A DNA stretch of 63,239 bases from Lachnospiraceae bacterium (GTDB lineage Bacteria; Bacillota; Clostridia; Lachnospirales; Lachnospiraceae): contig JAGBLN010000026.1 in assembly GCA_017635395.1 (NCBI GenBank), forward strand, positions 1 to 63,239. Direction: 5' to 3'. The notes under the pieces were generated by a model, which saw only the letters and a list, made by a program, of their open reading frames with translations, was not told the origin of the DNA and ran no database searches. The translations under genes were made by a program, and so were the position numbers. Numbering within the stretch: position 1 is the first letter of the stretch; each line of letters starts with the position of its first letter. Shown here one piece after another: positions 1 to 63,239 of this stretch.

Positions 1-455
1 AGAAGCAGTTCCATTCTGATAAGCAGACCTTCTGCGTCAGCTTCAAAAACAGAAGGTATGGCTGCACGCATCTCAGCTGCAATAAGCGAAACCACCTGTC
101 CGGCTTCTTCCCCGAAAATATTGCCGGCATTCACGGGATCTGTATATGAGGAGTGATAATTATCGGGAAGCACATCTTCATAGAGCCTTTTATTGATCTC
201 TATAAGAAAAGCCTTATCTTCCGGATCGGCACATATATGATCATAAACATCTTTCAGAAACAAAAGAAAAGACGCCTGGCATGAAAAAAAATCCAGCCAC
301 GCTTTTCTGTTCTGAACTAAATCATGATCTGCCGAAACTTCTGGCTTTATTTCTGAGCCCTTAACGTCACTGCCGCATAACTGGCTGAGCCGTCCGCAGG
401 CCAGCTCAAACCTTTCAGCCAAAAGTCCGCTGTCCACTATAATATCTTCACTCAT
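1..455 (-). CDS. Probable M29-type (leucyl) aminopeptidase, N-terminal part
   Basis: An open frame starts with ATG at 455 and runs off the left window edge, giving about 151 residues. The segment RLYEDVLPDNYHSSYTDP followed by GEEAGQVVSLIAAEMRAAIPSVFE resembles, from memory, the helical N-terminal region of the lachnospiral leucyl aminopeptidases of the M29 type; the metal-binding part would lie outside the window. The start overlaps the stop of the upstream small membrane gene by four bases (ATGA), so translation is probably coupled. The family call is from remembered similarity only; the reading frame itself is secure. Confidence 0.6.
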   Translation of the reverse strand, partial: MSEDIIVDSGLLAERFELACGRLSQLCGSDVKGSEIKPEVSADHDLVQNRKAWLDFFSCQASFLLFLKDVYDHICADPEDKAFLIEINKRLYEDVLPDNYHSSYTDPVNAGNIFGEEAGQVVSLIAAEMRAAIPSVFEADAEGLLIRMELL

Positions 456-775
456 CCTGCAATAATCCCTTCCGTGATCATTATCCAGATTACAACTATC
501 ATAAGTCCGTTAAGCGCTATCCCCATATTGGGAAACAGGTAATAACACTCTCTTTTCCTTCTGGCAATGATCCCCAGAACTACCCCGGCCACAGACATAA
601 CGGTTCCAAGTATGACAGCCAGTACATACTGCACTGCCACTTCGCCGCCGGCCCTGACACTCAAGGCAATAGCCGCAACAAACGCACCGACAGATATCAC
701 ACCCAGTAAAAAGGACATGATCCCTAAAAGCGGATGTGTTTTGTTGCTGAATTTGTACTTATCAAGAAGACTCAT
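452..775 (-). CDS. Small polytopic membrane protein (DUF6142-like)
   Basis: 107 residues. A short polar N-terminus (MSLLDKYKFSNKTHP) is followed by three hydrophobic segments, roughly residues 16-38, 47-70 and 80-104. It resembles the small DUF6142 membrane proteins of Lachnospiraceae, though this is not certain. No function is known. It lies between a 50-residue membrane protein two bases upstream and the aminopeptidase fragment it overlaps by four bases, so the three form a tight operon. Confidence 0.65.
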   Translation of the reverse strand: MSLLDKYKFSNKTHPLLGIMSFLLGVISVGAFVAAIALSVRAGGEVAVQYVLAVILGTVMSVAGVVLGIIARRKRECYYLFPNMGIALNGLMIVVIWIMITEGIIAG

Positions 776-777
776 TA

Positions 778-930
778 TTAAAACATCAGGTCTTTTTTAC
801 CGCTGATAAGCTTTGCACCGGTAATTATTAAAAATACCCCCGTGGTAACGCCTACCACAATGCTGACTATACCCAGGGCAAGCGTAAGCCCGCCTGAATT
901 CTTCATGAGTTTATAGACCTTCTCTTCCAT
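778..930 (-). CDS. Small single-pass membrane protein, 50 residues
   Basis: ATG at 930, preceded by GGAG and a seven-base spacer, opens a 50-codon frame ending TAA at 778. The product begins MEEKVYKLMKNSGG, has one hydrophobic segment (about residues 15-37) and a lysine-rich end (ISGKKDLMF), so it is probably an inner-membrane peptide with a positive C-terminus. The next gene starts two bases after its stop. I do not recognise a family. The good ribosome site, tight spacing and clean hydrophobic helix argue that it is real. Confidence 0.65.
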   Translation of the reverse strand: MEEKVYKLMKNSGGLTLALGIVSIVVGVTTGVFLIITGAKLISGKKDLMF

Positions 931-1002
931 GCCTCATCTCCTTCTGAACAGCCGCATAAAAACGGCATTTTCTGGGAACAGAACTTATCTTAATGCTGTT
1001 CC

Positions 1003-1680
1003 TTACTTTTTTGCACCATACTGTGCGTAGTACTCGTCGATTCGTTTCTTGATATCATCATCAATGATGACGCCGTTTGCAGTTTCTTTGTTGTAAAGGT
1101 ATTCGGTAACATCTGCCATAGTAACGATAGCCGTAGTCTGAAGGGAATACTTCTCGCCCACCTCTGCAAGCGCAGAACCTTCACCCTTTCCCTTTTCCAT
1201 TCTGTCCAAAGAAACTACGAGACCTTTTATATCGAGATCTGCCTGTGCACTCAATATAGGATATGTCTCGTCTATGGACTTGCCGGAAGTGGTGACATCT
1301 TCTATCATTACCACCCTGTCGCCGTCCTTAAGTCCCGAACCCAGGAGAATTCCGGTATCACCGTGATCCTTTATCTCCTTACGGTTGGCACAATACCTTA
1401 CTTCTTTTCCGTAAAGCTCATCTATAGCGATAGCTGTTGCTACCGCAAGAGGGATGCCCTTGTATGCAGGTCCGAAAAGCACATCAAAATCCAGACCGAA
1501 AGCAGCATTTATTGCCTTGGCATAATACTGTCCCAGCCTTTTTAACTGTGCTCCTGTAACATAGGCTCCTGCATTCATAAAAAACGGAGACTTCCTGCCG
1601 CTCTTTAATGTGAAATCGCCAAACTTAAGTACCTGGCTCTCTACCATGAAATCTATGAATTCCTGCTTATATGCTTCCAT
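1003..1680 (-). CDS. pyrE: Orotate phosphoribosyltransferase
   Basis: Converts orotate plus PRPP to orotidine 5'-phosphate in pyrimidine synthesis. The PRPP-binding loop is visible as VVMIEDVTTSGKSI, and the N-terminus (MEAYKQEFIDFMVES...GDFTLKSGRKSPFF) is typical. The frame is open further upstream, but the ATG at 1680 has GGAGG six bases before it and matches the family N-terminus, giving 225 residues. It lies 171 bases downstream of pyrF and works on the preceding step of the pathway, so the two are probably co-regulated. Confidence 0.95.
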   Translation of the reverse strand: MEAYKQEFIDFMVESQVLKFGDFTLKSGRKSPFFMNAGAYVTGAQLKRLGQYYAKAINAAFGLDFDVLFGPAYKGIPLAVATAIAIDELYGKEVRYCANRKEIKDHGDTGILLGSGLKDGDRVVMIEDVTTSGKSIDETYPILSAQADLDIKGLVVSLDRMEKGKGEGSALAEVGEKYSLQTTAIVTMADVTEYLYNKETANGVIIDDDIKKRIDEYYAQYGAKK

Positions 1681-1851
1681 TGGAAACCTCCATAATCGAT
1701 TCAATTAATACTCAATATAAAATTGCAATTAAAATTTCATTCAAATCACAATATACTGTCCGAAAATTCGCCTTGCAGAATGCCATGGCATTTATGCCAC
1801 AGCTCAATTAGTCTATCATAAGAACAAAACCGTGTAAAGCTATAGCAGCTG

Positions 1852-2769
1852 TCATCCTAAAGCTGATTCGATGTCCGCTTTCATATCCAGCACGGCAGTT
1901 CTGGAGGCTTCTTCGAAATGCTCGGCCCCAAACTTTGCATACTTTTCTTCCTTGTATGCGGCAATTATTCCCCTTGAAGAATTAATGATCGCACCCAAGC
2001 CGTCTTCGTTGAAGAAATGTACCAGATCTGCACCTTTTCCGCCCTGGGCACCATATCCGGGCACCAGAATGAAACTCTTAGGCATGATCTTACGAAGTAC
2101 CTTGCCCATTTCAGGGTAAGTTGCCCCAACTACGGCACCCACATTACTGTAGTCACCGTCCATGCAGTCCTCGCCCCATTTTGCTACCATTTCTCCGACC
2201 CATTCATATATAGGCCTTCCGTCAGTCACCCTGTCCTGCAATTCGCCGCTGGAAGGATTCGAAGTTTTAACAAGCACGAATATTCCCTTGTCCTCAGCCT
2301 TGCACACATCTATAAAAGGCTTTACTCCGTCGCTTCCAAGATACGGATTAACCGTAGCAAAATCCTCTTCAAAGCCCCTGTAATCCTTTCCGCCAATGGT
2401 CACATGACCGAGATGTCCCTGTGCATATGCTCCGGATGTAGAGCCTATATCGCCTCTCTTTATATCACCGATAACTATGAGTCCCTTTTCCTTGCAGTAC
2501 TTTACTGTCTTATCGAAAGCAATAAGTCCGTGGATACCGAATACTTCATACATTGCTATCTGAGGCTTTACGGCAGGCACCAGGTCACAGACCGCATCCA
2601 CGATTCGCCTATTGAAATTGAAAATAGCATCACAAACACCCTCCGGATTCTCACCGAACTCTTTAAAAGATGCCTGTAACAGAGGATCCGGAAGAAATTT
2701 AAGCTGCGGATCAAGTCCTACAACTATAGGTGAAGTTTCTTTTATCTTTGCTGCAAGTTTTGAGATCAT
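1852..2769 (-). CDS. pyrF: Orotidine 5'-phosphate decarboxylase (long form)
   Basis: Makes UMP from OMP. 305 residues, the longer type found in clostridia and actinobacteria. The early IVVGLDPQLKFLPD motif and the catalytic Asp-Lys array IGDIKRGDIGSTS (D-x-K-x-x-D) are intact. The start has AGGAG nine bases upstream. A likely promoter lies in the 90 bases before it (extended -10 at 2814-2819), just after the nrdD terminator. pyrE follows. Confidence 0.95.
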   Translation of the reverse strand: MISKLAAKIKETSPIVVGLDPQLKFLPDPLLQASFKEFGENPEGVCDAIFNFNRRIVDAVCDLVPAVKPQIAMYEVFGIHGLIAFDKTVKYCKEKGLIVIGDIKRGDIGSTSGAYAQGHLGHVTIGGKDYRGFEEDFATVNPYLGSDGVKPFIDVCKAEDKGIFVLVKTSNPSSGELQDRVTDGRPIYEWVGEMVAKWGEDCMDGDYSNVGAVVGATYPEMGKVLRKIMPKSFILVPGYGAQGGKGADLVHFFNEDGLGAIINSSRGIIAAYKEEKYAKFGAEHFEEASRTAVLDMKADIESALG

Positions 2770-2811
2770 ACAGATTACTCCTTTGAATAAAATTTAATAC
2801 TCATACAGTTT

Positions 2812-2822
2812 TTATTTTAACA
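2812..2822 (-). promoter_or_regulatory. Probable pyrF promoter, extended -10
   Basis: Read on the minus strand, TGT-TAAAAT gives an extended -10 (TGn) with TAAAAT at 2814-2819; no good -35 is seen. It sits between the nrdD terminator and pyrF with a leader of about 40 nt. This is a motif match only. Confidence 0.4.
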
Positions 2823-2861
2823 TAACCCGGCTTTTTTCGCCACAGAAACTCCCCCGTGACC

Positions 2862-2900
2862 AAAAGAAAACGGAGCGGAAATCTCTCCGCCCCGTTCCTT
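2862..2900 (-). terminator. Rho-independent terminator of nrdD
   Basis: On the minus strand an 11-bp stem with one mismatch (arms 2869-2879 and 2886-2896) is followed by TTCTTTT. It lies 39 bases after the nrdD stop and separates nrdD from pyrF. Confidence 0.8.
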
Positions 2901-2938
2901 TTTCATTTATCCTCCCCAAAAGGCTTTTCAGCTTTCAC

Positions 2939-5332
2939 TTACACGCTTGTCAGTGCGCAATTCTCGGCATACTTCTTGATATTCGAAGCATTGGCATACT
3001 TTGTCACCTCGTCACCGTTGATAACTACCAACGTAGGAGCCTGGCGGATCTTGTACTTCTGTGCAAGTTCAGGATTTTCCTCGGCATCCACAAGCATATA
3101 ATCCACATTGTTCAGGTATTCCTTTACCAGCTTGCAGTTAGGACAGGTCTTTGTTGTGAAAAGATACTTGATCTCTTCGGGCTTGCTCACTGTCACATCA
3201 GCTTCTTCATCGAAGATGTCACTCATAGTTACAACAGCTGAATGAGGTCTCTTCAGTGTGGAATGTGCTATATCATAATTTACTCTGTCAGCATATTCCT
3301 GAAGCTTTCCGTCATTCCAGTTCTGTACAGGTCTGTAATATCCGGTGATTCTGGAATATACCTCAGTCTTCTTACCGCAGTGAGGACATGTCTCCTCCTC
3401 GCCCTTTATATATCCGTGGTCAGCACAGATTGAATATACCGGTGATATTGTGTAGTAAGGAAGCTTGTAATTCTGAGCGATGGTCCTTACCAGTGTAGCG
3501 GCAGCCTTCCAGTCGGGAAGCTTTTCACCAAGGAATGCATGGAATACGGTTCCTGATGTATAAAGTGTCTGCAGCTCATCCTGAACATCCAGGGCATCAA
3601 AGATATCTGCAGTAAAACCTACAGGCATATGTGAGCTGTTGGTATAGTAAGGAACTTCTCCGTCCTTACCTGCGGTCTTAATTGAAGGCCATTTAGCCTT
3701 ATCATGCTTAGCCAGACGATATGATGTACTCTCAGCAGGTGTAGCTTCAAGGTTGTAAAGATCACCGTACTGCTCCTGATAATCGGAAAGTCTTTCTCTC
3801 ATATGATTAAGAACTTCTTTTGTGAATTTCTGGGTCCTTTCATCAGTCATGTCAGCGTGGAGCCAATTGGCGTTAAGACCAACTTCGTTCATGCCCACAA
3901 GACCTATGGTTGAGAAGTGATTGTCGAAGCTTCCCAGATATCTCTTTGTGTAAGGATACAGACCCTCCTGAAGAAGTCTGGTGATAACACCTCTCTTTAC
4001 CTTAAGGCTTCTTGCTGCAATATCCATAAGTCTGTCGAGCTTCTTGTAGAAATCACTCTTATTATTTGACAGATATGCGATCCTGGGCATATTGATGGTT
4101 ACAACGCCTACGGATCCTGTGCTCTCTCCGGAACCGAAGTATCCGCCGGATTTCTTTCTGAGCTCTCTTAAGTCAAGACGCAGACGGCAGCACATTGAAC
4201 GGACATCGCTGGGCTCCATGTCGGAGTTGATGTAGTTTGAGAAGTACGGTGTACCGTATTTTGCAGCCATCTCGAAAAGCAGGCGGTTGTTCTCGGTATC
4301 TGACCAGTCAAAATCGCTGGTAATCGAGTATGTAGGAATGGGATACTGGAAACCGCGGCCGTTTGCATCCCCCTCGATCATTACCTCAAGGAAAGCACGG
4401 TTTACCATGTCCATCTCTGTCTTGCAGTCCTTATAGCAAAAATCCATCTCTTTGCCGCCTACAATTGCAGGAAGCTCGGCAAGGTCGGCAGGAACAGTCC
4501 AGTCAAGAGTGATATTTGAGAAAGGAGCCTGTGTTCCCCAGCGGCTGGGTGTATTTACGCCATAGATGAAAGTCTCTATGCACTTCTTTGTTTCTTTATA
4601 GCTTAAGTTGTCAACCTTTACAAAAGGAGCAAGGTATGTATCGAAGGAAGAAAATGCCTGTGCACCTGCCCACTCATTCTGCATGATGCCAAGGAAGTTA
4701 ACCATCTGGTTGCAGAGTACGGAGAGGTGTGCAGCGGGAGCGGAAGTTATCTTGCCGGGGATTCCTCCTAAGCCTTCCTGGATAAGCTGCTTTAATGACC
4801 AGCCTGCACAGTATCCTGTAAGCATTGAGAGATCGTGAATGTGGATGTCGGCATTTCTATGAGCGTTTGCGATCTCCTCATCATAGATCTCGGAGAGCCA
4901 GTAATTGGCGGTAACCGCACCTGAGTTAGAAAGGATAAGTCCGCCTACGGAATAGGTAACTGTGGAATTTTCCTTAACACGCCAGTCTTCAACCTTTACA
5001 TAGCTGTTTACAACATCCTTATAGTCAAGTATGGTAGACTTCATCTCACGCATTTTTTCATGCTGCTTACGATAGAGGATGAATGCCTTTGCTACAGCGG
5101 CATATCCTGAAGTCTCCAATACATTTTCAACACTGTCCTGAATCTGTTCCACATGAATGCAGCCGTCCTGAACCTTACTCTGGAAATCAGCTGTCACTTT
5201 GAGAGAAAGCATATCAATTATGTCATTGTTATACACCATCTCGGTAGCCTCAAACGCCTTGCGTATAGCATCACCGATCTTAGTTAACATAAAATCTGCT
5301 TTTTCTCCGTCCCTCTTGATAACTGTGAACAT
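2939..5332 (-). CDS. nrdD: Anaerobic ribonucleoside-triphosphate reductase with fused C-terminal redox domain
   Basis: Class III ribonucleotide reductase, making dNTPs anaerobically by a glycyl radical. With the ATG at 5332 (AAGGA eight bases upstream) it has 797 residues. The N-terminal ATP-cone begins FTVIKRDGEKADF. Near the C-terminus come the zinc motif CPHCGKK and the glycyl-radical motif RITGYYRP with Gly664. A thioredoxin/glutaredoxin-like domain follows, with CPNC at Cys730-Cys733 and the cis-proline motif QAPTLVV. This domain is extra to the catalytic core and may be a built-in reductant. The activase gene nrdG is not adjacent. Expression is probably controlled by NrdR (two boxes upstream). 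Confidence 0.95.
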   Translation of the reverse strand: MFTVIKRDGEKADFMLTKIGDAIRKAFEATEMVYNNDIIDMLSLKVTADFQSKVQDGCIHVEQIQDSVENVLETSGYAAVAKAFILYRKQHEKMREMKSTILDYKDVVNSYVKVEDWRVKENSTVTYSVGGLILSNSGAVTANYWLSEIYDEEIANAHRNADIHIHDLSMLTGYCAGWSLKQLIQEGLGGIPGKITSAPAAHLSVLCNQMVNFLGIMQNEWAGAQAFSSFDTYLAPFVKVDNLSYKETKKCIETFIYGVNTPSRWGTQAPFSNITLDWTVPADLAELPAIVGGKEMDFCYKDCKTEMDMVNRAFLEVMIEGDANGRGFQYPIPTYSITSDFDWSDTENNRLLFEMAAKYGTPYFSNYINSDMEPSDVRSMCCRLRLDLRELRKKSGGYFGSGESTGSVGVVTINMPRIAYLSNNKSDFYKKLDRLMDIAARSLKVKRGVITRLLQEGLYPYTKRYLGSFDNHFSTIGLVGMNEVGLNANWLHADMTDERTQKFTKEVLNHMRERLSDYQEQYGDLYNLEATPAESTSYRLAKHDKAKWPSIKTAGKDGEVPYYTNSSHMPVGFTADIFDALDVQDELQTLYTSGTVFHAFLGEKLPDWKAAATLVRTIAQNYKLPYYTISPVYSICADHGYIKGEEETCPHCGKKTEVYSRITGYYRPVQNWNDGKLQEYADRVNYDIAHSTLKRPHSAVVTMSDIFDEEADVTVSKPEEIKYLFTTKTCPNCKLVKEYLNNVDYMLVDAEENPELAQKYKIRQAPTLVVINGDEVTKYANASNIKKYAENCALTSV

Positions 5333-5514
5333 CCCTCTTGTTCCTTCCTTCCCCTTTTTGATTCGTTTTTGAGGCAAAATCGCTGTTTTTGCGCAATTTT
5401 AACCCCTGATTCTTAATTTTTGCTTTAATTTAGCTTTGTCACTGTCTGCATCTTGTTGGATTATGACTATTTAGATTGTTTACATAACAACCAAGAACTT
5501 GACTGTGTAAATGT

Positions 5515-5543
5515 ATTCTATCAAAGCAAAAATTTTATGTCAA
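5515..5543 (-). promoter_or_regulatory. nrdD promoter
   Basis: On the minus strand TTGACA (5538-5543), a 17-bp spacer and TAGAAT (5515-5520). This is a near-consensus sigma-A promoter giving a leader of about 175 nt before nrdD. The NrdR boxes start eight bases upstream of the -35. Confidence 0.8.
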
Positions 5544-5550
5544 TATAAAA

Positions 5551-5598
5551 ACACAAGATATATTGCATATTTTTTGTATACAAAACTATATCTTGTGT
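5551..5598. promoter_or_regulatory. Tandem NrdR boxes upstream of nrdD
   Basis: Two 16-bp sites match the known NrdR box acaCwAtATaTwGtgt: 5551-5566 (13 of 16) and 5583-5598 (14 of 16). Their starts are 32 bp apart, three helical turns, the spacing expected for paired NrdR sites. They flank the nrdD promoter on its upstream side. The outer 14 bases of the two boxes also form a perfect inverted repeat (5549-5562 and 5587-5600) just past the stop of the TPR gene, so a terminator role is also possible. Confidence 0.8.
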
Positions 5599-5630
5599 TT
5601 GCACTGAAGTTCTAAAAAAGTATGAAACCC

Positions 5631-6686
5631 TTATCTGGTATAAAGGAAATCGTATTCCTTGGACATAAGCCCCCCCTCATCGCCATATGTATCAATGTAT
5701 TCAGCTGCAAGAGCTGCCGCCTGCTCATACTCGCCCATATATTCCAGGCACACAATCTCATTATGCTTAAGTATTTGCATATAGGTATTCTTTTCCTTGA
5801 TCTCGCTGCCGTTATGAAATGCCTCCGCCGCAGACGCATAGTCTCCTTCCGTGACATAGCACAGTCCTAGTTCGTTGTAGATAGTTGGATCCGGATTTTC
5901 CTCCAGATAGCCCAAATAAATGGCAGTCGCATTTTCGTATTTTTCCCGAAGGCAGTAGCATCGTCCTAAAAGTCCTATAAGCTCAGGACCCGACTGCTGC
6001 GTGCTCCTGGCATACTCAAGGTAATTGCAGGCCCCCTCGTAATCGCCGGTATAGAAGCACAGACGCCCTTTATCAAGATCGTTAAGCTTTCCTGAATCGG
6101 CATTTTTGGCCGCGCTCAGGTACTCTGCCCCTTCGCTCTCCATCCCCCGCTTCACGTAAGCATCATAAATATCAATGTAAATACCTGCATCGCTTTTTTT
6201 TACCGCAACAGCTTTGTCAAAATCAGCCTTCGCAGTCTCTTTGTCGCCAAGATAAAGCTCCAGCTGCCCTCTCTGAACCAAAGCCTGCCTGTCCGCCGGA
6301 CGGAGGGCTATGACAGAATCCAGCCTTGAAATAGCCTCATCATACTCACCAAGCTTAGACAAAGACACCGCCATGTAGTAGTTAATGTCGCACTCAAGCT
6401 CCCCGGTAGAAGTGCCAGCCTCCTTCAGTGCCTCCTCAAAAGCCAGAACAGCCTCGCTGTAACGCTCTTCGCCCATATAAGCCAGGCCAAGCGCCCTCAT
6501 AGTCCTTTCCCTGTTGCTGCCGGCGTCATAGGCCTCCTGAAGCTTTTCAATAGCTAAATCATATTCCTGGACCGTAAGGGCGTTTACGCCTTCTTTATAA
6601 GCCGCGTCACCGTCCTTTGAGCATCCGGATAATAAGAGTGCCATAGCAGCCAGCACGAATAATATTCCTGAATTTCGCCTTTTCAA
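5631..6686 (-). CDS. TPR-repeat lipoprotein
   Basis: 351 residues. A lipoprotein signal peptide ends in LLLSGC (Cys22), so the protein is probably anchored outside the membrane. The rest is a run of tetratricopeptide repeats (for example LGLAYMGEERYSEAVLAFEEAL and ISRLDSVIALRPADRQALVQRGQLELYLGDKETAKADF), a protein-interaction scaffold. The start is TTG at 6686 with GGGAG seven bases upstream; no in-frame ATG fits the signal peptide. The partner is unknown. Confidence 0.85.
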   Translation of the reverse strand: MKRRNSGILFVLAAMALLLSGCSKDGDAAYKEGVNALTVQEYDLAIEKLQEAYDAGSNRERTMRALGLAYMGEERYSEAVLAFEEALKEAGTSTGELECDINYYMAVSLSKLGEYDEAISRLDSVIALRPADRQALVQRGQLELYLGDKETAKADFDKAVAVKKSDAGIYIDIYDAYVKRGMESEGAEYLSAAKNADSGKLNDLDKGRLCFYTGDYEGACNYLEYARSTQQSGPELIGLLGRCYCLREKYENATAIYLGYLEENPDPTIYNELGLCYVTEGDYASAAEAFHNGSEIKEKNTYMQILKHNEIVCLEYMGEYEQAAALAAEYIDTYGDEGGLMSKEYDFLYTR

Positions 6687-6743
6687 AAAATTACTCCCAA
6701 TTTTAAGATAATGTACTTTACAAAATTTTAATGAAACGTTTTT

Positions 6744-6782
6744 ATAAAAAAATCGTAGAACAGGCTTTATACCACTCTACGA
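6744..6782 (-). terminator. Terminator of the tRNA-Arg/His/Gln operon
   Basis: A 7-bp stem (arms 6753-6759 and 6776-6782) with a T7 run on the minus strand, about 20 bases after tRNA-Gln. Confidence 0.75.
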
Positions 6783-6802
6783 CTCTGATTAATCATTATT
6801 AG

Positions 6803-6874
6803 CTGGGCTAGCTGGATTCGAACCAGCGAATGCAGGGATCAAAACCCTGTGCCTTACCGCTTGGCGATAGCCCA
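6803..6874 (-). tRNA. tRNA-Gln (TTG)
   Basis: Cloverleaf on the minus strand with acceptor TGGGCTA/TAGCCCA, the GGTTCGAATCC T-arm and an anticodon loop TTTTGAT that gives anticodon TTG. The discriminator is G and CCA is not encoded. Third gene of a three-tRNA unit. Confidence 0.95.
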
Positions 6875-6878
6875 AAAG

Positions 6879-6953
6879 GGTGGGTAGAGGGACTCGAACC
6901 CTCGGTCTCCAGAACCACAATCTGGCGCGTTAACCAACTACGCTATACCCACC
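6879..6953 (-). tRNA. tRNA-His (GTG)
   Basis: Minus-strand cloverleaf with anticodon loop TTGTGGT (GTG) and the extra 5' G of histidine tRNAs paired with C73. Middle gene of the cluster. Confidence 0.95.
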
Positions 6954-6982
6954 ATAACAAACAGGAAAGGGGGCTATCTAAA

Positions 6983-7056
<74 letters not shown>

Positions 7057-7081
7057 CCATGCATCATTTGACGCGAGTGTT

Positions 7082-7110
7082 ATTATCACAAAAAAAGCGG
7101 GGTATGTCAA
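7082..7110 (-). promoter_or_regulatory. Promoter of the tRNA-Arg/His/Gln operon
   Basis: On the minus strand TTGACA (7105-7110), a 17-bp spacer and GATAAT (7082-7087). The element overlaps the terminator of the preceding gene: the -35 is in the hairpin loop and the spacer holds the T tract. Confidence 0.85.
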
Positions 7111-7123
7111 CCCCACTTTTTTA
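7088..7123 (-). terminator. Terminator of the zinc-ribbon/Sel1 gene
   Basis: Minus-strand stem AAAAAGTGGGG/CCCCGCTTTTT (arms 7111-7121 and 7092-7102) with T-rich tail, ten bases after the gene's stop. It overlaps the tRNA promoter. Confidence 0.8.
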
Positions 7124-7132
7124 TATTTTTAA

Positions 7133-9457
7133 TCAGTTTCTGATAGTGTAGCTGCCATTGCCCTTCTTTTCAAAGCGTGCAAGCCACTCTTTCGCCTTCT
7201 CGTTGCCGTGGTTTGCAGCCTTGGCAAAATGTGCATAAGCCTCGTTATAATTAGGCAGGCCATTTACGGGACGGGTCTTCAGGAAACCGATAACAACCTC
7301 GGCATCCTTTTCGCCTTCATCCAGCGCTTCCTGCGCATATACATTAGCTTCCTTATACATCTCAATCGTAGGCTTGAACCCAAATACACTGTCAACATTC
7401 GCAAGACAATATGCTATCCTGTACTTGGCAAAGCGGTCGGTTGCAGAGATTTCAAGTACCTTCTTATACCATTCGACAGCCTTCAGCGGATCCCTCTTTA
7501 CGCCTGTACCATAGTCATACGCAAGGGCGATATTTCTGATACTGCGCTCCTGACCAAGCTCTGCGCCCTTGGAATTCCATACGAAGGCTTCTTTCGGATC
7601 ACGCTTTACACCGTCTCCGTACAGAAGACACTGTCCCACCATGGCAACGCCCAAAGGAGCATCCTCATCAGCGCAGGCCTTATAATACTTGAAAGCCATC
7701 TGCATGTCTTTCTTTACCGTCAGACCCTCTCTGTAAACCTTAGCAAGGAAAAGCTGTGCTTTAATAAATTCCTGTTTATTGTTGATGACCTCAGGATCCT
7801 CAAGTGCTTTGGAAAGCAGCTCGACCATAAGCCCTTCCTTATCGGGTACTTCACTTCGGTTCCTGATAACCCAGTCTGAATACCTGATTGCTGACAGAGA
7901 CTTTCCGTGTAATGCCGCATCCTTTACCAAAGGCACGCCAAGCTTGTAGGCTCTCTCATCATAATAATGAACGCCAAGCACATCCTCAAGCTTAAGGAAT
8001 GTCTCATTGTCCTCACTGTCAGATACTTTTTCGCCAGTCTTGGATTCGTACTCCTTGAAGCTGTCCAGTGCAACTTCCAGCTCGTTAATGGAAGTTATCG
8101 TTCCCTTTTCCCAATCTTTCAATGCAGACTTAGCACTCTCATTGGCAGTCTTTAACAGATCCTCAAGAGCCTTACGTTCTTCCTCAACCTTAGCCTGTCT
8201 TGCTGCTTCTTCTTCAGCACGTTTTCTTTCTTCTTCAGCCTTCCTGGCGGCCTCCTCTTCAGCACGCCTTCTGGCTTCTTCTTCCCTGCGTGCAGCTTCT
8301 TCCTCTACGCGCTTTCTCTCTTCTTCAGCCTTCTTGGCAGCTTCCTCTGCAAGGCGCTTTGCCTCTTCAGCCTTCTTGGCAGCCTCTTCAGCTACACGCT
8401 TTCTTTCCTCTTCAGCCTTTCTAGCAGCCTCTTCTACGGCAAGGCGTTCTTCCTCTGCCTTTCTGGCAGCCTCTTCAGCAGCCTTTCTTTCTTCTTCAGC
8501 CTTCCTTACAGCTTCTTCCTCTGCAAGACGCTTTTCCTCAGCCGCTTTTCTTTCTGCTTCTTCTGCGGCTTTTCTCTCTTCTTCATCCTTCTTGGCAGCT
8601 TCTTCCTCTGCCCGTCTGCGCTCCTCTTCAGCTTTTCTTGCCGCTTCAGCTTCCTTGCGCTTTCTGATTTCTTCCTGCTCGCGCCTCTCTTCTTCTTCCT
8701 TAAGTGCTCTGCGTGCAGCTTCCATATCGCTTATGGGTTTTTGCTGCGGAGCAGAAGGCGCTACAGGCGCCGACTGAACGGGAGAAGGAACCGGAGCAGC
8801 CGGAACAGGAGCAGGAGCAACAACGCCGCCTGAGTAATTATCCTGTGTCACACCTTCCTGATCAACAGGCTGAGATACAGGTGCGCCGACAACAGAGCCG
8901 GCAGATCCCGGCTGGGGTATACTCCATGCAGCGGCTGCCGGCTGCACATAATCGTCTTTTTTCTGTTCCTTTCTTTCACCGGCAAGATGGCTGGCCGGGT
9001 TCTGGGTAACACCGGTATTCGCACCGCCGCCTAGTGACGACGAAAAATCTTCTGCCGACTTCAAAAAATCTAATTCCGGCACATCCGCCTTCGGAGCTTC
9101 CGGTGCGGGTGCAGCATTTCCATCAGCAGCCTGCATAGTTTCCGCAGAGGCATCCGCTCCTTGATCACCGCCGTTTTCAAAATCAAGGCCGGCACCTTCA
9201 GGTGCTGGAGCATTCTTATTTTCATCAAGGAAAGACAAGGAAACCCCGCCCTCCGTCGGTTTTCCGCAAGCAAAACAGAACTTCGCTTTACCTTCAAGCG
9301 TAGTTCCACAATATATGCACTTCTTCTGTTTTGGCCCGAAATCGATTATCCCGAAAAGAGAAGTTGATTTGGTCTCGGTAATCTCCGATGATCCGCATTT
9401 GCCGCAAAACTTATCATGCTTGCCAAGTTTGTTTCCGCATTTTGCGCAAACCTTCAT
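7133..9457 (-). CDS. Double zinc-ribbon, coiled-coil and Sel1-repeat protein
   Basis: 774 residues from the ATG at 9457 (GGGGG eight bases upstream), which starts right at the first zinc ribbon. Two zinc ribbons come first (CAKCG...CGKCG and CIYCG...CFACG), then a proline/alanine-rich linker. A highly charged coiled coil of repeated AARKAEEERKR units spans about 170 residues. Sel1-like repeats (YGDGVKRDPKEAFVWNSKGAELG; YGTGVKRDPLKAVEWYKKV) end the protein. There is no membrane segment, so it is probably a cytosolic scaffold. Function and partners are unknown. Transcribed alone, with its own terminator and a TATAAT -10 at 9532-9537. Confidence 0.85.
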   Translation of the reverse strand: MKVCAKCGNKLGKHDKFCGKCGSSEITETKSTSLFGIIDFGPKQKKCIYCGTTLEGKAKFCFACGKPTEGGVSLSFLDENKNAPAPEGAGLDFENGGDQGADASAETMQAADGNAAPAPEAPKADVPELDFLKSAEDFSSSLGGGANTGVTQNPASHLAGERKEQKKDDYVQPAAAAWSIPQPGSAGSVVGAPVSQPVDQEGVTQDNYSGGVVAPAPVPAAPVPSPVQSAPVAPSAPQQKPISDMEAARRALKEEEERREQEEIRKRKEAEAARKAEEERRRAEEEAAKKDEEERKAAEEAERKAAEEKRLAEEEAVRKAEEERKAAEEAARKAEEERLAVEEAARKAEEERKRVAEEAAKKAEEAKRLAEEAAKKAEEERKRVEEEAARREEEARRRAEEEAARKAEEERKRAEEEAARQAKVEEERKALEDLLKTANESAKSALKDWEKGTITSINELEVALDSFKEYESKTGEKVSDSEDNETFLKLEDVLGVHYYDERAYKLGVPLVKDAALHGKSLSAIRYSDWVIRNRSEVPDKEGLMVELLSKALEDPEVINNKQEFIKAQLFLAKVYREGLTVKKDMQMAFKYYKACADEDAPLGVAMVGQCLLYGDGVKRDPKEAFVWNSKGAELGQERSIRNIALAYDYGTGVKRDPLKAVEWYKKVLEISATDRFAKYRIAYCLANVDSVFGFKPTIEMYKEANVYAQEALDEGEKDAEVVIGFLKTRPVNGLPNYNEAYAHFAKAANHGNEKAKEWLARFEKKGNGSYTIRN
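8190..8690 (-). repeat. Degenerate in-gene repeat coding the E/A/K/R coiled coil
   Basis: About 500 bases of imperfect tandem units rich in GAAGAAG and GCTGC codons, coding AARKAEEER-type heptads. The composition creates long false open frames on the opposite strand (for example 8007-8777). The copy number may vary between strains. Confidence 0.75.
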
Positions 9458-9597
9458 GTCACGTACCCCCATATTTCTATGATTCATATCTGACGGCGCA
9501 CTAACCAAGTAATGCACTCGTTAAATATTATATTATACAGAGTAAAAATAGTAAAGTAATTTGAAGAAAAATAATGTCCTAAATTACACGTTTTTAC

Positions 9598-9629
9598 AAA
9601 AAAGGCATCTGCAAATTTCTGCAAATGCC
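9598..9629 (-). terminator. Terminator of the 3D-domain gene
   Basis: 10-bp stem (arms 9604-9613 and 9620-9629) and T6 on the minus strand, 25 bases after the stop. Confidence 0.85.
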
Positions 9630-9654
9630 CTATCCGTTAAAAACAAGTTTTCTA

Positions 9655-10857
9655 TTACTGAACTACTATCACATGCAGCATCTTTTTGCCAAATGCTTTA
9701 GCCTCTTCGTGAGTGTCAAAGTAAACATCGATATGGTTTTCCTTAATCTTTCCGCCACAGTCCTCTGCGATAAAAGTTCCCAGCCCTTCAATCTCCACAA
9801 CCGAACCGTAGGGAATGACTGTGGGATCAACAGCTATGGTCCTTCCGGCTTCCGGAACAGTTCCGGTAGCAGTATGAGGTTCACCGCCATTAAGTTCATT
9901 GCTGTATTTCTGGCAGCAAATACGGCACGGGCAATACGCAGTTACCTCAAACAGCTCTCCGCCACCCGCATTTACGTCCTTGGTATTATCAGTAATTGCA
10001 TCAGTTTTAATATATCCGCTTTTTCCATTGTATGCGATACGGCAATATTCGCCCTCGCCGCTGCCGAACACGAGTATTATCATGCCTTCAGGTATTGACA
10101 TCATAACATCCGACTTGCTGTCAGGCTTTTCGTACATCTTGACATAACGCGCAGTCCTGTATACTACCTCGTTTATGTGCGCTGTCTCTGCTGACTGAGC
10201 CTTAGGAGTTTCAGTTTCAGCCGAAGAATCCTCCTGGTAAACCATGCTGTCCAGATTGATCCCGGCACCAGCTCCCATTAGCGCGGATAATGCACCGAGC
10301 CCAGCCTTGCGAGAAGGTGCCGAACTTGTTTGAGCCGCAGGCTCCATAGAGACCATAACAGTCAATCCTTTTTCATTAGCTACTGACCATGCATCTGATG
10401 ATGTCATAACAAATTTAACCGGCGCTTCAAATTTCGTCAGCCCCTTTTCCTTTGCGATAACCCAAGCATCCGACGCAGTCATAACCTTTGTGCCTGTTGC
10501 AGGATTCCCGCCAAGCATAGTCTTTGTGCCGCCCGCCGGTGCGTCCTTCTCTGCAGCCTTTATGCATCCGGTAAAGATATACCCCGTTTCTCCGTCAAAA
10601 GATACCATGGAATAATCCGGATCAGCCTTAACATCAAGCATAAGCACAACTGATCCCTTTTTTGCAGTGCCAATCTGCCTCGAGCTCTTATCAGGCTTTT
10701 CTCTTATGCACGCATTCGCAATAACTTCATAATACATGCCGGCATCAGCCCCGGCAGCAACCGCCTGCGAGGGCGTATACGCAAAACATACAGCCAGTAT
10801 CAGCGCCGTTAACGCTGTATAGCACGCAAGCATTTTTATCGTTACAAACTTTTTCAT
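9655..10857 (-). CDS. Secreted SH3 and 3D-domain cell wall protein
   Basis: 400 residues from the ATG at 10857 (AGAGG ten bases upstream). A signal peptide ends near AVAAGADA. It is followed by an SH3-like domain (NACIREKPDKSSRQIGTAKKG), a linker with two copies of a VMTxSDAW...EKGLT motif, a second SH3-like domain (RTARYVKMYEKPDSKSDVM) and a C-terminal 3D domain (FEVTAYCPCRICC, GRTIAVDPTVIPYGS, FIAEDCGGKIKENHIDVYF). The 3D domain is the double-psi barrel of muralytic enzymes (MltA, YocH, YuiC), with the name-giving Asp residues present. Likely a peptidoglycan-acting enzyme outside the cell. A WalR-like box in front supports a cell wall role. Confidence 0.88.
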   Translation of the reverse strand: MKKFVTIKMLACYTALTALILAVCFAYTPSQAVAAGADAGMYYEVIANACIREKPDKSSRQIGTAKKGSVVLMLDVKADPDYSMVSFDGETGYIFTGCIKAAEKDAPAGGTKTMLGGNPATGTKVMTASDAWVIAKEKGLTKFEAPVKFVMTSSDAWSVANEKGLTVMVSMEPAAQTSSAPSRKAGLGALSALMGAGAGINLDSMVYQEDSSAETETPKAQSAETAHINEVVYRTARYVKMYEKPDSKSDVMMSIPEGMIILVFGSGEGEYCRIAYNGKSGYIKTDAITDNTKDVNAGGGELFEVTAYCPCRICCQKYSNELNGGEPHTATGTVPEAGRTIAVDPTVIPYGSVVEIEGLGTFIAEDCGGKIKENHIDVYFDTHEEAKAFGKKMLHVIVVQ

Positions 10858-10899
10858 AAATCTAATATCCTCTCTTGCCTTCACGCTTGGAAGGGCAGC

Positions 10900-10922
10900 G
10901 CATTGAACTATATAGTCAATGC
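10900..10922. promoter_or_regulatory. 23-bp near-palindrome upstream of the 3D-domain gene
   Basis: GCATTGA and TCAATGC arms flank an AT-rich centre that contains TATAGT on the minus strand. It could be an operator or part of a second promoter. No factor is assigned. Confidence 0.35.
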
Positions 10923-10938
10923 AAATCTTGTTATCTTC

Positions 10939-10955
10939 TTAACACATTCTTAACA
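10939..10955 (-). promoter_or_regulatory. WalR (YycF)-type box
   Basis: On the minus strand TGTTAA-GAATG-TGTTAA fits the WalR consensus TGTWAH-N5-TGTWAH exactly. It lies between the -10 at 10969 and the gene. In Bacillus the 3D-domain gene yocH is a WalR target, so site and gene product agree. Whether this organism has WalKR cannot be seen here. Confidence 0.55.
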
Positions 10956-10968
10956 GTTTGTAACAATT

Positions 10969-10997
10969 ATGATACTTTTTTTGTAACAATATGTCAA
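10969..10997 (-). promoter_or_regulatory. Promoter of the 3D-domain gene
   Basis: Minus-strand TTGACA (10992-10997), 17-bp spacer, TATCAT (10969-10974). The leader would be about 105 nt and would include the WalR-like box. Confidence 0.7.
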
Positions 10998-11142
10998 CCT
11001 CTATATATTGTTATGTTTACCTGCCGCGGCTCTATATATTCAAAAAAATTATTTTACTACAATTCGTGCAGGAGTCCGGTTTCTGCAGCGCTATAAGAAA
11101 ACCGCCCAGACTCATCCATGCAACAGATATATTTTTCTGCAC

Positions 11143-11170
11143 AAAAATACGACGCTGTATAGCGCCGTAT
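11143..11170 (-). terminator. Terminator of the hpr-greA operon
   Basis: 10-bp stem with one mismatch (arms 11148-11157 and 11162-11170 region) and T5 on the minus strand, right after greA. Confidence 0.8.
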
Positions 11171-11174
11171 CAAC

Positions 11175-11645
11175 TCATTTATTTATTTCTATCACGGTTA
11201 CGCCAAAGCTGCTTCCGTCTTCCAGTTTTACTTTCACATTATCGCCTGCGCTATGTCCCCTCAAAGCCCTGCCTAAAGGCGACTCTATGCTGATGCAGTT
11301 GTTCAGTGTGTCCGTTCCTACCGTGGTCACCAGCGTATATTCATCAGTAAAACCGTCCGCATCAAAGCTTATCTTTATCTTATCACCGATGCCTGCACCG
11401 CCGCCTGCGGACTCTTCATTTATTACTACTGAAAACTTAAGCATCCTTTCCAGTGATCTTATACGGCTTTCGTTTTTGTTCTTCTCACGCTTGGCCGCAT
11501 AATATTCAAAATTCTCGCTCAAGTCCCCCTGCTCCCTGGCAACCTTAACCGCTTCTATAAGTTCCGGCCTGAGTTCCAGTTTGCGGTATTCTATCTCAGC
11601 CTTTATCTTGTCGATATCCTTCTGAGTAAGCTGATGCGACTTCAA
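11175..11645 (-). CDS. greA: GreA/GreB-family transcript cleavage factor
   Basis: 156 residues. The N-terminal coiled coil carries the conserved acidic tip (AREQGDLSENFEYYAAK) that rescues backtracked RNA polymerase; the C-terminal domain has the typical SPLGRALRGHSAGD motif. The start is TTG at 11645, three bases after the stop of the HPr-like gene, with AGGAA six bases upstream inside that gene's last codons, so translation is coupled. Pairing with an HPr-like regulator is unusual. It may be a second Gre paralogue; a copy elsewhere in the genome cannot be excluded. Confidence 0.9.
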   Translation of the reverse strand: MKSHQLTQKDIDKIKAEIEYRKLELRPELIEAVKVAREQGDLSENFEYYAAKREKNKNESRIRSLERMLKFSVVINEESAGGGAGIGDKIKISFDADGFTDEYTLVTTVGTDTLNNCISIESPLGRALRGHSAGDNVKVKLEDGSSFGVTVIEINK

Positions 11646-11648
11646 GAT

Positions 11649-11894
11649 TTATTCCTCGAAACAGCCTGAGATTTCATTCACAGCCCTGATCTCGTCTGTA
11701 CCGTCAGCTGTAAGTTCAAAGCTGGTACCCTTCTTTAAATTAAGAACGGTCATTCCCATGATGCTTTTCATATTGATTTCTTTGTTGCCTTCGCTGATCT
11801 TTAAAGAGCAGTCATAATGGCAAGCCGACTGAACCAGATAAGGAATAATGTCCATATCCATATCTTTTTCTACAAGAATTGTTTTAGTGATCAT
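11649..11894 (-). CDS. HPr-like protein lacking the active-site histidine (Crh-like)
   Basis: 81 residues from the ATG at 11894 (AGAGG nine bases upstream). The fold is HPr: YLVQSACHYDCSLKI matches helix 1 and beta 2, and NMKSIMGMTVLNLKKG matches the regulatory Ser46 loop. The GIHARP active site is replaced by DMDIIP, so His15 and Arg17 are missing and it cannot carry phosphate in the PTS. Retained Ser46 without His15 is the pattern of Crh, the Bacillus co-effector of CcpA, so a regulatory role via HPr kinase is a reasonable inference. Coupled to greA. Confidence 0.8.
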   Translation of the reverse strand: MITKTILVEKDMDMDIIPYLVQSACHYDCSLKISEGNKEINMKSIMGMTVLNLKKGTSFELTADGTDEIRAVNEISGCFEE

Positions 11895-11953
11895 CCCGGG
11901 TATCCTCTCATATTTTATTGTCGGTCCAGCGGATACAATCCGCAACATATGTT

Positions 11954-11981
11954 AGGATAACATAATTTTTTTATCTTTCAA
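11954..11981 (-). promoter_or_regulatory. Promoter of the hpr-greA operon
   Basis: Minus-strand TTGAAA (11976-11981), 16-bp spacer, TATCCT (11954-11959) with an extended TG. The -35 lies inside a 16-bp palindrome, TTATCTT-TC-AAGATAA (11971-11986), a possible operator. Confidence 0.65.
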
Positions 11982-12060
11982 GATAAGAACTAACTAAAAA
12001 GCACAAAGAAAAAAGCTTTTATATAGATAATTTGACGAAACAATGAAATTGAAGACGGCC

Positions 12061-13461
12061 CTAGTCTGCTTTTTTATTCTTTCTGAATATAAGACTATAG
12101 ATCAGAATGATCCCTGCCACATAGAACAGCCCCCAGGTATATGACAGATACCTTTCTGTCGCGCCGATAGCCGCGCAGCACACAGCAAGGTTCCCTGTCG
12201 CCATAATGCACATGCCGGCCATAAACTCGGCAGCATCCATAGCTCTTTTCTTTATAAAACAAAAAACCGCTAGTATTATTGCTGAAAGCATCAAAGCGTA
12301 TGCAATGAAATAGCATAACGAAGTAAATACTGACAGCCTGAAAAATACAGCGCTTGCAGTTCCATAGAAGAACAGCGAAAAGAATCCGCCAAGCCATTGG
12401 AATAAATGCCTGGGGACAAGCTCTTTTTCCATTTTTCCGGCGATTTCTTCATATTTTTTATATACCTGCACATCTGTCAGTCCTTTTGCACCATAATAGT
12501 CCTCCGCATCCGGAATGAACATATGCAGTTTTAAATAAAGATTGGCATCCATGAGATGGTCATTGCGTTCAGCAAGGGTTGTTCCCCTGTTTTCATATAT
12601 ATATCCGCTTTCAAAAGTCTTATCAAATGCCATTCTGATAAAATCATAATCCTCATCATCTTTAAACAGCTCTGAATCATTTTCATCAGCGCAGTACAGA
12701 AAATTTATCATCATGCTTGTGTTCTCGAATTCCGGTTCGTAACTCTCGCCGTGAACAGCTGTCGTATATACATAATTAAAAGATTTGGAAAAGATCACAG
12801 CAAACAGTGCTCCGGCCAGTATGATAGCCGCCAACCGGACGGGTTTATTTTTCTTCGAAGACTCCCCGCTATCGGCCGTTTTCTTTTTTTCAACCAGCGA
12901 TACTGCCAAAAGATATATACCAAGAAGGAGGCTAAAGACCAGAGTCTCACGCATCTGGCCGCGAAGCACCATCATAAGCCCGGATAACATAAACGAAAAA
13001 AGCAGAAACATCCCACTCTTTCTAACAAGCGCATACAGGAAAAAAGCCATATACAGATAAAACAAGGGATAGCTTAAGCCTTCGGTAAGGACTGTCCTGT
13101 TGTACAGCACACCGTCCGTTAGCCCTGCTACATAAGGATAAATAACAAAAGGCCACAATACAAAAGTTAACCAGGATTTATATCCGAACAGAAATTTCAT
13201 TATATATAAGAGGAGCAATACTGACAGCAGAGCAAGTATGCTCTGGGCAAAAATAACAGTCTGAAGGTAATCAGCCCCCGCTGTCTTTCTGAAAAAAAAT
13301 AGCCAGAGCGGATATAACGGCGAGCGAAAAACAGCAAGGTCAATGTACCCCTGGGAATCATTGAACATAACAGGCGTTTTATCGCCGTAGAAAAAAAGAA
13401 TATATATAGAAAGAAGTGCTACGGTCAGCAGATCATAATACTTTTTTATAATTTCTTTCAT
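12061..13461 (-). CDS. Polytopic membrane protein, GT-C glycosyltransferase-like
   Basis: 466 residues from the ATG at 13461 (AGGA nine bases upstream); a TTG three codons earlier sits on the ribosome site itself. About 11-12 hydrophobic helices. The first periplasmic loop has an acidic DSQGYIDLAVFRSPLYPLW motif like those of GT39/RgtA-type lipid-linked sugar transferases, and a large extracytoplasmic loop lies between residues 230 and 350. The family assignment is tentative; it could transfer sugars or polyprenyl-linked groups at the cell surface. It stands alone, downstream of the tRNA-Gly terminator. Confidence 0.6.
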   Translation of the reverse strand: MKEIIKKYYDLLTVALLSIYILFFYGDKTPVMFNDSQGYIDLAVFRSPLYPLWLFFFRKTAGADYLQTVIFAQSILALLSVLLLLYIMKFLFGYKSWLTFVLWPFVIYPYVAGLTDGVLYNRTVLTEGLSYPLFYLYMAFFLYALVRKSGMFLLFSFMLSGLMMVLRGQMRETLVFSLLLGIYLLAVSLVEKKKTADSGESSKKNKPVRLAAIILAGALFAVIFSKSFNYVYTTAVHGESYEPEFENTSMMINFLYCADENDSELFKDDEDYDFIRMAFDKTFESGYIYENRGTTLAERNDHLMDANLYLKLHMFIPDAEDYYGAKGLTDVQVYKKYEEIAGKMEKELVPRHLFQWLGGFFSLFFYGTASAVFFRLSVFTSLCYFIAYALMLSAIILAVFCFIKKRAMDAAEFMAGMCIMATGNLAVCCAAIGATERYLSYTWGLFYVAGIILIYSLIFRKNKKAD

Positions 13462-13522
13462 TCTTTGCAATCCTGTTAATGAAAATAAAAATAATCACCG
13501 TTAAAACAAATAAATTATGAAT

Positions 13523-13553
13523 AAAAAAGCTCCGACATTGTATCGGAGCTTTT
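13523..13553 (-). terminator. Terminator of tRNA-Gly(GCC)
   Basis: 11-bp perfect stem (arms 13525-13535 and 13543-13553) with a T6 run on the minus strand, two bases after the tRNA. Confidence 0.85.
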
Positions 13554-13555
13554 CG

Positions 13556-13628
13556 AGCGATAGACGGGACTCGAACCCGCGAGCTCAACCTTGGCAAGGT
13601 CGCGTGCTACCAACTGCACCACTATCGC
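13556..13628 (-). tRNA. tRNA-Gly (GCC)
   Basis: Minus-strand cloverleaf with acceptor GCGATAG/CTATCGC, anticodon loop TTGCCAA (GCC), discriminator T, no encoded CCA. Single-gene unit with its own promoter and terminator. Confidence 0.95.
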
Positions 13629-13655
13629 ATCTCTGTGACTTACGCCAACAAAGAT

Positions 13656-13684
13656 ATAATACTACAAGCATCTATATTTGTCAA
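13656..13684 (-). promoter_or_regulatory. Promoter of tRNA-Gly(GCC)
   Basis: Minus-strand TTGACA (13679-13684), 17-bp spacer, TATTAT (13656-13661); start about 20 bases before the tRNA. Confidence 0.85.
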
Positions 13685-13742
13685 ACACTTTTTTGATTTT
13701 TTCAAAATTTTTTAAGCAGTCAAAAACGTAATGAATTCTTTA

Positions 13743-15104
13743 TTAAAGAGCATTTTTCTTCATAGTATAAATATGAACCAATGCATCATTAAGCCGTTCT
13801 TCCGTAATGGCTCCGTCATTTATGGAATCCATCAGGTACTGGTATGTTGTCTCAAAATCAGAACTTACATAAACCATATCTGCGCCAGCGTTTATCGCCC
13901 TCAGAGCAGCCTCCTGCTGGGAAAACTCAGCATCCTTCGCAATAACAGCCAGGTCATCCGTAATTATCACCCCTGCAAAGCCAAGCTGACCGCGTATATC
14001 ATCATTGATAAGCGATTCTGATATATATGCCGGCACGGAATTTCCGTCTGAATCACTTACTGCAAGATTGCCCACCATGATTGCTCCTGCCCCCTCGTTT
14101 ACAGCAGATTCAAAGGGTTTGTAATCAAACTCCCGAAGTTCATCCAGCGTTTTGCCTATTTCTGTCATCCCACCCTTAGGTGCAGAGCTTAAAGCCCCCT
14201 GTCCAGGGAAAGTATAAATGCACGAAACTATATTCTGATCTGAAAGCCCCGACACTGCTGAACCAGCCATGGATGCCACGATATCAGCATCAGATCCAAA
14301 AGATGCTTTGGCCTCATACGAGCCGTCCACGGCAACATCGCATAAAGGTGCTATATCCATATCAATATTATATTCATTCAATGCTGAGCCAATGGCAAGG
14401 TAAGCCTGATATGCATTGGTATTATCACCGGACGATCCAAGTTCCGGCCCTGAACTTATCTCCGCATCCAGAGCAACAGTTTTATTTGCGCTTCCGTCTT
14501 CCTTGACAGCCACAAGCAGGCCCCTCAGCTCATTTTCAGACGCATATACCTCAGCATATATATCCTTTGTTTTAGAAATAAGAGTCTTAAACTGTTCAGA
14601 ATCAACCCAGTTGTCCTTGTCATAGATCAAAATGCCTACCGGATATTTTTCAAGTGCAGCCTTAGTGCCTTCCCCAGCCTGTGTTGCAGCAGTTACTCCG
14701 GTAAGAGCCTCAGGTGTAGTCATTATAAGCGCACCGGCTTTTTCTTCAACACTCATGGACTCTATAGCAGCCAGAATATCAGGATCCACAGAAGATTCCT
14801 CCGGCGCATCTTCCGGAACTGAATCTTCAGAAACAACGTCTATATTGTCAGGCGTGGAAATAATAGCCTCCTCTTCAGATACTGAAGGTGTGGTTGCCAG
14901 ATTTTCTGAAATCCTCGCTTCAGTTTCAGCACGCTTTTCATTGAAAAAATCAGCCAGCTTTCTTACGCCGTAATATCCGCCAAGCCCGATGCAAAACATT
15001 ATTACAACAAGGAGCAGATATGCCAGCACCTGATTTCTCATCTGGCGTCTGCGCCTGATTTTTCTGCGTGATTCCGATGTAGTTTTTTTATTGTTCTTTT
15101 TCAT
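13743..15104 (-). CDS. GH3-family (NagZ-like) protein with degenerate catalytic motif
   Basis: 453 residues: basic N-terminus, one membrane helix (about residues 26-48), a Ser/Glu-rich linker and a GH3 N-terminal barrel from about residue 110. The nucleophile region GVIITDDLAV is intact (Asp383). In NagZ the loop K-H-F-P-G-H-G carries the residues for sugar binding and the acid/base His; here it reads YTFPGQGALSS (Tyr297-Thr298, Gln302), so these residues are lost. It is therefore a membrane-anchored beta-N-acetylglucosaminidase homologue that is either inactive or altered in specificity. Monocistronic, following the non-coding RNA unit. Confidence 0.82.
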   Translation of the reverse strand: MKKNNKKTTSESRRKIRRRRQMRNQVLAYLLLVVIMFCIGLGGYYGVRKLADFFNEKRAETEARISENLATTPSVSEEEAIISTPDNIDVVSEDSVPEDAPEESSVDPDILAAIESMSVEEKAGALIMTTPEALTGVTAATQAGEGTKAALEKYPVGILIYDKDNWVDSEQFKTLISKTKDIYAEVYASENELRGLLVAVKEDGSANKTVALDAEISSGPELGSSGDNTNAYQAYLAIGSALNEYNIDMDIAPLCDVAVDGSYEAKASFGSDADIVASMAGSAVSGLSDQNIVSCIYTFPGQGALSSAPKGGMTEIGKTLDELREFDYKPFESAVNEGAGAIMVGNLAVSDSDGNSVPAYISESLINDDIRGQLGFAGVIITDDLAVIAKDAEFSQQEAALRAINAGADMVYVSSDFETTYQYLMDSINDGAITEERLNDALVHIYTMKKNAL

Positions 15105-15295
15105 AGTTTTACTCTTATTCTATATCCGATACTGCCCACGCCCGCCGGCATAAAACATTCAGTCTCCCTTATCTGTTTACTCTCAAAATTATTACAATTT
15201 AAGAAAAACAAGCATAATTATATCATAGTAGTTTTCCGTCTGCCATACTTATATTCAAGTATACATAAAATTTTTCTGTAACCCATCAAAAACTC
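15105..15295. other. Intergenic, no feature seen
   Basis: 191 bases between the non-coding RNA terminator and the GH3-like gene. AT-rich; I see no open frame, tRNA or hairpin worth reporting. It probably holds the GH3 gene promoter, but no convincing -35/-10 pair stands out. Confidence 0.4.
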
Positions 15296-15346
15296 AAAAA
15301 TAAGAGCCCTTACAAATCATCTGTTTACGATCTGCAAGGGCTCTTA
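15296..15346 (-). terminator. Terminator of the non-coding RNA
   Basis: 11-bp stem TAAGAGCCCTT/AAGGGCTCTTA (15301-15311 and 15336-15346) enclosing a smaller stem, followed by T5 on the minus strand. Confidence 0.85.
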
Positions 15347-15800
15347 CTGTGACTCAATGTCCAATGGACTTTACCTCCTGATTGAGAATCCTTTGTCCTT
15401 TCACCGAATTTACTTCGAGGACTCAACCTTATTCAATTGACCTGCTATCGAATTCGCCCTGCCTATCATCCTCCATCTTTGTTCTTTAAACTGCGATGAT
15501 ACTTTTTCAACTCACCGCTTTCCCCTTTGATGAACCTTAAATAAGCTTGCTCTCTTCGACTCCTGTACCTCCCGGATATATCCCGTCATTCTATCGAGTT
15601 GTTCCTGCTTTCTCGTCACAGGGTGTTCTCTACATTTCTTCAGGGATGAACACCTAAGATACTTTACTTAATGCTTGGGCGGTCCGTACCTCCTATTCTA
15701 AGTGATCCTTGACAACTTTGCTGATCTGACCAGTTTCATCATCAGTGCAATTGTTCCGCCTTTCTCTTTATATGTTATCAACAACTCTCTGTTGTTGTTA
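15296..15800 (-). ncRNA. Structured non-coding RNA candidate, about 500 nt
   Basis: No minus-strand frame of useful length exists here, yet the unit has a promoter (TTGACA at 15828-15833, TAGTAT at 15806-15811) and a strong terminator. The predicted RNA starts with a hairpin (15780-15799) and holds a 7-bp stem GGTGTTC/GAACACC (15622-15628 and 15648-15654), a GGATATATCC palindrome and a GTCC-ATT-GGAC hairpin near the 3' end. Three Shine-Dalgarno-like octamers (A/G)GGAGGTA occur at 15687-15694, 15566-15573 and 15372-15379 without a reading frame after them. It lacks the hallmark sequences of tmRNA, RNase P RNA and SRP RNA as I know them. I cannot assign a family; ROOL, GOLLD, raiA and related large RNAs should be compared. 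Confidence 0.65.
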
Positions 15801-15805
15801 TCTAT

Positions 15806-15833
15806 ATACTACCACAATAAAATAAATTGTCAA
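15806..15833 (-). promoter_or_regulatory. Promoter of the non-coding RNA
   Basis: Minus-strand consensus -35 TTGACA (15828-15833), 16-bp spacer, TAGTAT (15806-15811), with more TATA-like sequence just downstream. Transcription would begin near 15800. Confidence 0.65.
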
Positions 15834-16017
15834 CACTTTTTTGAAATATTTTTTAATTATTTTATTCTTTTTGACTCATATCGTTAAATTAACTATCTAA
15901 CTCATTGTTCTGTTCGCCTTTTTAGTATATATTTCTTCAATAATCATTTTTTTAAGCGGTGCGGGCTTTATGCTTGACTAATGCAAAGCACAATCTTTTT
16001 CCCTGCTCGAACCGTGC
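15834..16017. other. Intergenic, no gene seen
   Basis: AT-rich stretch between the non-coding RNA promoter and the lysC terminator. No open frame or RNA gene is recognisable. Confidence 0.4.
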
Positions 16018-16055
16018 ATAAAAAACCGCAGTCCCTATGAACCGCGGTTTTCATA
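16018..16055 (-). terminator. Terminator of hom-lysC
   Basis: Minus-strand stem AAAACCGC/GCGGTTTT (arms 16044-16051 and about 16021-16028) with a T-rich tail, 33 bases after lysC. Confidence 0.75.
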
Positions 16056-16088
16056 TACTCAAATTTTTTTCTAAAAAGCAGAAGCGGT

Positions 16089-17300
16089 TTACGCCTCATC
16101 CAGTCCGAAGATCTCATGAGCCGCATTCATAGCCTTATCAACTTCCTTCTCATCAATAAGAACAGTTACGCGGATCTCAGAAGTAGAGATCATCTTGATG
16201 TTGATATTTGAATTGTAGAGGCACTCAAACATCTTAGCAGCAACACCGGGGTTGCTCATCATGCCGGCACCTACAACTGAAACCTTTGCAACACCGGTCT
16301 CAAGGCTTAACTTCTCATATCCGATGCGCTTCTTGCTGTCCTCGATAACCTTCATTGCATCATCAGCATAATCACCAACAACGGTAAATGCGATATCCTG
16401 CTCGCCGTCACGGCCAACAGACTGAAGTATCATATCTACATTAATGTTAGCCTGGGCAAGTGCATCAAAAAGCCTGAAAGCAGCACCCGGCTTATCGCTC
16501 AAACCTATAACGGAAATCTTTGCACAATTCTTATCCGATGCAACACCGCTGATCAACATTCTCTCCACTTTTACTTCCTCCTTAACGACTGTTCCTTCTT
16601 CATTTGTAAGACTGGAGCGTACCACAAGCTGCACGCCGTATTTCTTTGCAAGCTCAACCGATCTGTTGTGAAGCACACCTGCACCCAGGGTTGCCAGATC
16701 GAGCATCTCATCATATGTTATCTCGTCAAGCTTTCTTGCATTCTTGACTACTCTCGGATCAGCGGTATAAACGCCGTCAACGTCAGTATAGATCTCGCAG
16801 GCATCAGCCTTGAGCGCTGCAGCAAGCGCAACAGCGGTTGTATCAGAGCCTCCGCGTCCAAGGGTTGTATAATCGCCGTATTTATTTATGCCCTGGAAAC
16901 CGGTAACGATAACGATCTTCTTCTGGTCAAGCTCATGAGTGATACGCTCGGTATCGATCCTCTTAAGTCTTGCATTTGAGTAAGTGGATGTTGTATGCAT
17001 TGCCACCTGGAAAGCATTAAGAGATACAGCAGGTACTCCTAAAGCATCAAATGCCATTGCAGCAAGAGCAACAGATGTCTGCTCACCCGTTGTGAGGAGC
17101 ATGTCCATTTCTCTTCTGGACGGATTGGGGTTAATGTCCTTAGCTTGTTCGATAAGCACATCCGTCATCTTTCCCATTGCGGAAAGAACAACCACTATAC
17201 TGTTTCCCTTTTTGTAATCTTCGATACATCTGCGGCAGACATTGTAGATACGTTCCTTATTTGCCACCGATGTTCCGCCGAACTTCTTTACGATCAGCAT
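16089..17300 (-). CDS. lysC: Aspartate kinase
   Basis: Phosphorylates aspartate, the first step to lysine, threonine and methionine. 403 residues. The kinase motif KKFGGTSV opens the protein; two C-terminal ACT domains (about 265-335 and 345-403) are expected to bind lysine or threonine for feedback control. ATG with GGAGG five bases upstream. It follows hom by 81 bases and is probably co-transcribed. No lysine riboswitch is visible ahead of the operon. Confidence 0.95.
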   Translation of the reverse strand: MLIVKKFGGTSVANKERIYNVCRRCIEDYKKGNSIVVVLSAMGKMTDVLIEQAKDINPNPSRREMDMLLTTGEQTSVALAAMAFDALGVPAVSLNAFQVAMHTTSTYSNARLKRIDTERITHELDQKKIVIVTGFQGINKYGDYTTLGRGGSDTTAVALAAALKADACEIYTDVDGVYTADPRVVKNARKLDEITYDEMLDLATLGAGVLHNRSVELAKKYGVQLVVRSSLTNEEGTVVKEEVKVERMLISGVASDKNCAKISVIGLSDKPGAAFRLFDALAQANINVDMILQSVGRDGEQDIAFTVVGDYADDAMKVIEDSKKRIGYEKLSLETGVAKVSVVGAGMMSNPGVAAKMFECLYNSNINIKMISTSEIRVTVLIDEKEVDKAMNAAHEIFGLDEA

Positions 17301-17381
17301 CTTTTCCTCCTATGCCGTATTTTATGGCTGTATATAATTTATGCCCGTAAGCATGAATACCGTTCCGAAACCTGTCTAAAA

Positions 17382-18590
17382 TCAGCCGAGTCTAATATAA
17401 CCCTTTACGTCGGCAAGCTTATCGTAAGCAGGCTTAAAGCTGCCCTCGCTTACCGGCTTGGTTATTACGCCAAACTCGCCTTCGACTCCTGCATCAACTT
17501 CGCTTACCTCACCGAAAGCTGCAGTGAGCTCATCCCTTCTGTCAGCAAAGCTTCCGCCAAGCCTTACGAAATATGAAAACTCAACATTGTTTATATCAAC
17601 AAGCTCTTCAGCTTCTTCAGACCATCCGGCGCTGAAATGCTCGCCAACATGCTTTGCCAGCTCTACAGCATCACCTACAACTGCAGATGCGGTAGGAAGC
17701 TTTCCGGCTCCTCTTCCGTAATATAAGGAATCATCCAGCATATCAGAATGCACAAGTACTGCATTAAATACATCCTGTGCACAGTTTATGGGATCATCCT
17801 TATCTATCATCCTGGGTGAAACTATTGCATAAAAGCCCTTATCGGTCTTCTGGCACATTGCGATCAGCTTTATGGTGCGTCCCAGCTTATGTGCATACTT
17901 GAAATCAACAGGGGTGATCTTTGTTATACCTTCTGTCTTTATCTGCTCCCAGTTAGCTCTCTTGTGTGATACAAGGGATACAAGGATTGCCATCTTTCTG
18001 CATGCATCATGTCCTTCAACATCAGCTTCGGGATTTCTCTCTGCATAGCCCTTGTCCTGTGCTTCCTTTAATACAGCATCAAAATCAGCACCCTCACGTT
18101 CCATCTTGGTTAAGATGTAGTTTGTTGTACCGTTGAGTATGCCCTTGATACTTTCTATACGTTCTGCTGTAAGAGCATCATTTAGTGTTCTTATAATAGG
18201 AATGCCGCCGCCAACGCTTGCCTCAAAAAGGTAATTTGCATTGTTTTCCTTTGCAATCCGCATAAGCTCTGCACCCTTAGCTGCTACAAGCTCTTTATTG
18301 GAAGTGCAGACACTTTTGCCAGCCTCCAGTGCCCTCTTTGAGAATGTAAATGCAGGCTCTACGCCGCCCATAGCCTCACATACAACCTTGACTTCATCAT
18401 CTTTAATGATGTCTTCAAAATCATGTGTGACAAGGCTTTCATATTTGTCTCCGGGGAAATCCCTCAGATCCAGAATATATTTTACATGCATATCAACGCC
18501 ATGCGCTGCGATCACATCAGAATTTTCCTCTATGACCTGCACAACGCCGCTTCCTACTGTTCCGTATCCCAAAACTGCTGCTTTAACCAT
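17382..18590 (-). CDS. hom: Homoserine dehydrogenase
   Basis: Reduces aspartate semialdehyde to homoserine. 402 residues: NAD(P)-binding LGYGTVGSG at residues 8-16, catalytic-domain motif GGGIPIIRTLNDAL and GILNGTTNYIL, then a C-terminal ACT-like region. ATG with AGGAG eight bases upstream. First gene of hom-lysC; thrB and thrC are not in the window. Confidence 0.95.
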   Translation of the reverse strand: MVKAAVLGYGTVGSGVVQVIEENSDVIAAHGVDMHVKYILDLRDFPGDKYESLVTHDFEDIIKDDEVKVVCEAMGGVEPAFTFSKRALEAGKSVCTSNKELVAAKGAELMRIAKENNANYLFEASVGGGIPIIRTLNDALTAERIESIKGILNGTTNYILTKMEREGADFDAVLKEAQDKGYAERNPEADVEGHDACRKMAILVSLVSHKRANWEQIKTEGITKITPVDFKYAHKLGRTIKLIAMCQKTDKGFYAIVSPRMIDKDDPINCAQDVFNAVLVHSDMLDDSLYYGRGAGKLPTASAVVGDAVELAKHVGEHFSAGWSEEAEELVDINNVEFSYFVRLGGSFADRRDELTAAFGEVSEVDAGVEGEFGVITKPVSEGSFKPAYDKLADVKGYIRLG

Positions 18591-18670
18591 GGGAGTCTCT
18601 CCTTTGTTGCTTTCCTAAATACATTGCGATAAACATGATAAAAACGCGTACCGCAACAGATACAAGCGTG

Positions 18671-18699
18671 ATTTTATCATATCGAAAAACCGCGTGCAA
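18671..18699 (-). promoter_or_regulatory. hom-lysC promoter
   Basis: Minus-strand TTGCAC (18694-18699), 17-bp spacer, TAAAAT (18671-18676) with extended TG. The leader is about 75 nt, too short for a typical amino-acid riboswitch. Confidence 0.75.
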
Positions 18700-18729
18700 G
18701 ACTAAATCAAGGCAGTATTGCGAATAAAC

Positions 18730-21700
18730 TTACTGTTCCAGATACTTTTTCTCAAGATAATCAAGATAATCCTCTGCGGTCAGTTCCCGCCCCGTAATAT
18801 CCTTTATCCATTCAGCAGGATCCATGCGGTTGGCTTTAGCAAATACATGTTCTGCCATCCAGCTGTTTATCTTTTTGAAGCCATGTCCCGACAGCGACTC
18901 AAAGGGATCGAAATCTTCCTGCATTCTGCTTAAATACATTCCACCGTAAAAATTACCCAATGCGTACGTCGGGAAATAACCCAGGCAGTCGGTCCAGTGC
19001 ACATCCTGAAGCACGCCCGTAAGGTCATCATCCGGCCTGACACCGAGATACCTTTCATATTTTTCAGCCCACTTTTCCGGCAGTTCTGATACAGTTACTT
19101 TTCCGGCAGCCAGCTCCCGCTCCAGCTCATAGCGTATCATAATATGAAGCGTATATGTAAGCTCGTCGGCATCAGTACGTATCAGGGACGGCTGTACATG
19201 ATTAACGGCAGCATAAAGATCATCTTCGCTTACATCCTTCATAACATCAGGGAACACTTCACAAACCTTCGGATATATCAGATGTATGAAAGCCTCAGAC
19301 CGTCCTATGATATTCTCATAAAAACGCGACACAGACTCATGCTGTCCCATGGTCTTCATATCCTCGATATGATGTTTATAATCCTCCGAAGGCTGCAGCT
19401 GTTCAAAAAGAGCATGCCCACACTCATGTATCACGGTATATATATTGGAGAGGAAATTGTCCGGCTCAAAATGGGTGGTTATCCTGGTATCATCCTTTCC
19501 TATCCTGTCGGTAAAAGGATGCGTGGTAAGAGACCATGTTCCCCGTGTCCTGTCAAACTCCATCAAGTCCAGAAGATATTCCGTAATCTCTGTCTGCTGT
19601 TCATCTGTTACCCTTATATTCAGGAAATCAGTACAGACCTTCGCCTCACGGTCATGGATTTTTTCCATAATGTTAAATATACGGTCCCTGCATTCATCAA
19701 ACAGCTTATCAAGGATCTCGGTAGTCATTCCCGCTTCGTACTCATCCAGCATCCTGTCATAGACACATTTTGCCTTCGGTATGGCCTCAACCTCCCAGTG
19801 GCTTGTCCTTTCTATGTCTAGCTGAATCCTATGTTCAAGTGCATCAGCATACAAAACAAATTTATTTTCCCGTCTTGCCTTTATCCATGCATTCCATGCA
19901 TTCTTATTTGCCGCATCATATTTTTCCATATCCTCTGCCGTGATGTTCTTATCACGCAGATAGTCCTTGTAAAGCCTCCTGACAAGCATACCATCCGCAT
20001 CATCAAGCTGAGGATATTTAAGGTAAAGCTTGCCAACGGTCTGTATGAACTCATCCCTCTTACGCACGCGGTAAGCAGCTCCGGTCAGTGCCGTCGCAAC
20101 CTCGCCGGCATCCTCTATTCCTTCTTCAGGGCAGATTGTCTGCCTGTCAAAACTTACAAGCCTGTAAGCATGAAGGTATCTTTCTTCCTCTGTCAGCATT
20201 TTATCAAGCGCAGAAAGCAGGTGGTCAGTCTCTTTATCCTCCTGCTTTACATCCGCATAATCATTCCTGCCGTTATCAAGCATGTCCTGCAGCAGATAGA
20301 AGGTATTCTCGTAGTTTTCACCGCGTACATGCTCAAGTATATGGACAATCTCAAGTCTAAGTTTTTCATCATTAAGGCATTCTGCTATGACAGGCGAGTA
20401 TCTGGTACCGGCACCTTCCTGTATCTCACGGATGATATCTGACGGACGTTTTCCCACAGCATAACTTCTGCCGACGGTATCTGTAGCCGCATCCAGGCAG
20501 TCCGCTGCTGCTACAATGTCTATGATTATCTTATAGGGTGATGATGAAGTATCAAAATCCCCCGGATACCCCTTGCTGTTGTCGTACCATTTATGATGCC
20601 CCTTTGCAACATCAGCATATTCCTTTGTAGATTCATGGCTTTCAAGAAGCAAAGAGCCTACGCTGGGGTGATGCTTTAAAAGCTCAAATTCATGGTCCAA
20701 AAGCTTCCTGCCATATACAAATATGGTATCTATCATAGGAATCTTTCCAAAGTCATGACAGATTGCGGCATTGTAGCAGAACTTCTGTATCTGAGCTTCC
20801 CTCCACTCCACATCTGCTTCTTTTTTACAGCCACAGACACCGATGAAGGCCCTCGGCTTGAGCCTAAGCATATGTTTACACAGGCATAAAGACAGTTTTC
20901 CGACAAGCATGGAATGGACATATGTAGGCGGATGTATAGCCGCCATACTGTAGAGTCCCATCTTAAGAAAATCAGTTTTGCCGGGTATTTCCACAAAATG
21001 ATATATAAGCTCCGAAAAATATTCCAGCATCAGCGAGTAAGCACCGGCATTCGAAGCCTTAAATACATAGGCGATAACCCACTGATAAACTGAATCCAGA
21101 TTTTTCATGTCAGTTTCAGAAAGATCGCGCTGTCCCTCAAAACTGATAACATATTCAGCTGGTACCTGGATATTCGGAATAACAGAATCAAAATCATAAT
21201 CAAAACGTCGCCAGGTATAAAAAATATACAGAAGTTCCTTCCGGTATTCCGAAAGGCTTACAAGTCCGGCTCGATAACGGTTTCTTATGATAAGAAGCCT
21301 GACGCTGGCTTCAGGAAGGGTTTCACAGTTTTTTTCAGGATTTTGTCCCCAGATAGCGCGCATCTCTTCCAGCAGATCTACGATCTCCAGTCCCTGCTCT
21401 TCTGTTATCCCTCTGGGATTTCCACACTCTGTAGACTGGCCGATGTATTCAAGACTGCGCAGCTGATGATACTCCCAGTCATATTCCGGCGCCTGTTCCC
21501 TATAAAACCGGTCTTTTGAAAGATAGAAAGCCTCCTTTAATCTAGAAATAAAGATTTCGTTAGCCTCCGGCGAAAGATCTGTTTCATACATAAAAACAGC
21601 ATACCTGGAATTGATAAGTACCAGCTCCTTGCATTCCTTATCAAGGGCAGCAAATTTTTCCTTATCGAGAAATCCCCAGATCTCTTTCGCTGCATCAATG

Positions 21701-24072
21701 CCTTCTTCCCTATATCTTTTTATCAGTTCCTCGGCAGTTTTCATTCGCTTAGCCTGATGCATCATCTCATAACAAGAAGATATGTGTATATCAAGCTGCC
21801 TTACAAGCTCTGCACTATCCTGCTTTTCCCTTGCATCCTTAAGCAGCCTCCTGGATATAAGATATACCAGGCTCTGGTCATAATCAGAAAGATCCTGACC
21901 ATTTAAAAGCTCATTACAGAACTGCCTCAAACTAGCTGCAGTTTCCGGATCATAGCTTCTCTCATCCTCAAGCATGGGATAAAGTGTCAGTTCCAGTATC
22001 TTACGATTCTCTCCAGCTAACATTCCTATCTCTTTGAAATGCTGCCTGAGCAGGTCACCATAGCCCGATGCCACCCCGACCTCGTCTATCTGAGGGTTTG
22101 ATAGCTGCCTGATGCGCACCGTCCTAAGCACCACATCTTTTAGGCGCGTATCGAAATCCTGCATTACGCTTTCCTGCATAGTACGCAGCAAAAGATAAGC
22201 ATTTCTGTAGTGATCCTCCCTGCCTCTTTGAAGCAAGAAATCAATATCCTCTCTTACTTCAGCAAGTTCAAGAACAGATACCACTTCAGGCATATAATGG
22301 GTACCGCTGCCTTTCTTAAGATCAGCTATCAGCCCATCTGTAGTATGTGTACGCTTATAGCTTCTTCCTATCCTATCTGTAGAAGCATCGAGACAATCTG
22401 CAACAGTGACAATCTTTACGAGAATATTGCCGTTATCCTCGTTATCAGAAAGAATGGGATATCCCTTTTTGTTGTCATGCCATATGTGATGTTTTAATGC
22501 AATATCCGCATATTCCCTTGTTGAACCATATTTAGCCAGCCACCTGCTTCCCATTCCGGCATGTTCCCTTAGAAGAAGTTTTTCCTGCTCCACCAGATCC
22601 CTGCCATAGGTTGAAATGGTATCTATTACACTGATCTTGCCAAAATCATGACAGATTGCGGCATGATAGACATGGGAAAGTATGTATCCCTCATTGGTCG
22701 CCACATCCCTCACATTGTTGCAGCCGCATATTCCTATAAAAAGTTCCGGAGAACGCCTTATCATATGTTCACAGATACAGCGTGACAGAACAGCCACCTG
22801 CATACTATGGACATAGGTGGGCGGATGCAGGGCAGCAAGACAGCGCAGCCCCATCTGTTCAAAATCAAATTCTCCCGGAATCTGTATAAACGCACTAAGA
22901 AACATGCACAGATAATCAAGCATACATGAATATGCTTCATCACCGTTAGACTGCATTATATAATTGCATATCTGGAAATAAAATTCACGCAGCTGTTCCA
23001 GCAGTTCTTCATCAGTATCTTCTGGACATACAGTTGAAAGATATTCGGTAGGAACTAATATATTTGCCATTACCGAGTACATATCATACTTCGTATCGCC
23101 CCATTTTGTATAAAGGTCAACCAGCGACTTTCTGTAATTTTCAGTCCAAATCCTTCCGCTGAAAAAATAATTTCTAAGCTGCAGAAGTTCCATATGAAAA
23201 CGCGGAAGATGTTCCTCGTTTCCTATAGGATCCTCGCTCCACAACTCCACCAGCTCATCCATATGTCTGGCAATGCGTACGCACTGTTCTTTGGTCATAT
23301 TCCATGAGTTTCCGTTTTCCGTCAGCTGTCCGATATTTTCAAGGCATCTTATTTTCTGCCTGTTCCAGTTAAATTTAGGAACCGCATCCCGGTAAAAAGG
23401 ATCATCGGCTATGACAAGAAATCTTTCCATAGCCGAAAGCCGCTCCTCATTAACCTTTTCTCCCGTCATAAAAAAGCTGTCATAAAGAGCTGTATAAAAA
23501 TTCGCTATGATCAGGACTTTAGAACGGCTTTCAATATTCGCAAGTGTAAGGAAGCGGTTCTTATCGAGATAAGCTAACAGTCGTCTTGCTGCCCGCAGGC
23601 CGTTTCTCTGGAATGATTCCGTAATGTTCCGGTTAGTAACAACACGGTTTGCCCGTGTCATATTGTTATAGCAGGCATATATGTACACCCTTCCCCACCT
23701 GATTATCATGTCATCATCTTTTTTCTTGACGGCATCCTTATATAACTTTTCCGAAACAAGATAAAGGAGTGAAAGATCCAACTCTTCCTGTGGCCATGGC
23801 TTCAGAAGGTAATCACAGAATTCACCGAGAACATCCTGTATATCAGCCTTTAAAATTGAAGTATTTTCAAGAAGCGGATATAAAACATTTTTTAACATCC
23901 GCTTGTTGTCATTTGCAAGTACACCTATTTCTTTTGATTTAAGCTTAAGTTCCCTGCTGTATCCTTCACCTGTACCAACGCCCGAAGGATGGGCAACAGA
24001 AAGCAAACGTATCTTCCTGATACGCTGCACATAGGCATCTAATTCATTTTTAAGAATTTCCGCTTTCATCAT
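18730..24072 (-). CDS. Tandem HD-GYP protein fused to an M32 carboxypeptidase
   Basis: 1780 residues in one uninterrupted frame. Residues 1-635 and 640-1275 are two copies of one module: a helical N-terminal region and an HD-GYP-type domain (His475-Asp476 HDFGK, His528-His529, GYP 537-539; second HDFGK at 1106-1110, again with HH and GYP). HD-GYP domains hydrolyse c-di-GMP. From about 1280 a complete M32 metallocarboxypeptidase follows, with all six family motifs: HPF, DTRIT, HECGH (1549-1553, zinc), HESVS, IRTDAD and GVLQDVHW. M32 enzymes are normally free proteins of about 500 residues. No membrane segment or signal peptide, so it is cytosolic. ATGA overlap with the upstream paralogue couples translation. 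Confidence 0.85.
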   Translation of the reverse strand: MMKAEILKNELDAYVQRIRKIRLLSVAHPSGVGTGEGYSRELKLKSKEIGVLANDNKRMLKNVLYPLLENTSILKADIQDVLGEFCDYLLKPWPQEELDLSLLYLVSEKLYKDAVKKKDDDMIIRWGRVYIYACYNNMTRANRVVTNRNITESFQRNGLRAARRLLAYLDKNRFLTLANIESRSKVLIIANFYTALYDSFFMTGEKVNEERLSAMERFLVIADDPFYRDAVPKFNWNRQKIRCLENIGQLTENGNSWNMTKEQCVRIARHMDELVELWSEDPIGNEEHLPRFHMELLQLRNYFFSGRIWTENYRKSLVDLYTKWGDTKYDMYSVMANILVPTEYLSTVCPEDTDEELLEQLREFYFQICNYIMQSNGDEAYSCMLDYLCMFLSAFIQIPGEFDFEQMGLRCLAALHPPTYVHSMQVAVLSRCICEHMIRRSPELFIGICGCNNVRDVATNEGYILSHVYHAAICHDFGKISVIDTISTYGRDLVEQEKLLLREHAGMGSRWLAKYGSTREYADIALKHHIWHDNKKGYPILSDNEDNGNILVKIVTVADCLDASTDRIGRSYKRTHTTDGLIADLKKGSGTHYMPEVVSVLELAEVREDIDFLLQRGREDHYRNAYLLLRTMQESVMQDFDTRLKDVVLRTVRIRQLSNPQIDEVGVASGYGDLLRQHFKEIGMLAGENRKILELTLYPMLEDERSYDPETAASLRQFCNELLNGQDLSDYDQSLVYLISRRLLKDAREKQDSAELVRQLDIHISSCYEMMHQAKRMKTAEELIKRYREEGIDAAKEIWGFLDKEKFAALDKECKELVLINSRYAVFMYETDLSPEANEIFISRLKEAFYLSKDRFYREQAPEYDWEYHQLRSLEYIGQSTECGNPRGITEEQGLEIVDLLEEMRAIWGQNPEKNCETLPEASVRLLIIRNRYRAGLVSLSEYRKELLYIFYTWRRFDYDFDSVIPNIQVPAEYVISFEGQRDLSETDMKNLDSVYQWVIAYVFKASNAGAYSLMLEYFSELIYHFVEIPGKTDFLKMGLYSMAAIHPPTYVHSMLVGKLSLCLCKHMLRLKPRAFIGVCGCKKEADVEWREAQIQKFCYNAAICHDFGKIPMIDTIFVYGRKLLDHEFELLKHHPSVGSLLLESHESTKEYADVAKGHHKWYDNSKGYPGDFDTSSSPYKIIIDIVAAADCLDAATDTVGRSYAVGKRPSDIIREIQEGAGTRYSPVIAECLNDEKLRLEIVHILEHVRGENYENTFYLLQDMLDNGRNDYADVKQEDKETDHLLSALDKMLTEEERYLHAYRLVSFDRQTICPEEGIEDAGEVATALTGAAYRVRKRDEFIQTVGKLYLKYPQLDDADGMLVRRLYKDYLRDKNITAEDMEKYDAANKNAWNAWIKARRENKFVLYADALEHRIQLDIERTSHWEVEAIPKAKCVYDRMLDEYEAGMTTEILDKLFDECRDRIFNIMEKIHDREAKVCTDFLNIRVTDEQQTEITEYLLDLMEFDRTRGTWSLTTHPFTDRIGKDDTRITTHFEPDNFLSNIYTVIHECGHALFEQLQPSEDYKHHIEDMKTMGQHESVSRFYENIIGRSEAFIHLIYPKVCEVFPDVMKDVSEDDLYAAVNHVQPSLIRTDADELTYTLHIMIRYELERELAAGKVTVSELPEKWAEKYERYLGVRPDDDLTGVLQDVHWTDCLGYFPTYALGNFYGGMYLSRMQEDFDPFESLSGHGFKKINSWMAEHVFAKANRMDPAEWIKDITGRELTAEDYLDYLEKKYLEQ

Positions 24073-25970
24073 AGATTCTCACCGTAGAGAATGCTCTGTT
24101 CCGTAAAGTCCCTAATCCTCTGGTACGCCCTTGAATAGCTGTCACGCCGTCCCTGCTGCATAAGATACTCAACATCCTTGCGGACTATGTCTTCTTCCAA
24201 AAGTTCTGCAAGATAAGGTGCGTACCGAGTCCCGGCCCCCGCCTTCAGTTCTTCGGTAAACTCATCCAAAGTCTTTCCCTTGCTGTAAGAACGGCCGACC
24301 TTGTCCGTGGCTGCATCAAGTCCGTCTGCACAGGCGATAATATCAATTACAGCTTTTTCAGGAAGCGATGAAATATCCGCCTTGGGATAGCCATTGCTTC
24401 CGTCATACCACAGATGGTGATAACGGGCCACATTGGCATATTTTACTGTAGTGGCATGTTTTTCAAGCATGTATGCCCCAATTTCCGAATGTTCTTTTAA
24501 AAGATCATATTCCTCATCTAAAAGATTTCTCCCGTATACTGTTATTGTATCTGCAAGCATCATCTTGCCAAAATCATGACAAAGCCCAGCGTTATAGATA
24601 AAAGAAAGTATCTCCTGGGGATTGTCTGATCCGGTCATGCTAACTATACCGTCAAAAAGATGTGTTTCTTTTTTCAAGAGATGTCCGGCAAGGCACCGGG
24701 CAATCTGACCGACCATTATGCTATGAACATATGTGGGCGTATGAACAGCAGCAAGGTATCCAAGTCCCATGCTTTCAAACCCCCTTCCACCGGGAATTTC
24801 AACAAAATCAAGCATCTGTTTTGAAAGACAGTCTAAAAGATCACTGTTAACAAGACTCCCAGACGACTGATGGGCATAATCTAAGGTGTTTAGATAAAAA
24901 CGTTCGATATAGTACTTGTCCTTTTCAGAAAGGCGTTCGTTTTTTAATGACAGTATAAAATCCGTGGGAACCCAAAGGAACAAAACTATGTCTTCCCAGT
25001 TCTTCTCTGATCTGACATTGCGCAATTCATACATTTTAAGCAATTCGTTCCGGTATTCCCTTCCGGTAAGCTCACCGCTTAAGTATTCTGCCCTCAACAG
25101 CATAAACTGCAGCATATTTTCATCCATTTGGGTTGAAAACCACTGCTGGTCTGCCTGCCATAATTTATCTAACTCCCGCATTCGGCTGCAAATCTGCTTA
25201 AGCTGGTCTGCTTCAAATCCAGCCTCATTATTATGCTCTAAAATAATCCCAAAATAGTAATATATTCGTTCAACATGCAGTTTCCAGTCATAATCCGGCA
25301 TTTCCCTCAGATAATAAGGATCCTCTGACAGTTCCAGGGACTTTGACAGCCTGTCAAGCAGCCAATCCCTTTCCTCCCTGGTCATATACCTGCCTTCATA
25401 GAGCACTGTCGTATACCTGGAATTAACTATAACAATATGCCTGCTGTCTTTATTCAAAGCATCAAAATTTTCAGGGGACAGGAATTCCAGCAGCTTTTTT
25501 CCGGCCTTTAACCCCCTCTGCCTGTAATACTCTGAAATATCCGGTCTGTTGTAAATCTTTTTTGTAACAAATACCATGAAATAACATGATGTGACTTCAC
25601 GGTCAAGCTGAAGTATCAGGTCATCAGCAGAAGAATTCTTCTTTTCAGTCTGATCCAGTATCACGCCTGAAAGCTTTGCGTGCATGAAAGGATCAAGATG
25701 ATCGATCTTAAGCGAATCCTGAAGGGAATCTTCCAGTTGTCCAAGGGACTCTATGACATCATCATCAAGTACAGCATCCGGGGAAAGATAGGGATAAAAG
25801 CATTTTGAAAGAATCTCACGGTTTTCAGCCGCCAGCCTGCTTATGAGCAGATAGTTATCCTGCAAAACCATGCCATAATCATCTGCCGCCGCTATATCCT
25901 TAAGCTTGGCAGATGTAAGCATTCGAATCTTTTCCGTATTCTCGACATAGTTTTTCAGTTCTTCTCTCAT
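24069..25970 (-). CDS. HD-GYP domain protein, single module
   Basis: 633 residues, a paralogue of each half of the downstream fusion. A helical N-terminal region (MREELKNYVENTEKIRMLTSAK) is followed by the HD-GYP region with HDFGK at 465-469, YHHLWYDGSNGYP and CADGLDAATDKVGRSY. Predicted cytosolic c-di-GMP (or related nucleotide) phosphodiesterase or receptor; no sensor domain of known type is seen. The ATG at 25970 has no Shine-Dalgarno sequence, and the predicted promoter puts the transcript start at or next to the ATG. First gene of the operon. Confidence 0.85.
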   Translation of the reverse strand: MREELKNYVENTEKIRMLTSAKLKDIAAADDYGMVLQDNYLLISRLAAENREILSKCFYPYLSPDAVLDDDVIESLGQLEDSLQDSLKIDHLDPFMHAKLSGVILDQTEKKNSSADDLILQLDREVTSCYFMVFVTKKIYNRPDISEYYRQRGLKAGKKLLEFLSPENFDALNKDSRHIVIVNSRYTTVLYEGRYMTREERDWLLDRLSKSLELSEDPYYLREMPDYDWKLHVERIYYYFGIILEHNNEAGFEADQLKQICSRMRELDKLWQADQQWFSTQMDENMLQFMLLRAEYLSGELTGREYRNELLKMYELRNVRSEKNWEDIVLFLWVPTDFILSLKNERLSEKDKYYIERFYLNTLDYAHQSSGSLVNSDLLDCLSKQMLDFVEIPGGRGFESMGLGYLAAVHTPTYVHSIMVGQIARCLAGHLLKKETHLFDGIVSMTGSDNPQEILSFIYNAGLCHDFGKMMLADTITVYGRNLLDEEYDLLKEHSEIGAYMLEKHATTVKYANVARYHHLWYDGSNGYPKADISSLPEKAVIDIIACADGLDAATDKVGRSYSKGKTLDEFTEELKAGAGTRYAPYLAELLEEDIVRKDVEYLMQQGRRDSYSRAYQRIRDFTEQSILYGENL

Positions 25971-25977
25971 AACCTAT

Positions 25978-26006
25978 AGTTTACTGAATATAGCGTAATT
26001 TTTCAA
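25978..26006 (-). promoter_or_regulatory. Promoter of the HD-GYP operon
   Basis: Minus-strand TTGAAA (26001-26006), 17-bp spacer, TAAACT (25978-25983). Only seven bases separate the -10 from the ATG, so the mRNA may be leaderless. Confidence 0.5.
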
Positions 26007-26018
26007 TTTTTTATTAAT

Positions 26019-26049
26019 AAAAAACACCCTTCGCATATTGCGAAGGGTG
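26019..26049 (-). terminator. Terminator of the opp operon
   Basis: Perfect 11-bp stem CACCCTTCGCA/TGCGAAGGGTG (26025-26049, 3-nt loop) and T6 on the minus strand, after oppA. Confidence 0.9.
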
Positions 26050-26071
26050 CAGAAAAACTGTGTACTAAAAC

Positions 26072-27886
26072 TTATTTAATAGTTGTATACATGAAATACT
26101 TGTATCCAAGAGGATTTGAGAAGAATCCGTCTACCTTGTCGGAGAGCAGGTACATATCAGTGTAGAAATACAGCGGGCAGATGCAACCTGTGCTCATGAT
26201 CATATCCTCTGCCTCGTGCATCATCTTGTAACGGTTATCATTATCAGTGCAGGACTTAATGGATGAAATGAGCACATCATAAGTCTCAGCCCATGTGCCG
26301 TTCTCCACCTTGGTATCGAAACCATAAGGTGTAAGGTCAATGCTGTAAACAGCATCATCTGCATGGTCACCGCGGCCGAACTGTACATCATTGTTACCGG
26401 AATCAGTTGTCCACATATCTAAGAAGCAGATAGGATCGTTGTAGTCAGCAAGCCAGCCGTTACGTGCGATAGAATATGCACCATCCTTACGGGTATTAAG
26501 GAATGTAGCCCACTCCTGGTTCTCAAGGTTCATTGTGATACCAATGCCTGCCATAGCATTCTGCAGATACTCTCCTATAGCCTTATGGCCTTCACTTGTG
26601 TTGTAGATATATGTAAGTACAGGGAAATCAGTAAACTTGCCTGAGGTCTCATCATATGTATAATACTTCTTTAAGATCTCTACAGCTTCGTTGAAATTAT
26701 CAGTATAAGCATCAGCAGATACATTGTAATATCCATCGAAATCACTACTTACGCCTACATTCTTGTAGAACTGGCTGCCGTCAGCATCCGTAAGTCCCAT
26801 TGATACGAAAGAAGAAGCAGGAAGCTCACCACCCTGTGCCACATCATTTACGATATAGTTACGGTCAAAGAGAAGTCCTACTGCCCTTCGGATCTCAGCC
26901 TTTGCATTCTCATCATCAGCATAAGGGCTTCCAGCAGGAAGGATATCCTCATTTACATTCCAGCATACATAGTATGTACCAAGCTGGCCTGCAATAACAA
27001 ACTGGTCATTGAATTCTGACTTCACGCTGGCTATCTCATTTGTGGGGATATCATCAATCAGCTGCCAATCACCGTTTTTGAAGTTCGTCAGCATATTGTT
27101 CTGATCATCCGAAAGATAGAAATTAATGGTATTCATTGTTATCTGGTCAGCATCGACAAAGGAATCATTCTTTTCAAGAGTGATCAGACTGTTGTGCTCC
27201 CATGATGCCATCTTATAAGGTCCGTTGCATACATATGTGGAAGGATCTGTTGCCCACGCCTCGTTGGAAACCACATCCTCACGGACAGGGAAATACGTAG
27301 GGAAAGCAAGAAGCTCATTCCAGTATGATACAGGATTATAGAGTGTAACTACGATAGTCTTGTCATCCGGTGCCTGTACATTAAGCTTTGCATCAGGATT
27401 GGCAGGTGTGCCGTCCTCATTTACATCAGCAACTTCGTTATATCCGTCAACTACCTCAAACATATATCCGTAGTCGGCAGCAAGCTCTGCGGATGCCGCA
27501 CGGTTCCATGCGTATACGAAATCAGAAGCCTTAAGATCCTGTCCGTCCGACCACTTGAGGCCGTCACGAAGTGTGTATGTGTAGGTTATGGTACCGTCTG
27601 CATTCTCCACACCTTCAGGAAGCTCTACGGCCGCATCGGGTACGATTTCAAGAACACCGCTGTCGTTCATCTCCCACTTGGAAAGACCGGAATACAGGTG
27701 TACAAGAAGTGTTGCGCCGTCAACTGCAGAATTAAGTGCAGGATCGATAGTATCAGGTTCTGAGCCGATACATACGTTGATCGAGCTGTCTGCTGATGAA
27801 CTGCCGCCCGGTGTTGACTCACAGGCAGTAAGGGCAGTCACAGCCATGACGCCGGTCAGAGCCATTGCCAAAAATCTTTTTTTCAT
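26072..27886 (-). CDS. oppA: Oligopeptide ABC transporter substrate-binding lipoprotein
   Basis: 604 residues. Signal peptide with lipobox ALTACES (Cys22), then a family 5 solute-binding protein (CIGSEPDTIDPALNS at the N-terminus, WSDGQDLKASDFVYAWNRA typical of OppA/DppA). It captures peptides outside the membrane and delivers them to OppBC. AAGGAGG precedes the ATG. Last gene of the operon, 97 bases after oppF, so it may also be expressed on its own. Peptide size preference cannot be read from sequence. Confidence 0.92.
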   Translation of the reverse strand: MKKRFLAMALTGVMAVTALTACESTPGGSSSADSSINVCIGSEPDTIDPALNSAVDGATLLVHLYSGLSKWEMNDSGVLEIVPDAAVELPEGVENADGTITYTYTLRDGLKWSDGQDLKASDFVYAWNRAASAELAADYGYMFEVVDGYNEVADVNEDGTPANPDAKLNVQAPDDKTIVVTLYNPVSYWNELLAFPTYFPVREDVVSNEAWATDPSTYVCNGPYKMASWEHNSLITLEKNDSFVDADQITMNTINFYLSDDQNNMLTNFKNGDWQLIDDIPTNEIASVKSEFNDQFVIAGQLGTYYVCWNVNEDILPAGSPYADDENAKAEIRRAVGLLFDRNYIVNDVAQGGELPASSFVSMGLTDADGSQFYKNVGVSSDFDGYYNVSADAYTDNFNEAVEILKKYYTYDETSGKFTDFPVLTYIYNTSEGHKAIGEYLQNAMAGIGITMNLENQEWATFLNTRKDGAYSIARNGWLADYNDPICFLDMWTTDSGNNDVQFGRGDHADDAVYSIDLTPYGFDTKVENGTWAETYDVLISSIKSCTDNDNRYKMMHEAEDMIMSTGCICPLYFYTDMYLLSDKVDGFFSNPLGYKYFMYTTIK

Positions 27887-27983
27887 AATTTTCCTCCTTC
27901 TGCCGCTTCAGGCGGCGTTAAACTGTATATTATCCGCATAATGAAACATTCAATGCGGTAATAACCATAATATGCGATGCAGC

Positions 27984-28982
27984 TTATCCGATCTTACCTT
28001 CTTCAACCAGATGGCAGGCCACAAAATGTCCGCCGCCCATATCCTTAAGTTCAGGCATCGATTCAGCGCACTTATCACACGCATGCGGACACCTGGTCCT
28101 GAAAGGACATCCTGAAGGCGCATTGAGAGGACTGGGGATATCACCGGAAAGCACTATCCTTTTATTCTCTCTGGCAATCTTGGGATCCGGAATCGGAACT
28201 GCTGAGATGAGTGACCTTGAATAAGGATGAAGCGGATGATCATAAATCTCTTCCGCATCCGCAAGCTCCACCATCCTGCCAAGGTACATAACCGCTATCC
28301 TGTCGCTTATATGACGCACCACCAGCAGGTCATGTGCTATGAAAAGATAAGTAAGTCCCAGCTTTTCCTGAAGCTCATCAAACATATTTATAACCTGAGC
28401 CTGTATGGAAACATCCAGTGCAGATACAGGTTCGTCGCAGACTATGAATCCGGGCTTTAATGCCAAAGACCTTGCTATTCCTATACGCTGTCTCTGACCT
28501 CCGGAAAACTCATGGGCATAGCGTGATGCATGCTCGCTGTTAAGTCCCACATACTCCATCAGCTCAAGTATACGGTCACGCCTTTCCTTACTTGAGGAGT
28601 ACATCTTATGAATATCCAAAGGCTCAGCTATTATATCCGCCACAGTCATGCGGGGATTCAGTGAAGAATACGGATCCTGAAAAACCATTGTCGCTTTCTT
28701 TCTGAAGTCCTCCAGACTCTTCTTATCCCCTATTTTTACACCGTCATACCATATTTCGCCGTCTGTGGGTTTATAAAGATGCAGTATGGTCCGTCCTACG
28801 GTTGTTTTTCCGCAGCCGGACTCTCCTACCAATCCTAAAGTTTCACCCTTCTTTATGGTAAAAGAAACATCATCCACTGCCTTAAGGGGCCTGGATTTGA
28901 AAAATCCTTCGCTTATATCAAAATACTGTTTTAGGTGCTTAACCTCAACGAGAGGCATATCCTGCTTTTTTTCTTCTGCCAT
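27984..28982 (-). CDS. oppF: Oligopeptide ABC transporter ATPase OppF
   Basis: 332 residues. Walker A GESGCGKT, signature SGGQRQRIGIARSL, Walker B FIVCDEP, and the C-terminal cysteine-rich GCPFRTRCPHACDKC extension of Opp/Dpp ATPases. Energises peptide import together with OppD. Its ATG shares one base with the oppD stop (TAATG). Confidence 0.93.
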   Translation of the reverse strand: MAEEKKQDMPLVEVKHLKQYFDISEGFFKSRPLKAVDDVSFTIKKGETLGLVGESGCGKTTVGRTILHLYKPTDGEIWYDGVKIGDKKSLEDFRKKATMVFQDPYSSLNPRMTVADIIAEPLDIHKMYSSSKERRDRILELMEYVGLNSEHASRYAHEFSGGQRQRIGIARSLALKPGFIVCDEPVSALDVSIQAQVINMFDELQEKLGLTYLFIAHDLLVVRHISDRIAVMYLGRMVELADAEEIYDHPLHPYSRSLISAVPIPDPKIARENKRIVLSGDIPSPLNAPSGCPFRTRCPHACDKCAESMPELKDMGGGHFVACHLVEEGKIG

Positions 28983-29968
28983 TATGCCTCACCGCCTTCC
29001 ATATCTTTTTTTACATTCATCCAGCAAGCTGCTGCATGAAGATCGTTTATCTGCATGCGTTCGCACTTTTCCTTAAGGCAGATCCGCATAGCCGCGTCAC
29101 ATCGGGGCGCAAAGGCACAGCCCTTAGGCATATTCAAAAGGTCAATGGGCGTACCTGTTATGGGCTTAAGCTTTTCCTTGCCGCCGTCGGCCGTAGGTAT
29201 TGACCGTAAGAGTCCCTTGGTATATTCATGGCAGGGATTGTAAAAAATCTCATCAGCACTTCCCTGCTCACATATTGCGCCTGCATACATTACTATCACT
29301 TCGTCGCACATCTGAGCCACTACACCAAGGTCATGGGTGATCATAATGATAGCCATTCCCAGTTCTTTCTGAAGCGATTTCATAAGCTCTAATATCTGTG
29401 CCTGAATCGTTACATCCAATGCGGTTGTAGGCTCGTCCGCAATCAGAATGTCAGGCTCACACGCAAGAGCCATTGCAATCATCACACGCTGCCTCATACC
29501 GCCGGAAAACTCATACGGATACTGGTTCATTCTCTTTTCCGGCTCATTAACATTAACCAGTCGGAGCATCTCCAGAGCCCTTTCCCTTGCCTGTTCTTTA
29601 TTCCTGTCAGTATGCAGAAGAATAGCTTCCATCAGCTGATGTCCTATGGTGTATGTAGGATTTAAGCTGGTCATGGGATCCTGGAAGATTATGGATATTT
29701 TATTTCCGCGAATGGTCTTCATAACTTTTTCACCGGAATCAACCAGCTCCTGACCGCGGAATTTTATGGAACCTGAAACTATCTTTCCGGATCCTGCCAG
29801 TATCTGCATTATGGAATAAGCAGTCACGGATTTACCTGATCCTGACTCGCCCACTATTCCCAGCACTTTGCCTTCATCAAGGAAAAAGGACACGCCATTG
29901 ACAGCTTTTACCTCGCCGGCATCCGTAAAGAAGGAGGTATGCAGATCTCTTACTTCAAGCATGCTCAT
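28982..29968 (-). CDS. oppD: Oligopeptide ABC transporter ATPase OppD
   Basis: 328 residues. Walker A GESGSGKS, signature SGGMRQRVMIAMAL, Walker B ILIADEPTTALD, and the C-terminal GCAFAPRCDAAMRICL motif. Forms the ATPase pair with OppF. AAAGGAGG precedes the ATG; 14 bases after oppC. Confidence 0.93.
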   Translation of the reverse strand: MSMLEVRDLHTSFFTDAGEVKAVNGVSFFLDEGKVLGIVGESGSGKSVTAYSIMQILAGSGKIVSGSIKFRGQELVDSGEKVMKTIRGNKISIIFQDPMTSLNPTYTIGHQLMEAILLHTDRNKEQARERALEMLRLVNVNEPEKRMNQYPYEFSGGMRQRVMIAMALACEPDILIADEPTTALDVTIQAQILELMKSLQKELGMAIIMITHDLGVVAQMCDEVIVMYAGAICEQGSADEIFYNPCHEYTKGLLRSIPTADGGKEKLKPITGTPIDLLNMPKGCAFAPRCDAAMRICLKEKCERMQINDLHAAACWMNVKKDMEGGEA

Positions 29969-29982
29969 CTGTTTTTCCTCCT

Positions 29983-31050
29983 TTAAGTATTGAGCTTCGG
30001 ATCAAACGCATCGCGCAGTCCGTCACCGAAAAGATTAAGCGACAGCACGATCAGAGAGATCACGATAGCAGGTATGACCATTCTATAGGGATATGAACTG
30101 ATGCCGTTAAGAGCATCAGACGCAAGCGAACCAAGGGACGGCATAGGCGCATTAACACCTAGACCAATGAACGAAAGATAACTTTCCGTAAATATCGCAC
30201 TGGGGATCTGCAGTGCCACAGAGATAAAGATAACGCTCATACAGTTCGGCAGAAGATGACGGCTTATGATCCAGCCGCCCTTTGCTCCGGCTGCCTTTGC
30301 TGCAAGCACATATTCCTGCTCGCGGAGAGATAGCATCTGTCCCCTTATGAGACGCGCCATGGAAACCCAGTAAAGAATACCGAATACGATAAAGAGGCTT
30401 ATGATATTGGAACCTATGGCCTCAAGGATAGTGCCTTCTATAGCAGTCCCAAGCACCAGCTTAAGCACCGATGCAAGAAGTATTACCATAAGCATATCAG
30501 GCAGCGAGTATATGATATCAACCACCCGCATTATGAAAAGATCCACCTTGCCTCCACAGTAACCTGATATAGCGCCCACTGTCAGGCCGATCACAAGAAC
30601 TATAAGGCTTGCAAAGAAACCTACAGCCAGTGATATACGGGTTCCATATACGATACGGATAAAATAATCACGGCCTGCAGAGTCCGTTCCGAACACATGG
30701 GGGAAAACGCTCTCCCCTGCATCTATCAATGCTTTTTCTGAATTACTGTACTGAAAAGGCTTCAGATTGTTAAAGGAAGAGTCCATGGGCTGACCCGGTA
30801 CATTTCCCAGCATACTGTCATAGGAATAAGGCCAAACCATTGGAAGGAATATGGCCGCAAGAGTGATCAGGACTATAACGATAAAGCTTACAAATGCGAC
30901 TTTATTCTTGATAAGCCTCTTTACGCCGTCCTTAAAAAAGGTGGTAGACGGACGCATCTTGACAATATACGCCTTCTCTTCATCTGTTGCAGGAATAAGG
31001 TCATCCACATCAATATGCATGGTCAATTTTTTCTTACTGCTTTCTTCCAT
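29983..31050 (-). CDS. oppC: Oligopeptide ABC transporter permease OppC
   Basis: 355 residues. Six membrane helices, the long N-terminal extension of OppC types (VKRLIKNKVAFVSFIVIV), the FGTDSAGRDYFIRIVYGTRISL motif and the EAA loop region (EYVLAAKAAGAKGGWII). ATG at 31050; the only Shine-Dalgarno candidate is 15 bases upstream, so translation may rely on coupling to oppB, which ends 12 bases earlier. Confidence 0.92.
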   Translation of the reverse strand: MEESSKKKLTMHIDVDDLIPATDEEKAYIVKMRPSTTFFKDGVKRLIKNKVAFVSFIVIVLITLAAIFLPMVWPYSYDSMLGNVPGQPMDSSFNNLKPFQYSNSEKALIDAGESVFPHVFGTDSAGRDYFIRIVYGTRISLAVGFFASLIVLVIGLTVGAISGYCGGKVDLFIMRVVDIIYSLPDMLMVILLASVLKLVLGTAIEGTILEAIGSNIISLFIVFGILYWVSMARLIRGQMLSLREQEYVLAAKAAGAKGGWIISRHLLPNCMSVIFISVALQIPSAIFTESYLSFIGLGVNAPMPSLGSLASDALNGISSYPYRMVIPAIVISLIVLSLNLFGDGLRDAFDPKLNT

Positions 31051-31062
31051 CAGTTTTTATCT

Positions 31063-31992
31063 TTACTCCAGAGTAATCCTGGGATCCACGATCTTGTACA
31101 TGATGTCGCTTACCAGGTTCATTATTACGATCAGTGTTGCAAGTATTATAGTGGTACCCATTATCATGGGATAATCACGACCTGTAATGCTTGTTATAAA
31201 AGCCCGGCCTATGCCCGGCACAGCAAATATCTGCTCCACTACCAGGGAGCCTGTTACTATATATGCAAGCATTGGACCGAAATATGTGATGACGGGCAGC
31301 AGAGAATTCTTAAGTGCGTGCCCGAAGATTATTTTGAGATAAGGAACGCCTTTTGCCTTGGCAGTACGGATATAGTCCTGACCAAGAACATCCAGCATTG
31401 ATGATCTGGTAAGCCTCGTAATATAAGCCATGGGAGAAAGGGATAGCGTGATTATCGGAAGTATAAGGCCTCCTGACGCAGCTCCGTTTGCCGGAAAAAT
31501 ATGAAACTTGACCGTAAACAGTATGAGCAGCAGCGATCCCATTATAAAACTCGGCATTGAGACAAAGGCTGTAGTCAGCACCATGACTATCCTGTCCATT
31601 AGGGTATTCCTGCGCAGCGCTGCCACGGCTCCCAGTATAATTCCGGAAATAAGCGCTATGACAGCAGCGATCAGTCCGATAAAAGCAGAAGTCTTCATTC
31701 CGTCGAATATAACATCGGTAACGGTACGTCCCCGCTGTTTCAGTGAAGGTCCGAAATCAAACCGCGTCACTATATCTTTCAGGTATGTAACATATTGGAT
31801 AAAGAGAGGTTTATCCAGCCCGTATTTAGCCTCTAATGCCTTCTGAGCTGCCTCTGATATCGCTTTTTCACCTAAAAACGGCCCGCCTGGTACTGCATGC
31901 ATAACAAAAAAAGTCACCGTGATAACAACCCACACGGTTACGACAGCCAGTATGATCCTTTTTATTATGTACGCTACAGTCTTGCTATTCAT
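31063..31992 (-). CDS. oppB: Oligopeptide ABC transporter permease OppB
   Basis: 309 residues. Six helices; the N-terminus (YIIKRIILAVVTVWVVITVTFFVMHAVPGGPF) and the EAA motif region (DYIRTAKAKGVPYLKIIFGHALKNSLLPVITYFG) are typical of DppB/OppB. AAGGA nine bases before the ATG. It lies 13 bases after tetR. Confidence 0.92.
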   Translation of the reverse strand: MNSKTVAYIIKRIILAVVTVWVVITVTFFVMHAVPGGPFLGEKAISEAAQKALEAKYGLDKPLFIQYVTYLKDIVTRFDFGPSLKQRGRTVTDVIFDGMKTSAFIGLIAAVIALISGIILGAVAALRRNTLMDRIVMVLTTAFVSMPSFIMGSLLLILFTVKFHIFPANGAASGGLILPIITLSLSPMAYITRLTRSSMLDVLGQDYIRTAKAKGVPYLKIIFGHALKNSLLPVITYFGPMLAYIVTGSLVVEQIFAVPGIGRAFITSITGRDYPMIMGTTIILATLIVIMNLVSDIMYKIVDPRITLE

Positions 31993-32005
31993 TCTTGGTG
32001 ATCCT

Positions 32006-32611
32006 TTATTCCTTATAAATCACTTTCTTCATTGCATCCATATGCTTTTTTACCTGGGACAGATACTCTTCCTTGGAAAAGCTGCCGGAATGATATCCGT
32101 TCATCAGCAATGCATCCATGGTATAGTCCAGCATATCGGTAAGCAGGTAATAATCATCATATCTGCGCAGCGCCCTGTAATCAGCCTTAAGCAAAAGCTC
32201 CTGCATCATATCGTTATAACGTTCCCTGACATCTGCTATATCATCCTCGACATCAGGATCCTCTTCCCTTAATACCTCACATATGAACAGCGGCATATAT
32301 GGATATTTATCGATCATCCGCATCTTGCAGACCTCGAACTTGATCCTTACATCAAAATAATCCTCGCCGTCTTCAATGCTGCACATAGACAGCTCAAGCA
32401 TTGCATATTTCAAAGCATATGCGGCAACAAAGGAATAAAGCCCTGCTTTAGTGTCAAAATAATGGAACCACAGTCCTTTGCTCACGCCGGATGCCTTTAC
32501 CATATCATCCGTGCTGGCGTGCCTGTATCCGCACAATGCAAATATCTGCATTGCGCCGTTTATCATTGTGTCCTGCTTTTCCTTTTTCAGTGTATAGAAC
32601 TTATCGTTCAT
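32006..32611 (-). CDS. TetR-family regulator of the opp operon
   Basis: 201 residues. N-terminal helix-turn-helix (AMQIFALCGYRHASTDDMVKASGVSKGLWFHYFDTKAGLYSFV) and an all-helical ligand domain. GGGGG six bases before the ATG. It is the first gene of tetR-oppBCDF-oppA and probably controls its own operon; the ligand is unknown. An inverted repeat lies at the predicted promoter. Confidence 0.88.
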   Translation of the reverse strand: MNDKFYTLKKEKQDTMINGAMQIFALCGYRHASTDDMVKASGVSKGLWFHYFDTKAGLYSFVAAYALKYAMLELSMCSIEDGEDYFDVRIKFEVCKMRMIDKYPYMPLFICEVLREEDPDVEDDIADVRERYNDMMQELLLKADYRALRRYDDYYLLTDMLDYTMDALLMNGYHSGSFSKEEYLSQVKKHMDAMKKVIYKE

Positions 32612-32661
32612 TAAATGCCCCCGTTTTGAGACAGCCTTTCCAATCCGGACTCGTCCAAATT

Positions 32662-32706
32662 CTGATATATATTAACATAACTCGGGAAACAATTAAAGTA
32701 TATCAG
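32662..32706. promoter_or_regulatory. Inverted repeat at the tetR-opp promoter
   Basis: Perfect 8-bp arms CTGATATA (32662-32669) and TATATCAG (32699-32706). On the minus strand the predicted promoter TTGTTT-17-TATATC lies between and over them, so one arm covers the -10 and the other is upstream of the -35. Could be TetR half-sites; the distance (37 bp) is long for one dimer. Confidence 0.4.
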
Positions 32707-32811
32707 GATAAAAAACCTTTTATTTTTTCATTTTTTATATTAAAATATATAAGTATTCTTTTAGAAAATAATTAAACTTATATAATCCTACAAACGAAAG
32801 GAGTTTTGACC

Positions 32812-33117
32812 ATGTCAAAAAAGACAAAGAAAGTATTAACATTTTTCGTTATCGCAGGCCTTGTTGCAGGAATCGTCGCAGCAGTAATCTATTTCCTTAA
32901 CAAGAAATCAAAAGACAGCGCACTTGATGACCTCGATGATTTTGATGACCTTGATGACTTTGATGATGTGGTTTCCCGCGATTATGTAAACCTCGATTCC
33001 AAGTCGGAAGAAAGCGAAAGCGACAGTGATGATGAGGACAGCGATGACGCATCTGATGACGATGACGATGTTGATTCTGCTGAAGGCGCAACACAGGAAG
33101 AATTCTTTAACGACTGA
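32812..33117 (+). CDS. Small membrane protein with acidic Asp/Ser-rich tail
   Basis: 101 residues from the ATG at 32812 (AAAGGAG eight bases upstream; TATAAT about 30 bases further up). Basic N-terminus, one hydrophobic helix (about residues 9-28), then a tail of some 70 residues dominated by Asp, Glu and Ser (DDLDDFDDLDDFDD, ESESDSDDEDSDD). Single-pass anchor with a highly negative tail; it may bind cations or basic partners. No family recognised. It diverges from the tetR-opp operon. Confidence 0.8.
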   Translation: MSKKTKKVLTFFVIAGLVAGIVAAVIYFLNKKSKDSALDDLDDFDDLDDFDDVVSRDYVNLDSKSEESESDSDDEDSDDASDDDDDVDSAEGATQEEFFND

Positions 33118-33164
33118 TACAGTCACGCAGGCTTGCCTGAATAAAGACAATAATACCTAACAAC

Positions 33165-33193
33165 AAAAAAACGATCTTTCGATCGTTTTTTTT
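33165..33193 (+). terminator. Terminator between the acidic-tail gene and the DUF2225 gene
   Basis: Stem AAAAAACGATC-TTTC-GATCGTTTTTT is symmetrical, so it can serve both the plus-strand gene and the converging minus-strand gene. Confidence 0.85.
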
Positions 33194-33216
33194 ATTCAAA
33201 ATCGCTTTACCTTATT

Positions 33217-34101
33217 CTATCCTTCGCTGTGTATTTTCTCCTTGAGAATCACTATCACGTCCGAAGCGTTTTCCTTTTGGAACTTTGTTGCCTGGCTGGA
33301 ATTGACCACTTCCTGAAGTATCCTGTAAGACTCAGCCTCTGCAGTCTCTGTTTCAAATCCAAGTATACCGATCAGATAATCCAGAGTAGCTGTATTCAGT
33401 CCTTTTTCACTGCCAGGGCCTGCCGCATACGGAGGCACCTCCTCTGTCCTTGCTTTCAAAAATCCCTCCCTGGCATTCTTTAAGTACTCCTTCTCCTGCG
33501 TCCGGTATAATGTCAGATCCTTAAGCTTTTCACTTTCGGGGATTTTCTTTTTTTCAATGTCATCCTGCATGTTCCTGAGCAGCCATGCTGTCTTCATGCA
33601 GATATAGGCTTTTTCACTGTTCTTGCCATGACGTACAACGGCATTGAGTAATGCCATCTTATATCTGGTAAGAGCCTGATCGTAAGTGATAACACTTCCG
33701 GACAGGTTGGGATTAGTGAACTTTGTGGATATATTCTTTCTTATAAGATCCCTGTAAGTCTTGGGAAGTGAGCCGTAAAACCTTGGAAGCACGGCATATC
33801 CGCAGCTTGAGCAAAGTATAACATCATACTTTGCCACATCAATATGCTCATACATAGGCCTTAAGTCTCTGTCCTGGGAAACAAGTTTTGCCTTTCCGGC
33901 CCTTATCATACGCTGCTTGAATTTATTTCCGCATACAGGACACTCAAAGGTCTTATCATAAAGGAAATCCTCTTCCTTAATGACAACTTCCTCTTTCTTT
34001 ACTTCTTCTTTTTTATTATCTTCCTCTTTCTTGTCCTCAAAGAGAGAAACCCCTTCAAGATTTCCAAGTCCGAGATCACCTAATCCGTCAAGTAAGCCCA
34101 T
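33217..34101 (-). CDS. DUF2225 family protein
   Basis: 294 residues from the ATG at 34101 (AGAGG just upstream). After a Lys/Glu-rich N-terminal tail there are two CxxC pairs (FECPVCGNKFKQRM and VILCSSCGYAVLPRFY), probably a zinc site, then a helical region of TPR-like character. This matches the DUF2225 family, of unknown function. It follows glnS by about 60 bases. Confidence 0.8.
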   Translation of the reverse strand: MGLLDGLGDLGLGNLEGVSLFEDKKEEDNKKEEVKKEEVVIKEEDFLYDKTFECPVCGNKFKQRMIRAGKAKLVSQDRDLRPMYEHIDVAKYDVILCSSCGYAVLPRFYGSLPKTYRDLIRKNISTKFTNPNLSGSVITYDQALTRYKMALLNAVVRHGKNSEKAYICMKTAWLLRNMQDDIEKKKIPESEKLKDLTLYRTQEKEYLKNAREGFLKARTEEVPPYAAGPGSEKGLNTATLDYLIGILGFETETAEAESYRILQEVVNSSQATKFQKENASDVIVILKEKIHSEG

Positions 34102-34162
34102 ATTTCCTCTTTTCTGCCGCACTTTTTGCAGCCTATCTCCTATGCAAATTAAGCTAATAAAA

Positions 34163-35863
34163 TTATGAAACAGGCAGTTTAAATGAACTCTTAAGCCCTA
34201 CTATCCTGTTAAATACCGGTGCGCCTTCCTTTGAATCCCTGAAATCCACCGTAAAGAAGCCGTTACGTACAAACTGGAAAGATTCAAAAGCTTTTGCATC
34301 CTTAAGCGAAGGCTCAAGGTAGCAGTCATTAAGAACAGTAAGAGAATTCTCGTTTATGTTCATCTTGCCGTTCTCTTCGTCATAGACTTCTTTGCCCTCT
34401 TCGATAAGGCTCTCGTAAAGTCTTACGTTAGCCCGGAATGCCGTAGAGGCATTTACCCAGTGGATGGTGCCTTTTACCTTGCGTTCAACTTCCCTGCCGT
34501 CCTGCTTTGTCTCAGGATCATAGGTACAGTGAACAGCGGTAATGTTTCCGTTCTCATCCTTGTCGCAGCCTGTGCATTTTACAAAATATGCATTCATAAG
34601 ACGTACTTCATTTCCAGGGAAAAGCCTGTAATATTTCTTGGGAGGCTCTTCCATGAAGTCGTTTCTTTCAATGTAAAGCTCACGTCCGAAAGGAAGCTCT
34701 CTGGTTCCCAGTGCCTCATTCTCCGGATTATTGACTGCGGTGAGCATCTCAGTCTGTCCCTCGGGATAGTTATCGATTATAAGCTTAACCGGATCAAGTA
34801 TAGCCATTACCCTGGGCTTGGAAAGCTTTAAGTCCTCTCTTACGCAGTACTCAAGCATAGCCATATCGGATGATGAATTAGCCTTGCTCACGCCGGAAAG
34901 CTCTACGAATCTCCTGATGGACTCGGGAGTATAGCCCCTGCGTCTGAGTGCAGCTACGGACACAAGTCTGGGATCATCCCAGCCGTCCACTACACCATCC
35001 TCAACCAGCTTCTTAATGTAACGCTTTCCGGTGACTACTCCGGTCAGATACATCTTTGCGAATTCTATCTGTCTGGGAGGATGAGGATATTCCAGTTCTT
35101 CAACAACCCAGTTATATAAAGGCCTGTGGTCCTCAAACTCAAGGGTACAGATGGAATGTGTGATTCCCTCTATTGCATCTTCAATAGGATGTGCAAAATC
35201 GTACATGGGATAAATGCACCACTTATCACCGGTGTTGTGATGTGTCATATGAGCCACCCTGTATATTACGGGATCCCTCATATTGATATTAGGGCTGGAC
35301 ATATCGATTTTTGCCCTGAGCACAAGACTTCCGTCCGAATGCTTGCCATCCTTCATTTCCTCAAAGAGACGAAGGTTATCCTCTATGCTCCTGTCCCTGT
35401 TAGGATCATTCTTTCCCACCTCTGTAAGGGTGCCTCTGTATTCCTTTATCTCATCGGCAGAAAGCTCGGAAATATATGCTTTTCCCTTCTTTATAAGCTT
35501 AACCGCAGCCTCATACATCTGGTCAAAATAGTCAGATGCAAAGAAAAGCCTGTCCTCCCAGTCGGCACCAAGCCACTTGATATCTTCCTTTATGGCCTCT
35601 ACGAATTCCGGCTTTTCCTTGGTGGGATTCGTATCGTCAAAACGCATGTTAAACTTACCGCCGTACTCCTTGGCAAGGCCGTAGTTTAAGATTATGGACT
35701 TTGCATGTCCTATATGAAGATAGCCGTTTGGTTCCGGCGGAAACCTGGTATGTACGGTATCGTAAACACCTTCTGCCAGATCCTTATCTATCTCTACTTC
35801 GATAAAGTTACGGGATCTTTTCTCTTCTTTTTCTTCTTCGCTGTTAATGATCTCTTCTGCCAT
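34163..35863 (-). CDS. glnS: Glutaminyl-tRNA synthetase
   Basis: Charges tRNA-Gln directly. 566 residues from the ATG at 35863 (AAAGGA nine bases upstream); the longer open frame adds residues unlike the family. Class I motif [17 protein letters not shown] at about residue 37 and the GlnRS-specific catalytic core and anticodon-binding beta-barrels are present. A directly charging GlnRS is known in some clostridia as an acquired gene; whether gatCAB is also present cannot be seen. No T-box leader is visible in the short upstream region. Confidence 0.93.
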
Positions 35864-36110
35864 GATTTTTTGTCCTTTAATAAAATAATAATTAGCATGG
35901 GCTGTTTTGTAATTAGCACTCCACAATCCGCCTAAATATCTTATCACAAAGAAAGCCCGTTTTCCACTATACAAAGGCTGTTGAATAAAAAATAATACAA
36001 AAAAATGCGATTTTCTGTTATCCTATCCTTTGTGTGTCAGACTTACGGTAAATCTTTCATATCCGATGAGATGAATCCGTTCTCTGTATGCACGCAACAT
36101 CTATGCAAAG

Positions 36111-36127
36111 CCGTATGAAATACGGCA
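36111..36127 (+). promoter_or_regulatory. Leader hairpin before hflK
   Basis: GCCGTAT-GAA-ATACGGC, a perfect 7-bp stem ending a few bases before the hflK Shine-Dalgarno site. It may influence translation or mRNA stability. Confidence 0.4.
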
Positions 36128-36139
36128 GAAAGGAAAGAA

Positions 36140-37141
36140 ATGAAAACACGCAAGATAGTCGCAATCGTAATAGCTGTACTCGTCTGCTTTGTGATAGCTA
36201 TAACCTGCCTTTCAGGCATCTATACCATATCAGAGTCTCAGCAGGGCGTAGTATGCACATTCGGACAGCCCACCGGCATAGCAACACCCGGACTGCATTT
36301 CAGGATTCCCTTTGTGCAGGAAGTTATTAAGGTAGATACCACAATCAAGGGTTTTGATGTAGGCTATACTACCCAGGATGTCTATAACGCTGACGGCAGC
36401 TCCACTCCGGAATATACATCCACGGCTGATTCCATGATGATCACATCGGATTATAACTTCATAACCGTTGATTTCTATGTGGAATACCGTGTCACGGATC
36501 CCACCAAGAAGGTATTTGCCTCCCAGGATCCCGAACTGATACTTAAGAACATCGTTCAGAACAGCGTGCGTACCACCATCGGTTCCTATACCGTTGACTC
36601 CGTACTTACCACCGGCAAGAACGAGATACAGTCAAATATCTTTACGATGATAACCGAGAAGCTTGATACCTATGACTTGGGAATACAGCTTGTATCCATA
36701 AGCATGCAGGATGCCGAGCCCCCTACAGTTGAGATTTCCGAAGCATTCAAGGCCGTTGAAACCGCAAAGCAGGGAAAAGAAACCGCGGTAAACAACGCAA
36801 ATAAGTACCGCAACGAGCAGATCCCTGCTGCCAACGCCGAAGCCGACAGGATAATCCAGGAAGCGGAAGCAATGAAACAGGAACGCATAAACGAAGCTAA
36901 CGGACAGGTTGCAAGATTCCTTGCCGAGTATGATGAATATGTGAAATTCCCCGAGATGACCAGACAGCGTATGTTCTATGAAACAATGGAAGAAGTTCTG
37001 CCCGGCATGAAGATTGTCATAGAATCTGCTGACGGCGAAGTACAGACCCTGCTGCCCTTAGACAGTTTCTATGACAGCGGAAACAATTCCGGCTCTCCTA
37101 CCATAGACGACCTGATCAATGCACAGAAGGAGAATGAATAA
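36140..37141 (+). CDS. hflK: SPFH-domain membrane protein HflK
   Basis: 333 residues. One N-terminal membrane helix (about 5-27), then an SPFH (band 7) domain (ESQQGVVCTFGQPTGIATPGLHFRIPF) and a coiled coil rich in Ala/Glu (about 200-270); ends with the HflK-type TLLPLDSFY motif. HflK and HflC form a large ring that cages membrane protease FtsH and modulates it. GGAAAG precedes the ATG. hflC follows after two bases. Confidence 0.9.
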   Translation: MKTRKIVAIVIAVLVCFVIAITCLSGIYTISESQQGVVCTFGQPTGIATPGLHFRIPFVQEVIKVDTTIKGFDVGYTTQDVYNADGSSTPEYTSTADSMMITSDYNFITVDFYVEYRVTDPTKKVFASQDPELILKNIVQNSVRTTIGSYTVDSVLTTGKNEIQSNIFTMITEKLDTYDLGIQLVSISMQDAEPPTVEISEAFKAVETAKQGKETAVNNANKYRNEQIPAANAEADRIIQEAEAMKQERINEANGQVARFLAEYDEYVKFPEMTRQRMFYETMEEVLPGMKIVIESADGEVQTLLPLDSFYDSGNNSGSPTIDDLINAQKENE

Positions 37142-37143
37142 TA

Positions 37144-38166
37144 ATGGATAACGCTAATAAGAAAGTAGAAAAAGTTAAAAACGCAAATGACGTTGCTAAG
37201 GGCATCGTAACGAAAATCATAATTGCATTTGTATGTTTAGTATTATTATTGATCCTCAAATCATCCCTAGTAGTTACCTATCCTGACGAGTACCAGCTCA
37301 TCAGGCGTTTCGGCGAAGTCGTAAGAGTTACTACCGAGCCCGGCTTAAGCTTCAAGGTGCCTATCATAGACAGCGCAACTCGCCTGCCCAATGAGTTACT
37401 TATATACGACCTTCCTGAATCAGATGTCATCACATCCGATAAAAAGACAATGATCGTTGATTCATATGTACTGTGGCATATTACAGACCCCCTGCTCTTT
37501 GTGCAGTCTCTTAACGGTTCCACACAGAACGCAGAGGCCAGGATCAATACCACAGTATACAACGCAACAAAGGTGGTCATTTCATCCATGACACAGAATG
37601 AGGTCATCCAGTCCCGTGACGGCAAGCTTGACATCACTCTGGCAGAGCCTACTGATGAAGAAAGCGTTTCCTCAAATGACATAACGGTAGACGCTCCCGA
37701 GAAAGTTGAGATCAAGTCGCTGACAGAACTCATAATGGCTCAGATCAATTCAAAAGAGACACAGTACGGCATAGTAATCGATACCGTGGACGTAAAGAAG
37801 CTTGATCTTCCCGAATCCAACAAGGAAGCCGTATATACCAGAATGATTTCCGAAAGAGAAAACATCGCTGCACAGTATACCGCTGAAGGCCAGGAAGAAG
37901 CCCAGATGATCATCAACACCACTGACAGGGAAACATCAATCCTTAAGTCAACAGCATCTGCCCAGGCTGAGATACTCGTCGCAGAAGGCGAAGCCGAATA
38001 CATGCAGATCCTCTCCGATGCATATTCAGATCCTGACAAGGCTGAATTCTATGCTTTTGTAAGGTCCCTGGACGCACTAAAAGCCTCCATGAAAGGAAGC
38101 AAGGACAAGACAGTCATCCTAAGCGCGGACTCACCTATTGCGAGAATCTTCTACGCGGGACAGTAA
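37144..38166 (+). CDS. hflC: SPFH-domain membrane protein HflC
   Basis: 340 residues, partner of HflK. N-terminal cytosolic stretch, one membrane helix (about 22-44), SPFH domain (VVTYPDEYQLIRRFGEVVRVTTEPGLSFKVP) and coiled coil (about 235-290). It contains an insert rich in acidic residues (LAEPTDEESVSSNDITVDAPEK) in the SPFH region. AGGAG overlaps the end of hflK. Confidence 0.9.
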   Translation: MDNANKKVEKVKNANDVAKGIVTKIIIAFVCLVLLLILKSSLVVTYPDEYQLIRRFGEVVRVTTEPGLSFKVPIIDSATRLPNELLIYDLPESDVITSDKKTMIVDSYVLWHITDPLLFVQSLNGSTQNAEARINTTVYNATKVVISSMTQNEVIQSRDGKLDITLAEPTDEESVSSNDITVDAPEKVEIKSLTELIMAQINSKETQYGIVIDTVDVKKLDLPESNKEAVYTRMISERENIAAQYTAEGQEEAQMIINTTDRETSILKSTASAQAEILVAEGEAEYMQILSDAYSDPDKAEFYAFVRSLDALKASMKGSKDKTVILSADSPIARIFYAGQ

Positions 38167-38205
38167 AAAAATTAACCGCATGTACTCATAAAGATTTCGT
38201 GTAAC

Positions 38206-38243
38206 AAAAAAGGGCTGCTCACTTATGAGTAGTCCTTTTTATA
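38206..38243 (+). terminator. Bidirectional terminator between hflC and mnmG
   Basis: Stem AAAAAGG-CTGCTCA/TGAGTAG-CCTTTTT (38206-38240) with T tails in both directions between converging genes. Confidence 0.85.
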
Positions 38244-38263
38244 TGAACTGTACCTGTAAAATT

Positions 38264-40309
38264 TTACGAATTACTTTTAGCCGAATTTCTGCTTTCAAGA
38301 TATATCAGCAGCACATTTACATCCGCCGGACTGACACCGCTTATCCGGGATGCCTGGCCTAAATTCTCCGGCCTGAATTCCTTAAGCTTCTGCCTTGCCT
38401 CGAGCCGGAGGCTTGTGACTGCATCATAATCGATATCAGCTGGAATGCGCCTGGTCTCCATCTTTTTGAAGTGTTCTACCTGCTGTTTCTGGCGCTTTAT
38501 ATAGCCTTCGTATTTTACCTCAATATTTATCTGGTCATTTACTTCCTTAAAGAACTTATCCCTGCACTCTGCCGAGATCACATCATAATGTGTCCGGTTG
38601 TCAGTATCTTCACCTATACTGTCGGCTTCTTCTGTATCACCGAAAACTTCTGCCGCAAATTTCCTGTAGATTTCTTCCCTTTCATTATCCAATGCAGATA
38701 CTTTCTCATAATCAAGTTCAGGCCTGCATATAAGCTCTGCAAGTGATGTATTCTTCTTAACATCAGCTGAACCTAATGAGTTCAGTACATCGCATACGCT
38801 CCTGGCAGCCCCTACATAAGTATCAAACATACGCTGCTTTTCGGATTCTATTATCATCTGCTTCTTTTCAGTATATTCATACTGTTCTGCGCTTATGAGA
38901 CCTGATTCAAAACCGTATTTCCTGAGCCTGAGGTCTGCATTGTCCTGCCTGAGCAGCAGCCTGTACTCAGCCCTGGATGTCATCATGCGGTACGGCTCCC
39001 TATTTTCCTTAGTAACAAGATCATCAATTAAAACACCAATATAGGCTTCAGAGCGGTCCAGAATCAGCGGTTCCCTGTCTTCGATCATTCTTACTGCATT
39101 TATGCCTGCCATAAGGCCCTGTGCAGCCGCCTCTTCATAACCGCTGCTTCCGTTGAACTGACCGGCACAGAAAATGCCTTTTATGGATTTTAATTCCAAT
39201 GAGAGCTTAAGCTGTCCTGATGCCAGGCAGTCATATTCTATGGCATAGGCGTTGCGCACCATCCTGCAGCGCTCAAGCCCCGGAACGGTCCTGTACATTT
39301 CCAGCTGCACATCTTCCGGAAGCGATGAGCTCATTCCGCCTATGTACATCTCATTCGTATGAAGGCCCTCCGGCTCTATAAAAACCTGATGCCTCTCCTT
39401 GTCAGCAAATTTAACAACCTTGTCTTCTATGGAAGGACAGTACCTGGGGCCTGTTCCCTCTATAATGCCTGCATAGATCGGCGAACGGTCAAGATTTGCC
39501 CTTATAATCTTATGGGTTTCTTCGTTGGTATATGTCAGGTAACAGTCCGCCTGCTTTATCTGTACGGATTCAGGATCCGTAGAAAATGAAAAAGGCACTA
39601 CCTTCTCATCTCCATGCTGCGGCTCCATCTTGCTGTAGTCAAGGCTCCGTCCGTCCATCCTGGCAGGCGTGCCGGTCTTAAACCTTCTGAGCACCACGCC
39701 GTGTTCTTCCAATGATCCTGAAAGTGAATTTGCCGGCTGAAGGCCGTTAGGCCCGGTATGCACTATTGACTCACCTGTAAGGCATCTTGCCTTAAGATAC
39801 GTTCCGCTGCATATGATAAGCGCCCTGCACTCATAAAAAGCGCCTGTAGCAGTCCTGACCCCCCTGATAATGCTCGTGCCGTCTTTATCTTCCGTTTCAA
39901 TCTCGCATACTTCCGCCTGCTTTATTACCAGGTTGTCCTGTTCCTCAAGCACGCGACGCATGGCCCTGGTATATTCCTGCTTGTCTGCCTGGGCCCTGAG
40001 CGAATGGACAGCCGGTCCTTTGGACGCATTAAGCATCTTGGACTGGATAAAAGTCTTGTCAATATTGCGTCCCATCTCGCCGCCAAGGGCATCCAGTTCC
40101 CTCACAAGGTGTCCTTTTGACGAACCGCCTACATTAGGGTTGCAGGGCATCAGGGCGATGGAATCCACGCTCACGGTAAATATCACGGTAGACAGTCCGT
40201 TCCTGCTGCATGCAAGGGCGGCCTCGCATCCTGCATGTCCTGCTCCTATGACGCAGACATCTACTTTTTCATGTATTTTATTTTTTAATACCTCATTATC
40301 CATGGTCAT
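38264..40309 (-). CDS. mnmG: tRNA uridine-5-carboxymethylaminomethyl modification enzyme MnmG
   Basis: 681 residues, slightly longer than usual. FAD-binding [19 protein letters not shown] at residues 20-38, [13 protein letters not shown] and the C-terminal [33 protein letters not shown] region. With MnmE it modifies U34 of several tRNAs. The ATG at 40309 overlaps the upstream stop (ATGA); an ATG two codons later (40303) has the better-spaced GGAAG and is an alternative start. mnmE and rsmG are not adjacent. Confidence 0.94.
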
Positions 40310-42033
40310 TCTTCCGTACCCTTTACTTTGTACATTATCCGCAGCCTTTTTGCCTCATTTGACTTAAATCCGAATTTTTCATAAAAAGGCACTTTGTCCG
40401 GCAGCGCAGATAATTCAACAGCTATCTTTGTTCCTTCAATGCCATACGCCTGCACGAATTTAAGTATCTCGTCTATCAGAAGGCTTCCTATTTTCCTGCC
40501 CTGGTATTCAGGCCTTACTATCACATCTTTGACATAATAGCACATTCCAAGATCCCCTATCACCCTTGCCATGGCAACTGCCTCTTCGCCATCATAAACA
40601 GAAACCCTGAAAAGCGAATGCTCCAAAGCAAGCCGTGTCTGCTCAAGGGAAGGTGCCGATGTCCATACGGAATTCCACAAAAACAGGAATTCCTCTGCTG
40701 TAAGCACATTGTATCTTACCGACAGGCCGGACTCAGTTTCATATCCGTTAACGGCCGCCTCTGAAGTCTCAGCGGCAGAACCGTTCGTGCCGGAAAGCGG
40801 CTCCGCTACAGGCAAGACTGACATATCCGCTGACTCAAGACTTTCCTGTGCACTGCTTTCATTCGCAGGGATCCCGTTTTCTGAATCTGCATGAACAGCA
40901 GGCGGCTCTGTACCTTCTGCACCATCCGTAGCCGTAAGCTCAAGCGCCGTGCCATCTTTTTCCATTTCAGCAATAGCTGCACTAACGCCTTCAGCCAGCA
41001 GCTCCATACACTCCTGCTCCTGCGGTATATCTTTCTTTATATTAACGCAGTTAGTCAGGTGCAGGATATAGCCGCAAAGAGCCATCGCCACACAGCAGAT
41101 GCTCATTATAACATAGCACTTCACATACCAGTCCGTATGCCTCTGCACCAGGTACTCCATATATATCGCGCCGCCAAAACCGGCCACAAAAAACACCCAG
41201 ATTATCGGATGGAAGAATTTAAAGCCGTTGCCTTTTACAGACCGGATGCTGTAAAAAATAACCACAGCTAAAAAGCAAAGCGCAGAAATCACCTGGATTA
41301 TGCTGACGAATCCGTTGCTCCTAAAATACGACGAGTCATAGCGCATGCTGTCGCATACCACCTCAAGGGCAGAAAGCAGCAGCAGGAACATTATGAAGGT
41401 AGAGCCCTTATAGCTGCCTATAGTTAGAAAGTCAGGATTACGCCTTATGTAAAAAACTGATGTCAGTAAAAAAATAACAAAGAGTCCTGCAAAAAGCACA
41501 AAATATACTGCCAGACGGTATGATCCGCTGTTGCCGTCCTCGGTCACAAACAGAGGTATACAGTTCTGCTCCGAAAGGCTGAATACCATCTTGCTCCGCG
41601 CAGCCGTCCCAAACCTGTCCGCGAGGTAAATTATTCCCATCCCAAGGGCAAGTCCCGGTGAGAACGCATCCAAAAGCCTCCTTGTCCCGCCGGAGCCTAT
41701 AAGCCTTCCGCAGAGAACAGCCGTAAGAAGCGCAGCCAGAATGATTCCGGGCATATCGTATGAACCATAAGAAAAATTGCCGGTCCATAAGGAATAAAAA
41801 GCATCCTCCGCACTTTTATACAGTTCAGAATGGCTGTACCAATGGATTGCCCTTCCAAAAAGCAATGAGAAGAAAACCATGTACGGCAGGCTCACAAACA
41901 TTACATATCTTTTTCCGCCGTGTGAAACATGCAGGGAATAGGAAACAGAAAACCACACAAACACCGCACATATCACAAGCAGTGTGCTCCATCGTATCTG
42001 TGTATTTCCTATGAAGATTGCAACATTTTCCAT
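40306..42033 (-). CDS. Lgt-like membrane domain fused to a GNAT acetyltransferase
   Basis: 575 residues. Residues 1-330 form about eight helices with the layout of prolipoprotein diacylglyceryl transferase ([49 protein letters not shown]). The Lgt active-site histidine loop appears to read [10 protein letters not shown] and the GRxxNxxxGE stretch is reduced to [10 protein letters not shown], so transferase activity is doubtful. After an acidic Ser/Ala-rich linker (about 345-430), a GNAT domain follows with the acetyl-CoA loop [14 protein letters not shown]. No strong Shine-Dalgarno site. Overlaps mnmG by four bases. Confidence 0.72.
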
Positions 42034-42046
42034 ATTCGCTTAAAAC

Positions 42047-43819
42047 TTATTCCTCTTCCGCTGTTTCCGGAATAGCCGTCGAAAAATAAATTATATCGCT
42101 TACCATTCTCTCGCTTGACCAGTCCACTGGATTTACAGGCGATCCGTTCATCACAAGCTCGGCAGTCTGTCCGCCGTCCAGGGCGTAGGCTTTCTTGCAG
42201 CCGAAATCATACATGTACTGGGCAATGCTTTCTATCCTGCCCCCATCCGGCGTTGCCTTTGTATGGTTTATATTCATCATAAAGTAATGCAGTTCATCAA
42301 TCTGTCCTATTGCTGACCTGGAATACCCTTCATGGACCTGTCCAAGGGCATAGTATCCGATATTCTGTATCTCGCCTTCGTCTATGAGGACAGGGCCGAA
42401 GGAAACCGCAAAAAGCACATCGTTTTCTTCAATGTATTCCTTTACCTCATCCGCATTCTTAAACTGTCCTGCCTTTGTAAAAAGCATTTCACCGTCAGTA
42501 TTGAAATAGCAGGTATCAGTTGTCCTGAGTTCTGCCCTGCACAGTTCCCGCTGATAGACACAGATTCCGTTTCCCCGGTATTTATAATAATCGCCGTTAA
42601 CAGCAAGGACAGCATTGGCCTGGCGTGATAACGCAGAAGCGGTCTGTTCCACCGGCGAACCGAAGGTATCCATGGAAAGCTTTCTGCGGAGCTGGGACGG
42701 ATCCAGTATTTTTACCTCAGCACAGGTACAGTATTCACCGTTTATGCGCTGTCTCCAGGTAATAGCCAGTATAGTATCGTCACAGTAGTAATTTATGTAT
42801 GTACCACGCACAAACTTGATGGAAGGGTTCCATGACAGCTCCTGGTCCCCCAGAAGTTCCCAGGCAGAGTCAACAACAGCCTGTACCTCCTCCGGATCGT
42901 CAGTCTTCCCAAAAAGCGCCTGGTCCGGTGCCGGCCCCCAGAGTGCCTCCTCCGCAACCACATAAGTCTTCGGTATATATATCACGTCGCTCAGTGCATC
43001 GCTCTTTGCATTTTCGCAGAAAGTTCCTGTATTGTCCGTACCTCCGCTAAGAACGGCCTTAAGTTCATCATCCATGATTATCTGCCACTTGCCGTCCGTG
43101 TATTCCAGTTCTACCTGCAGTAAGTCAAAGCTGTAAAAATAGCTTTTGCCTCCGCCTACTACGGACTTTACGGCACGCTCGTACATTAAGTCTGTTATGC
43201 CGTCCAGGTAATTGTTCTCTTCATCGTAAACCTCATCCTTAGGATGGGACTGCACATAATCATCAAGGTTCGCCATAGTCACGGCCTTCACATCAGGTCC
43301 GGCAGAGACCATATTGAAATACCTGACCTTGACATTCTGGCTTGCCTTCAGCCCAGTGATCAGAGGATCGCCTATCATTTCATAACGGTAGCCCTCCCTC
43401 AGCTTTTCAAGATAGCATTCTTCCAGATCATTTTCAGGAACCCTTTCAACGCCATAAGCCGCCGTAGAATTCGTAAGGTCATGGGCTGCCGTATAATCCT
43501 CAAGGCATATATCCGTAAAGAATTCATTTACCACAGCCTTAGGATCTCCGGCCGGATGAAGCGAAACAGTTCCTGCATACGGTGCCATAACAAAAAGATA
43601 AACTGCGACGCAAAACATAATCAGCCCCGATGCAGCCGCAAAAAATCTTATTTTTTTCTTTATGGATAAAAAAAGAACAACAATAAAAGAAACCAGTGCC
43701 AGAATCCCCAGCGCATAGACATACTGCCTGACTTCATAAGGCACCATTGCAAAGACTCCCTGAATGTTCAGCAGCGCCTCTGCTAATATCATCATTATTC
43801 CGGAATATAACTTTCCCAT
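42047..43819 (-). CDS. Membrane-anchored phosphodiester glycosidase-family protein
   Basis: 590 residues. Two or three N-terminal membrane helices (about 5-30, 33-50, 58-78) put the rest outside the cell. A middle domain (about 90-280) is not recognised. The C-terminal half matches the NAGPA/phosphodiester glycosidase family (DUF2233): VLAVNGDYYKYRGNG, SRSAIGQIDELHYFMM and KKAYALDGGQTAELVMNG. Such enzymes uncap sugar-phosphodiester linkages, so a surface glycopolymer role is plausible. Stop lies 13 bases before the Lgt-GNAT gene. Confidence 0.8.
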   Translation of the reverse strand: MGKLYSGIMMILAEALLNIQGVFAMVPYEVRQYVYALGILALVSFIVVLFLSIKKKIRFFAAASGLIMFCVAVYLFVMAPYAGTVSLHPAGDPKAVVNEFFTDICLEDYTAAHDLTNSTAAYGVERVPENDLEECYLEKLREGYRYEMIGDPLITGLKASQNVKVRYFNMVSAGPDVKAVTMANLDDYVQSHPKDEVYDEENNYLDGITDLMYERAVKSVVGGGKSYFYSFDLLQVELEYTDGKWQIIMDDELKAVLSGGTDNTGTFCENAKSDALSDVIYIPKTYVVAEEALWGPAPDQALFGKTDDPEEVQAVVDSAWELLGDQELSWNPSIKFVRGTYINYYCDDTILAITWRQRINGEYCTCAEVKILDPSQLRRKLSMDTFGSPVEQTASALSRQANAVLAVNGDYYKYRGNGICVYQRELCRAELRTTDTCYFNTDGEMLFTKAGQFKNADEVKEYIEENDVLFAVSFGPVLIDEGEIQNIGYYALGQVHEGYSRSAIGQIDELHYFMMNINHTKATPDGGRIESIAQYMYDFGCKKAYALDGGQTAELVMNGSPVNPVDWSSERMVSDIIYFSTAIPETAEEE

Positions 43820-43928
43820 AAACTCCCTCAGCCGGATATATCCGGACTGATCATAAGGGTCCTCAGCCGAAATTTATTACAATAAAACGCAACTTTGTTA
43901 TTTTATCATAATTGCATTTTATTTTCAC

Positions 43929-43957
43929 TTTACAAGGCATAAATTAATGACTAAAAT
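43929..43957 (+). promoter_or_regulatory. Promoter of the DUF308 gene
   Basis: TTTACA (43929-43934), 17-bp spacer, TAAAAT (43952-43957). The leader of about 75 nt ends in a small hairpin GCCGC-TAAAG-GCGGC before the Shine-Dalgarno site. Confidence 0.7.
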
Positions 43958-44037
43958 AAATCTGTAAATCTTTTATTCGCGAATGATTCTCTCATATACA
44001 ATTCGCGTAGCCGCTAAAGGCGGCGGAAAGGGGAAAA

Positions 44038-44574
44038 ATGAAATCAAAATTGACAATGTTAGCAAGTGCAGTCCTGCTGCTTATTGTAGGTGTAGCAATG
44101 ATAATCTATCCCGCTGCATTCGTAACTGTAACGGTCAAGGTTCTCGGCATTGTTCTTGCAATTATCGGACTTATTGGAATCATTTCCACAGTGATAGCTA
44201 AAAATTTCGGTGTATCCGGCATAACCACCATAGTCGGTTCGGTTGTTTCCATTATCCTTGGCGCAGTCATCTTCTTTAAGCCTGACCTGCTGACCACCTA
44301 TGCGCCTTATGTTATCGGCGGCCTGATCTGCATCTACGGCATAATAAATATGATCCACTGTCTTGATATCAAAAAGAATACAGACAGAAATTGGGCTGTG
44401 CCTCTTGCCCTGTCTGCCGTAGCGATTCTTGCAGGCATCATCATCATAGTGTTTGTAGTACTCAATCCTGCAATTGTCATGGATATACTGATCCGTATCG
44501 CAGGCATCATCGTTGTATACAGCGCTTGCGTAAGCATCTGGATCAACCTTATGAGAAAGGTCAAAAAAGACTGA
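44038..44574 (+). CDS. DUF308/HdeD-like membrane protein
   Basis: 178 residues with six hydrophobic helices in three pairs, the layout of the HdeD/DUF308 family (MLASAVLLLIVGVAMIIYPAAFVTVTVKVLGIVLAIIGLIGI; repeated as VGSVVSIILGAVIFFKPDLLTTYAPYVIGGLICIYGIINMI). HdeD is linked to acid tolerance in enterobacteria; its role in clostridia is unknown. GGGG precedes the ATG. Monocistronic. Confidence 0.82.
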   Translation: MKSKLTMLASAVLLLIVGVAMIIYPAAFVTVTVKVLGIVLAIIGLIGIISTVIAKNFGVSGITTIVGSVVSIILGAVIFFKPDLLTTYAPYVIGGLICIYGIINMIHCLDIKKNTDRNWAVPLALSAVAILAGIIIIVFVVLNPAIVMDILIRIAGIIVVYSACVSIWINLMRKVKKD

Positions 44575-44605
44575 TCCCATTTTATATGCAACTTAACAAT
44601 TACAA

Positions 44606-44636
44606 AAAACCGGAGGTTTCGAACCTCCGGTTTTAC
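44606..44636 (+). terminator. Bidirectional terminator between the DUF308 and DHH genes
   Basis: Perfect inverted repeat AAAACCGGAGGTT-TCG-AACCTCCGGTTTT (44606-44634), T-tailed on both strands, between converging genes. Confidence 0.9.
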
Positions 44637-44659
44637 TTTATGTTTTTATTCCAAAATTC

Positions 44660-45586
44660 TTATCTTCCGTTCAGCTTTTCTACTATCTTGGGCAGCTCTT
44701 CGTCAACAATGTCATTGTCCAGCTGGCAGGTACCTGCATTAGCATGTCCGCCGCCGCCATAAGACAGGCACAGGTCACCGATATTAACCTTAGATGCCTT
44801 GTTGATAATGGACTTACCAATCATGACAGCCGTATTCTGTCTGCGGAATCCCCATGCCACATGTACGCTCATCTCTACTTCAGGCCACATAGCATAAACC
44901 ATGAAACGGTTTCCGGTATAGATAGGATCCTCTTCACGAAGGTCTACAACAGCAACCCTGTCATAAATCTTTGTTACTTTCTCGAGCTGAGCCTTGAAAA
45001 GCTCCTGCTGTTCGAAGTACATATCTACTCTTTCCTTTACATCAGGAAGAGCCAGGACATCATCGATTGAGTGGTCAACACAGTAATCAATAAGTTCCAT
45101 CATAAGATCATAGTTAGAAATCCTGAATGAGTGGAATCTTCCAAGTCCTGTTCTTGCATCCATAAGGAAGTTCATAAGTACCCAGCCCTTAGGATCAAGG
45201 ATCTCGTCACGGTTGAAGTCTGCACTGTCGCCCTTGTCAACGGCTTCCATTATCTCATCAGAAACCCTTACGAATTTCTCCTTGCCGCCGTAATAATCAT
45301 ATACAACCCTGGCTGCAGACTTTGCGTCGCCATCAATAATGAACCTGCCTTCCCAGTTCTTATCCTTGCATCTTTCCAGCTCACTCTCGTGGTGGTCAAA
45401 TGCTATGCCAACCCTGTCATCAAAGGGAAGGTTCGTGGTGATGTCATTAGACGTGATATCGATCTTGCCGTCCTGAACATCCTTGGGATGAACGAACTTA
45501 ATCTCATCGATGAGATCGATCTCCTTCAAAAGCATCGCACAAACAAGTCCGTCAAAGTCGCTCCTTGTAACCAGTCTCTTTTTCAT
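44660..45586 (-). CDS. DHH-family phosphoesterase
   Basis: 308 residues. SDFDGLVCA (residues 8-16), FDHHE (the DHH motif, about 83-87) and the DHHA1 motif YGGGGHANAGTC near the C-terminus are intact. The family includes exopolyphosphatases and c-di-AMP/nanoRNA phosphodiesterases; the exact substrate cannot be read from sequence. Cytosolic, no extra domains. ATG at 45586; monocistronic after engB. Confidence 0.85.
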   Translation of the reverse strand: MKKRLVTRSDFDGLVCAMLLKEIDLIDEIKFVHPKDVQDGKIDITSNDITTNLPFDDRVGIAFDHHESELERCKDKNWEGRFIIDGDAKSAARVVYDYYGGKEKFVRVSDEIMEAVDKGDSADFNRDEILDPKGWVLMNFLMDARTGLGRFHSFRISNYDLMMELIDYCVDHSIDDVLALPDVKERVDMYFEQQELFKAQLEKVTKIYDRVAVVDLREEDPIYTGNRFMVYAMWPEVEMSVHVAWGFRRQNTAVMIGKSIINKASKVNIGDLCLSYGGGGHANAGTCQLDNDIVDEELPKIVEKLNGR

Positions 45587-45739
45587 GCCATCTCCGTTCC
45601 GGGTAATCCCCTCATTTATTATGCTTCTCTTATAGCAGAAAAACTGCTATTACAATACATTAAAATCTTGTATATTTTAACATTATTTTTTTATTATATC
45701 AAGAATGTTATGTAAACGTTCACAGCTTATTTACAAAAA

Positions 45740-46342
45740 TCATTCTTCCGAAACAGCAGGATTTACATACTCCTCTATAAGCGCATATACATTCTCAATC
45801 CCCTGCTTCGAAACTGACGAAAACGGTATCAGTACATCATCCTGTTTTAGCCCCAGAGCCTCACGCAGCATCTTTTTATGCTTGTCCAGCTGGCTCCGCT
45901 TTATCTTGTCTGCCTTAGTAGCTATTATTACAGGCCTGTATCCCTGATATACAACCCAATCATACATCTGCAGGTCATTCTTCCCAGGCTCATGCCTTAT
46001 ATCGATAAGCAGGAATATTAATTTAAGCTGCTTTGACGTATGAAGATAGTTTTCAACCATTCTGCCCCACTTGGCAGCCTCAGTCTTTCCTGCCTTGGTA
46101 TATCCATATCCAGGAAGGTCTACCAGGTAAAAATCTTTATTAACGTTGTAATAATTTATTGTCTGGGTCTTGCCAGGTTCAGAGCTGGTACGCGCTAATG
46201 ACTTGCGCTGCACAAGGGAATTGATCAGGGAAGACTTCCCCACATTGCTCTTGCCCGCAAAAGCAAATTCCGGCAGTTCATTATCCGGCAGCGTGCTTGT
46301 TATTCCGCATACACATTCCAGTTCAACGTTCTTTATCTTCAT
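45740..46342 (-). CDS. engB: Ribosome biogenesis GTPase EngB (YsxC/YihA)
   Basis: 200 residues. G1 GKSNVGKSS, G3 DLPGYG, G4 TKADK and G5 SSVSKQG. Needed for 50S subunit assembly. The ATG overlaps the lon stop by four bases, the standard lon-engB arrangement of Firmicutes. Confidence 0.95.
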   Translation of the reverse strand: MKIKNVELECVCGITSTLPDNELPEFAFAGKSNVGKSSLINSLVQRKSLARTSSEPGKTQTINYYNVNKDFYLVDLPGYGYTKAGKTEAAKWGRMVENYLHTSKQLKLIFLLIDIRHEPGKNDLQMYDWVVYQGYRPVIIATKADKIKRSQLDKHKKMLREALGLKQDDVLIPFSSVSKQGIENVYALIEEYVNPAVSEE

Positions 46343-48786
46343 ACAAAAGCTCTTTCAACCACTTCATCCATATGTTTCACGAATACAATATCCATGCCTT
46401 CAAGTATCTCTGTATCGATTTCCTCTACATTGCGGCGGTTTTCATCCGGCAGGAGCACGGTCTTTATCCCTATAGTCTTAGCTGCCAGGATTTTCTCTTT
46501 CAAGCCGCCAACAGGCATGACATTACCCCTCAGGGAAATTTCACCCGTCATAGCTATCTTCCTGTCAACCTTCTTGCCTGTAACAGCAGAAAGAATTGCT
46601 GTAGCCATCGTGATGCCGGCGCTGGGGCCATCCTTGGGCACTGCGCCTTCGGGAAGATGGACATGAATGTCATGAGTCTGGAAAAATTCTTTTTCCACAT
46701 TCCACTTCGGCGCAACGGACCTAACATATGAAAATGCAGCCATTGCAGATTCCTTCATCACGTCTCCAAGCTGTCCGGTAAGTGAAAGGTCCCCCTTTCC
46801 CGGCAGGATGTTTACTTCCACCTGAAGAGTCGTACCTCCAACAGAAGTCCAAGCCAGGCCCCTTGCAATACCCACCTCATTTTTCTTGTTCATCTGTTCA
46901 GGCGGGAATTTGATCTTGCCCAGGTACTTTTCAAGGTTCTTTGCCGTAACGATTATCTTTTTTGAGTCCTTATTCTCAAGTATCTCAACAGCCGCCTTCC
47001 TGCAGAGCTTGGATATCTCCCTCTCAAGCTCACGGACACCGGCCTCCCTGCAGTAGCATTCTATTATCTTTTCTATTGCGCTGTCGGATATCTTAAGCTG
47101 CGAAGGCTTCACTCCGGTCTTTTCATAAGTCTTTTTTACCAGATGTTCCTTTGCAATATGGAACTTCTCGTTATTGGTATAGCCGGCTATATCAATAATC
47201 TCCATACGGTCAAGCAAAGGTCTCGGAATGCCTTCTTCATCATTTGCCGTAGCAATGAAAAGCACATCCGAAAGGTCCTGGGAAAGCTCCACGTAATGGT
47301 CCCTAAAGTTCTTATTCTGCTCAGAATCAAGCACCTCCAGCATGGCAGACGCTGTATCACCCCTGTAATCCTGGCTCATCTTGTCAATCTCATCAAGGAG
47401 CATCAGCGGATCTTTTACGCCCGCACTCTTTAAGCCGGCAGAAATACGGCCGGGCATTGCACCCACATAAGTCTTCCTATGTCCTCGTATTTCAGCCTCG
47501 TCCCTTACTCCGCCAAGACAGATGCGTACGTAAGGCTTTTCCGTTGCCTCAGCCACAGACCTTGCTATGGATGTCTTTCCTGTACCCGGAGGTCCTACAA
47601 GGCACAGTATAGCCGCATCTGACTTACCGGTAAGTGTCCTTACCGCAAGATACTCCAGTACACGTTCCTTTACATCCTTAAGGCCGTAATGATCCCTGTC
47701 CAGGATCTGCTTAGCCTTCTTTATATCGATTACATGGTCATAGCCTTCAGACTTCTTATCCCAGGGAAGCTCAAGAAGGGTCTCTATATACGCCCTCTCC
47801 ATGGCGCCTTCCTGACTCATGCCGCCGTTCTGCTCAAAGTGGCGGATTTCTTTTTTGAGTTTTGCCTTAACCTCGTCAGACGCTACCAGTGCCTCAGCCG
47901 CTTTCTTGTACTGTTCAACTTCCGAAACCTCATCCGGATCATCGTTCAGTTCGCTCTGAATATAGCTTAACTGTTCGCGGAGGATATACTCTCGCTGGTG
48001 TTCATCCACCTGCCTTGAGATCTGTTCACTGATTTCCTTCCTTGCATTCATGATGCTCTTTTCATTCGAAAGCAGACCGATAAGTTTTTTGCACCTTAAT
48101 TCAAGATCAACGGTCTGCAAAATATTCAGACGGTCCTTTTCTTCCAGCGGAAGATTTGCGCCAATATCGTTAGTAAGCACATCCAGGTTCTTTATCTTCC
48201 TGAGCCTTTTAAACTCCCTACTGCCCGGTGCACCGTACTCTCTAAGGAGCTGCTCGCATGCTGTGATAACCAAGCGCCTCAAAGCCTCAGCTTTTATTGC
48301 ATCATCTATGGAAAAATCATTGTATTCTTCAACATGGCCAACGAAATATGCCGGATAATCTTCAAAATCCGTAAGCATAGCTCTCTGCAGACCGACCACC
48401 TGGACACGGACCACACCGTTATCCTGCCGGATGACCTGCGTTGTCTTTGCTATGGTGCCAATGCTTCCGTTATGAAGAACCTCAGGAATCTTTGTTTCAT
48501 CATCGTCATCGTTTGCCAGAGGATCCTTCCCGCCGGCGATCATGCCTATTATTTCAGCAAAGTCAATCTCTTTGTTCTTCTTTTCTGTTAACTCACTCAA
48601 AAGAAAAAAGCGGCCGTCCGAAAGCATGGCAGCCTCCACAGCCCTTATGGACTGCTTGCTGTCCAAATCAAACTGCATGGAACTCCCCGGAAAAAGAACC
48701 AGGTTCTTTACTACGATAACAGGGATCTCATCGGGTGCTATTATTACATTTTCCGTATTACTTTTTTTAGCTTTTTTATTTACCAT
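46339..48786 (-). CDS. lon: ATP-dependent protease La (Lon)
   Basis: 815 residues. N-terminal substrate domain, AAA+ module with Walker A GPPGTGKTS and Walker B LMLLDEIDK, and C-terminal protease domain with the catalytic Ser in PKDGPSAGITM and Lys in the GLKEKILAAK region. Degrades damaged and regulatory proteins in the cytosol. Fourth gene of tig-clpP-clpX-lon-engB. A hairpin (48809-48829) lies between clpX and lon. Confidence 0.96.
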   Translation of the reverse strand: MVNKKAKKSNTENVIIAPDEIPVIVVKNLVLFPGSSMQFDLDSKQSIRAVEAAMLSDGRFFLLSELTEKKNKEIDFAEIIGMIAGGKDPLANDDDDETKIPEVLHNGSIGTIAKTTQVIRQDNGVVRVQVVGLQRAMLTDFEDYPAYFVGHVEEYNDFSIDDAIKAEALRRLVITACEQLLREYGAPGSREFKRLRKIKNLDVLTNDIGANLPLEEKDRLNILQTVDLELRCKKLIGLLSNEKSIMNARKEISEQISRQVDEHQREYILREQLSYIQSELNDDPDEVSEVEQYKKAAEALVASDEVKAKLKKEIRHFEQNGGMSQEGAMERAYIETLLELPWDKKSEGYDHVIDIKKAKQILDRDHYGLKDVKERVLEYLAVRTLTGKSDAAILCLVGPPGTGKTSIARSVAEATEKPYVRICLGGVRDEAEIRGHRKTYVGAMPGRISAGLKSAGVKDPLMLLDEIDKMSQDYRGDTASAMLEVLDSEQNKNFRDHYVELSQDLSDVLFIATANDEEGIPRPLLDRMEIIDIAGYTNNEKFHIAKEHLVKKTYEKTGVKPSQLKISDSAIEKIIECYCREAGVRELEREISKLCRKAAVEILENKDSKKIIVTAKNLEKYLGKIKFPPEQMNKKNEVGIARGLAWTSVGGTTLQVEVNILPGKGDLSLTGQLGDVMKESAMAAFSYVRSVAPKWNVEKEFFQTHDIHVHLPEGAVPKDGPSAGITMATAILSAVTGKKVDRKIAMTGEISLRGNVMPVGGLKEKILAAKTIGIKTVLLPDENRRNVEEIDTEILEGMDIVFVKHMDEVVERAFV

Positions 48787-48808
48787 TTTTCCTTAAAATT
48801 CAGGAAAG

Positions 48809-48829
48809 ACCGCCGTGGCGGTCTTATTC
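48809..48829 (-). other. Hairpin between clpX and lon
   Basis: Perfect 8-bp stem AAGACCGC-CGTG-GCGGTCTT. The minus-strand tail TTTCCTGAATTTT is a poor T tract, so it is more likely a processing or partial termination site than a full terminator. Confidence 0.45.
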
Positions 48830-48883
48830 CCACGGACATTCATCCGTATTATTCAACTAGCCGGCCTGCGTAAAGCATTTACT

Positions 48884-50215
48884 TTACGCATCCTTCTTCA
48901 GTTTTTTCTTCAGTTCAGACGATTCAGCCATCCTTACTACAGCAGGCTTTTCCGTGCCCTCAGCAGCAGCTTTAGTAATGGTACACTTCTGTATGGTATC
49001 GTCAGAAGGGATCTCAAACATCACATCCATCATGATGTCTTCCATTATGGACCTAAGGCCCCTGGCACCGATCTTTCTTTCTAATGCCTTAGCCGCTATA
49101 AGCCTTACTGCCTCATCGTCGAATTCAAGCTCAACATCATCCAGATCGAACAGGCTCTGGTACTGCTTTATGAGAGCGTTCTTAGGCTCCGTAAGTATCC
49201 TTACCAAAGCATCCTCATCCAGGCCTTCCAGCGTAACATTGATGGGCACACGGCCTATGAACTCAGGAATAAGGCCAAACTTGGTCAGATCCTGAGGCGT
49301 CACAGACTTAAGCAGTTCTGATACTTCTGCATTATTCTGCGATGTAATATCAGCCTTGAAACCGATTGCCTTTTTATTGAGTCTTTCTCCGATTATCTTG
49401 TCAAGTCCGTCAAACGCACCACCACAGATAAACAGTATGTTAGTGGTATCAATCTGTATCAGCTCCTGATGGGGGTGCTTACGGCCTCCCTGCGGGGGAA
49501 CTGACGCAACAGTACCTTCAACGATCTTTAACAGGGCCTGCTGTACGCCTTCACCGGATACATCCCTGGTGATGGACACATTCTCGCCCTTCTTGGTAAT
49601 CTTGTCGATTTCGTCAATATAGACTATGCCGTGCTCTGCAAGTTTTACATTATAGTCAGCGGCCTGTATCAGCTTAAGTAGAATATTCTCCACGTCCTCG
49701 CCCACATAACCGGCCTCTGTAAGAGTGGTAGCATCAGCGATAGCAAAAGGCACGCCTATAATTTTTGCAAGAGTCTGGGCAAGATAGGTCTTTCCGGAGC
49801 CGGTAGGTCCTATCATAAGTATATTGCTCTTCTGAAGTTCTACGCTGTCAAACTCTCCGGACTTCTTTCCGTCCTTTTCTTTCCTAAGGCTTTCAGCAAG
49901 AATTCTCTTGTAGTGGTTATATACTGCTACGGCAAGAATCTTCTTCGCATCATCCTGTCCTATGACATACTCGTCCAGGAAGCGCTTTATCTCGACAGGC
50001 TTAAGGAGTTTAAAGTCATCGCCAAAGCCTTCGCCTAATCCGATCTCATCCTCGTCCTCATCATCAAACTCTTCGTTTATGATGCCCTGGCAGGTCTCCA
50101 CACACTCATCACATATATATATGTCATTAGGGCCTGCAATGATCTTGCGGACAAGTTCCTGATTCTTTCCGCAGAATGAACACCTGATCTTTCTGGGATC
50201 CATTGTTTTTGCCAT
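48884..50215 (-). CDS. clpX: ClpXP ATPase subunit ClpX
   Basis: 443 residues. N-terminal zinc-binding domain (CSFCGK...CDEC), AAA+ Walker A GPTGSGKT and Walker B VYIDEIDK, pore and sensor motifs. Unfolds substrates for ClpP. The ATG shares a base with the clpP stop (TAATG). Confidence 0.96.
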
Positions 50216-50853
50216 TATTTCTTATCCTTCTTATCATCTGCACCCGGACGCTTATCTATAACTTCATCAATTAGTCCGAATTCCATTGCTTCCTGTGCTG
50301 ACTTCCAGTTGTCACGGTCTGTAGCGCTTACAAGTTCCTCATAAGTACGTCCGCAGTTTTCAGCAAGGATGCGGTTCATTTTTTCTTTGGTCTTTATGAT
50401 ATGCTTTGCAGCTATCTCGATTTCAGTAGCCTGGCCCTTTGTGCCGCCCAGAGGCTGGTGAATCATTATCTCCGCATTGGGAAGTGCATATCTCTTGCCC
50501 TTTGTACCGCCTGCAAGAAGGAATGCGCCCATGCTGGCAGCCATACCTATGCAGTTGGTGCACACATCGCATCTGATGAAGTGCATGGTATCATAGATAG
50601 CCATACCTGCAGTCACAGAACCACCGGGGCTGTTGATATAAAGCTGTATGTCCTTATCAGGATCCTCAGCCTCCAGGAAAAGCATCTGAGCTACGATCAG
50701 ATTTGCCGTAACATCAGTCACCTCGCTGCCCAGGAATATAATCCTGTCCTTTAATAATCTTGAAAAAATATCATAGGACCTCTCGCCGCGGCTGGTCTGC
50801 TCCACGACCATAGGCACCAGGTCATTGTATATAGTTGACTCCATAATAGCCAC
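50215..50853 (-). CDS. clpP: ATP-dependent Clp protease proteolytic subunit
   Basis: 212 residues. Catalytic triad visible: Ser in [11 protein letters not shown], His in IMIHQPLGG and Asp in TDRDNW. Forms the ClpXP chamber with ClpX. GGAGG precedes the ATG. Confidence 0.96.
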
Positions 50854-50885
50854 CTCCTAAAATTAACGCTTAATCAATTTCAATA

Positions 50886-52166
50886 TCAATCCTCAACGGC
50901 ATTATCTACAACTATCTCAAGAGCCTTCTTGATCCTGATATCCTTTCTGAAAGCTTCGATTTCGCGCTTTGAAAGCATGTTCCTTACTTCATCCACCTTC
51001 ATATTGTAGTTCTCAGCCATCTCTTCAAGCTCTTTTGTAAGGTCTTCCTCTGAAACCTCAATATTCTCTGCATTAGCAACTGCCTCAAGAGCAAGACGTG
51101 ATCTGATACGTTTCTCAGCCTGCGGCCTTGTCTGCTCAAGCATTATATCCTGGTTAAGGCCTGTGTACTGATAATACTGCTGGATGCTCATTCCCTGCAT
51201 CATAAGCCTCTGGCTGAACTCGTCGATTGAACGGCGTGCATCAGTCTCGATCATTGCCTCGGGAACCTCAACAGTCATGCCCTCAACAAGCTTCTCTATA
51301 ACAGCAGACTCTTTCTTATCCTTTGCTTCTGAAACCTTCTTCTCCTCAAGTTTCTTGCGGATGTCAGCCTTGTATTCATCTACCGAGTCAAATCCTGCAT
51401 CATCAGCGAAATCAGCATCAAGCTCAGGAACTTCCTTTTCCTTTACTTCGTGAAGCTTGCACTTGAATACTGCGGGCTTACCCTTAAGATGATCAGCCTG
51501 ATAATCCTCAGGGAATTTAACGTTTACATCAAACTCGTCACCGGCCTTGTGTCCGATGATCTGCTCCTCGAAACCGGGGATGAAAGCACCGGAGCCGATT
51601 GTAAGAGGATGGTTCTCAGCCTTGCCACCTTCAAATGCTACACCGTCAAGGAATCCTTCAAAATCGATTATAGCCTGGTCGCCGTCCTTAACCTCACGGT
51701 CAACAGCTACCATTCTTGACTGTTCTTCTCTTTCCTTGTTGATGCGTTCCTCTACATCCTCATCTGTTACCTCTGCAGATATCTTCTCAATATGAATGCC
51801 CCTGTACTCGCCGATTTCAGCGACAGGGTTAAGTGCAACTGTAGCCGTGAATATAAAAGGCTTTCCGGACTCCATCTGTACAACGTCGATATCAGGTGAA
51901 GAAACGATCTCTTCCTCAGAATCATTGTATGCATTCTCCCATGCTTCAGGGATGCAGATATTTGCAGCATCAGCATAGAAAACATCCTTGCCGTACATCT
52001 TTTCCATAACCTGACGGCTTACTTTACCCTTTCTGAAACCGGGAATACTTATTTTATTCTTATTCTTCTGAAAAGCCTTCTCAACAGCCTTCTCAAACTC
52101 TTCAGTGGGAACTTCCACTGTTATCTTTGCCATATTCTTTTCCAGTTTTTCGATTGAAGTATTCAT
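50886..52166 (-). CDS. tig: Trigger factor
   Basis: 426 residues. Ribosome-binding signature GFRKGKVSR (residues 44-52), a PPIase domain (about 155-245, GDQAIIDFEGFLDG and FIPGFEEQIIGHKAGDE) and the helical C-terminal arms. Chaperone for nascent chains. First gene of the proteostasis cluster. AGGAGG lies about 11 bases before the ATG. Confidence 0.96.
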   Translation of the reverse strand: MNTSIEKLEKNMAKITVEVPTEEFEKAVEKAFQKNKNKISIPGFRKGKVSRQVMEKMYGKDVFYADAANICIPEAWENAYNDSEEEIVSSPDIDVVQMESGKPFIFTATVALNPVAEIGEYRGIHIEKISAEVTDEDVEERINKEREEQSRMVAVDREVKDGDQAIIDFEGFLDGVAFEGGKAENHPLTIGSGAFIPGFEEQIIGHKAGDEFDVNVKFPEDYQADHLKGKPAVFKCKLHEVKEKEVPELDADFADDAGFDSVDEYKADIRKKLEEKKVSEAKDKKESAVIEKLVEGMTVEVPEAMIETDARRSIDEFSQRLMMQGMSIQQYYQYTGLNQDIMLEQTRPQAEKRIRSRLALEAVANAENIEVSEEDLTKELEEMAENYNMKVDEVRNMLSKREIEAFRKDIRIKKALEIVVDNAVED

Positions 52167-52239
52167 TTAAAATTATTCCTCCTGAACTTTTCTCCGGGTA
52201 AAGCTTACAATTCCCCTATACCCGCACACATACTTTGAC

Positions 52240-52248
52240 ATTATAGCA
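52240..52248 (-). promoter_or_regulatory. tig promoter, extended -10
   Basis: Minus-strand TGC-TATAAT (TATAAT at 52240-52245) about 70 bases before tig. No clear -35; the extended -10 may suffice. Confidence 0.55.
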
Positions 52249-52292
52249 CATTGTTTTTTTTTATTCCACACAAAAAACAACTATATTCAGAC

Positions 52293-52323
52293 AAAAAAAC
52301 AGCCGGCACCGGCCAGCTGTTTT
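52293..52323 (-). terminator. Terminator after bactofilin
   Basis: 10-bp stem with one mismatch (AACAGCTGGC/GCCGGCTGTT on the minus strand) and T7, ending the kinase-phosphatase-bactofilin unit before tig. Confidence 0.85.
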
Positions 52324-52355
52324 CAACGGTTATTCTCAATTTAAAACAGGATTTC

Positions 52356-52847
52356 TTATTCCGCAGCCTCATCCTTTTTGCTGCTTAAATACTCCTCAAA
52401 GAAGGCTCCGGCCCTTTCATCCGAATAGCTCCTCTTAAGGTCAATATCGCAGACAGCCCCAAGGTCTACATTTATGGTGCCTGTTCTTACCTCGCCGCTT
52501 ATGACTGCCGTCGAACCAACTGACATATTCTCCTCAACATCAATGGTTCCCATGACTGCGCCGTTTACATCAGCATTTTTTGCCTTGATATTGCCAAGGA
52601 TGGTCACATCAGGACCTACGCTTATATAGTCCAGGCACTCAATGTCGCTCTCGATATTTCCCTCAGTAAGCTCTACACGGCCCACACGGAGATTCTTGCC
52701 CTTGACTGTTCCCTTTAATTCAAGGGTACCGTCAATGTCAACATTGCCGTCCACGTCACCCGCAAGAAGCAGGTCGCCGTCCGACTCCACATCCCCGATT
52801 ATTTTCATTCCCTTCGGAATATAGCTTTTCTTTGAATCACCTTCCAT
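52356..52847 (-). CDS. Bactofilin (polymer-forming cytoskeletal protein)
   Basis: 163 residues. The central part repeats hydrophobic/glycine strands (MKIIGDVESDGDLLLAGDVDGNVDIDG, VTILGNIKAKNADVNGAVMG), the beta-helix of bactofilins that polymerises without nucleotide. A short N-terminal tail and an acidic C-terminal tail flank it. It follows a phosphatase and a kinase gene in one probable operon. Confidence 0.9.
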   Translation of the reverse strand: MEGDSKKSYIPKGMKIIGDVESDGDLLLAGDVDGNVDIDGTLELKGTVKGKNLRVGRVELTEGNIESDIECLDYISVGPDVTILGNIKAKNADVNGAVMGTIDVEENMSVGSTAVISGEVRTGTINVDLGAVCDIDLKRSYSDERAGAFFEEYLSSKKDEAAE

Positions 52848-52864
52848 TTTACCTTAACCCCTTT

Positions 52865-53665
52865 TTATTGTATTCCAAGATCAACATAGTACTCTTCCCC
52901 TGTGTTAAGGGACATGCATCCAAGACGGCTCGACTTGGAATTAAGCGCCATTCCGCAGTCTAAATCTATAAGCTTGTAGCCCCTGTAGGAATCAGACTTA
53001 AAAATCTTTCCCTTGCCATTTTCATCCAGATGATTGATACGCTGGGTAAAAATATGTCCCACGATGTATGTGTCATCCGGATACGCAAACGGCTTGGGCT
53101 GTCCATCAGCCTCAGGATCCCCGTACTTGTCGAGCAGGCTTTCCCATACTATCATCTCAGCCTGCTTCTTGGTTGCATTTTTATAGAAAAACTCCTGTCC
53201 GAAAGCCATCTGAAGTGAAAAGGAATGGGACAGGTGATAAGTAACATTTCCCAGCTTGACCCTCTTGATCAGACGGAGTCCCTTCAGATAACGCTCCATC
53301 TCATCCTGCTTCTTCCGGTTAAGCTTATAGAATGCCCTGTGGGTAGCCTCACCGCCGTTTGCGGCATGCACCCAAAGCTCGTAGGGATCGAGCTTCAGAT
53401 CATTATTCTCATTCCTGGCGATCCCCTTATCGCGCTTGCGGATATATTCTATCGCATTGAGCATCATCAGTTCATGGTTGCCGAGAAAAAGCTCCATATT
53501 CTTGCGTCTCATGATATCCTGTATGAGCTGTATACCGTCAGGGCCTCTGTCGATCACATCCCCCAGAACGTACATAAAATCATTATCAGAGAACCTGATC
53601 TTCTCAAGCATTTTTCTGAAGGTTTCGTAATGCCCATGTATATCGCTTAAAATATATATGTTCAT
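52865..53665 (-). CDS. PP2A-type metallophosphoesterase (protein phosphatase-like)
   Basis: 266 residues. The metallophosphatase motifs are all there: SDIHGH (7-12), GDVIDRGPD and GNHELMML, with further histidines in YHLSHS and VGHIFTQ. This is the lambda/PrpA-type serine/threonine phosphatase or ApaH-like branch. It could oppose the kinase encoded ten bases upstream. AAGGGG covers the kinase stop. Confidence 0.87.
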   Translation of the reverse strand: MNIYILSDIHGHYETFRKMLEKIRFSDNDFMYVLGDVIDRGPDGIQLIQDIMRRKNMELFLGNHELMMLNAIEYIRKRDKGIARNENNDLKLDPYELWVHAANGGEATHRAFYKLNRKKQDEMERYLKGLRLIKRVKLGNVTYHLSHSFSLQMAFGQEFFYKNATKKQAEMIVWESLLDKYGDPEADGQPKPFAYPDDTYIVGHIFTQRINHLDENGKGKIFKSDSYRGYKLIDLDCGMALNSKSSRLGCMSLNTGEEYYVDLGIQ

Positions 53666-53675
53666 CCGCTACCCC

Positions 53676-55559
53676 TTATACCAGATCATGCACATCATCA
53701 GCATTTATGCAGATGATCGGCCTGATGCCCATGCCCTTATTCAGCTTCCATTCTCTCAGCTTATTGTCAATAAGCGCATGTCCCTCATAATTTTCGGCAC
53801 ATTTATACGAATCATCATCATCTATGGGACCTCTTGAACGGAGACCGTAGTTCGAATGACTGTATTTTCCGTTCGTAAGTGCGGCAACATACTGCGAGCA
53901 CGGCGCCATATCAAGCTCGGTACGCCCCTTATAATTCCCTCTCACAAGGGACATATCTATATCAAAGCCGTATCTTATCTCCTCTATAGAAGGAAGATAA
54001 ACCTTATCATAGGTAGTACGATCAGACAGAGATGAAACCGGTGTGCTCACCTTGGTAACCTGCAGCAGGGCACGGCATTCTTCAGAGAACGCACGGCGCA
54101 CAAATACGGAGTTAAGCCATTCCCTGATCTTGCTCTTCTCCCAGTAAATTCCGCTGCGGATCTTGGAAACTTCCTTGTCATTCATCTTAAGATACTTCTG
54201 CTGATCAAAAGGCTTGAAATCAATTATATACTCGCTTTCAAGAGTGATCCTGCCGTTCCTGTCAGCGACCACACGCCAGGAAAGCATATTGAACTTGAAA
54301 TACCTGTATCCGGTGATCTCAGTATCCTGGCGGCTTCCGCGCATCATATTAAGGATGTTATTGTCTGCAGGCTCTGCCTCTTTTATGACAGGCATCCTGA
54401 GATACCTTTCACCGTTAACGGTAGCCACATCATCTTTGTCATACTCAGCATAAATAAGGTCGCTGGTAAGCTGTGATCCCGTTACCTCGTTCATGGGATA
54501 CTCACCAAACCATATACGGTTATTGTGGTCCCTCAATATCTGCGGTGCCCCGTTGGTATCATTTGCCTGAGCATTCTTCTGATCAGGATAGATGCCATAC
54601 AGGTCGAAATAAAGCTCATCAATGCTCTGCTGACGGTCCTCAGGCTTCATGGAAAGTCCCTTCATGATGGCCGCCGCAACTTTTTTATCTATCTGGATAG
54701 TATAATCAGCTATATTTATAAGCTCGTCATTTTCATTTCTTTCAAACGAGGACTGGGGTATATCTCCAGTCATCATGCAGTAGAGAGTCGCACATATGCC
54801 ATAGATATCAGTCCAGGGTCCCTGTTCGGAAAGCTTTGAAAGCATCTGTTCAAGAGGCGCAAATCCCCACTTGCCAAGGAATACCTGCTGGTTCGCAAAC
54901 CCCATCCTTCTGGATCCACCGAAATCGATAAGCTTAACAGAGCCGTCTTCATCAAGCATTATGTTGTCAGGGCTGATATCCCTGTGAAGAAGTCCCGACT
55001 TATGAAGGCGTCCAAGAATGCTTATAACAGGCTCCATCTTCTCAAGAGCCTCTTCAACCGGCAGCCATCCGCCCTTGGCGTCAATATACTTGCGCAGATT
55101 TCCGCTTTCAAGGAACTCCATTACCAGATAACCTGTATTGTTCTGATAGAAAAGATCCTTTACAGCCACAATACCGGGGAACTTAGAGAACTCTGCAAGT
55201 ATCCTCGCTTCCCTTAAGTACGCTTTAGTCTCTTTTTCATATTCTTCGGAATTTACGGCATCAAGAACCAAAACAGTCTTACCGTCCTCAGAACGATCAA
55301 CCATTTCATCAGGGAAAAACTCTTTTACGGCCACGCGATATTCAAGAAGCATATCGTAACCGATATAGGTTATACCGTAACCGCCTTTTCCCAATATATT
55401 ACCGATAAGGATTTTCTGATTTAAGATAGTACCCGGCTCAAGCGCCTTCGACCATGTCCTCTGGCCAGTCTTTTCGCGGCCGCAGTACGGACAGATTTCA
55501 GGTTCATCGCTGACTTTCATGCACCTGAGACAGATCCTGCTGATTTCTGATTCTTCCAT
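53676..55559 (-). CDS. Serine/threonine protein kinase with C-terminal DUF6273-like domain
   Basis: 627 residues. A zinc ribbon (CLRCMKVSDEPEICPYCGREK, about 10-30) is followed by a Hanks-type kinase: glycine loop GNILGKGGYGITY, VAVKEFF, catalytic loop LLHRDISPDNIML and LIDFGG. The loop has Ser where most Ser/Thr kinases have Lys, a variant seen in Firmicute kinases of this type. From about 345 a DUF6273-like domain follows (IWFGEYPMNEV, RSGIYWEKSKIREWLNS, YGLRSRGP). No membrane segment, unlike PrkC. GGGGG precedes the ATG. A TATAAT -10 is at 55635-55640. Confidence 0.87.
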   Translation of the reverse strand: MEESEISRICLRCMKVSDEPEICPYCGREKTGQRTWSKALEPGTILNQKILIGNILGKGGYGITYIGYDMLLEYRVAVKEFFPDEMVDRSEDGKTVLVLDAVNSEEYEKETKAYLREARILAEFSKFPGIVAVKDLFYQNNTGYLVMEFLESGNLRKYIDAKGGWLPVEEALEKMEPVISILGRLHKSGLLHRDISPDNIMLDEDGSVKLIDFGGSRRMGFANQQVFLGKWGFAPLEQMLSKLSEQGPWTDIYGICATLYCMMTGDIPQSSFERNENDELINIADYTIQIDKKVAAAIMKGLSMKPEDRQQSIDELYFDLYGIYPDQKNAQANDTNGAPQILRDHNNRIWFGEYPMNEVTGSQLTSDLIYAEYDKDDVATVNGERYLRMPVIKEAEPADNNILNMMRGSRQDTEITGYRYFKFNMLSWRVVADRNGRITLESEYIIDFKPFDQQKYLKMNDKEVSKIRSGIYWEKSKIREWLNSVFVRRAFSEECRALLQVTKVSTPVSSLSDRTTYDKVYLPSIEEIRYGFDIDMSLVRGNYKGRTELDMAPCSQYVAALTNGKYSHSNYGLRSRGPIDDDDSYKCAENYEGHALIDNKLREWKLNKGMGIRPIICINADDVHDLV

Positions 55560-55668
55560 CTTGCCCCCAACTCTCGTTATAAATATTAAGAACCGAAAAA
55601 CGATCCCCTATGATAATTAAAAACTTTGTAGAATATTATACTATTATTATTTCTTTTTTTCCACCCTA

Positions 55669-57051
55669 TTATTCTGCTCTGATAGCAGCCAAAGGGCTCA
55701 GCCTCATAGCCCTGAGTGAAGGGAAAAAGCCTGCCAGCATAGCGATCAGGGTAGCAAACACGATAGCCACAGGGCCGAGCCAGAAAGGTATCTTCGATAT
55801 TGCACCGTTCATACCCATTTCACCCATAGCGCCTGAGCTGATCAAAAGCCAATTGACTCCAATCGAAAAGGCATAACTGATCAGCACCCCTATTGTCCCG
55901 CCTATGAAACCTATATAACCTGCTTCTATAAGGAAAAGTGCCTGTATATCGCTTATCTTGCAGCCGATAACCTTCATGATGCCTATTTCCTTGGTACGCT
56001 CATAAATCGACATCATCATGGTATTGGTAATACCGATAGCCGCTACAAAAAGGGATATAGCGCCGATGCCGCCAAGAACAGCTTCAATTATAGTAAGCAC
56101 CTGCATATCGGAAGCGATCCATTCTGCCTGGGAATATGCATTGTAACCCATATTCCTTATCTGTTCCTGGACTCCTTCGACGTTATCCATCTTGTCAACA
56201 TCAACTTTGATCCCCGTATAAAAGATATCCTTAAACGGCTTTCCGTTTTTCTTTGTAGGCTGTCCAGGTATCACTTTATTCTTATACATTTTTTTCAGCT
56301 GATCTTTTAATGCATCAATGTCACAGTATGTATAAAATGAATATGAATTATAATCTTCCAATCCTCCCTTTACCACGCCGGCAGTAGGTATTGCATATTT
56401 CTTTGGAGCTTTAATGGTATTCCCGTTTTCATCTTTGATTCCTGCCTTCGCCTGATCGTAAGCATTCGTATCGAAGACCACAAAAAGCCTGTCTTTCATA
56501 AAATCAACATCAACAGGTTCTCCCGAATCATAATAGGGATATCTGTTCCTTTTGCTGTCATAAAAATCTCCCTGCACCATATTGCCGAAAATTATGGAGA
56601 GTTCACCACTTTCCGGATAGTCTCCGGCCTTCAGTTCCATTCCCATTTTTTTCATAGCCTCAGGAGACATGCCGATAAGCGGTTCATACAAAATATATCT
56701 GCCATAAATATAAGTAACATCGGTTCTAAGTTCCGGATATACAGCCGTCACATGTTCCATCTGCTCGAACTGCTTGATCAGGTCATCCGAAAGCATCATT
56801 TTCTCCAGTTCCTTGTCACTCTTCTCAGTACCATTATCGCTGTAACGGCTCGGCATTTCCACATCAATGGTAGTCAGTCCGCCATATGACTCAAAAGTCT
56901 CCAGCATAGCCGATTTCATTCCTATACCCAGGCTGATCATTACCACAATGGATACAGTACCAACGATAACGCCCAGTATAGTAAGTATTGTACGGGCCTT
57001 GCGCTTGAACAGGCTGCCAAGGCTCATTAACAACAGATCGCTAAGTTTCAT
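55669..57051 (-). CDS. MacB-like ABC transporter permease
   Basis: 460 residues. An N-terminal helix (RTILTILGVIVGTVSIVVMISLGIGMKS), a large extracytoplasmic MacB-type domain (about 45-330) and three C-terminal helices with the FtsX motif (NTMMMSIYERTKEIGIMKVIGC). MacB/LolE-type permeases move lipids, peptides or signals by mechanotransmission rather than transport through a pore. Three bases after the upstream surface-protein gene. Confidence 0.88.
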   Translation of the reverse strand: MKLSDLLLMSLGSLFKRKARTILTILGVIVGTVSIVVMISLGIGMKSAMLETFESYGGLTTIDVEMPSRYSDNGTEKSDKELEKMMLSDDLIKQFEQMEHVTAVYPELRTDVTYIYGRYILYEPLIGMSPEAMKKMGMELKAGDYPESGELSIIFGNMVQGDFYDSKRNRYPYYDSGEPVDVDFMKDRLFVVFDTNAYDQAKAGIKDENGNTIKAPKKYAIPTAGVVKGGLEDYNSYSFYTYCDIDALKDQLKKMYKNKVIPGQPTKKNGKPFKDIFYTGIKVDVDKMDNVEGVQEQIRNMGYNAYSQAEWIASDMQVLTIIEAVLGGIGAISLFVAAIGITNTMMMSIYERTKEIGIMKVIGCKISDIQALFLIEAGYIGFIGGTIGVLISYAFSIGVNWLLISSGAMGEMGMNGAISKIPFWLGPVAIVFATLIAMLAGFFPSLRAMRLSPLAAIRAE

Positions 57052-57054
57052 TCA

Positions 57055-58851
57055 TCAGTCCTCATCGTCATCATCAGAAGCAGCAGCAAGTTCCATGGCC
57101 TTTTTCTTTTTCTTTTTCGCAACTACAACTATTATTATGATAATTACAACTATGACCACCAGCAGAATAACTACAGCTATAACCACGATGATCCAGACAG
57201 GGAAACTGCTCTTTTCCATGCCTTCATAATACTCATCAACTATACCGTCGCCGTCATAGTCAATGCCCTCCATTATGCCATCGCCGTCTTCGTCAATTTC
57301 ATTGAACTCCATTGCAACATAATCTTCCACATAAATATTCAGTTCCTTCTCCAATGTGGAAACATTGCCGGATGCATCTTCATAGCTGATGATCGCAATT
57401 ACAGTACCGTCATCTGTACTGGGAGCAATGGCAGTTAAGGATGCATCAACATCCCCCGTTGCGCCCGTTTCAAGTTTGCCTACATAGCAGCTTCCGCCTT
57501 CAAAAGATTCGCTGGGGAAATCCACCTGGACATTATAAAGTGTCGTCTGACCCTTGTTATATATCGGGAAGCAGACATTCACGATATCTCCGACCATAGC
57601 AGACTCAGGTGATATCTCAGCCGTACCTGTATCAACTCGTGCAGCCTGATGTACAGGGATAGAAAAATTACTTTCAGACTTGAAAGGATTCTTATACGCA
57701 TCCTCATAATTCATCTCAAGACTTACTGAATACGGCCGCTCTGTAAGATCTCCTCTTGCCGCAAGTTCAAGACTAAGCTCTGCAGTTTCACCGGCTCCAA
57801 TGCTGTCCAAATACATGGTTGCAGAACCGGAGGTGGGCAAAAACGCCTCGTAAGTGGTCTTCAGATCATCACCGGTATTTGCCGCTGTCAGATCGAACTG
57901 AATATTCTTTACAGCAGTATATGTAGATGTATTCTGAACCGTGATGGTAACATTAAAAGTATCACCTGCATAGATTTCTTCAGGATCGGTAGTAAATCCC
58001 GTCACGATTATACGAGGTGTAGAAATCTTATCATCATCTTTCTTGTCTTTTTCATCCTCAATAAGCTTTCCGCTGGAGCTCTTACCTTTGATGTTTATAT
58101 AAGTGGTAAGATCTGATTCCTCCATTGCACCGTTCCTGTAGTACATCACATGGAATTTAAGAGGATAAACACCTGTCTTTGCCCCGTCGGCAACCACAAA
58201 ATTCCACACTGCCTGCCCTGCAAGGCCGTATGATTCCTCTATTGATGATGCAGGTCTTAAATTTTCTATTATCCTTGCATCGGATGCAGTCTGTATCACA
58301 AAAGGCCACTTTGTCAGGTCTGTATCAACAGTCGGAGTGATCACCACATCAGAAACCGTAGTATCACCAAGATTTACAACAGACAAAGTAAGAGACGTCG
58401 CTTCACCGTACTTTGCGGACGTAATTTCACTTCTGTTGTCTATGAACAGGAACTGCTCAGCCTTGGGGACATTGTCTGCAACTTCATTCATTCGTGTCAT
58501 TACTGTGGTAACATATGCCTCCAGCTGATCAACAGTCATCTCCGTATTCGCTATAAAGACGTTGGCATCATACATTATCTCATCAAGTTTCGCTTTCTGT
58601 GCTGCTGACAGATCCTTCTTTTTAAGAGAATTCATATGTTCTATAAGGATCACGTACGCAGCCTCTCTATCGGCATTTTTTATCATGCCGTTTTTGTCAC
58701 CGTTTATACTGATACTCACTGCCTCTGCCCTGTCACCCTTTTCCGGAATAAACAAAGCTGACGAAAAGGCGATAAATACTGCAGCCAGCACGATCGCCAG
58801 CCTGATAAATCTCTCTCCTATGCTGTTCTTCTTCATATTCCTGTTAACCAT
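57055..58851 (-). CDS. Tail-anchored extracellular protein with Ig-like and EF-hand-type motifs
   Basis: 598 residues. N-terminal hydrophobic signal (LAIVLAAVFIAFSSALFI), a helical region, then two or three beta-rich CARDB-like modules (ITSAKYGEATSLTLSVVNLGDTTVSDVVI; EEIYAGDTFNVTITVQNTSTYTAVKNIQ; AMVGDIVNVCFPIYNKGQTTLYNVQ). Near the end are DEDGDGIMEG and DYDGDGIVDE, calcium-binding type motifs, then a long membrane helix and a Lys/Asp tail. AAGGAG seven bases before the ATG. It sits between the ATPase and permease genes and probably acts as their extracellular partner. Confidence 0.82.
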   Translation of the reverse strand: MVNRNMKKNSIGERFIRLAIVLAAVFIAFSSALFIPEKGDRAEAVSISINGDKNGMIKNADREAAYVILIEHMNSLKKKDLSAAQKAKLDEIMYDANVFIANTEMTVDQLEAYVTTVMTRMNEVADNVPKAEQFLFIDNRSEITSAKYGEATSLTLSVVNLGDTTVSDVVITPTVDTDLTKWPFVIQTASDARIIENLRPASSIEESYGLAGQAVWNFVVADGAKTGVYPLKFHVMYYRNGAMEESDLTTYINIKGKSSSGKLIEDEKDKKDDDKISTPRIIVTGFTTDPEEIYAGDTFNVTITVQNTSTYTAVKNIQFDLTAANTGDDLKTTYEAFLPTSGSATMYLDSIGAGETAELSLELAARGDLTERPYSVSLEMNYEDAYKNPFKSESNFSIPVHQAARVDTGTAEISPESAMVGDIVNVCFPIYNKGQTTLYNVQVDFPSESFEGGSCYVGKLETGATGDVDASLTAIAPSTDDGTVIAIISYEDASGNVSTLEKELNIYVEDYVAMEFNEIDEDGDGIMEGIDYDGDGIVDEYYEGMEKSSFPVWIIVVIAVVILLVVIVVIIIIIVVVAKKKKKKAMELAAASDDDDED

Positions 58852-58908
58852 TTGAATTCTCCTTGATTTGCTCTGTTCCCAATAAACATTATATATAGTA
58901 AAACAATC

Positions 58909-59820
58909 CTAAGCGTTTCCCGGATCCGTTCCTGATGTCTTAGGATGATAGCCCTCATACTCAGGAACTGTTATATTCTGCCCTGACGCCATCTCCGGTT
59001 CCGCAGGTATCGTTGCCGCCTCCATTGACGGTGATACTGCCGCTTCGCCCGAGGCCTCACTCGGAATATCTAATGTCCCTCCAAGTTCTACATTATCAAG
59101 ATCGTCATTGACCTGTCTGTTCTGCTCGATCTCAGTGATTTTTCCATCTTTAATATGTATGATCATATCGCCATAGGAAGCCAGGTTATTATCATGCGTA
59201 ACCATCACAACAGTCTGCTTGTTCTCGGCAACAATCTTTTTGATAAGTTTAAGCACATCAAGCGTAGTATTGGAATCCAGGTTACCAGTCGGCTCATCCG
59301 CAAATATGATTTCCGGATTTACAACAAGCGCCCTCGCTATGCCGACACGCTGCTGCTGGCCACCGGACATCTGCCCCGGCCTGTGATTTCCAAATTCCTG
59401 AAGGCCCACCAGCTTCAGCGCCTTTTTGGCTTTCTTTATGCGCTTAGCCTTATCCATCCCCTGAAAAGTGAGGGGCAATGCTATATTTTCTATTGCTGTC
59501 ATATTGGGGAGAAGATTATAAGACTGAAAAATGAATCCCACATGAGCCTGACGGAAATTAACAAGCTGCGCTTCGTTTTTTCTTTCCATATGCTCGCCCG
59601 CGATAACAATCTCGCCCTTGGTAGGCGGTTCCAGGCCTGCCATCATATTAAGAAGCGTAGACTTTCCTGAACCTGAAGTACCGACGATACAGCAGAAAGT
59701 CCCCTTTTCTATAGCAAAATCAACGCCATTCAAAGCCCTGACTTTATTTGTGCCGATCATATATATCTTATAAAGGTTCTTGACCTTTATTGCGTACTTT
59801 TTCTTTTCTGACTTGTCCAT
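58909..59820 (-). CDS. LolD/MacB-type ABC transporter ATPase
   Basis: 303 residues. Walker A GTSGSGKST, signature SGGQQQRVGIARAL, Walker B IIFADEPTGNLDS. The first 235 residues are a standard ATPase; the last 65 are an acidic Pro/Ser/Ala-rich tail not usual for LolD. First gene of the three-gene operon. Confidence 0.92.
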   Translation of the reverse strand: MDKSEKKKYAIKVKNLYKIYMIGTNKVRALNGVDFAIEKGTFCCIVGTSGSGKSTLLNMMAGLEPPTKGEIVIAGEHMERKNEAQLVNFRQAHVGFIFQSYNLLPNMTAIENIALPLTFQGMDKAKRIKKAKKALKLVGLQEFGNHRPGQMSGGQQQRVGIARALVVNPEIIFADEPTGNLDSNTTLDVLKLIKKIVAENKQTVVMVTHDNNLASYGDMIIHIKDGKITEIEQNRQVNDDLDNVELGGTLDIPSEASGEAAVSPSMEAATIPAEPEMASGQNITVPEYEGYHPKTSGTDPGNA

Positions 59821-60027
59821 TTTCCGTTATCACTCACGAACACTTCATAATCTCAATGGGTTCATAAGTTTTATATCACAGCTGCCGTACCGTACCCGTA
59901 CCTTAAGCGTGATTTATATAATAAATTTTATAAATCAGGCTGAAATCCGGGCAGTTTTGTCTGCAAAACACATACATGAATATTATATCATTTTTACATG
60001 TTATGTCAACTGAATTAACATTTCATC

Positions 60028-60056
60028 TTGTTTTATTTGATTATACATGGTATCAT
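60028..60056 (+). promoter_or_regulatory. Promoter of tRNA-Leu
   Basis: TTGTTT (60028-60033), 17-bp spacer, TATCAT (60051-60056), starting about eight bases before the tRNA. Confidence 0.7.
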
Positions 60057-60070
60057 TGACAAGGTTTTAA

Positions 60071-60154
60071 GCCGGTGTGTCGGAATTGGCAGACGAGGCA
60101 GACTCAAAATCTGTTGTAGGCAACTACGTGCGGGTTCAAGTCCCGCCACCGGCA
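60071..60154 (+). tRNA. tRNA-Leu (CAA)
   Basis: Class II cloverleaf with a long variable arm, acceptor GCCGGTG/CACCGGC, anticodon loop CTCAAAA (CAA), T-arm GGTTCAAGTCC, discriminator A, no encoded CCA. Confidence 0.95.
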
Positions 60155-60163
60155 TAGAAATGT

Positions 60164-60189
60164 CCCCTGCGTCAGCAGGGGCTTTTTTA
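60164..60189 (+). terminator. Terminator of tRNA-Leu
   Basis: 7-bp stem CCCCTGC-GTCA-GCAGGGG followed by CTTTTTT, ten bases after the tRNA. Confidence 0.9.
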
Positions 60190-60196
60190 TAGCTAA

Positions 60197-60246
60197 ATAA
60201 AAAGTAAAGCCGTCCTGTTTCTTGGTGAAATAGGCGGCTTCACTTA
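60197..60246 (-). terminator. Probable terminator of the LUD gene
   Basis: Minus-strand AAGTGAAGCCG.../CGGCTTTACTT stem with internal loops and a TTTTTATTT tail, 36 bases after the gene. Confidence 0.55.
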
Positions 60247-60281
60247 AAGCTATAAAATTATAGCCGAAATAGAAATTCCTC

Positions 60282-60911
60282 TCAGAACCCCAGCTCCTCA
60301 CCGACCAGTATCACATGTATCCTGCCCTCATGCCTTGAGAACCTGGTGATCAGGAACTGACAGCAAATGGTATCCGGTGACTTGCAGTCCATGCATTTAC
60401 CGGTCTTGGCACATGGCGTTGCCAGTCCGAATCGCTGCGCGTTTATGGGGGCCGCCACATTTCTTGCCCGCTTCATAGCCGCATCAATATCGCTGCAAAC
60501 CTTATTCATTCCGACGATAAAAAGCACATTCTTCGGTCCCTGTGCTATCGCAGATACTCTGTTGGCATTTCCGTCTATGTTTACAAGTATGCCGTCATCA
60601 GTCATGGCATTTACGCTCGAAAGGAAGAAATCAGCATCGTAAGCCTTCAGCATTGCCGCACGCTTATCTTCAGCCTTATCCCTGTCGACAAAGTCATAGT
60701 TTCCGTTCTTAAGAGCTTCCACAAGTCCTATCTCATGTGCGCTCATGGCACCGCCCATTGTTACCGTGGAGCCTTCAGGGATCAGCTCTAAGGCTTTCTT
60801 CAAAGCTTCTTCTGCCGTTGGCACGTAATACCCGGTCATATTCCTGGACTCAAGCCCCTTTACAACCTTCTGTGCAAGCAGTTCGTTTCTTTTTACTATG
60901 TTCTCGTTCAT
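60282..60911 (-). CDS. LUD-domain (lactate utilisation, LutC/DUF162-like) protein
   Basis: 209 residues, all of it the LUD domain (MGGAMSAHEIGLVEAL, DFFLSSVNAMTDDGILVNIDGNANRVSAI, PKNVLFIVGMNKV). A cysteine-rich stretch near the end, CAKTGKCMDCKSPDTIC, could hold a metal or cluster. Related to LutC of lactate oxidation, but no lutA or lutB is nearby, so the substrate is open. AGGAGG precedes the ATG region; monocistronic. Confidence 0.87.
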   Translation of the reverse strand: MNENIVKRNELLAQKVVKGLESRNMTGYYVPTAEEALKKALELIPEGSTVTMGGAMSAHEIGLVEALKNGNYDFVDRDKAEDKRAAMLKAYDADFFLSSVNAMTDDGILVNIDGNANRVSAIAQGPKNVLFIVGMNKVCSDIDAAMKRARNVAAPINAQRFGLATPCAKTGKCMDCKSPDTICCQFLITRFSRHEGRIHVILVGEELGF

Positions 60912-61025
60912 GATGATAACCTCCCTGTGTATGCATATCCTAAAAAATCCACAAATCCGTCATGTTCACCGTTGTCAGACTATTTTCAGCTATATCTGAC
61001 AGTCCCCTATGAAACCTGCACGGTA

Positions 61026-61061
61026 CAAAAAAACCCGGGTGCCGGTATCACGGCATCCGGG
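61026..61061 (-). terminator. Terminator of the acidic lipoprotein gene
   Basis: GC-rich stem CCCGGATGCCG/CGGCACCCGGG on the minus strand followed by T7, about 60 bases after the stop. Confidence 0.85.
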
Positions 61062-61120
61062 CTCCATATGTTATTTTACCATGTATCAGGCAAAACTGCT
61101 AAACAGTTTTAAGGAGCTGA

Positions 61121-61762
61121 TTATTTAGCATCCTCTTCAACTTCAGCATTTTCCTCAACCTCAGCATCCTCTTCAAGAACAACGTCATCTACAGCTTCGC
61201 CAACGATTGTAGTAGTAACAAGATCCCTTGCTACGCTCTCATCAAGTGCAAGTGCCTCGTTTACGTTGCCATCCTGGTCGATAAGGATACCTGTCTCAAG
61301 GCTCTCATCAAAGTAGTAACCGAAAGTCTTGTCGCCAAGTTTGATGATAGTATACTCTGTACCATCTTCAAGAGTTCCGTCCTCAGTCTCATAGTAACCG
61401 TACTCAATGCTTCCCTGATCGTAAACGAGTCCGAGCAGTTCACCCTCTTCGTTCTTGAAAAGAGCAAGCTCCATATCGCAGTCAGGGTTTCCGTTTACAT
61501 AGAGACCACCCATATAAGTAAGGGAAGCCTGAATCGTCTCAACCTCAGCATCGATATCGATCTCATCCTCGCCCTCTGCTGCTTCCTCTGTGGGTTCTTC
61601 AGCAGTCTCTTCTGTAGGCTCTTCAGCTACTTCCTCTGTTGCTTCTACAGTTTCCTCAGTTGCAGCTTCTTCAGCAGGAGCTTCAGCCCCGGATGTGCAG
61701 GCTGTGCAAAGTGCAAGGCTCATAACACCGGCTAACATTGTCATCACTAACTTCTTTTTCAT
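61121..61762 (-). CDS. Acidic lipoprotein with Glu/Thr/Ala-rich repeats
   Basis: 213 residues from the ATG at 61762 (AAGGAGGAG upstream). Lipobox ALCTAC with Cys22, then a low-complexity stalk of EETVEATEE/EEPTEETAEE repeats, a globular domain of about 110 residues with beta-strand character (LTYMGGLYVNGNPDCDMELALFKNEEGELLGLVYDQ) and an acidic EEDAEVEENAEVEED tail. Surface lipoprotein of unknown function; lachnospiral genomes carry similar stalked lipoproteins. Confidence 0.82.
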   Translation of the reverse strand: MKKKLVMTMLAGVMSLALCTACTSGAEAPAEEAATEETVEATEEVAEEPTEETAEEPTEEAAEGEDEIDIDAEVETIQASLTYMGGLYVNGNPDCDMELALFKNEEGELLGLVYDQGSIEYGYYETEDGTLEDGTEYTIIKLGDKTFGYYFDESLETGILIDQDGNVNEALALDESVARDLVTTTIVGEAVDDVVLEEDAEVEENAEVEEDAK

Positions 61763-61825
61763 TTTTCTCCTCCTTGGGACCACTTCTTCCGGCCCGCATA
61801 AAATAATTTTAGTTTGACGATCCCA

Positions 61826-61853
61826 ATTATAGACACTTTTTGATTTATGTTAA
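61826..61853 (-). promoter_or_regulatory. Promoter of the acidic lipoprotein gene
   Basis: Minus-strand TTAACA (61848-61853), 16-bp spacer, TATAAT (61826-61831). Confidence 0.7.
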
Positions 61854-61935
61854 GCTGATTTTTGACTATTTTTTACATCGAATCAATCAATCGCTTGTGC
61901 AAACCACCCAAAAACTATTAAAAACAAAAAAATGC

Positions 61936-61964
61936 TTGACTTTATAAATGGTAAAGTATAGAAT
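61936..61964 (+). promoter_or_regulatory. Promoter of tRNA-Gly(TCC)
   Basis: TTGACT (61936-61941), 17-bp spacer, TAGAAT (61959-61964), ending about ten bases before the tRNA. Confidence 0.85.
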
Positions 61965-61974
61965 AAGTTTGTTT

Positions 61975-62045
61975 GCGGGTGTAGTTCAATGGTAGAATGT
62001 CAGCCTTCCAAGCTGAATACGGGGGTCCGATTCCCCTCACCCGCT
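61975..62045 (+). tRNA. tRNA-Gly (TCC), likely attachment site
   Basis: Cloverleaf with acceptor GCGGGTG/CACCCGC, anticodon loop CTTCCAA (TCC), T-arm GGTCCGATTCC, discriminator T, no encoded CCA. An integrase gene converges on its 3' end 77 bases away, so the 3' half is the probable att site of an integrated element. Confidence 0.95.
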
Positions 62046-62053
62046 CGATAAAG

Positions 62054-62087
62054 AAAGCCCTTAAATCAAAGGATTTGAGGGCTTTTT
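62054..62087 (+). terminator. Terminator after tRNA-Gly(TCC)
   Basis: Stem AAAGCCCTTAAATC/GATTTGAGGGCTTT with T5. May also end the converging integrase transcript. Confidence 0.85.
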
Positions 62088-62099
62088 ACTTGTTTTTTA

Positions 62100-62119
62100 A
62101 CAGGGTGAACAGGGTGAAC
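62100..62119. repeat. Tandem 9-bp repeat next to the integrase stop
   Basis: Two direct copies of ACAGGGTGA followed by ACA. Possible integrase arm-type site or part of the attachment region. Confidence 0.6.
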
Positions 62120-62121
62120 AA

Positions 62122-63239
62122 CTAATAATTCGTTATAGCATCCATTTTTTCATGGCTCAAAATGAACCGATCTGACCGATTATACAGCTCCGTTGTCCTT
62201 ACATCTGAATGTCCAAGCGTTTCCTGCGTTATCCGATCATCAACATGTGCCTCAAAGCAGTCGGACGCAAAGCGAAATCTGAACTTATGGCTTGAAAAAT
62301 ACCTAATGCCTGCAGCCTCACAGCACTTTTTTAATCTTTCATTAAATTTGTTTTCTGATATCGGCAGATTTCCACCGGACTGGAATATATATTCCTTGTC
62401 TCCATTAACAGCACGCATTTCTTCCAATATACATCTTGCAGAACTTGAAAGATTAAGTATTCTTCTTCCTTTTCCCGCATTTCCTTTAGTATGAGCAACA
62501 CGGACAGCTACATATGAATGCCCAGAGCCATCAGCCCTTCTTACCATCTGATAATAGACACGAAGTTTGCCTGTAGCCTCGTCATATTCATTCCATTGAA
62601 GTGCCCTAAGCTCGCTAATTCTCAAACCACCCGAATAAGATGCGAAGAGTATAGCCTGTTCATATGTATCTCTTTTTTTGCTTTCAAGATACCGCCTAAT
62701 CTTAGCGGTTTCTTCCCGGGTAAAGACCTCATCCCGCTTTTCTTCATCTGATTTAGGCTGCATTGTCTTAAAGTTCTTGCTCTTAAGAAGCTCCGGAGCC
62801 ATTATGGTAACAGCATCAAGAACAGCTCCATACTGCCAGATATTTCTGAGTAAGCTTAAAATATTCTTGAGATCCTTATCTCTCACTTTATGATCTCCAC
62901 AATATATGTCAAGCATATTCTTAAGATGAGAGACCTTTACATCACCGATTTTCCTTTTCATTATAGGAAAATCCTTTATATGATTCCAGTCACGCCCTTC
63001 CCTCTTAAAGGTCGTTGTTGCAACCACACTCTCCCGCATCTTTCTCCACTCATAGTAAACTTCTTCTACAGTGTAATCCCTTTTTATTTCTGTATCACCA
63101 TAAAGAATTTCGTAAGCGTCAGAAATCACCTCAGAACGATTCTTGTGTTGTATATCCTTAGTCAGTTTTCTCTTCTTGCTGTGTTTATACCTATAATAAG
63201 CCTCCCCTCTGTACTTAACTACGGCAGGATAAGTTCCAA
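62122..63239 (-). CDS. Tyrosine-type site-specific integrase, 5' end outside the window
   Basis: The frame is open from the right window edge to TAG at 62122, at least 372 residues. A GTG at 63129 is internal: the 36 codons before it (YPAVVKYRGEAYYRYKHSKKRK...) contain no stop and look like the N-terminal arm-binding domain. A SAM-like core-binding domain follows, then the catalytic domain with Arg in SGGLRISELRALQW, Lys in HTKGNAGK, HKFRFRF, LGHSDVRTTELYNR (His and nucleophile Tyr). Typical of integrases of phages and conjugative elements. It converges on tRNA-Gly(TCC), so it probably belongs to an element lying to the right. Confidence 0.9.
   Translation of the reverse strand, partial: GTYPAVVKYRGEAYYRYKHSKKRKLTKDIQHKNRSEVISDAYEILYGDTEIKRDYTVEEVYYEWRKMRESVVATTTFKREGRDWNHIKDFPIMKRKIGDVKVSHLKNMLDIYCGDHKVRDKDLKNILSLLRNIWQYGAVLDAVTIMAPELLKSKNFKTMQPKSDEEKRDEVFTREETAKIRRYLESKKRDTYEQAILFASYSGGLRISELRALQWNEYDEATGKLRVYYQMVRRADGSGHSYVAVRVAHTKGNAGKGRRILNLSSSARCILEEMRAVNGDKEYIFQSGGNLPISENKFNERLKKCCEAAGIRYFSSHKFRFRFASDCFEAHVDDRITQETLGHSDVRTTELYNRSDRFILSHEKMDAITNY

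Follow-up and report, generated by a model that had tools for sequence, protein, structure and literature searches.

What is a peptidase of family M32 doing in the same polypeptide as two HD-GYP domains, and do the two activities work together? The locus that raises this question lies in a Lachnospiraceae genome, within a stretch of 63,239 nucleotides that was analysed as a whole and is called the window here. The initial annotation had claimed two HD-GYP modules and a complete M32 carboxypeptidase in one frame of 1780 codons, and both Pfam and the motif positions agree with it; the domain search that it had suggested returned Pfam HD and HD_5, each above cut-off in two stretches (best 420-563 and 1100-1227), along with a single Peptidase_M32 match over its full length. 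In the ORF listing, the gene at 18730-24072 on the minus strand is a single unbroken frame with an ATG start (gene starts throughout are first start codons, not proven starts), encoding two units of about 630 aa followed by M32, with borders placed by Pfam and by a profile built from the three units of the window (A-C). The unit A gene lies just upstream and overlaps the fusion gene by 4 bp (ATGA); this gene and the opp genes further upstream had gone unmentioned in the initial annotation. The parts are as follows.

18730..24072, minus strand: fusion gene, unit B - unit C - M32 carboxypeptidase, 1780 aa (ORF, Pfam; kept in AB2028 and UBA4364)
22123..24054, minus strand: unit B, N-terminal region of about 395 aa plus HD-GYP, residues 7-650 (profile from units A-C; key residues intact)
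20239..22152, minus strand: unit C, same make-up as unit B, residues 641-1278 (profile from units A-C; key residues intact)
20206..20286, minus strand: linker from unit C to M32, about residues 1263-1289 (in frame also in AB2028, UBA4364 and G003)
18742..20205, minus strand: Peptidase_M32 domain, full length, with HECGH zinc motif (Pfam, motifs, PDB alignment)
24069..25970, minus strand: unit A, a protein of its own with the same make-up, 633 aa (ORF, Pfam, profile from units A-C)

Both HD-GYP parts of the fusion protein carry the HDxGK (475 and 1106) and HH...GYP (528 and 1159) motifs together with the metal-site residues that place them in this family. Across an alignment of 50 units, which takes in all units of the window, AB2028, UBA4364, the G007 fusion and G188 and leaves out those of G003, 14 positions of the active-site region are identical in 46; the four that deviate are a unit of G030, the latter of the two units behind M32 in G395, where the His of HD is lost, and the first half of each double-unit protein in G012 and G024. 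Within the double units of G012 (L067:11345-13252) and G024 (L068:8477-10387), several active-site residues are missing from the first HD-GYP and the second is intact. An acidic extra metal ligand has been described for one solved HD-GYP member, and the alignment to 4mcw stops short of that part.

As to the nucleotide, the HD-GYP part has its strongest PDB match in 4mcw (E 7e-14; entry name Metal dependent phosphohydrolase), which we take to be a c-di-GMP enzyme, and further PDB relatives include 4r8z, a cyclic di-GMP phosphodiesterase, and 5z7c, a 3'3'-cGAMP phosphodiesterase. Because the genome of the window also holds 31 GGDEF matches, c-di-GMP would be the likeliest nucleotide; the single DAC match suggests that c-di-AMP is probably made in this organism as well and, with the cGAMP relative, leaves room for other nucleotides. 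The HD-GYP parts might thus not be c-di-GMP enzymes at all, their substrate being c-di-AMP, a cGAMP or some other phosphoester, or their role no more than metal binding, and the points in favour of this are, besides 5z7c and the DAC gene, a weak local match of the first HD-GYP motif to Lmo1466, an enzyme that degrades c-di-AMP, and an HH-GYP loop with one residue more than that of 4mcw. Against these stand the 4mcw and 4r8z matches, the GYP and metal-site residues that have been kept, and the number of GGDEF matches, and we consider this alternative improbable, albeit worth keeping in mind.

The region of about 395 aa that precedes each HD-GYP forms a sizeable conserved domain in its own right and is likely a sensor. 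It occurs in 14 of the 35 genomes of the genus, including all five that bear M32, and all but one small piece of its 48 matches there coincide with unit matches, so that it was never seen with another output domain in these genomes. Attempts to assign it to TPR or another known domain gave nothing convincing: a Pfam search with 33 such regions gave 30 families, of which the 25 listed were each matched by one member only (best E 0.00033) and did not include TPR, and the one PDB match (E 1.1) was not convincing. The units thus share a conserved N-terminal domain of considerable size to which no relatives are known.

The M32 part is likewise complete. Peptidase_M32 matches residues 1290-1777 over profile positions 3-489 of 489 (E 3.8e-142), and the structure of the B. 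subtilis enzyme, 3hq2, aligns over residues 11-492 of a 495-aa piece (E 1.1e-93). The full-length match and HEXXH with the other motifs place this part in peptidase family M32. All six motifs that the initial annotation had read, HECGH included, are borne out by this end-to-end alignment and by their positions (HPF 1518, DxRxT 1528, HExxH 1549, HESxS 1578, IRTxAD 1631 and GxxQDxHW 1686), following a motif list that we presume to define the family. Among the 57 rows of the M32 tree, HExxH and QDxHW are present in all, HPF/M in 55 (without it in G395 and G090), the HE..SR pattern in 55, and DxRxT in 54 (without it in G105, G090 and the partial G438).

Because the genome of the window is a draft, 72.63% complete and in 58 contigs, the fusion might be an artefact of assembly or annotation. 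The same fusion, with a nearly identical linker, is however found whole in AB2028 (L063; 1778 aa, domains 93-94% identical), which we presume to be a cultured strain and whose record carries no MAG label, and in UBA4364 (L061; 1780 aa, 85-90% identical), a MAG of another species; a stop or frameshift at residues 1270-1290, or homologues always split there, had been named as what would speak against the fusion, and the junction is in frame in both. In G003 the fusion gene reaches the contig end inside M32, and its two pieces were analysed separately. The fusion is under purifying selection: NG86 estimates for three genome pairs put dN/dS at 0.04-0.11 in unit B, unit C and M32 alike, ratios that are rough because dS exceeds 1 in several comparisons, with silent sites close to saturation in some; the linker, at about 30 codons, was left out of this calculation. 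Values below 0.12 across the domains again argue against an artefact, which, with two further genomes carrying the fusion whole, we reject as next to impossible. Separate internal translation of M32 was also rejected, since the AGGAGG of the linker in the window reads AGGAAG in AB2028, UBA4364 and G003, and since no in-frame ATG, GTG or TTG was seen by eye at the proper distance in the linker. A plasmid collection gave 57 records matching the fusion protein, none covering more than 80% of the query, and the eight matches listed concern the M32 part alone (27-28%); no PHROGs family matched the fusion protein. Between the window and AB2028, dS is 0.29 in M32 (18730-20205) and 0.10 in the adjoining gene, hom, compared with 0.6-0.9 in units A-C and the binding protein, as if this end had been touched by recombination.

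Relatives within the genus suggest how the gene was assembled. G006 and G021 carry, at the corresponding locus, the opp genes (four of the five present as ORFs in G006), an inverted unit A homologue and a 1270-aa double-unit protein whose C-terminus corresponds to the end of unit C; M32 is missing from that locus, and neither genome has an M32 match elsewhere. Double-unit proteins are also found in G012, G024, G032 and G017, and the unit tree (53 rows; stretches below about 450 aa and L064, the same place as L068, were dropped) places the two halves of these proteins with units B and C. In view of this locus and of the double-unit relatives without M32, M32 was probably added later to the end of a pre-existing double-unit gene; its loss from the other double-unit genes is a possible alternative.

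The pairing is not confined to this gene. Within the genus, M32 occurs in five of 35 genomes and is fused each time. In G007 the order is reversed: its 1136-aa protein has M32 at residues 10-497 and HD-GYP further on, at about 919-1091, and a response-regulator receiver gene follows directly. This receiver-only gene (L066:14511-14885) is itself followed by a Band_7/SPFH gene (14882-15826) that is 46% identical to the gene at 36140-37141 of the window. G188, which belongs to another genus and is the sole representative of that genus in the sample, encodes a 1134-aa protein with HD-GYP at 418-596 and M32 at 648-1130; upstream of that fusion (L117:9266-12152), beyond one LRR_5 gene, are genes for a MoxR-like AAA protein and a DUF2201 metallopeptidase/VWA protein. 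In two further genera the two families are neighbours on the same strand: in G395 an M32 gene is followed after 9 bp by a unit gene and after another 3 bp by a second unit gene, and in G200 an M32 gene is followed after 14 bp by a unit gene split into two frames.

Both trees are quick trees with SH-aLRT support only. That of M32 has 57 rows, comprising 56 loci of the genus and family surveys plus G188, with L001, L101, L111 and L113 dropped as repeats and without matches lacking a retrieved locus, the G003 pieces and the second M32 of G116. It places the M32s of the window group (window, AB2028 and UBA4364), G007, G200, G395 and G438 together (SH-aLRT 92, not starred) and that of G188 far off, and the AU test rejects a tree in which the five fused rows are forced into one group (p 1.8e-50) but not one in which this is done for the window group and G007 only (p 0.40). 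In the unit tree, the HD-GYP units of the window group are placed apart from that of G007, with long terminal branches for the units of G007 and G188; this separation and the reversed order make separate fusions in the window group and G007 likelier than a shared one. The trees thus point to at least two, and probably three, independent HD-GYP/M32 fusions.

Such fusions are rare. The family survey found M32 in 108 of 397 genomes, most of these genes standing alone as the initial annotation had supposed, and fused only in the genome of the window and in G188; frames above 600 aa were limited to these two and G348, some M32 matches being partial at contig ends. G348 was rejected as a fusion, as its 758-aa frame has no unit match and its first-start ORF is 631 aa with M32 at 139-621. 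In the class survey (47 M32 matches in 46 of 391 genomes, three partial) only that of the window lies in a frame above 571 aa, and 195 surveyed relatives of G200 gave no new fusion. Outside the genus, five genomes have both M32 and a unit at E <=1e-60: the two are linked in G188, G200 and G395 and unlinked in G299, and in G438 the M32 is at a contig end. The looser limit of 1e-30 added nine (G261, G277, G335, G360, G376, G378, G448, G451 and G458), none linked, with M32 and unit on different contigs in eight and about 96 kb apart in G451. Unit counts in the family, class and G200-relatives surveys are lower bounds, as at most about three candidates were scored per genome.

These data bear on whether the fusion is neutral, that is, an ordinary peptide-recycling M32 joined by chance to a neighbouring gene, with the parts remaining independent. 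The enzyme is common in stand-alone form, the fused M32 retains the usual motifs and would need no partner for its activity, the adjoining genes of G395 and G200 represent a natural step before fusion, and ten genomes outside the genus have both families unlinked; on the other hand, there was more than one fusion event, with both orders represented and M32s from two clades involved, and no other fused M32 was seen in the class survey. On balance we find a neutral fusion rather unlikely. That the pairing recurs suggests instead that M32 and the units gain from being together and that the two activities may work together, and separate fusions in two orders make this a good guilt-by-fusion case.

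The neighbouring genes offer a possible cue. Upstream of unit A are two further features.

26024..26050, minus strand: terminator-like hairpin of 12 pairs plus a T-run, between the opp genes and unit A (pattern scan only)
26072..31992, minus strand: oligopeptide-type ABC importer (opp), an SBP_bac_5 protein plus four further ORFs (lies upstream; retained at some related loci)

The binding protein was identified by Pfam and NCBIfam, and the two ATPases and two permeases were named by sequence likeness, as were the homoserine dehydrogenase and aspartate kinase genes that lie downstream of the fusion on the same strand; a TetR-type regulator gene precedes the importer. Opp genes (>=65% identity) are near units at eight of 36 loci, some of these loci being short contigs, and the distance to the unit gene is 38-190 bp at six (window, L061, L063, L071, L072 and L157) and 1.9-2.6 kb at L077 and L159. 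They are near none of the four other M32-linked loci, so the link to opp is one that belongs to the units. The hairpin speaks against a transcript shared by opp, unit A and the fusion gene, although the scan found 11 such patterns against 9.8 expected in shuffles, this one having the longest stem listed. For these reasons, the case for a link with the importer is less strong than that for M32. AB2028 has a gene for a hybrid histidine kinase (HisKA, HATPase, receiver; L063:17242-19185) that begins 12 bp past the fusion gene; it is absent from the window, where the gap between the fusion and the following gene is just 139 bp. The unit triad of G012 and G024 (L067, L068) adjoins an ABC/CARDB/kinase-like gene cluster whose homologues in the window, at 52865-59820, are at least 28 kb from the fusion.

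The opp neighbour suggests imported peptides. Rap, NprR and PlcR are receptors of Firmicutes for peptides imported by Opp, and the locus could encode peptide signalling of the Rap/NprR kind with a second-messenger output: the importer would bring in a signal peptide, the N-terminal regions would receive it, HD-GYP would be the output and M32 would digest the signal. The distances between opp and unit genes and the large conserved N-terminal domain are consistent with such a system; the failure to find TPR among the families listed or a convincing PDB match, the hairpin and the lack of opp at the other M32-linked loci count against it, and we judge it distinctly unlikely. Similarly doubtful is an intracellular peptide sensor in which the domain of about 395 aa would read imported peptides, HD-GYP lower a cyclic dinucleotide and the carboxypeptidase destroy the cue, one polypeptide sensing, signalling and resetting.

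Taken together, we propose a bifunctional cytosolic protein that couples peptide trimming to cyclic-dinucleotide turnover, a reading that we consider evenly poised between right and wrong. The M32 part would be an active zinc carboxypeptidase removing residues from the C-terminal end of peptides, both HD-GYP parts would either hydrolyse a cyclic dinucleotide or respond to it as a switch, with c-di-GMP as the likeliest candidate, and the region before each would sense, so that joining them may bring peptide breakdown and second-messenger turnover into one complex. Peptide supply adjusting local cyclic-dinucleotide levels would be the more likely direction, and the nucleotide adjusting the peptidase the less likely. 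We infer the enzyme activities, their coupling, its direction and the identity of the nucleotide from full-length domains, intact motifs, purifying selection and recurrent fusion or gene pairing; the points against are that most M32s of the family stand alone, that both families occur unlinked in the ten genomes mentioned, the motif losses in the G395 unit and M32, the split unit gene of G200, the single genome that represents the genus of G188, and the importer missing from the other M32-linked loci. The initial annotation had supposed that the peptidase might be tied to a nucleotide second messenger, and that idea has gained a real and conserved fusion, at least one further fusion (probably two) and two gene pairs elsewhere, the coupling itself staying at the level of a proposal. 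If the activities are coupled, the protein would connect the breakdown of peptides directly, at the molecular level, with signalling by cyclic dinucleotides, and AB2028 would make this testable.

The initial annotation knew of no description of this combination, and, judged by titles and abstract openings of mostly non-subscription papers, we likewise found none in the literature. A link from peptides to c-di-GMP has been proposed for Fervidobacterium islandicum AW-1 (PMC13157175); in the parts of that paper available to us, the link is a proposal and no fusion is named. Compared with HD-GYP phosphodiesterases (4mcw/4mdz/4me4, 4r8z and 5z7c), the units are alike in HDxGK, HH, GYP and a late Asp, and with 4mcw also in the R-x-Y region, but differ in the N-terminal region, the tandem arrangement, the HH-GYP loop longer than that of 4mcw and the fused M32. 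The M32 part resembles solved carboxypeptidases (3hq2 from B. subtilis; 5wvu, Thermostable carboxypeptidase 1; 1k9x) in HEXXH and the other motifs and aligns with 3hq2 nearly end to end, but the seven solved relatives are chains of 489-510 aa, whereas here the domain occupies the C-terminal end of a 1780-aa protein. With Rap, NprR and PlcR the locus shares an opp importer beside units at some loci and an intracellular peptide as possible cue, but there is no TPR among the families listed here, and the output would be HD-GYP.
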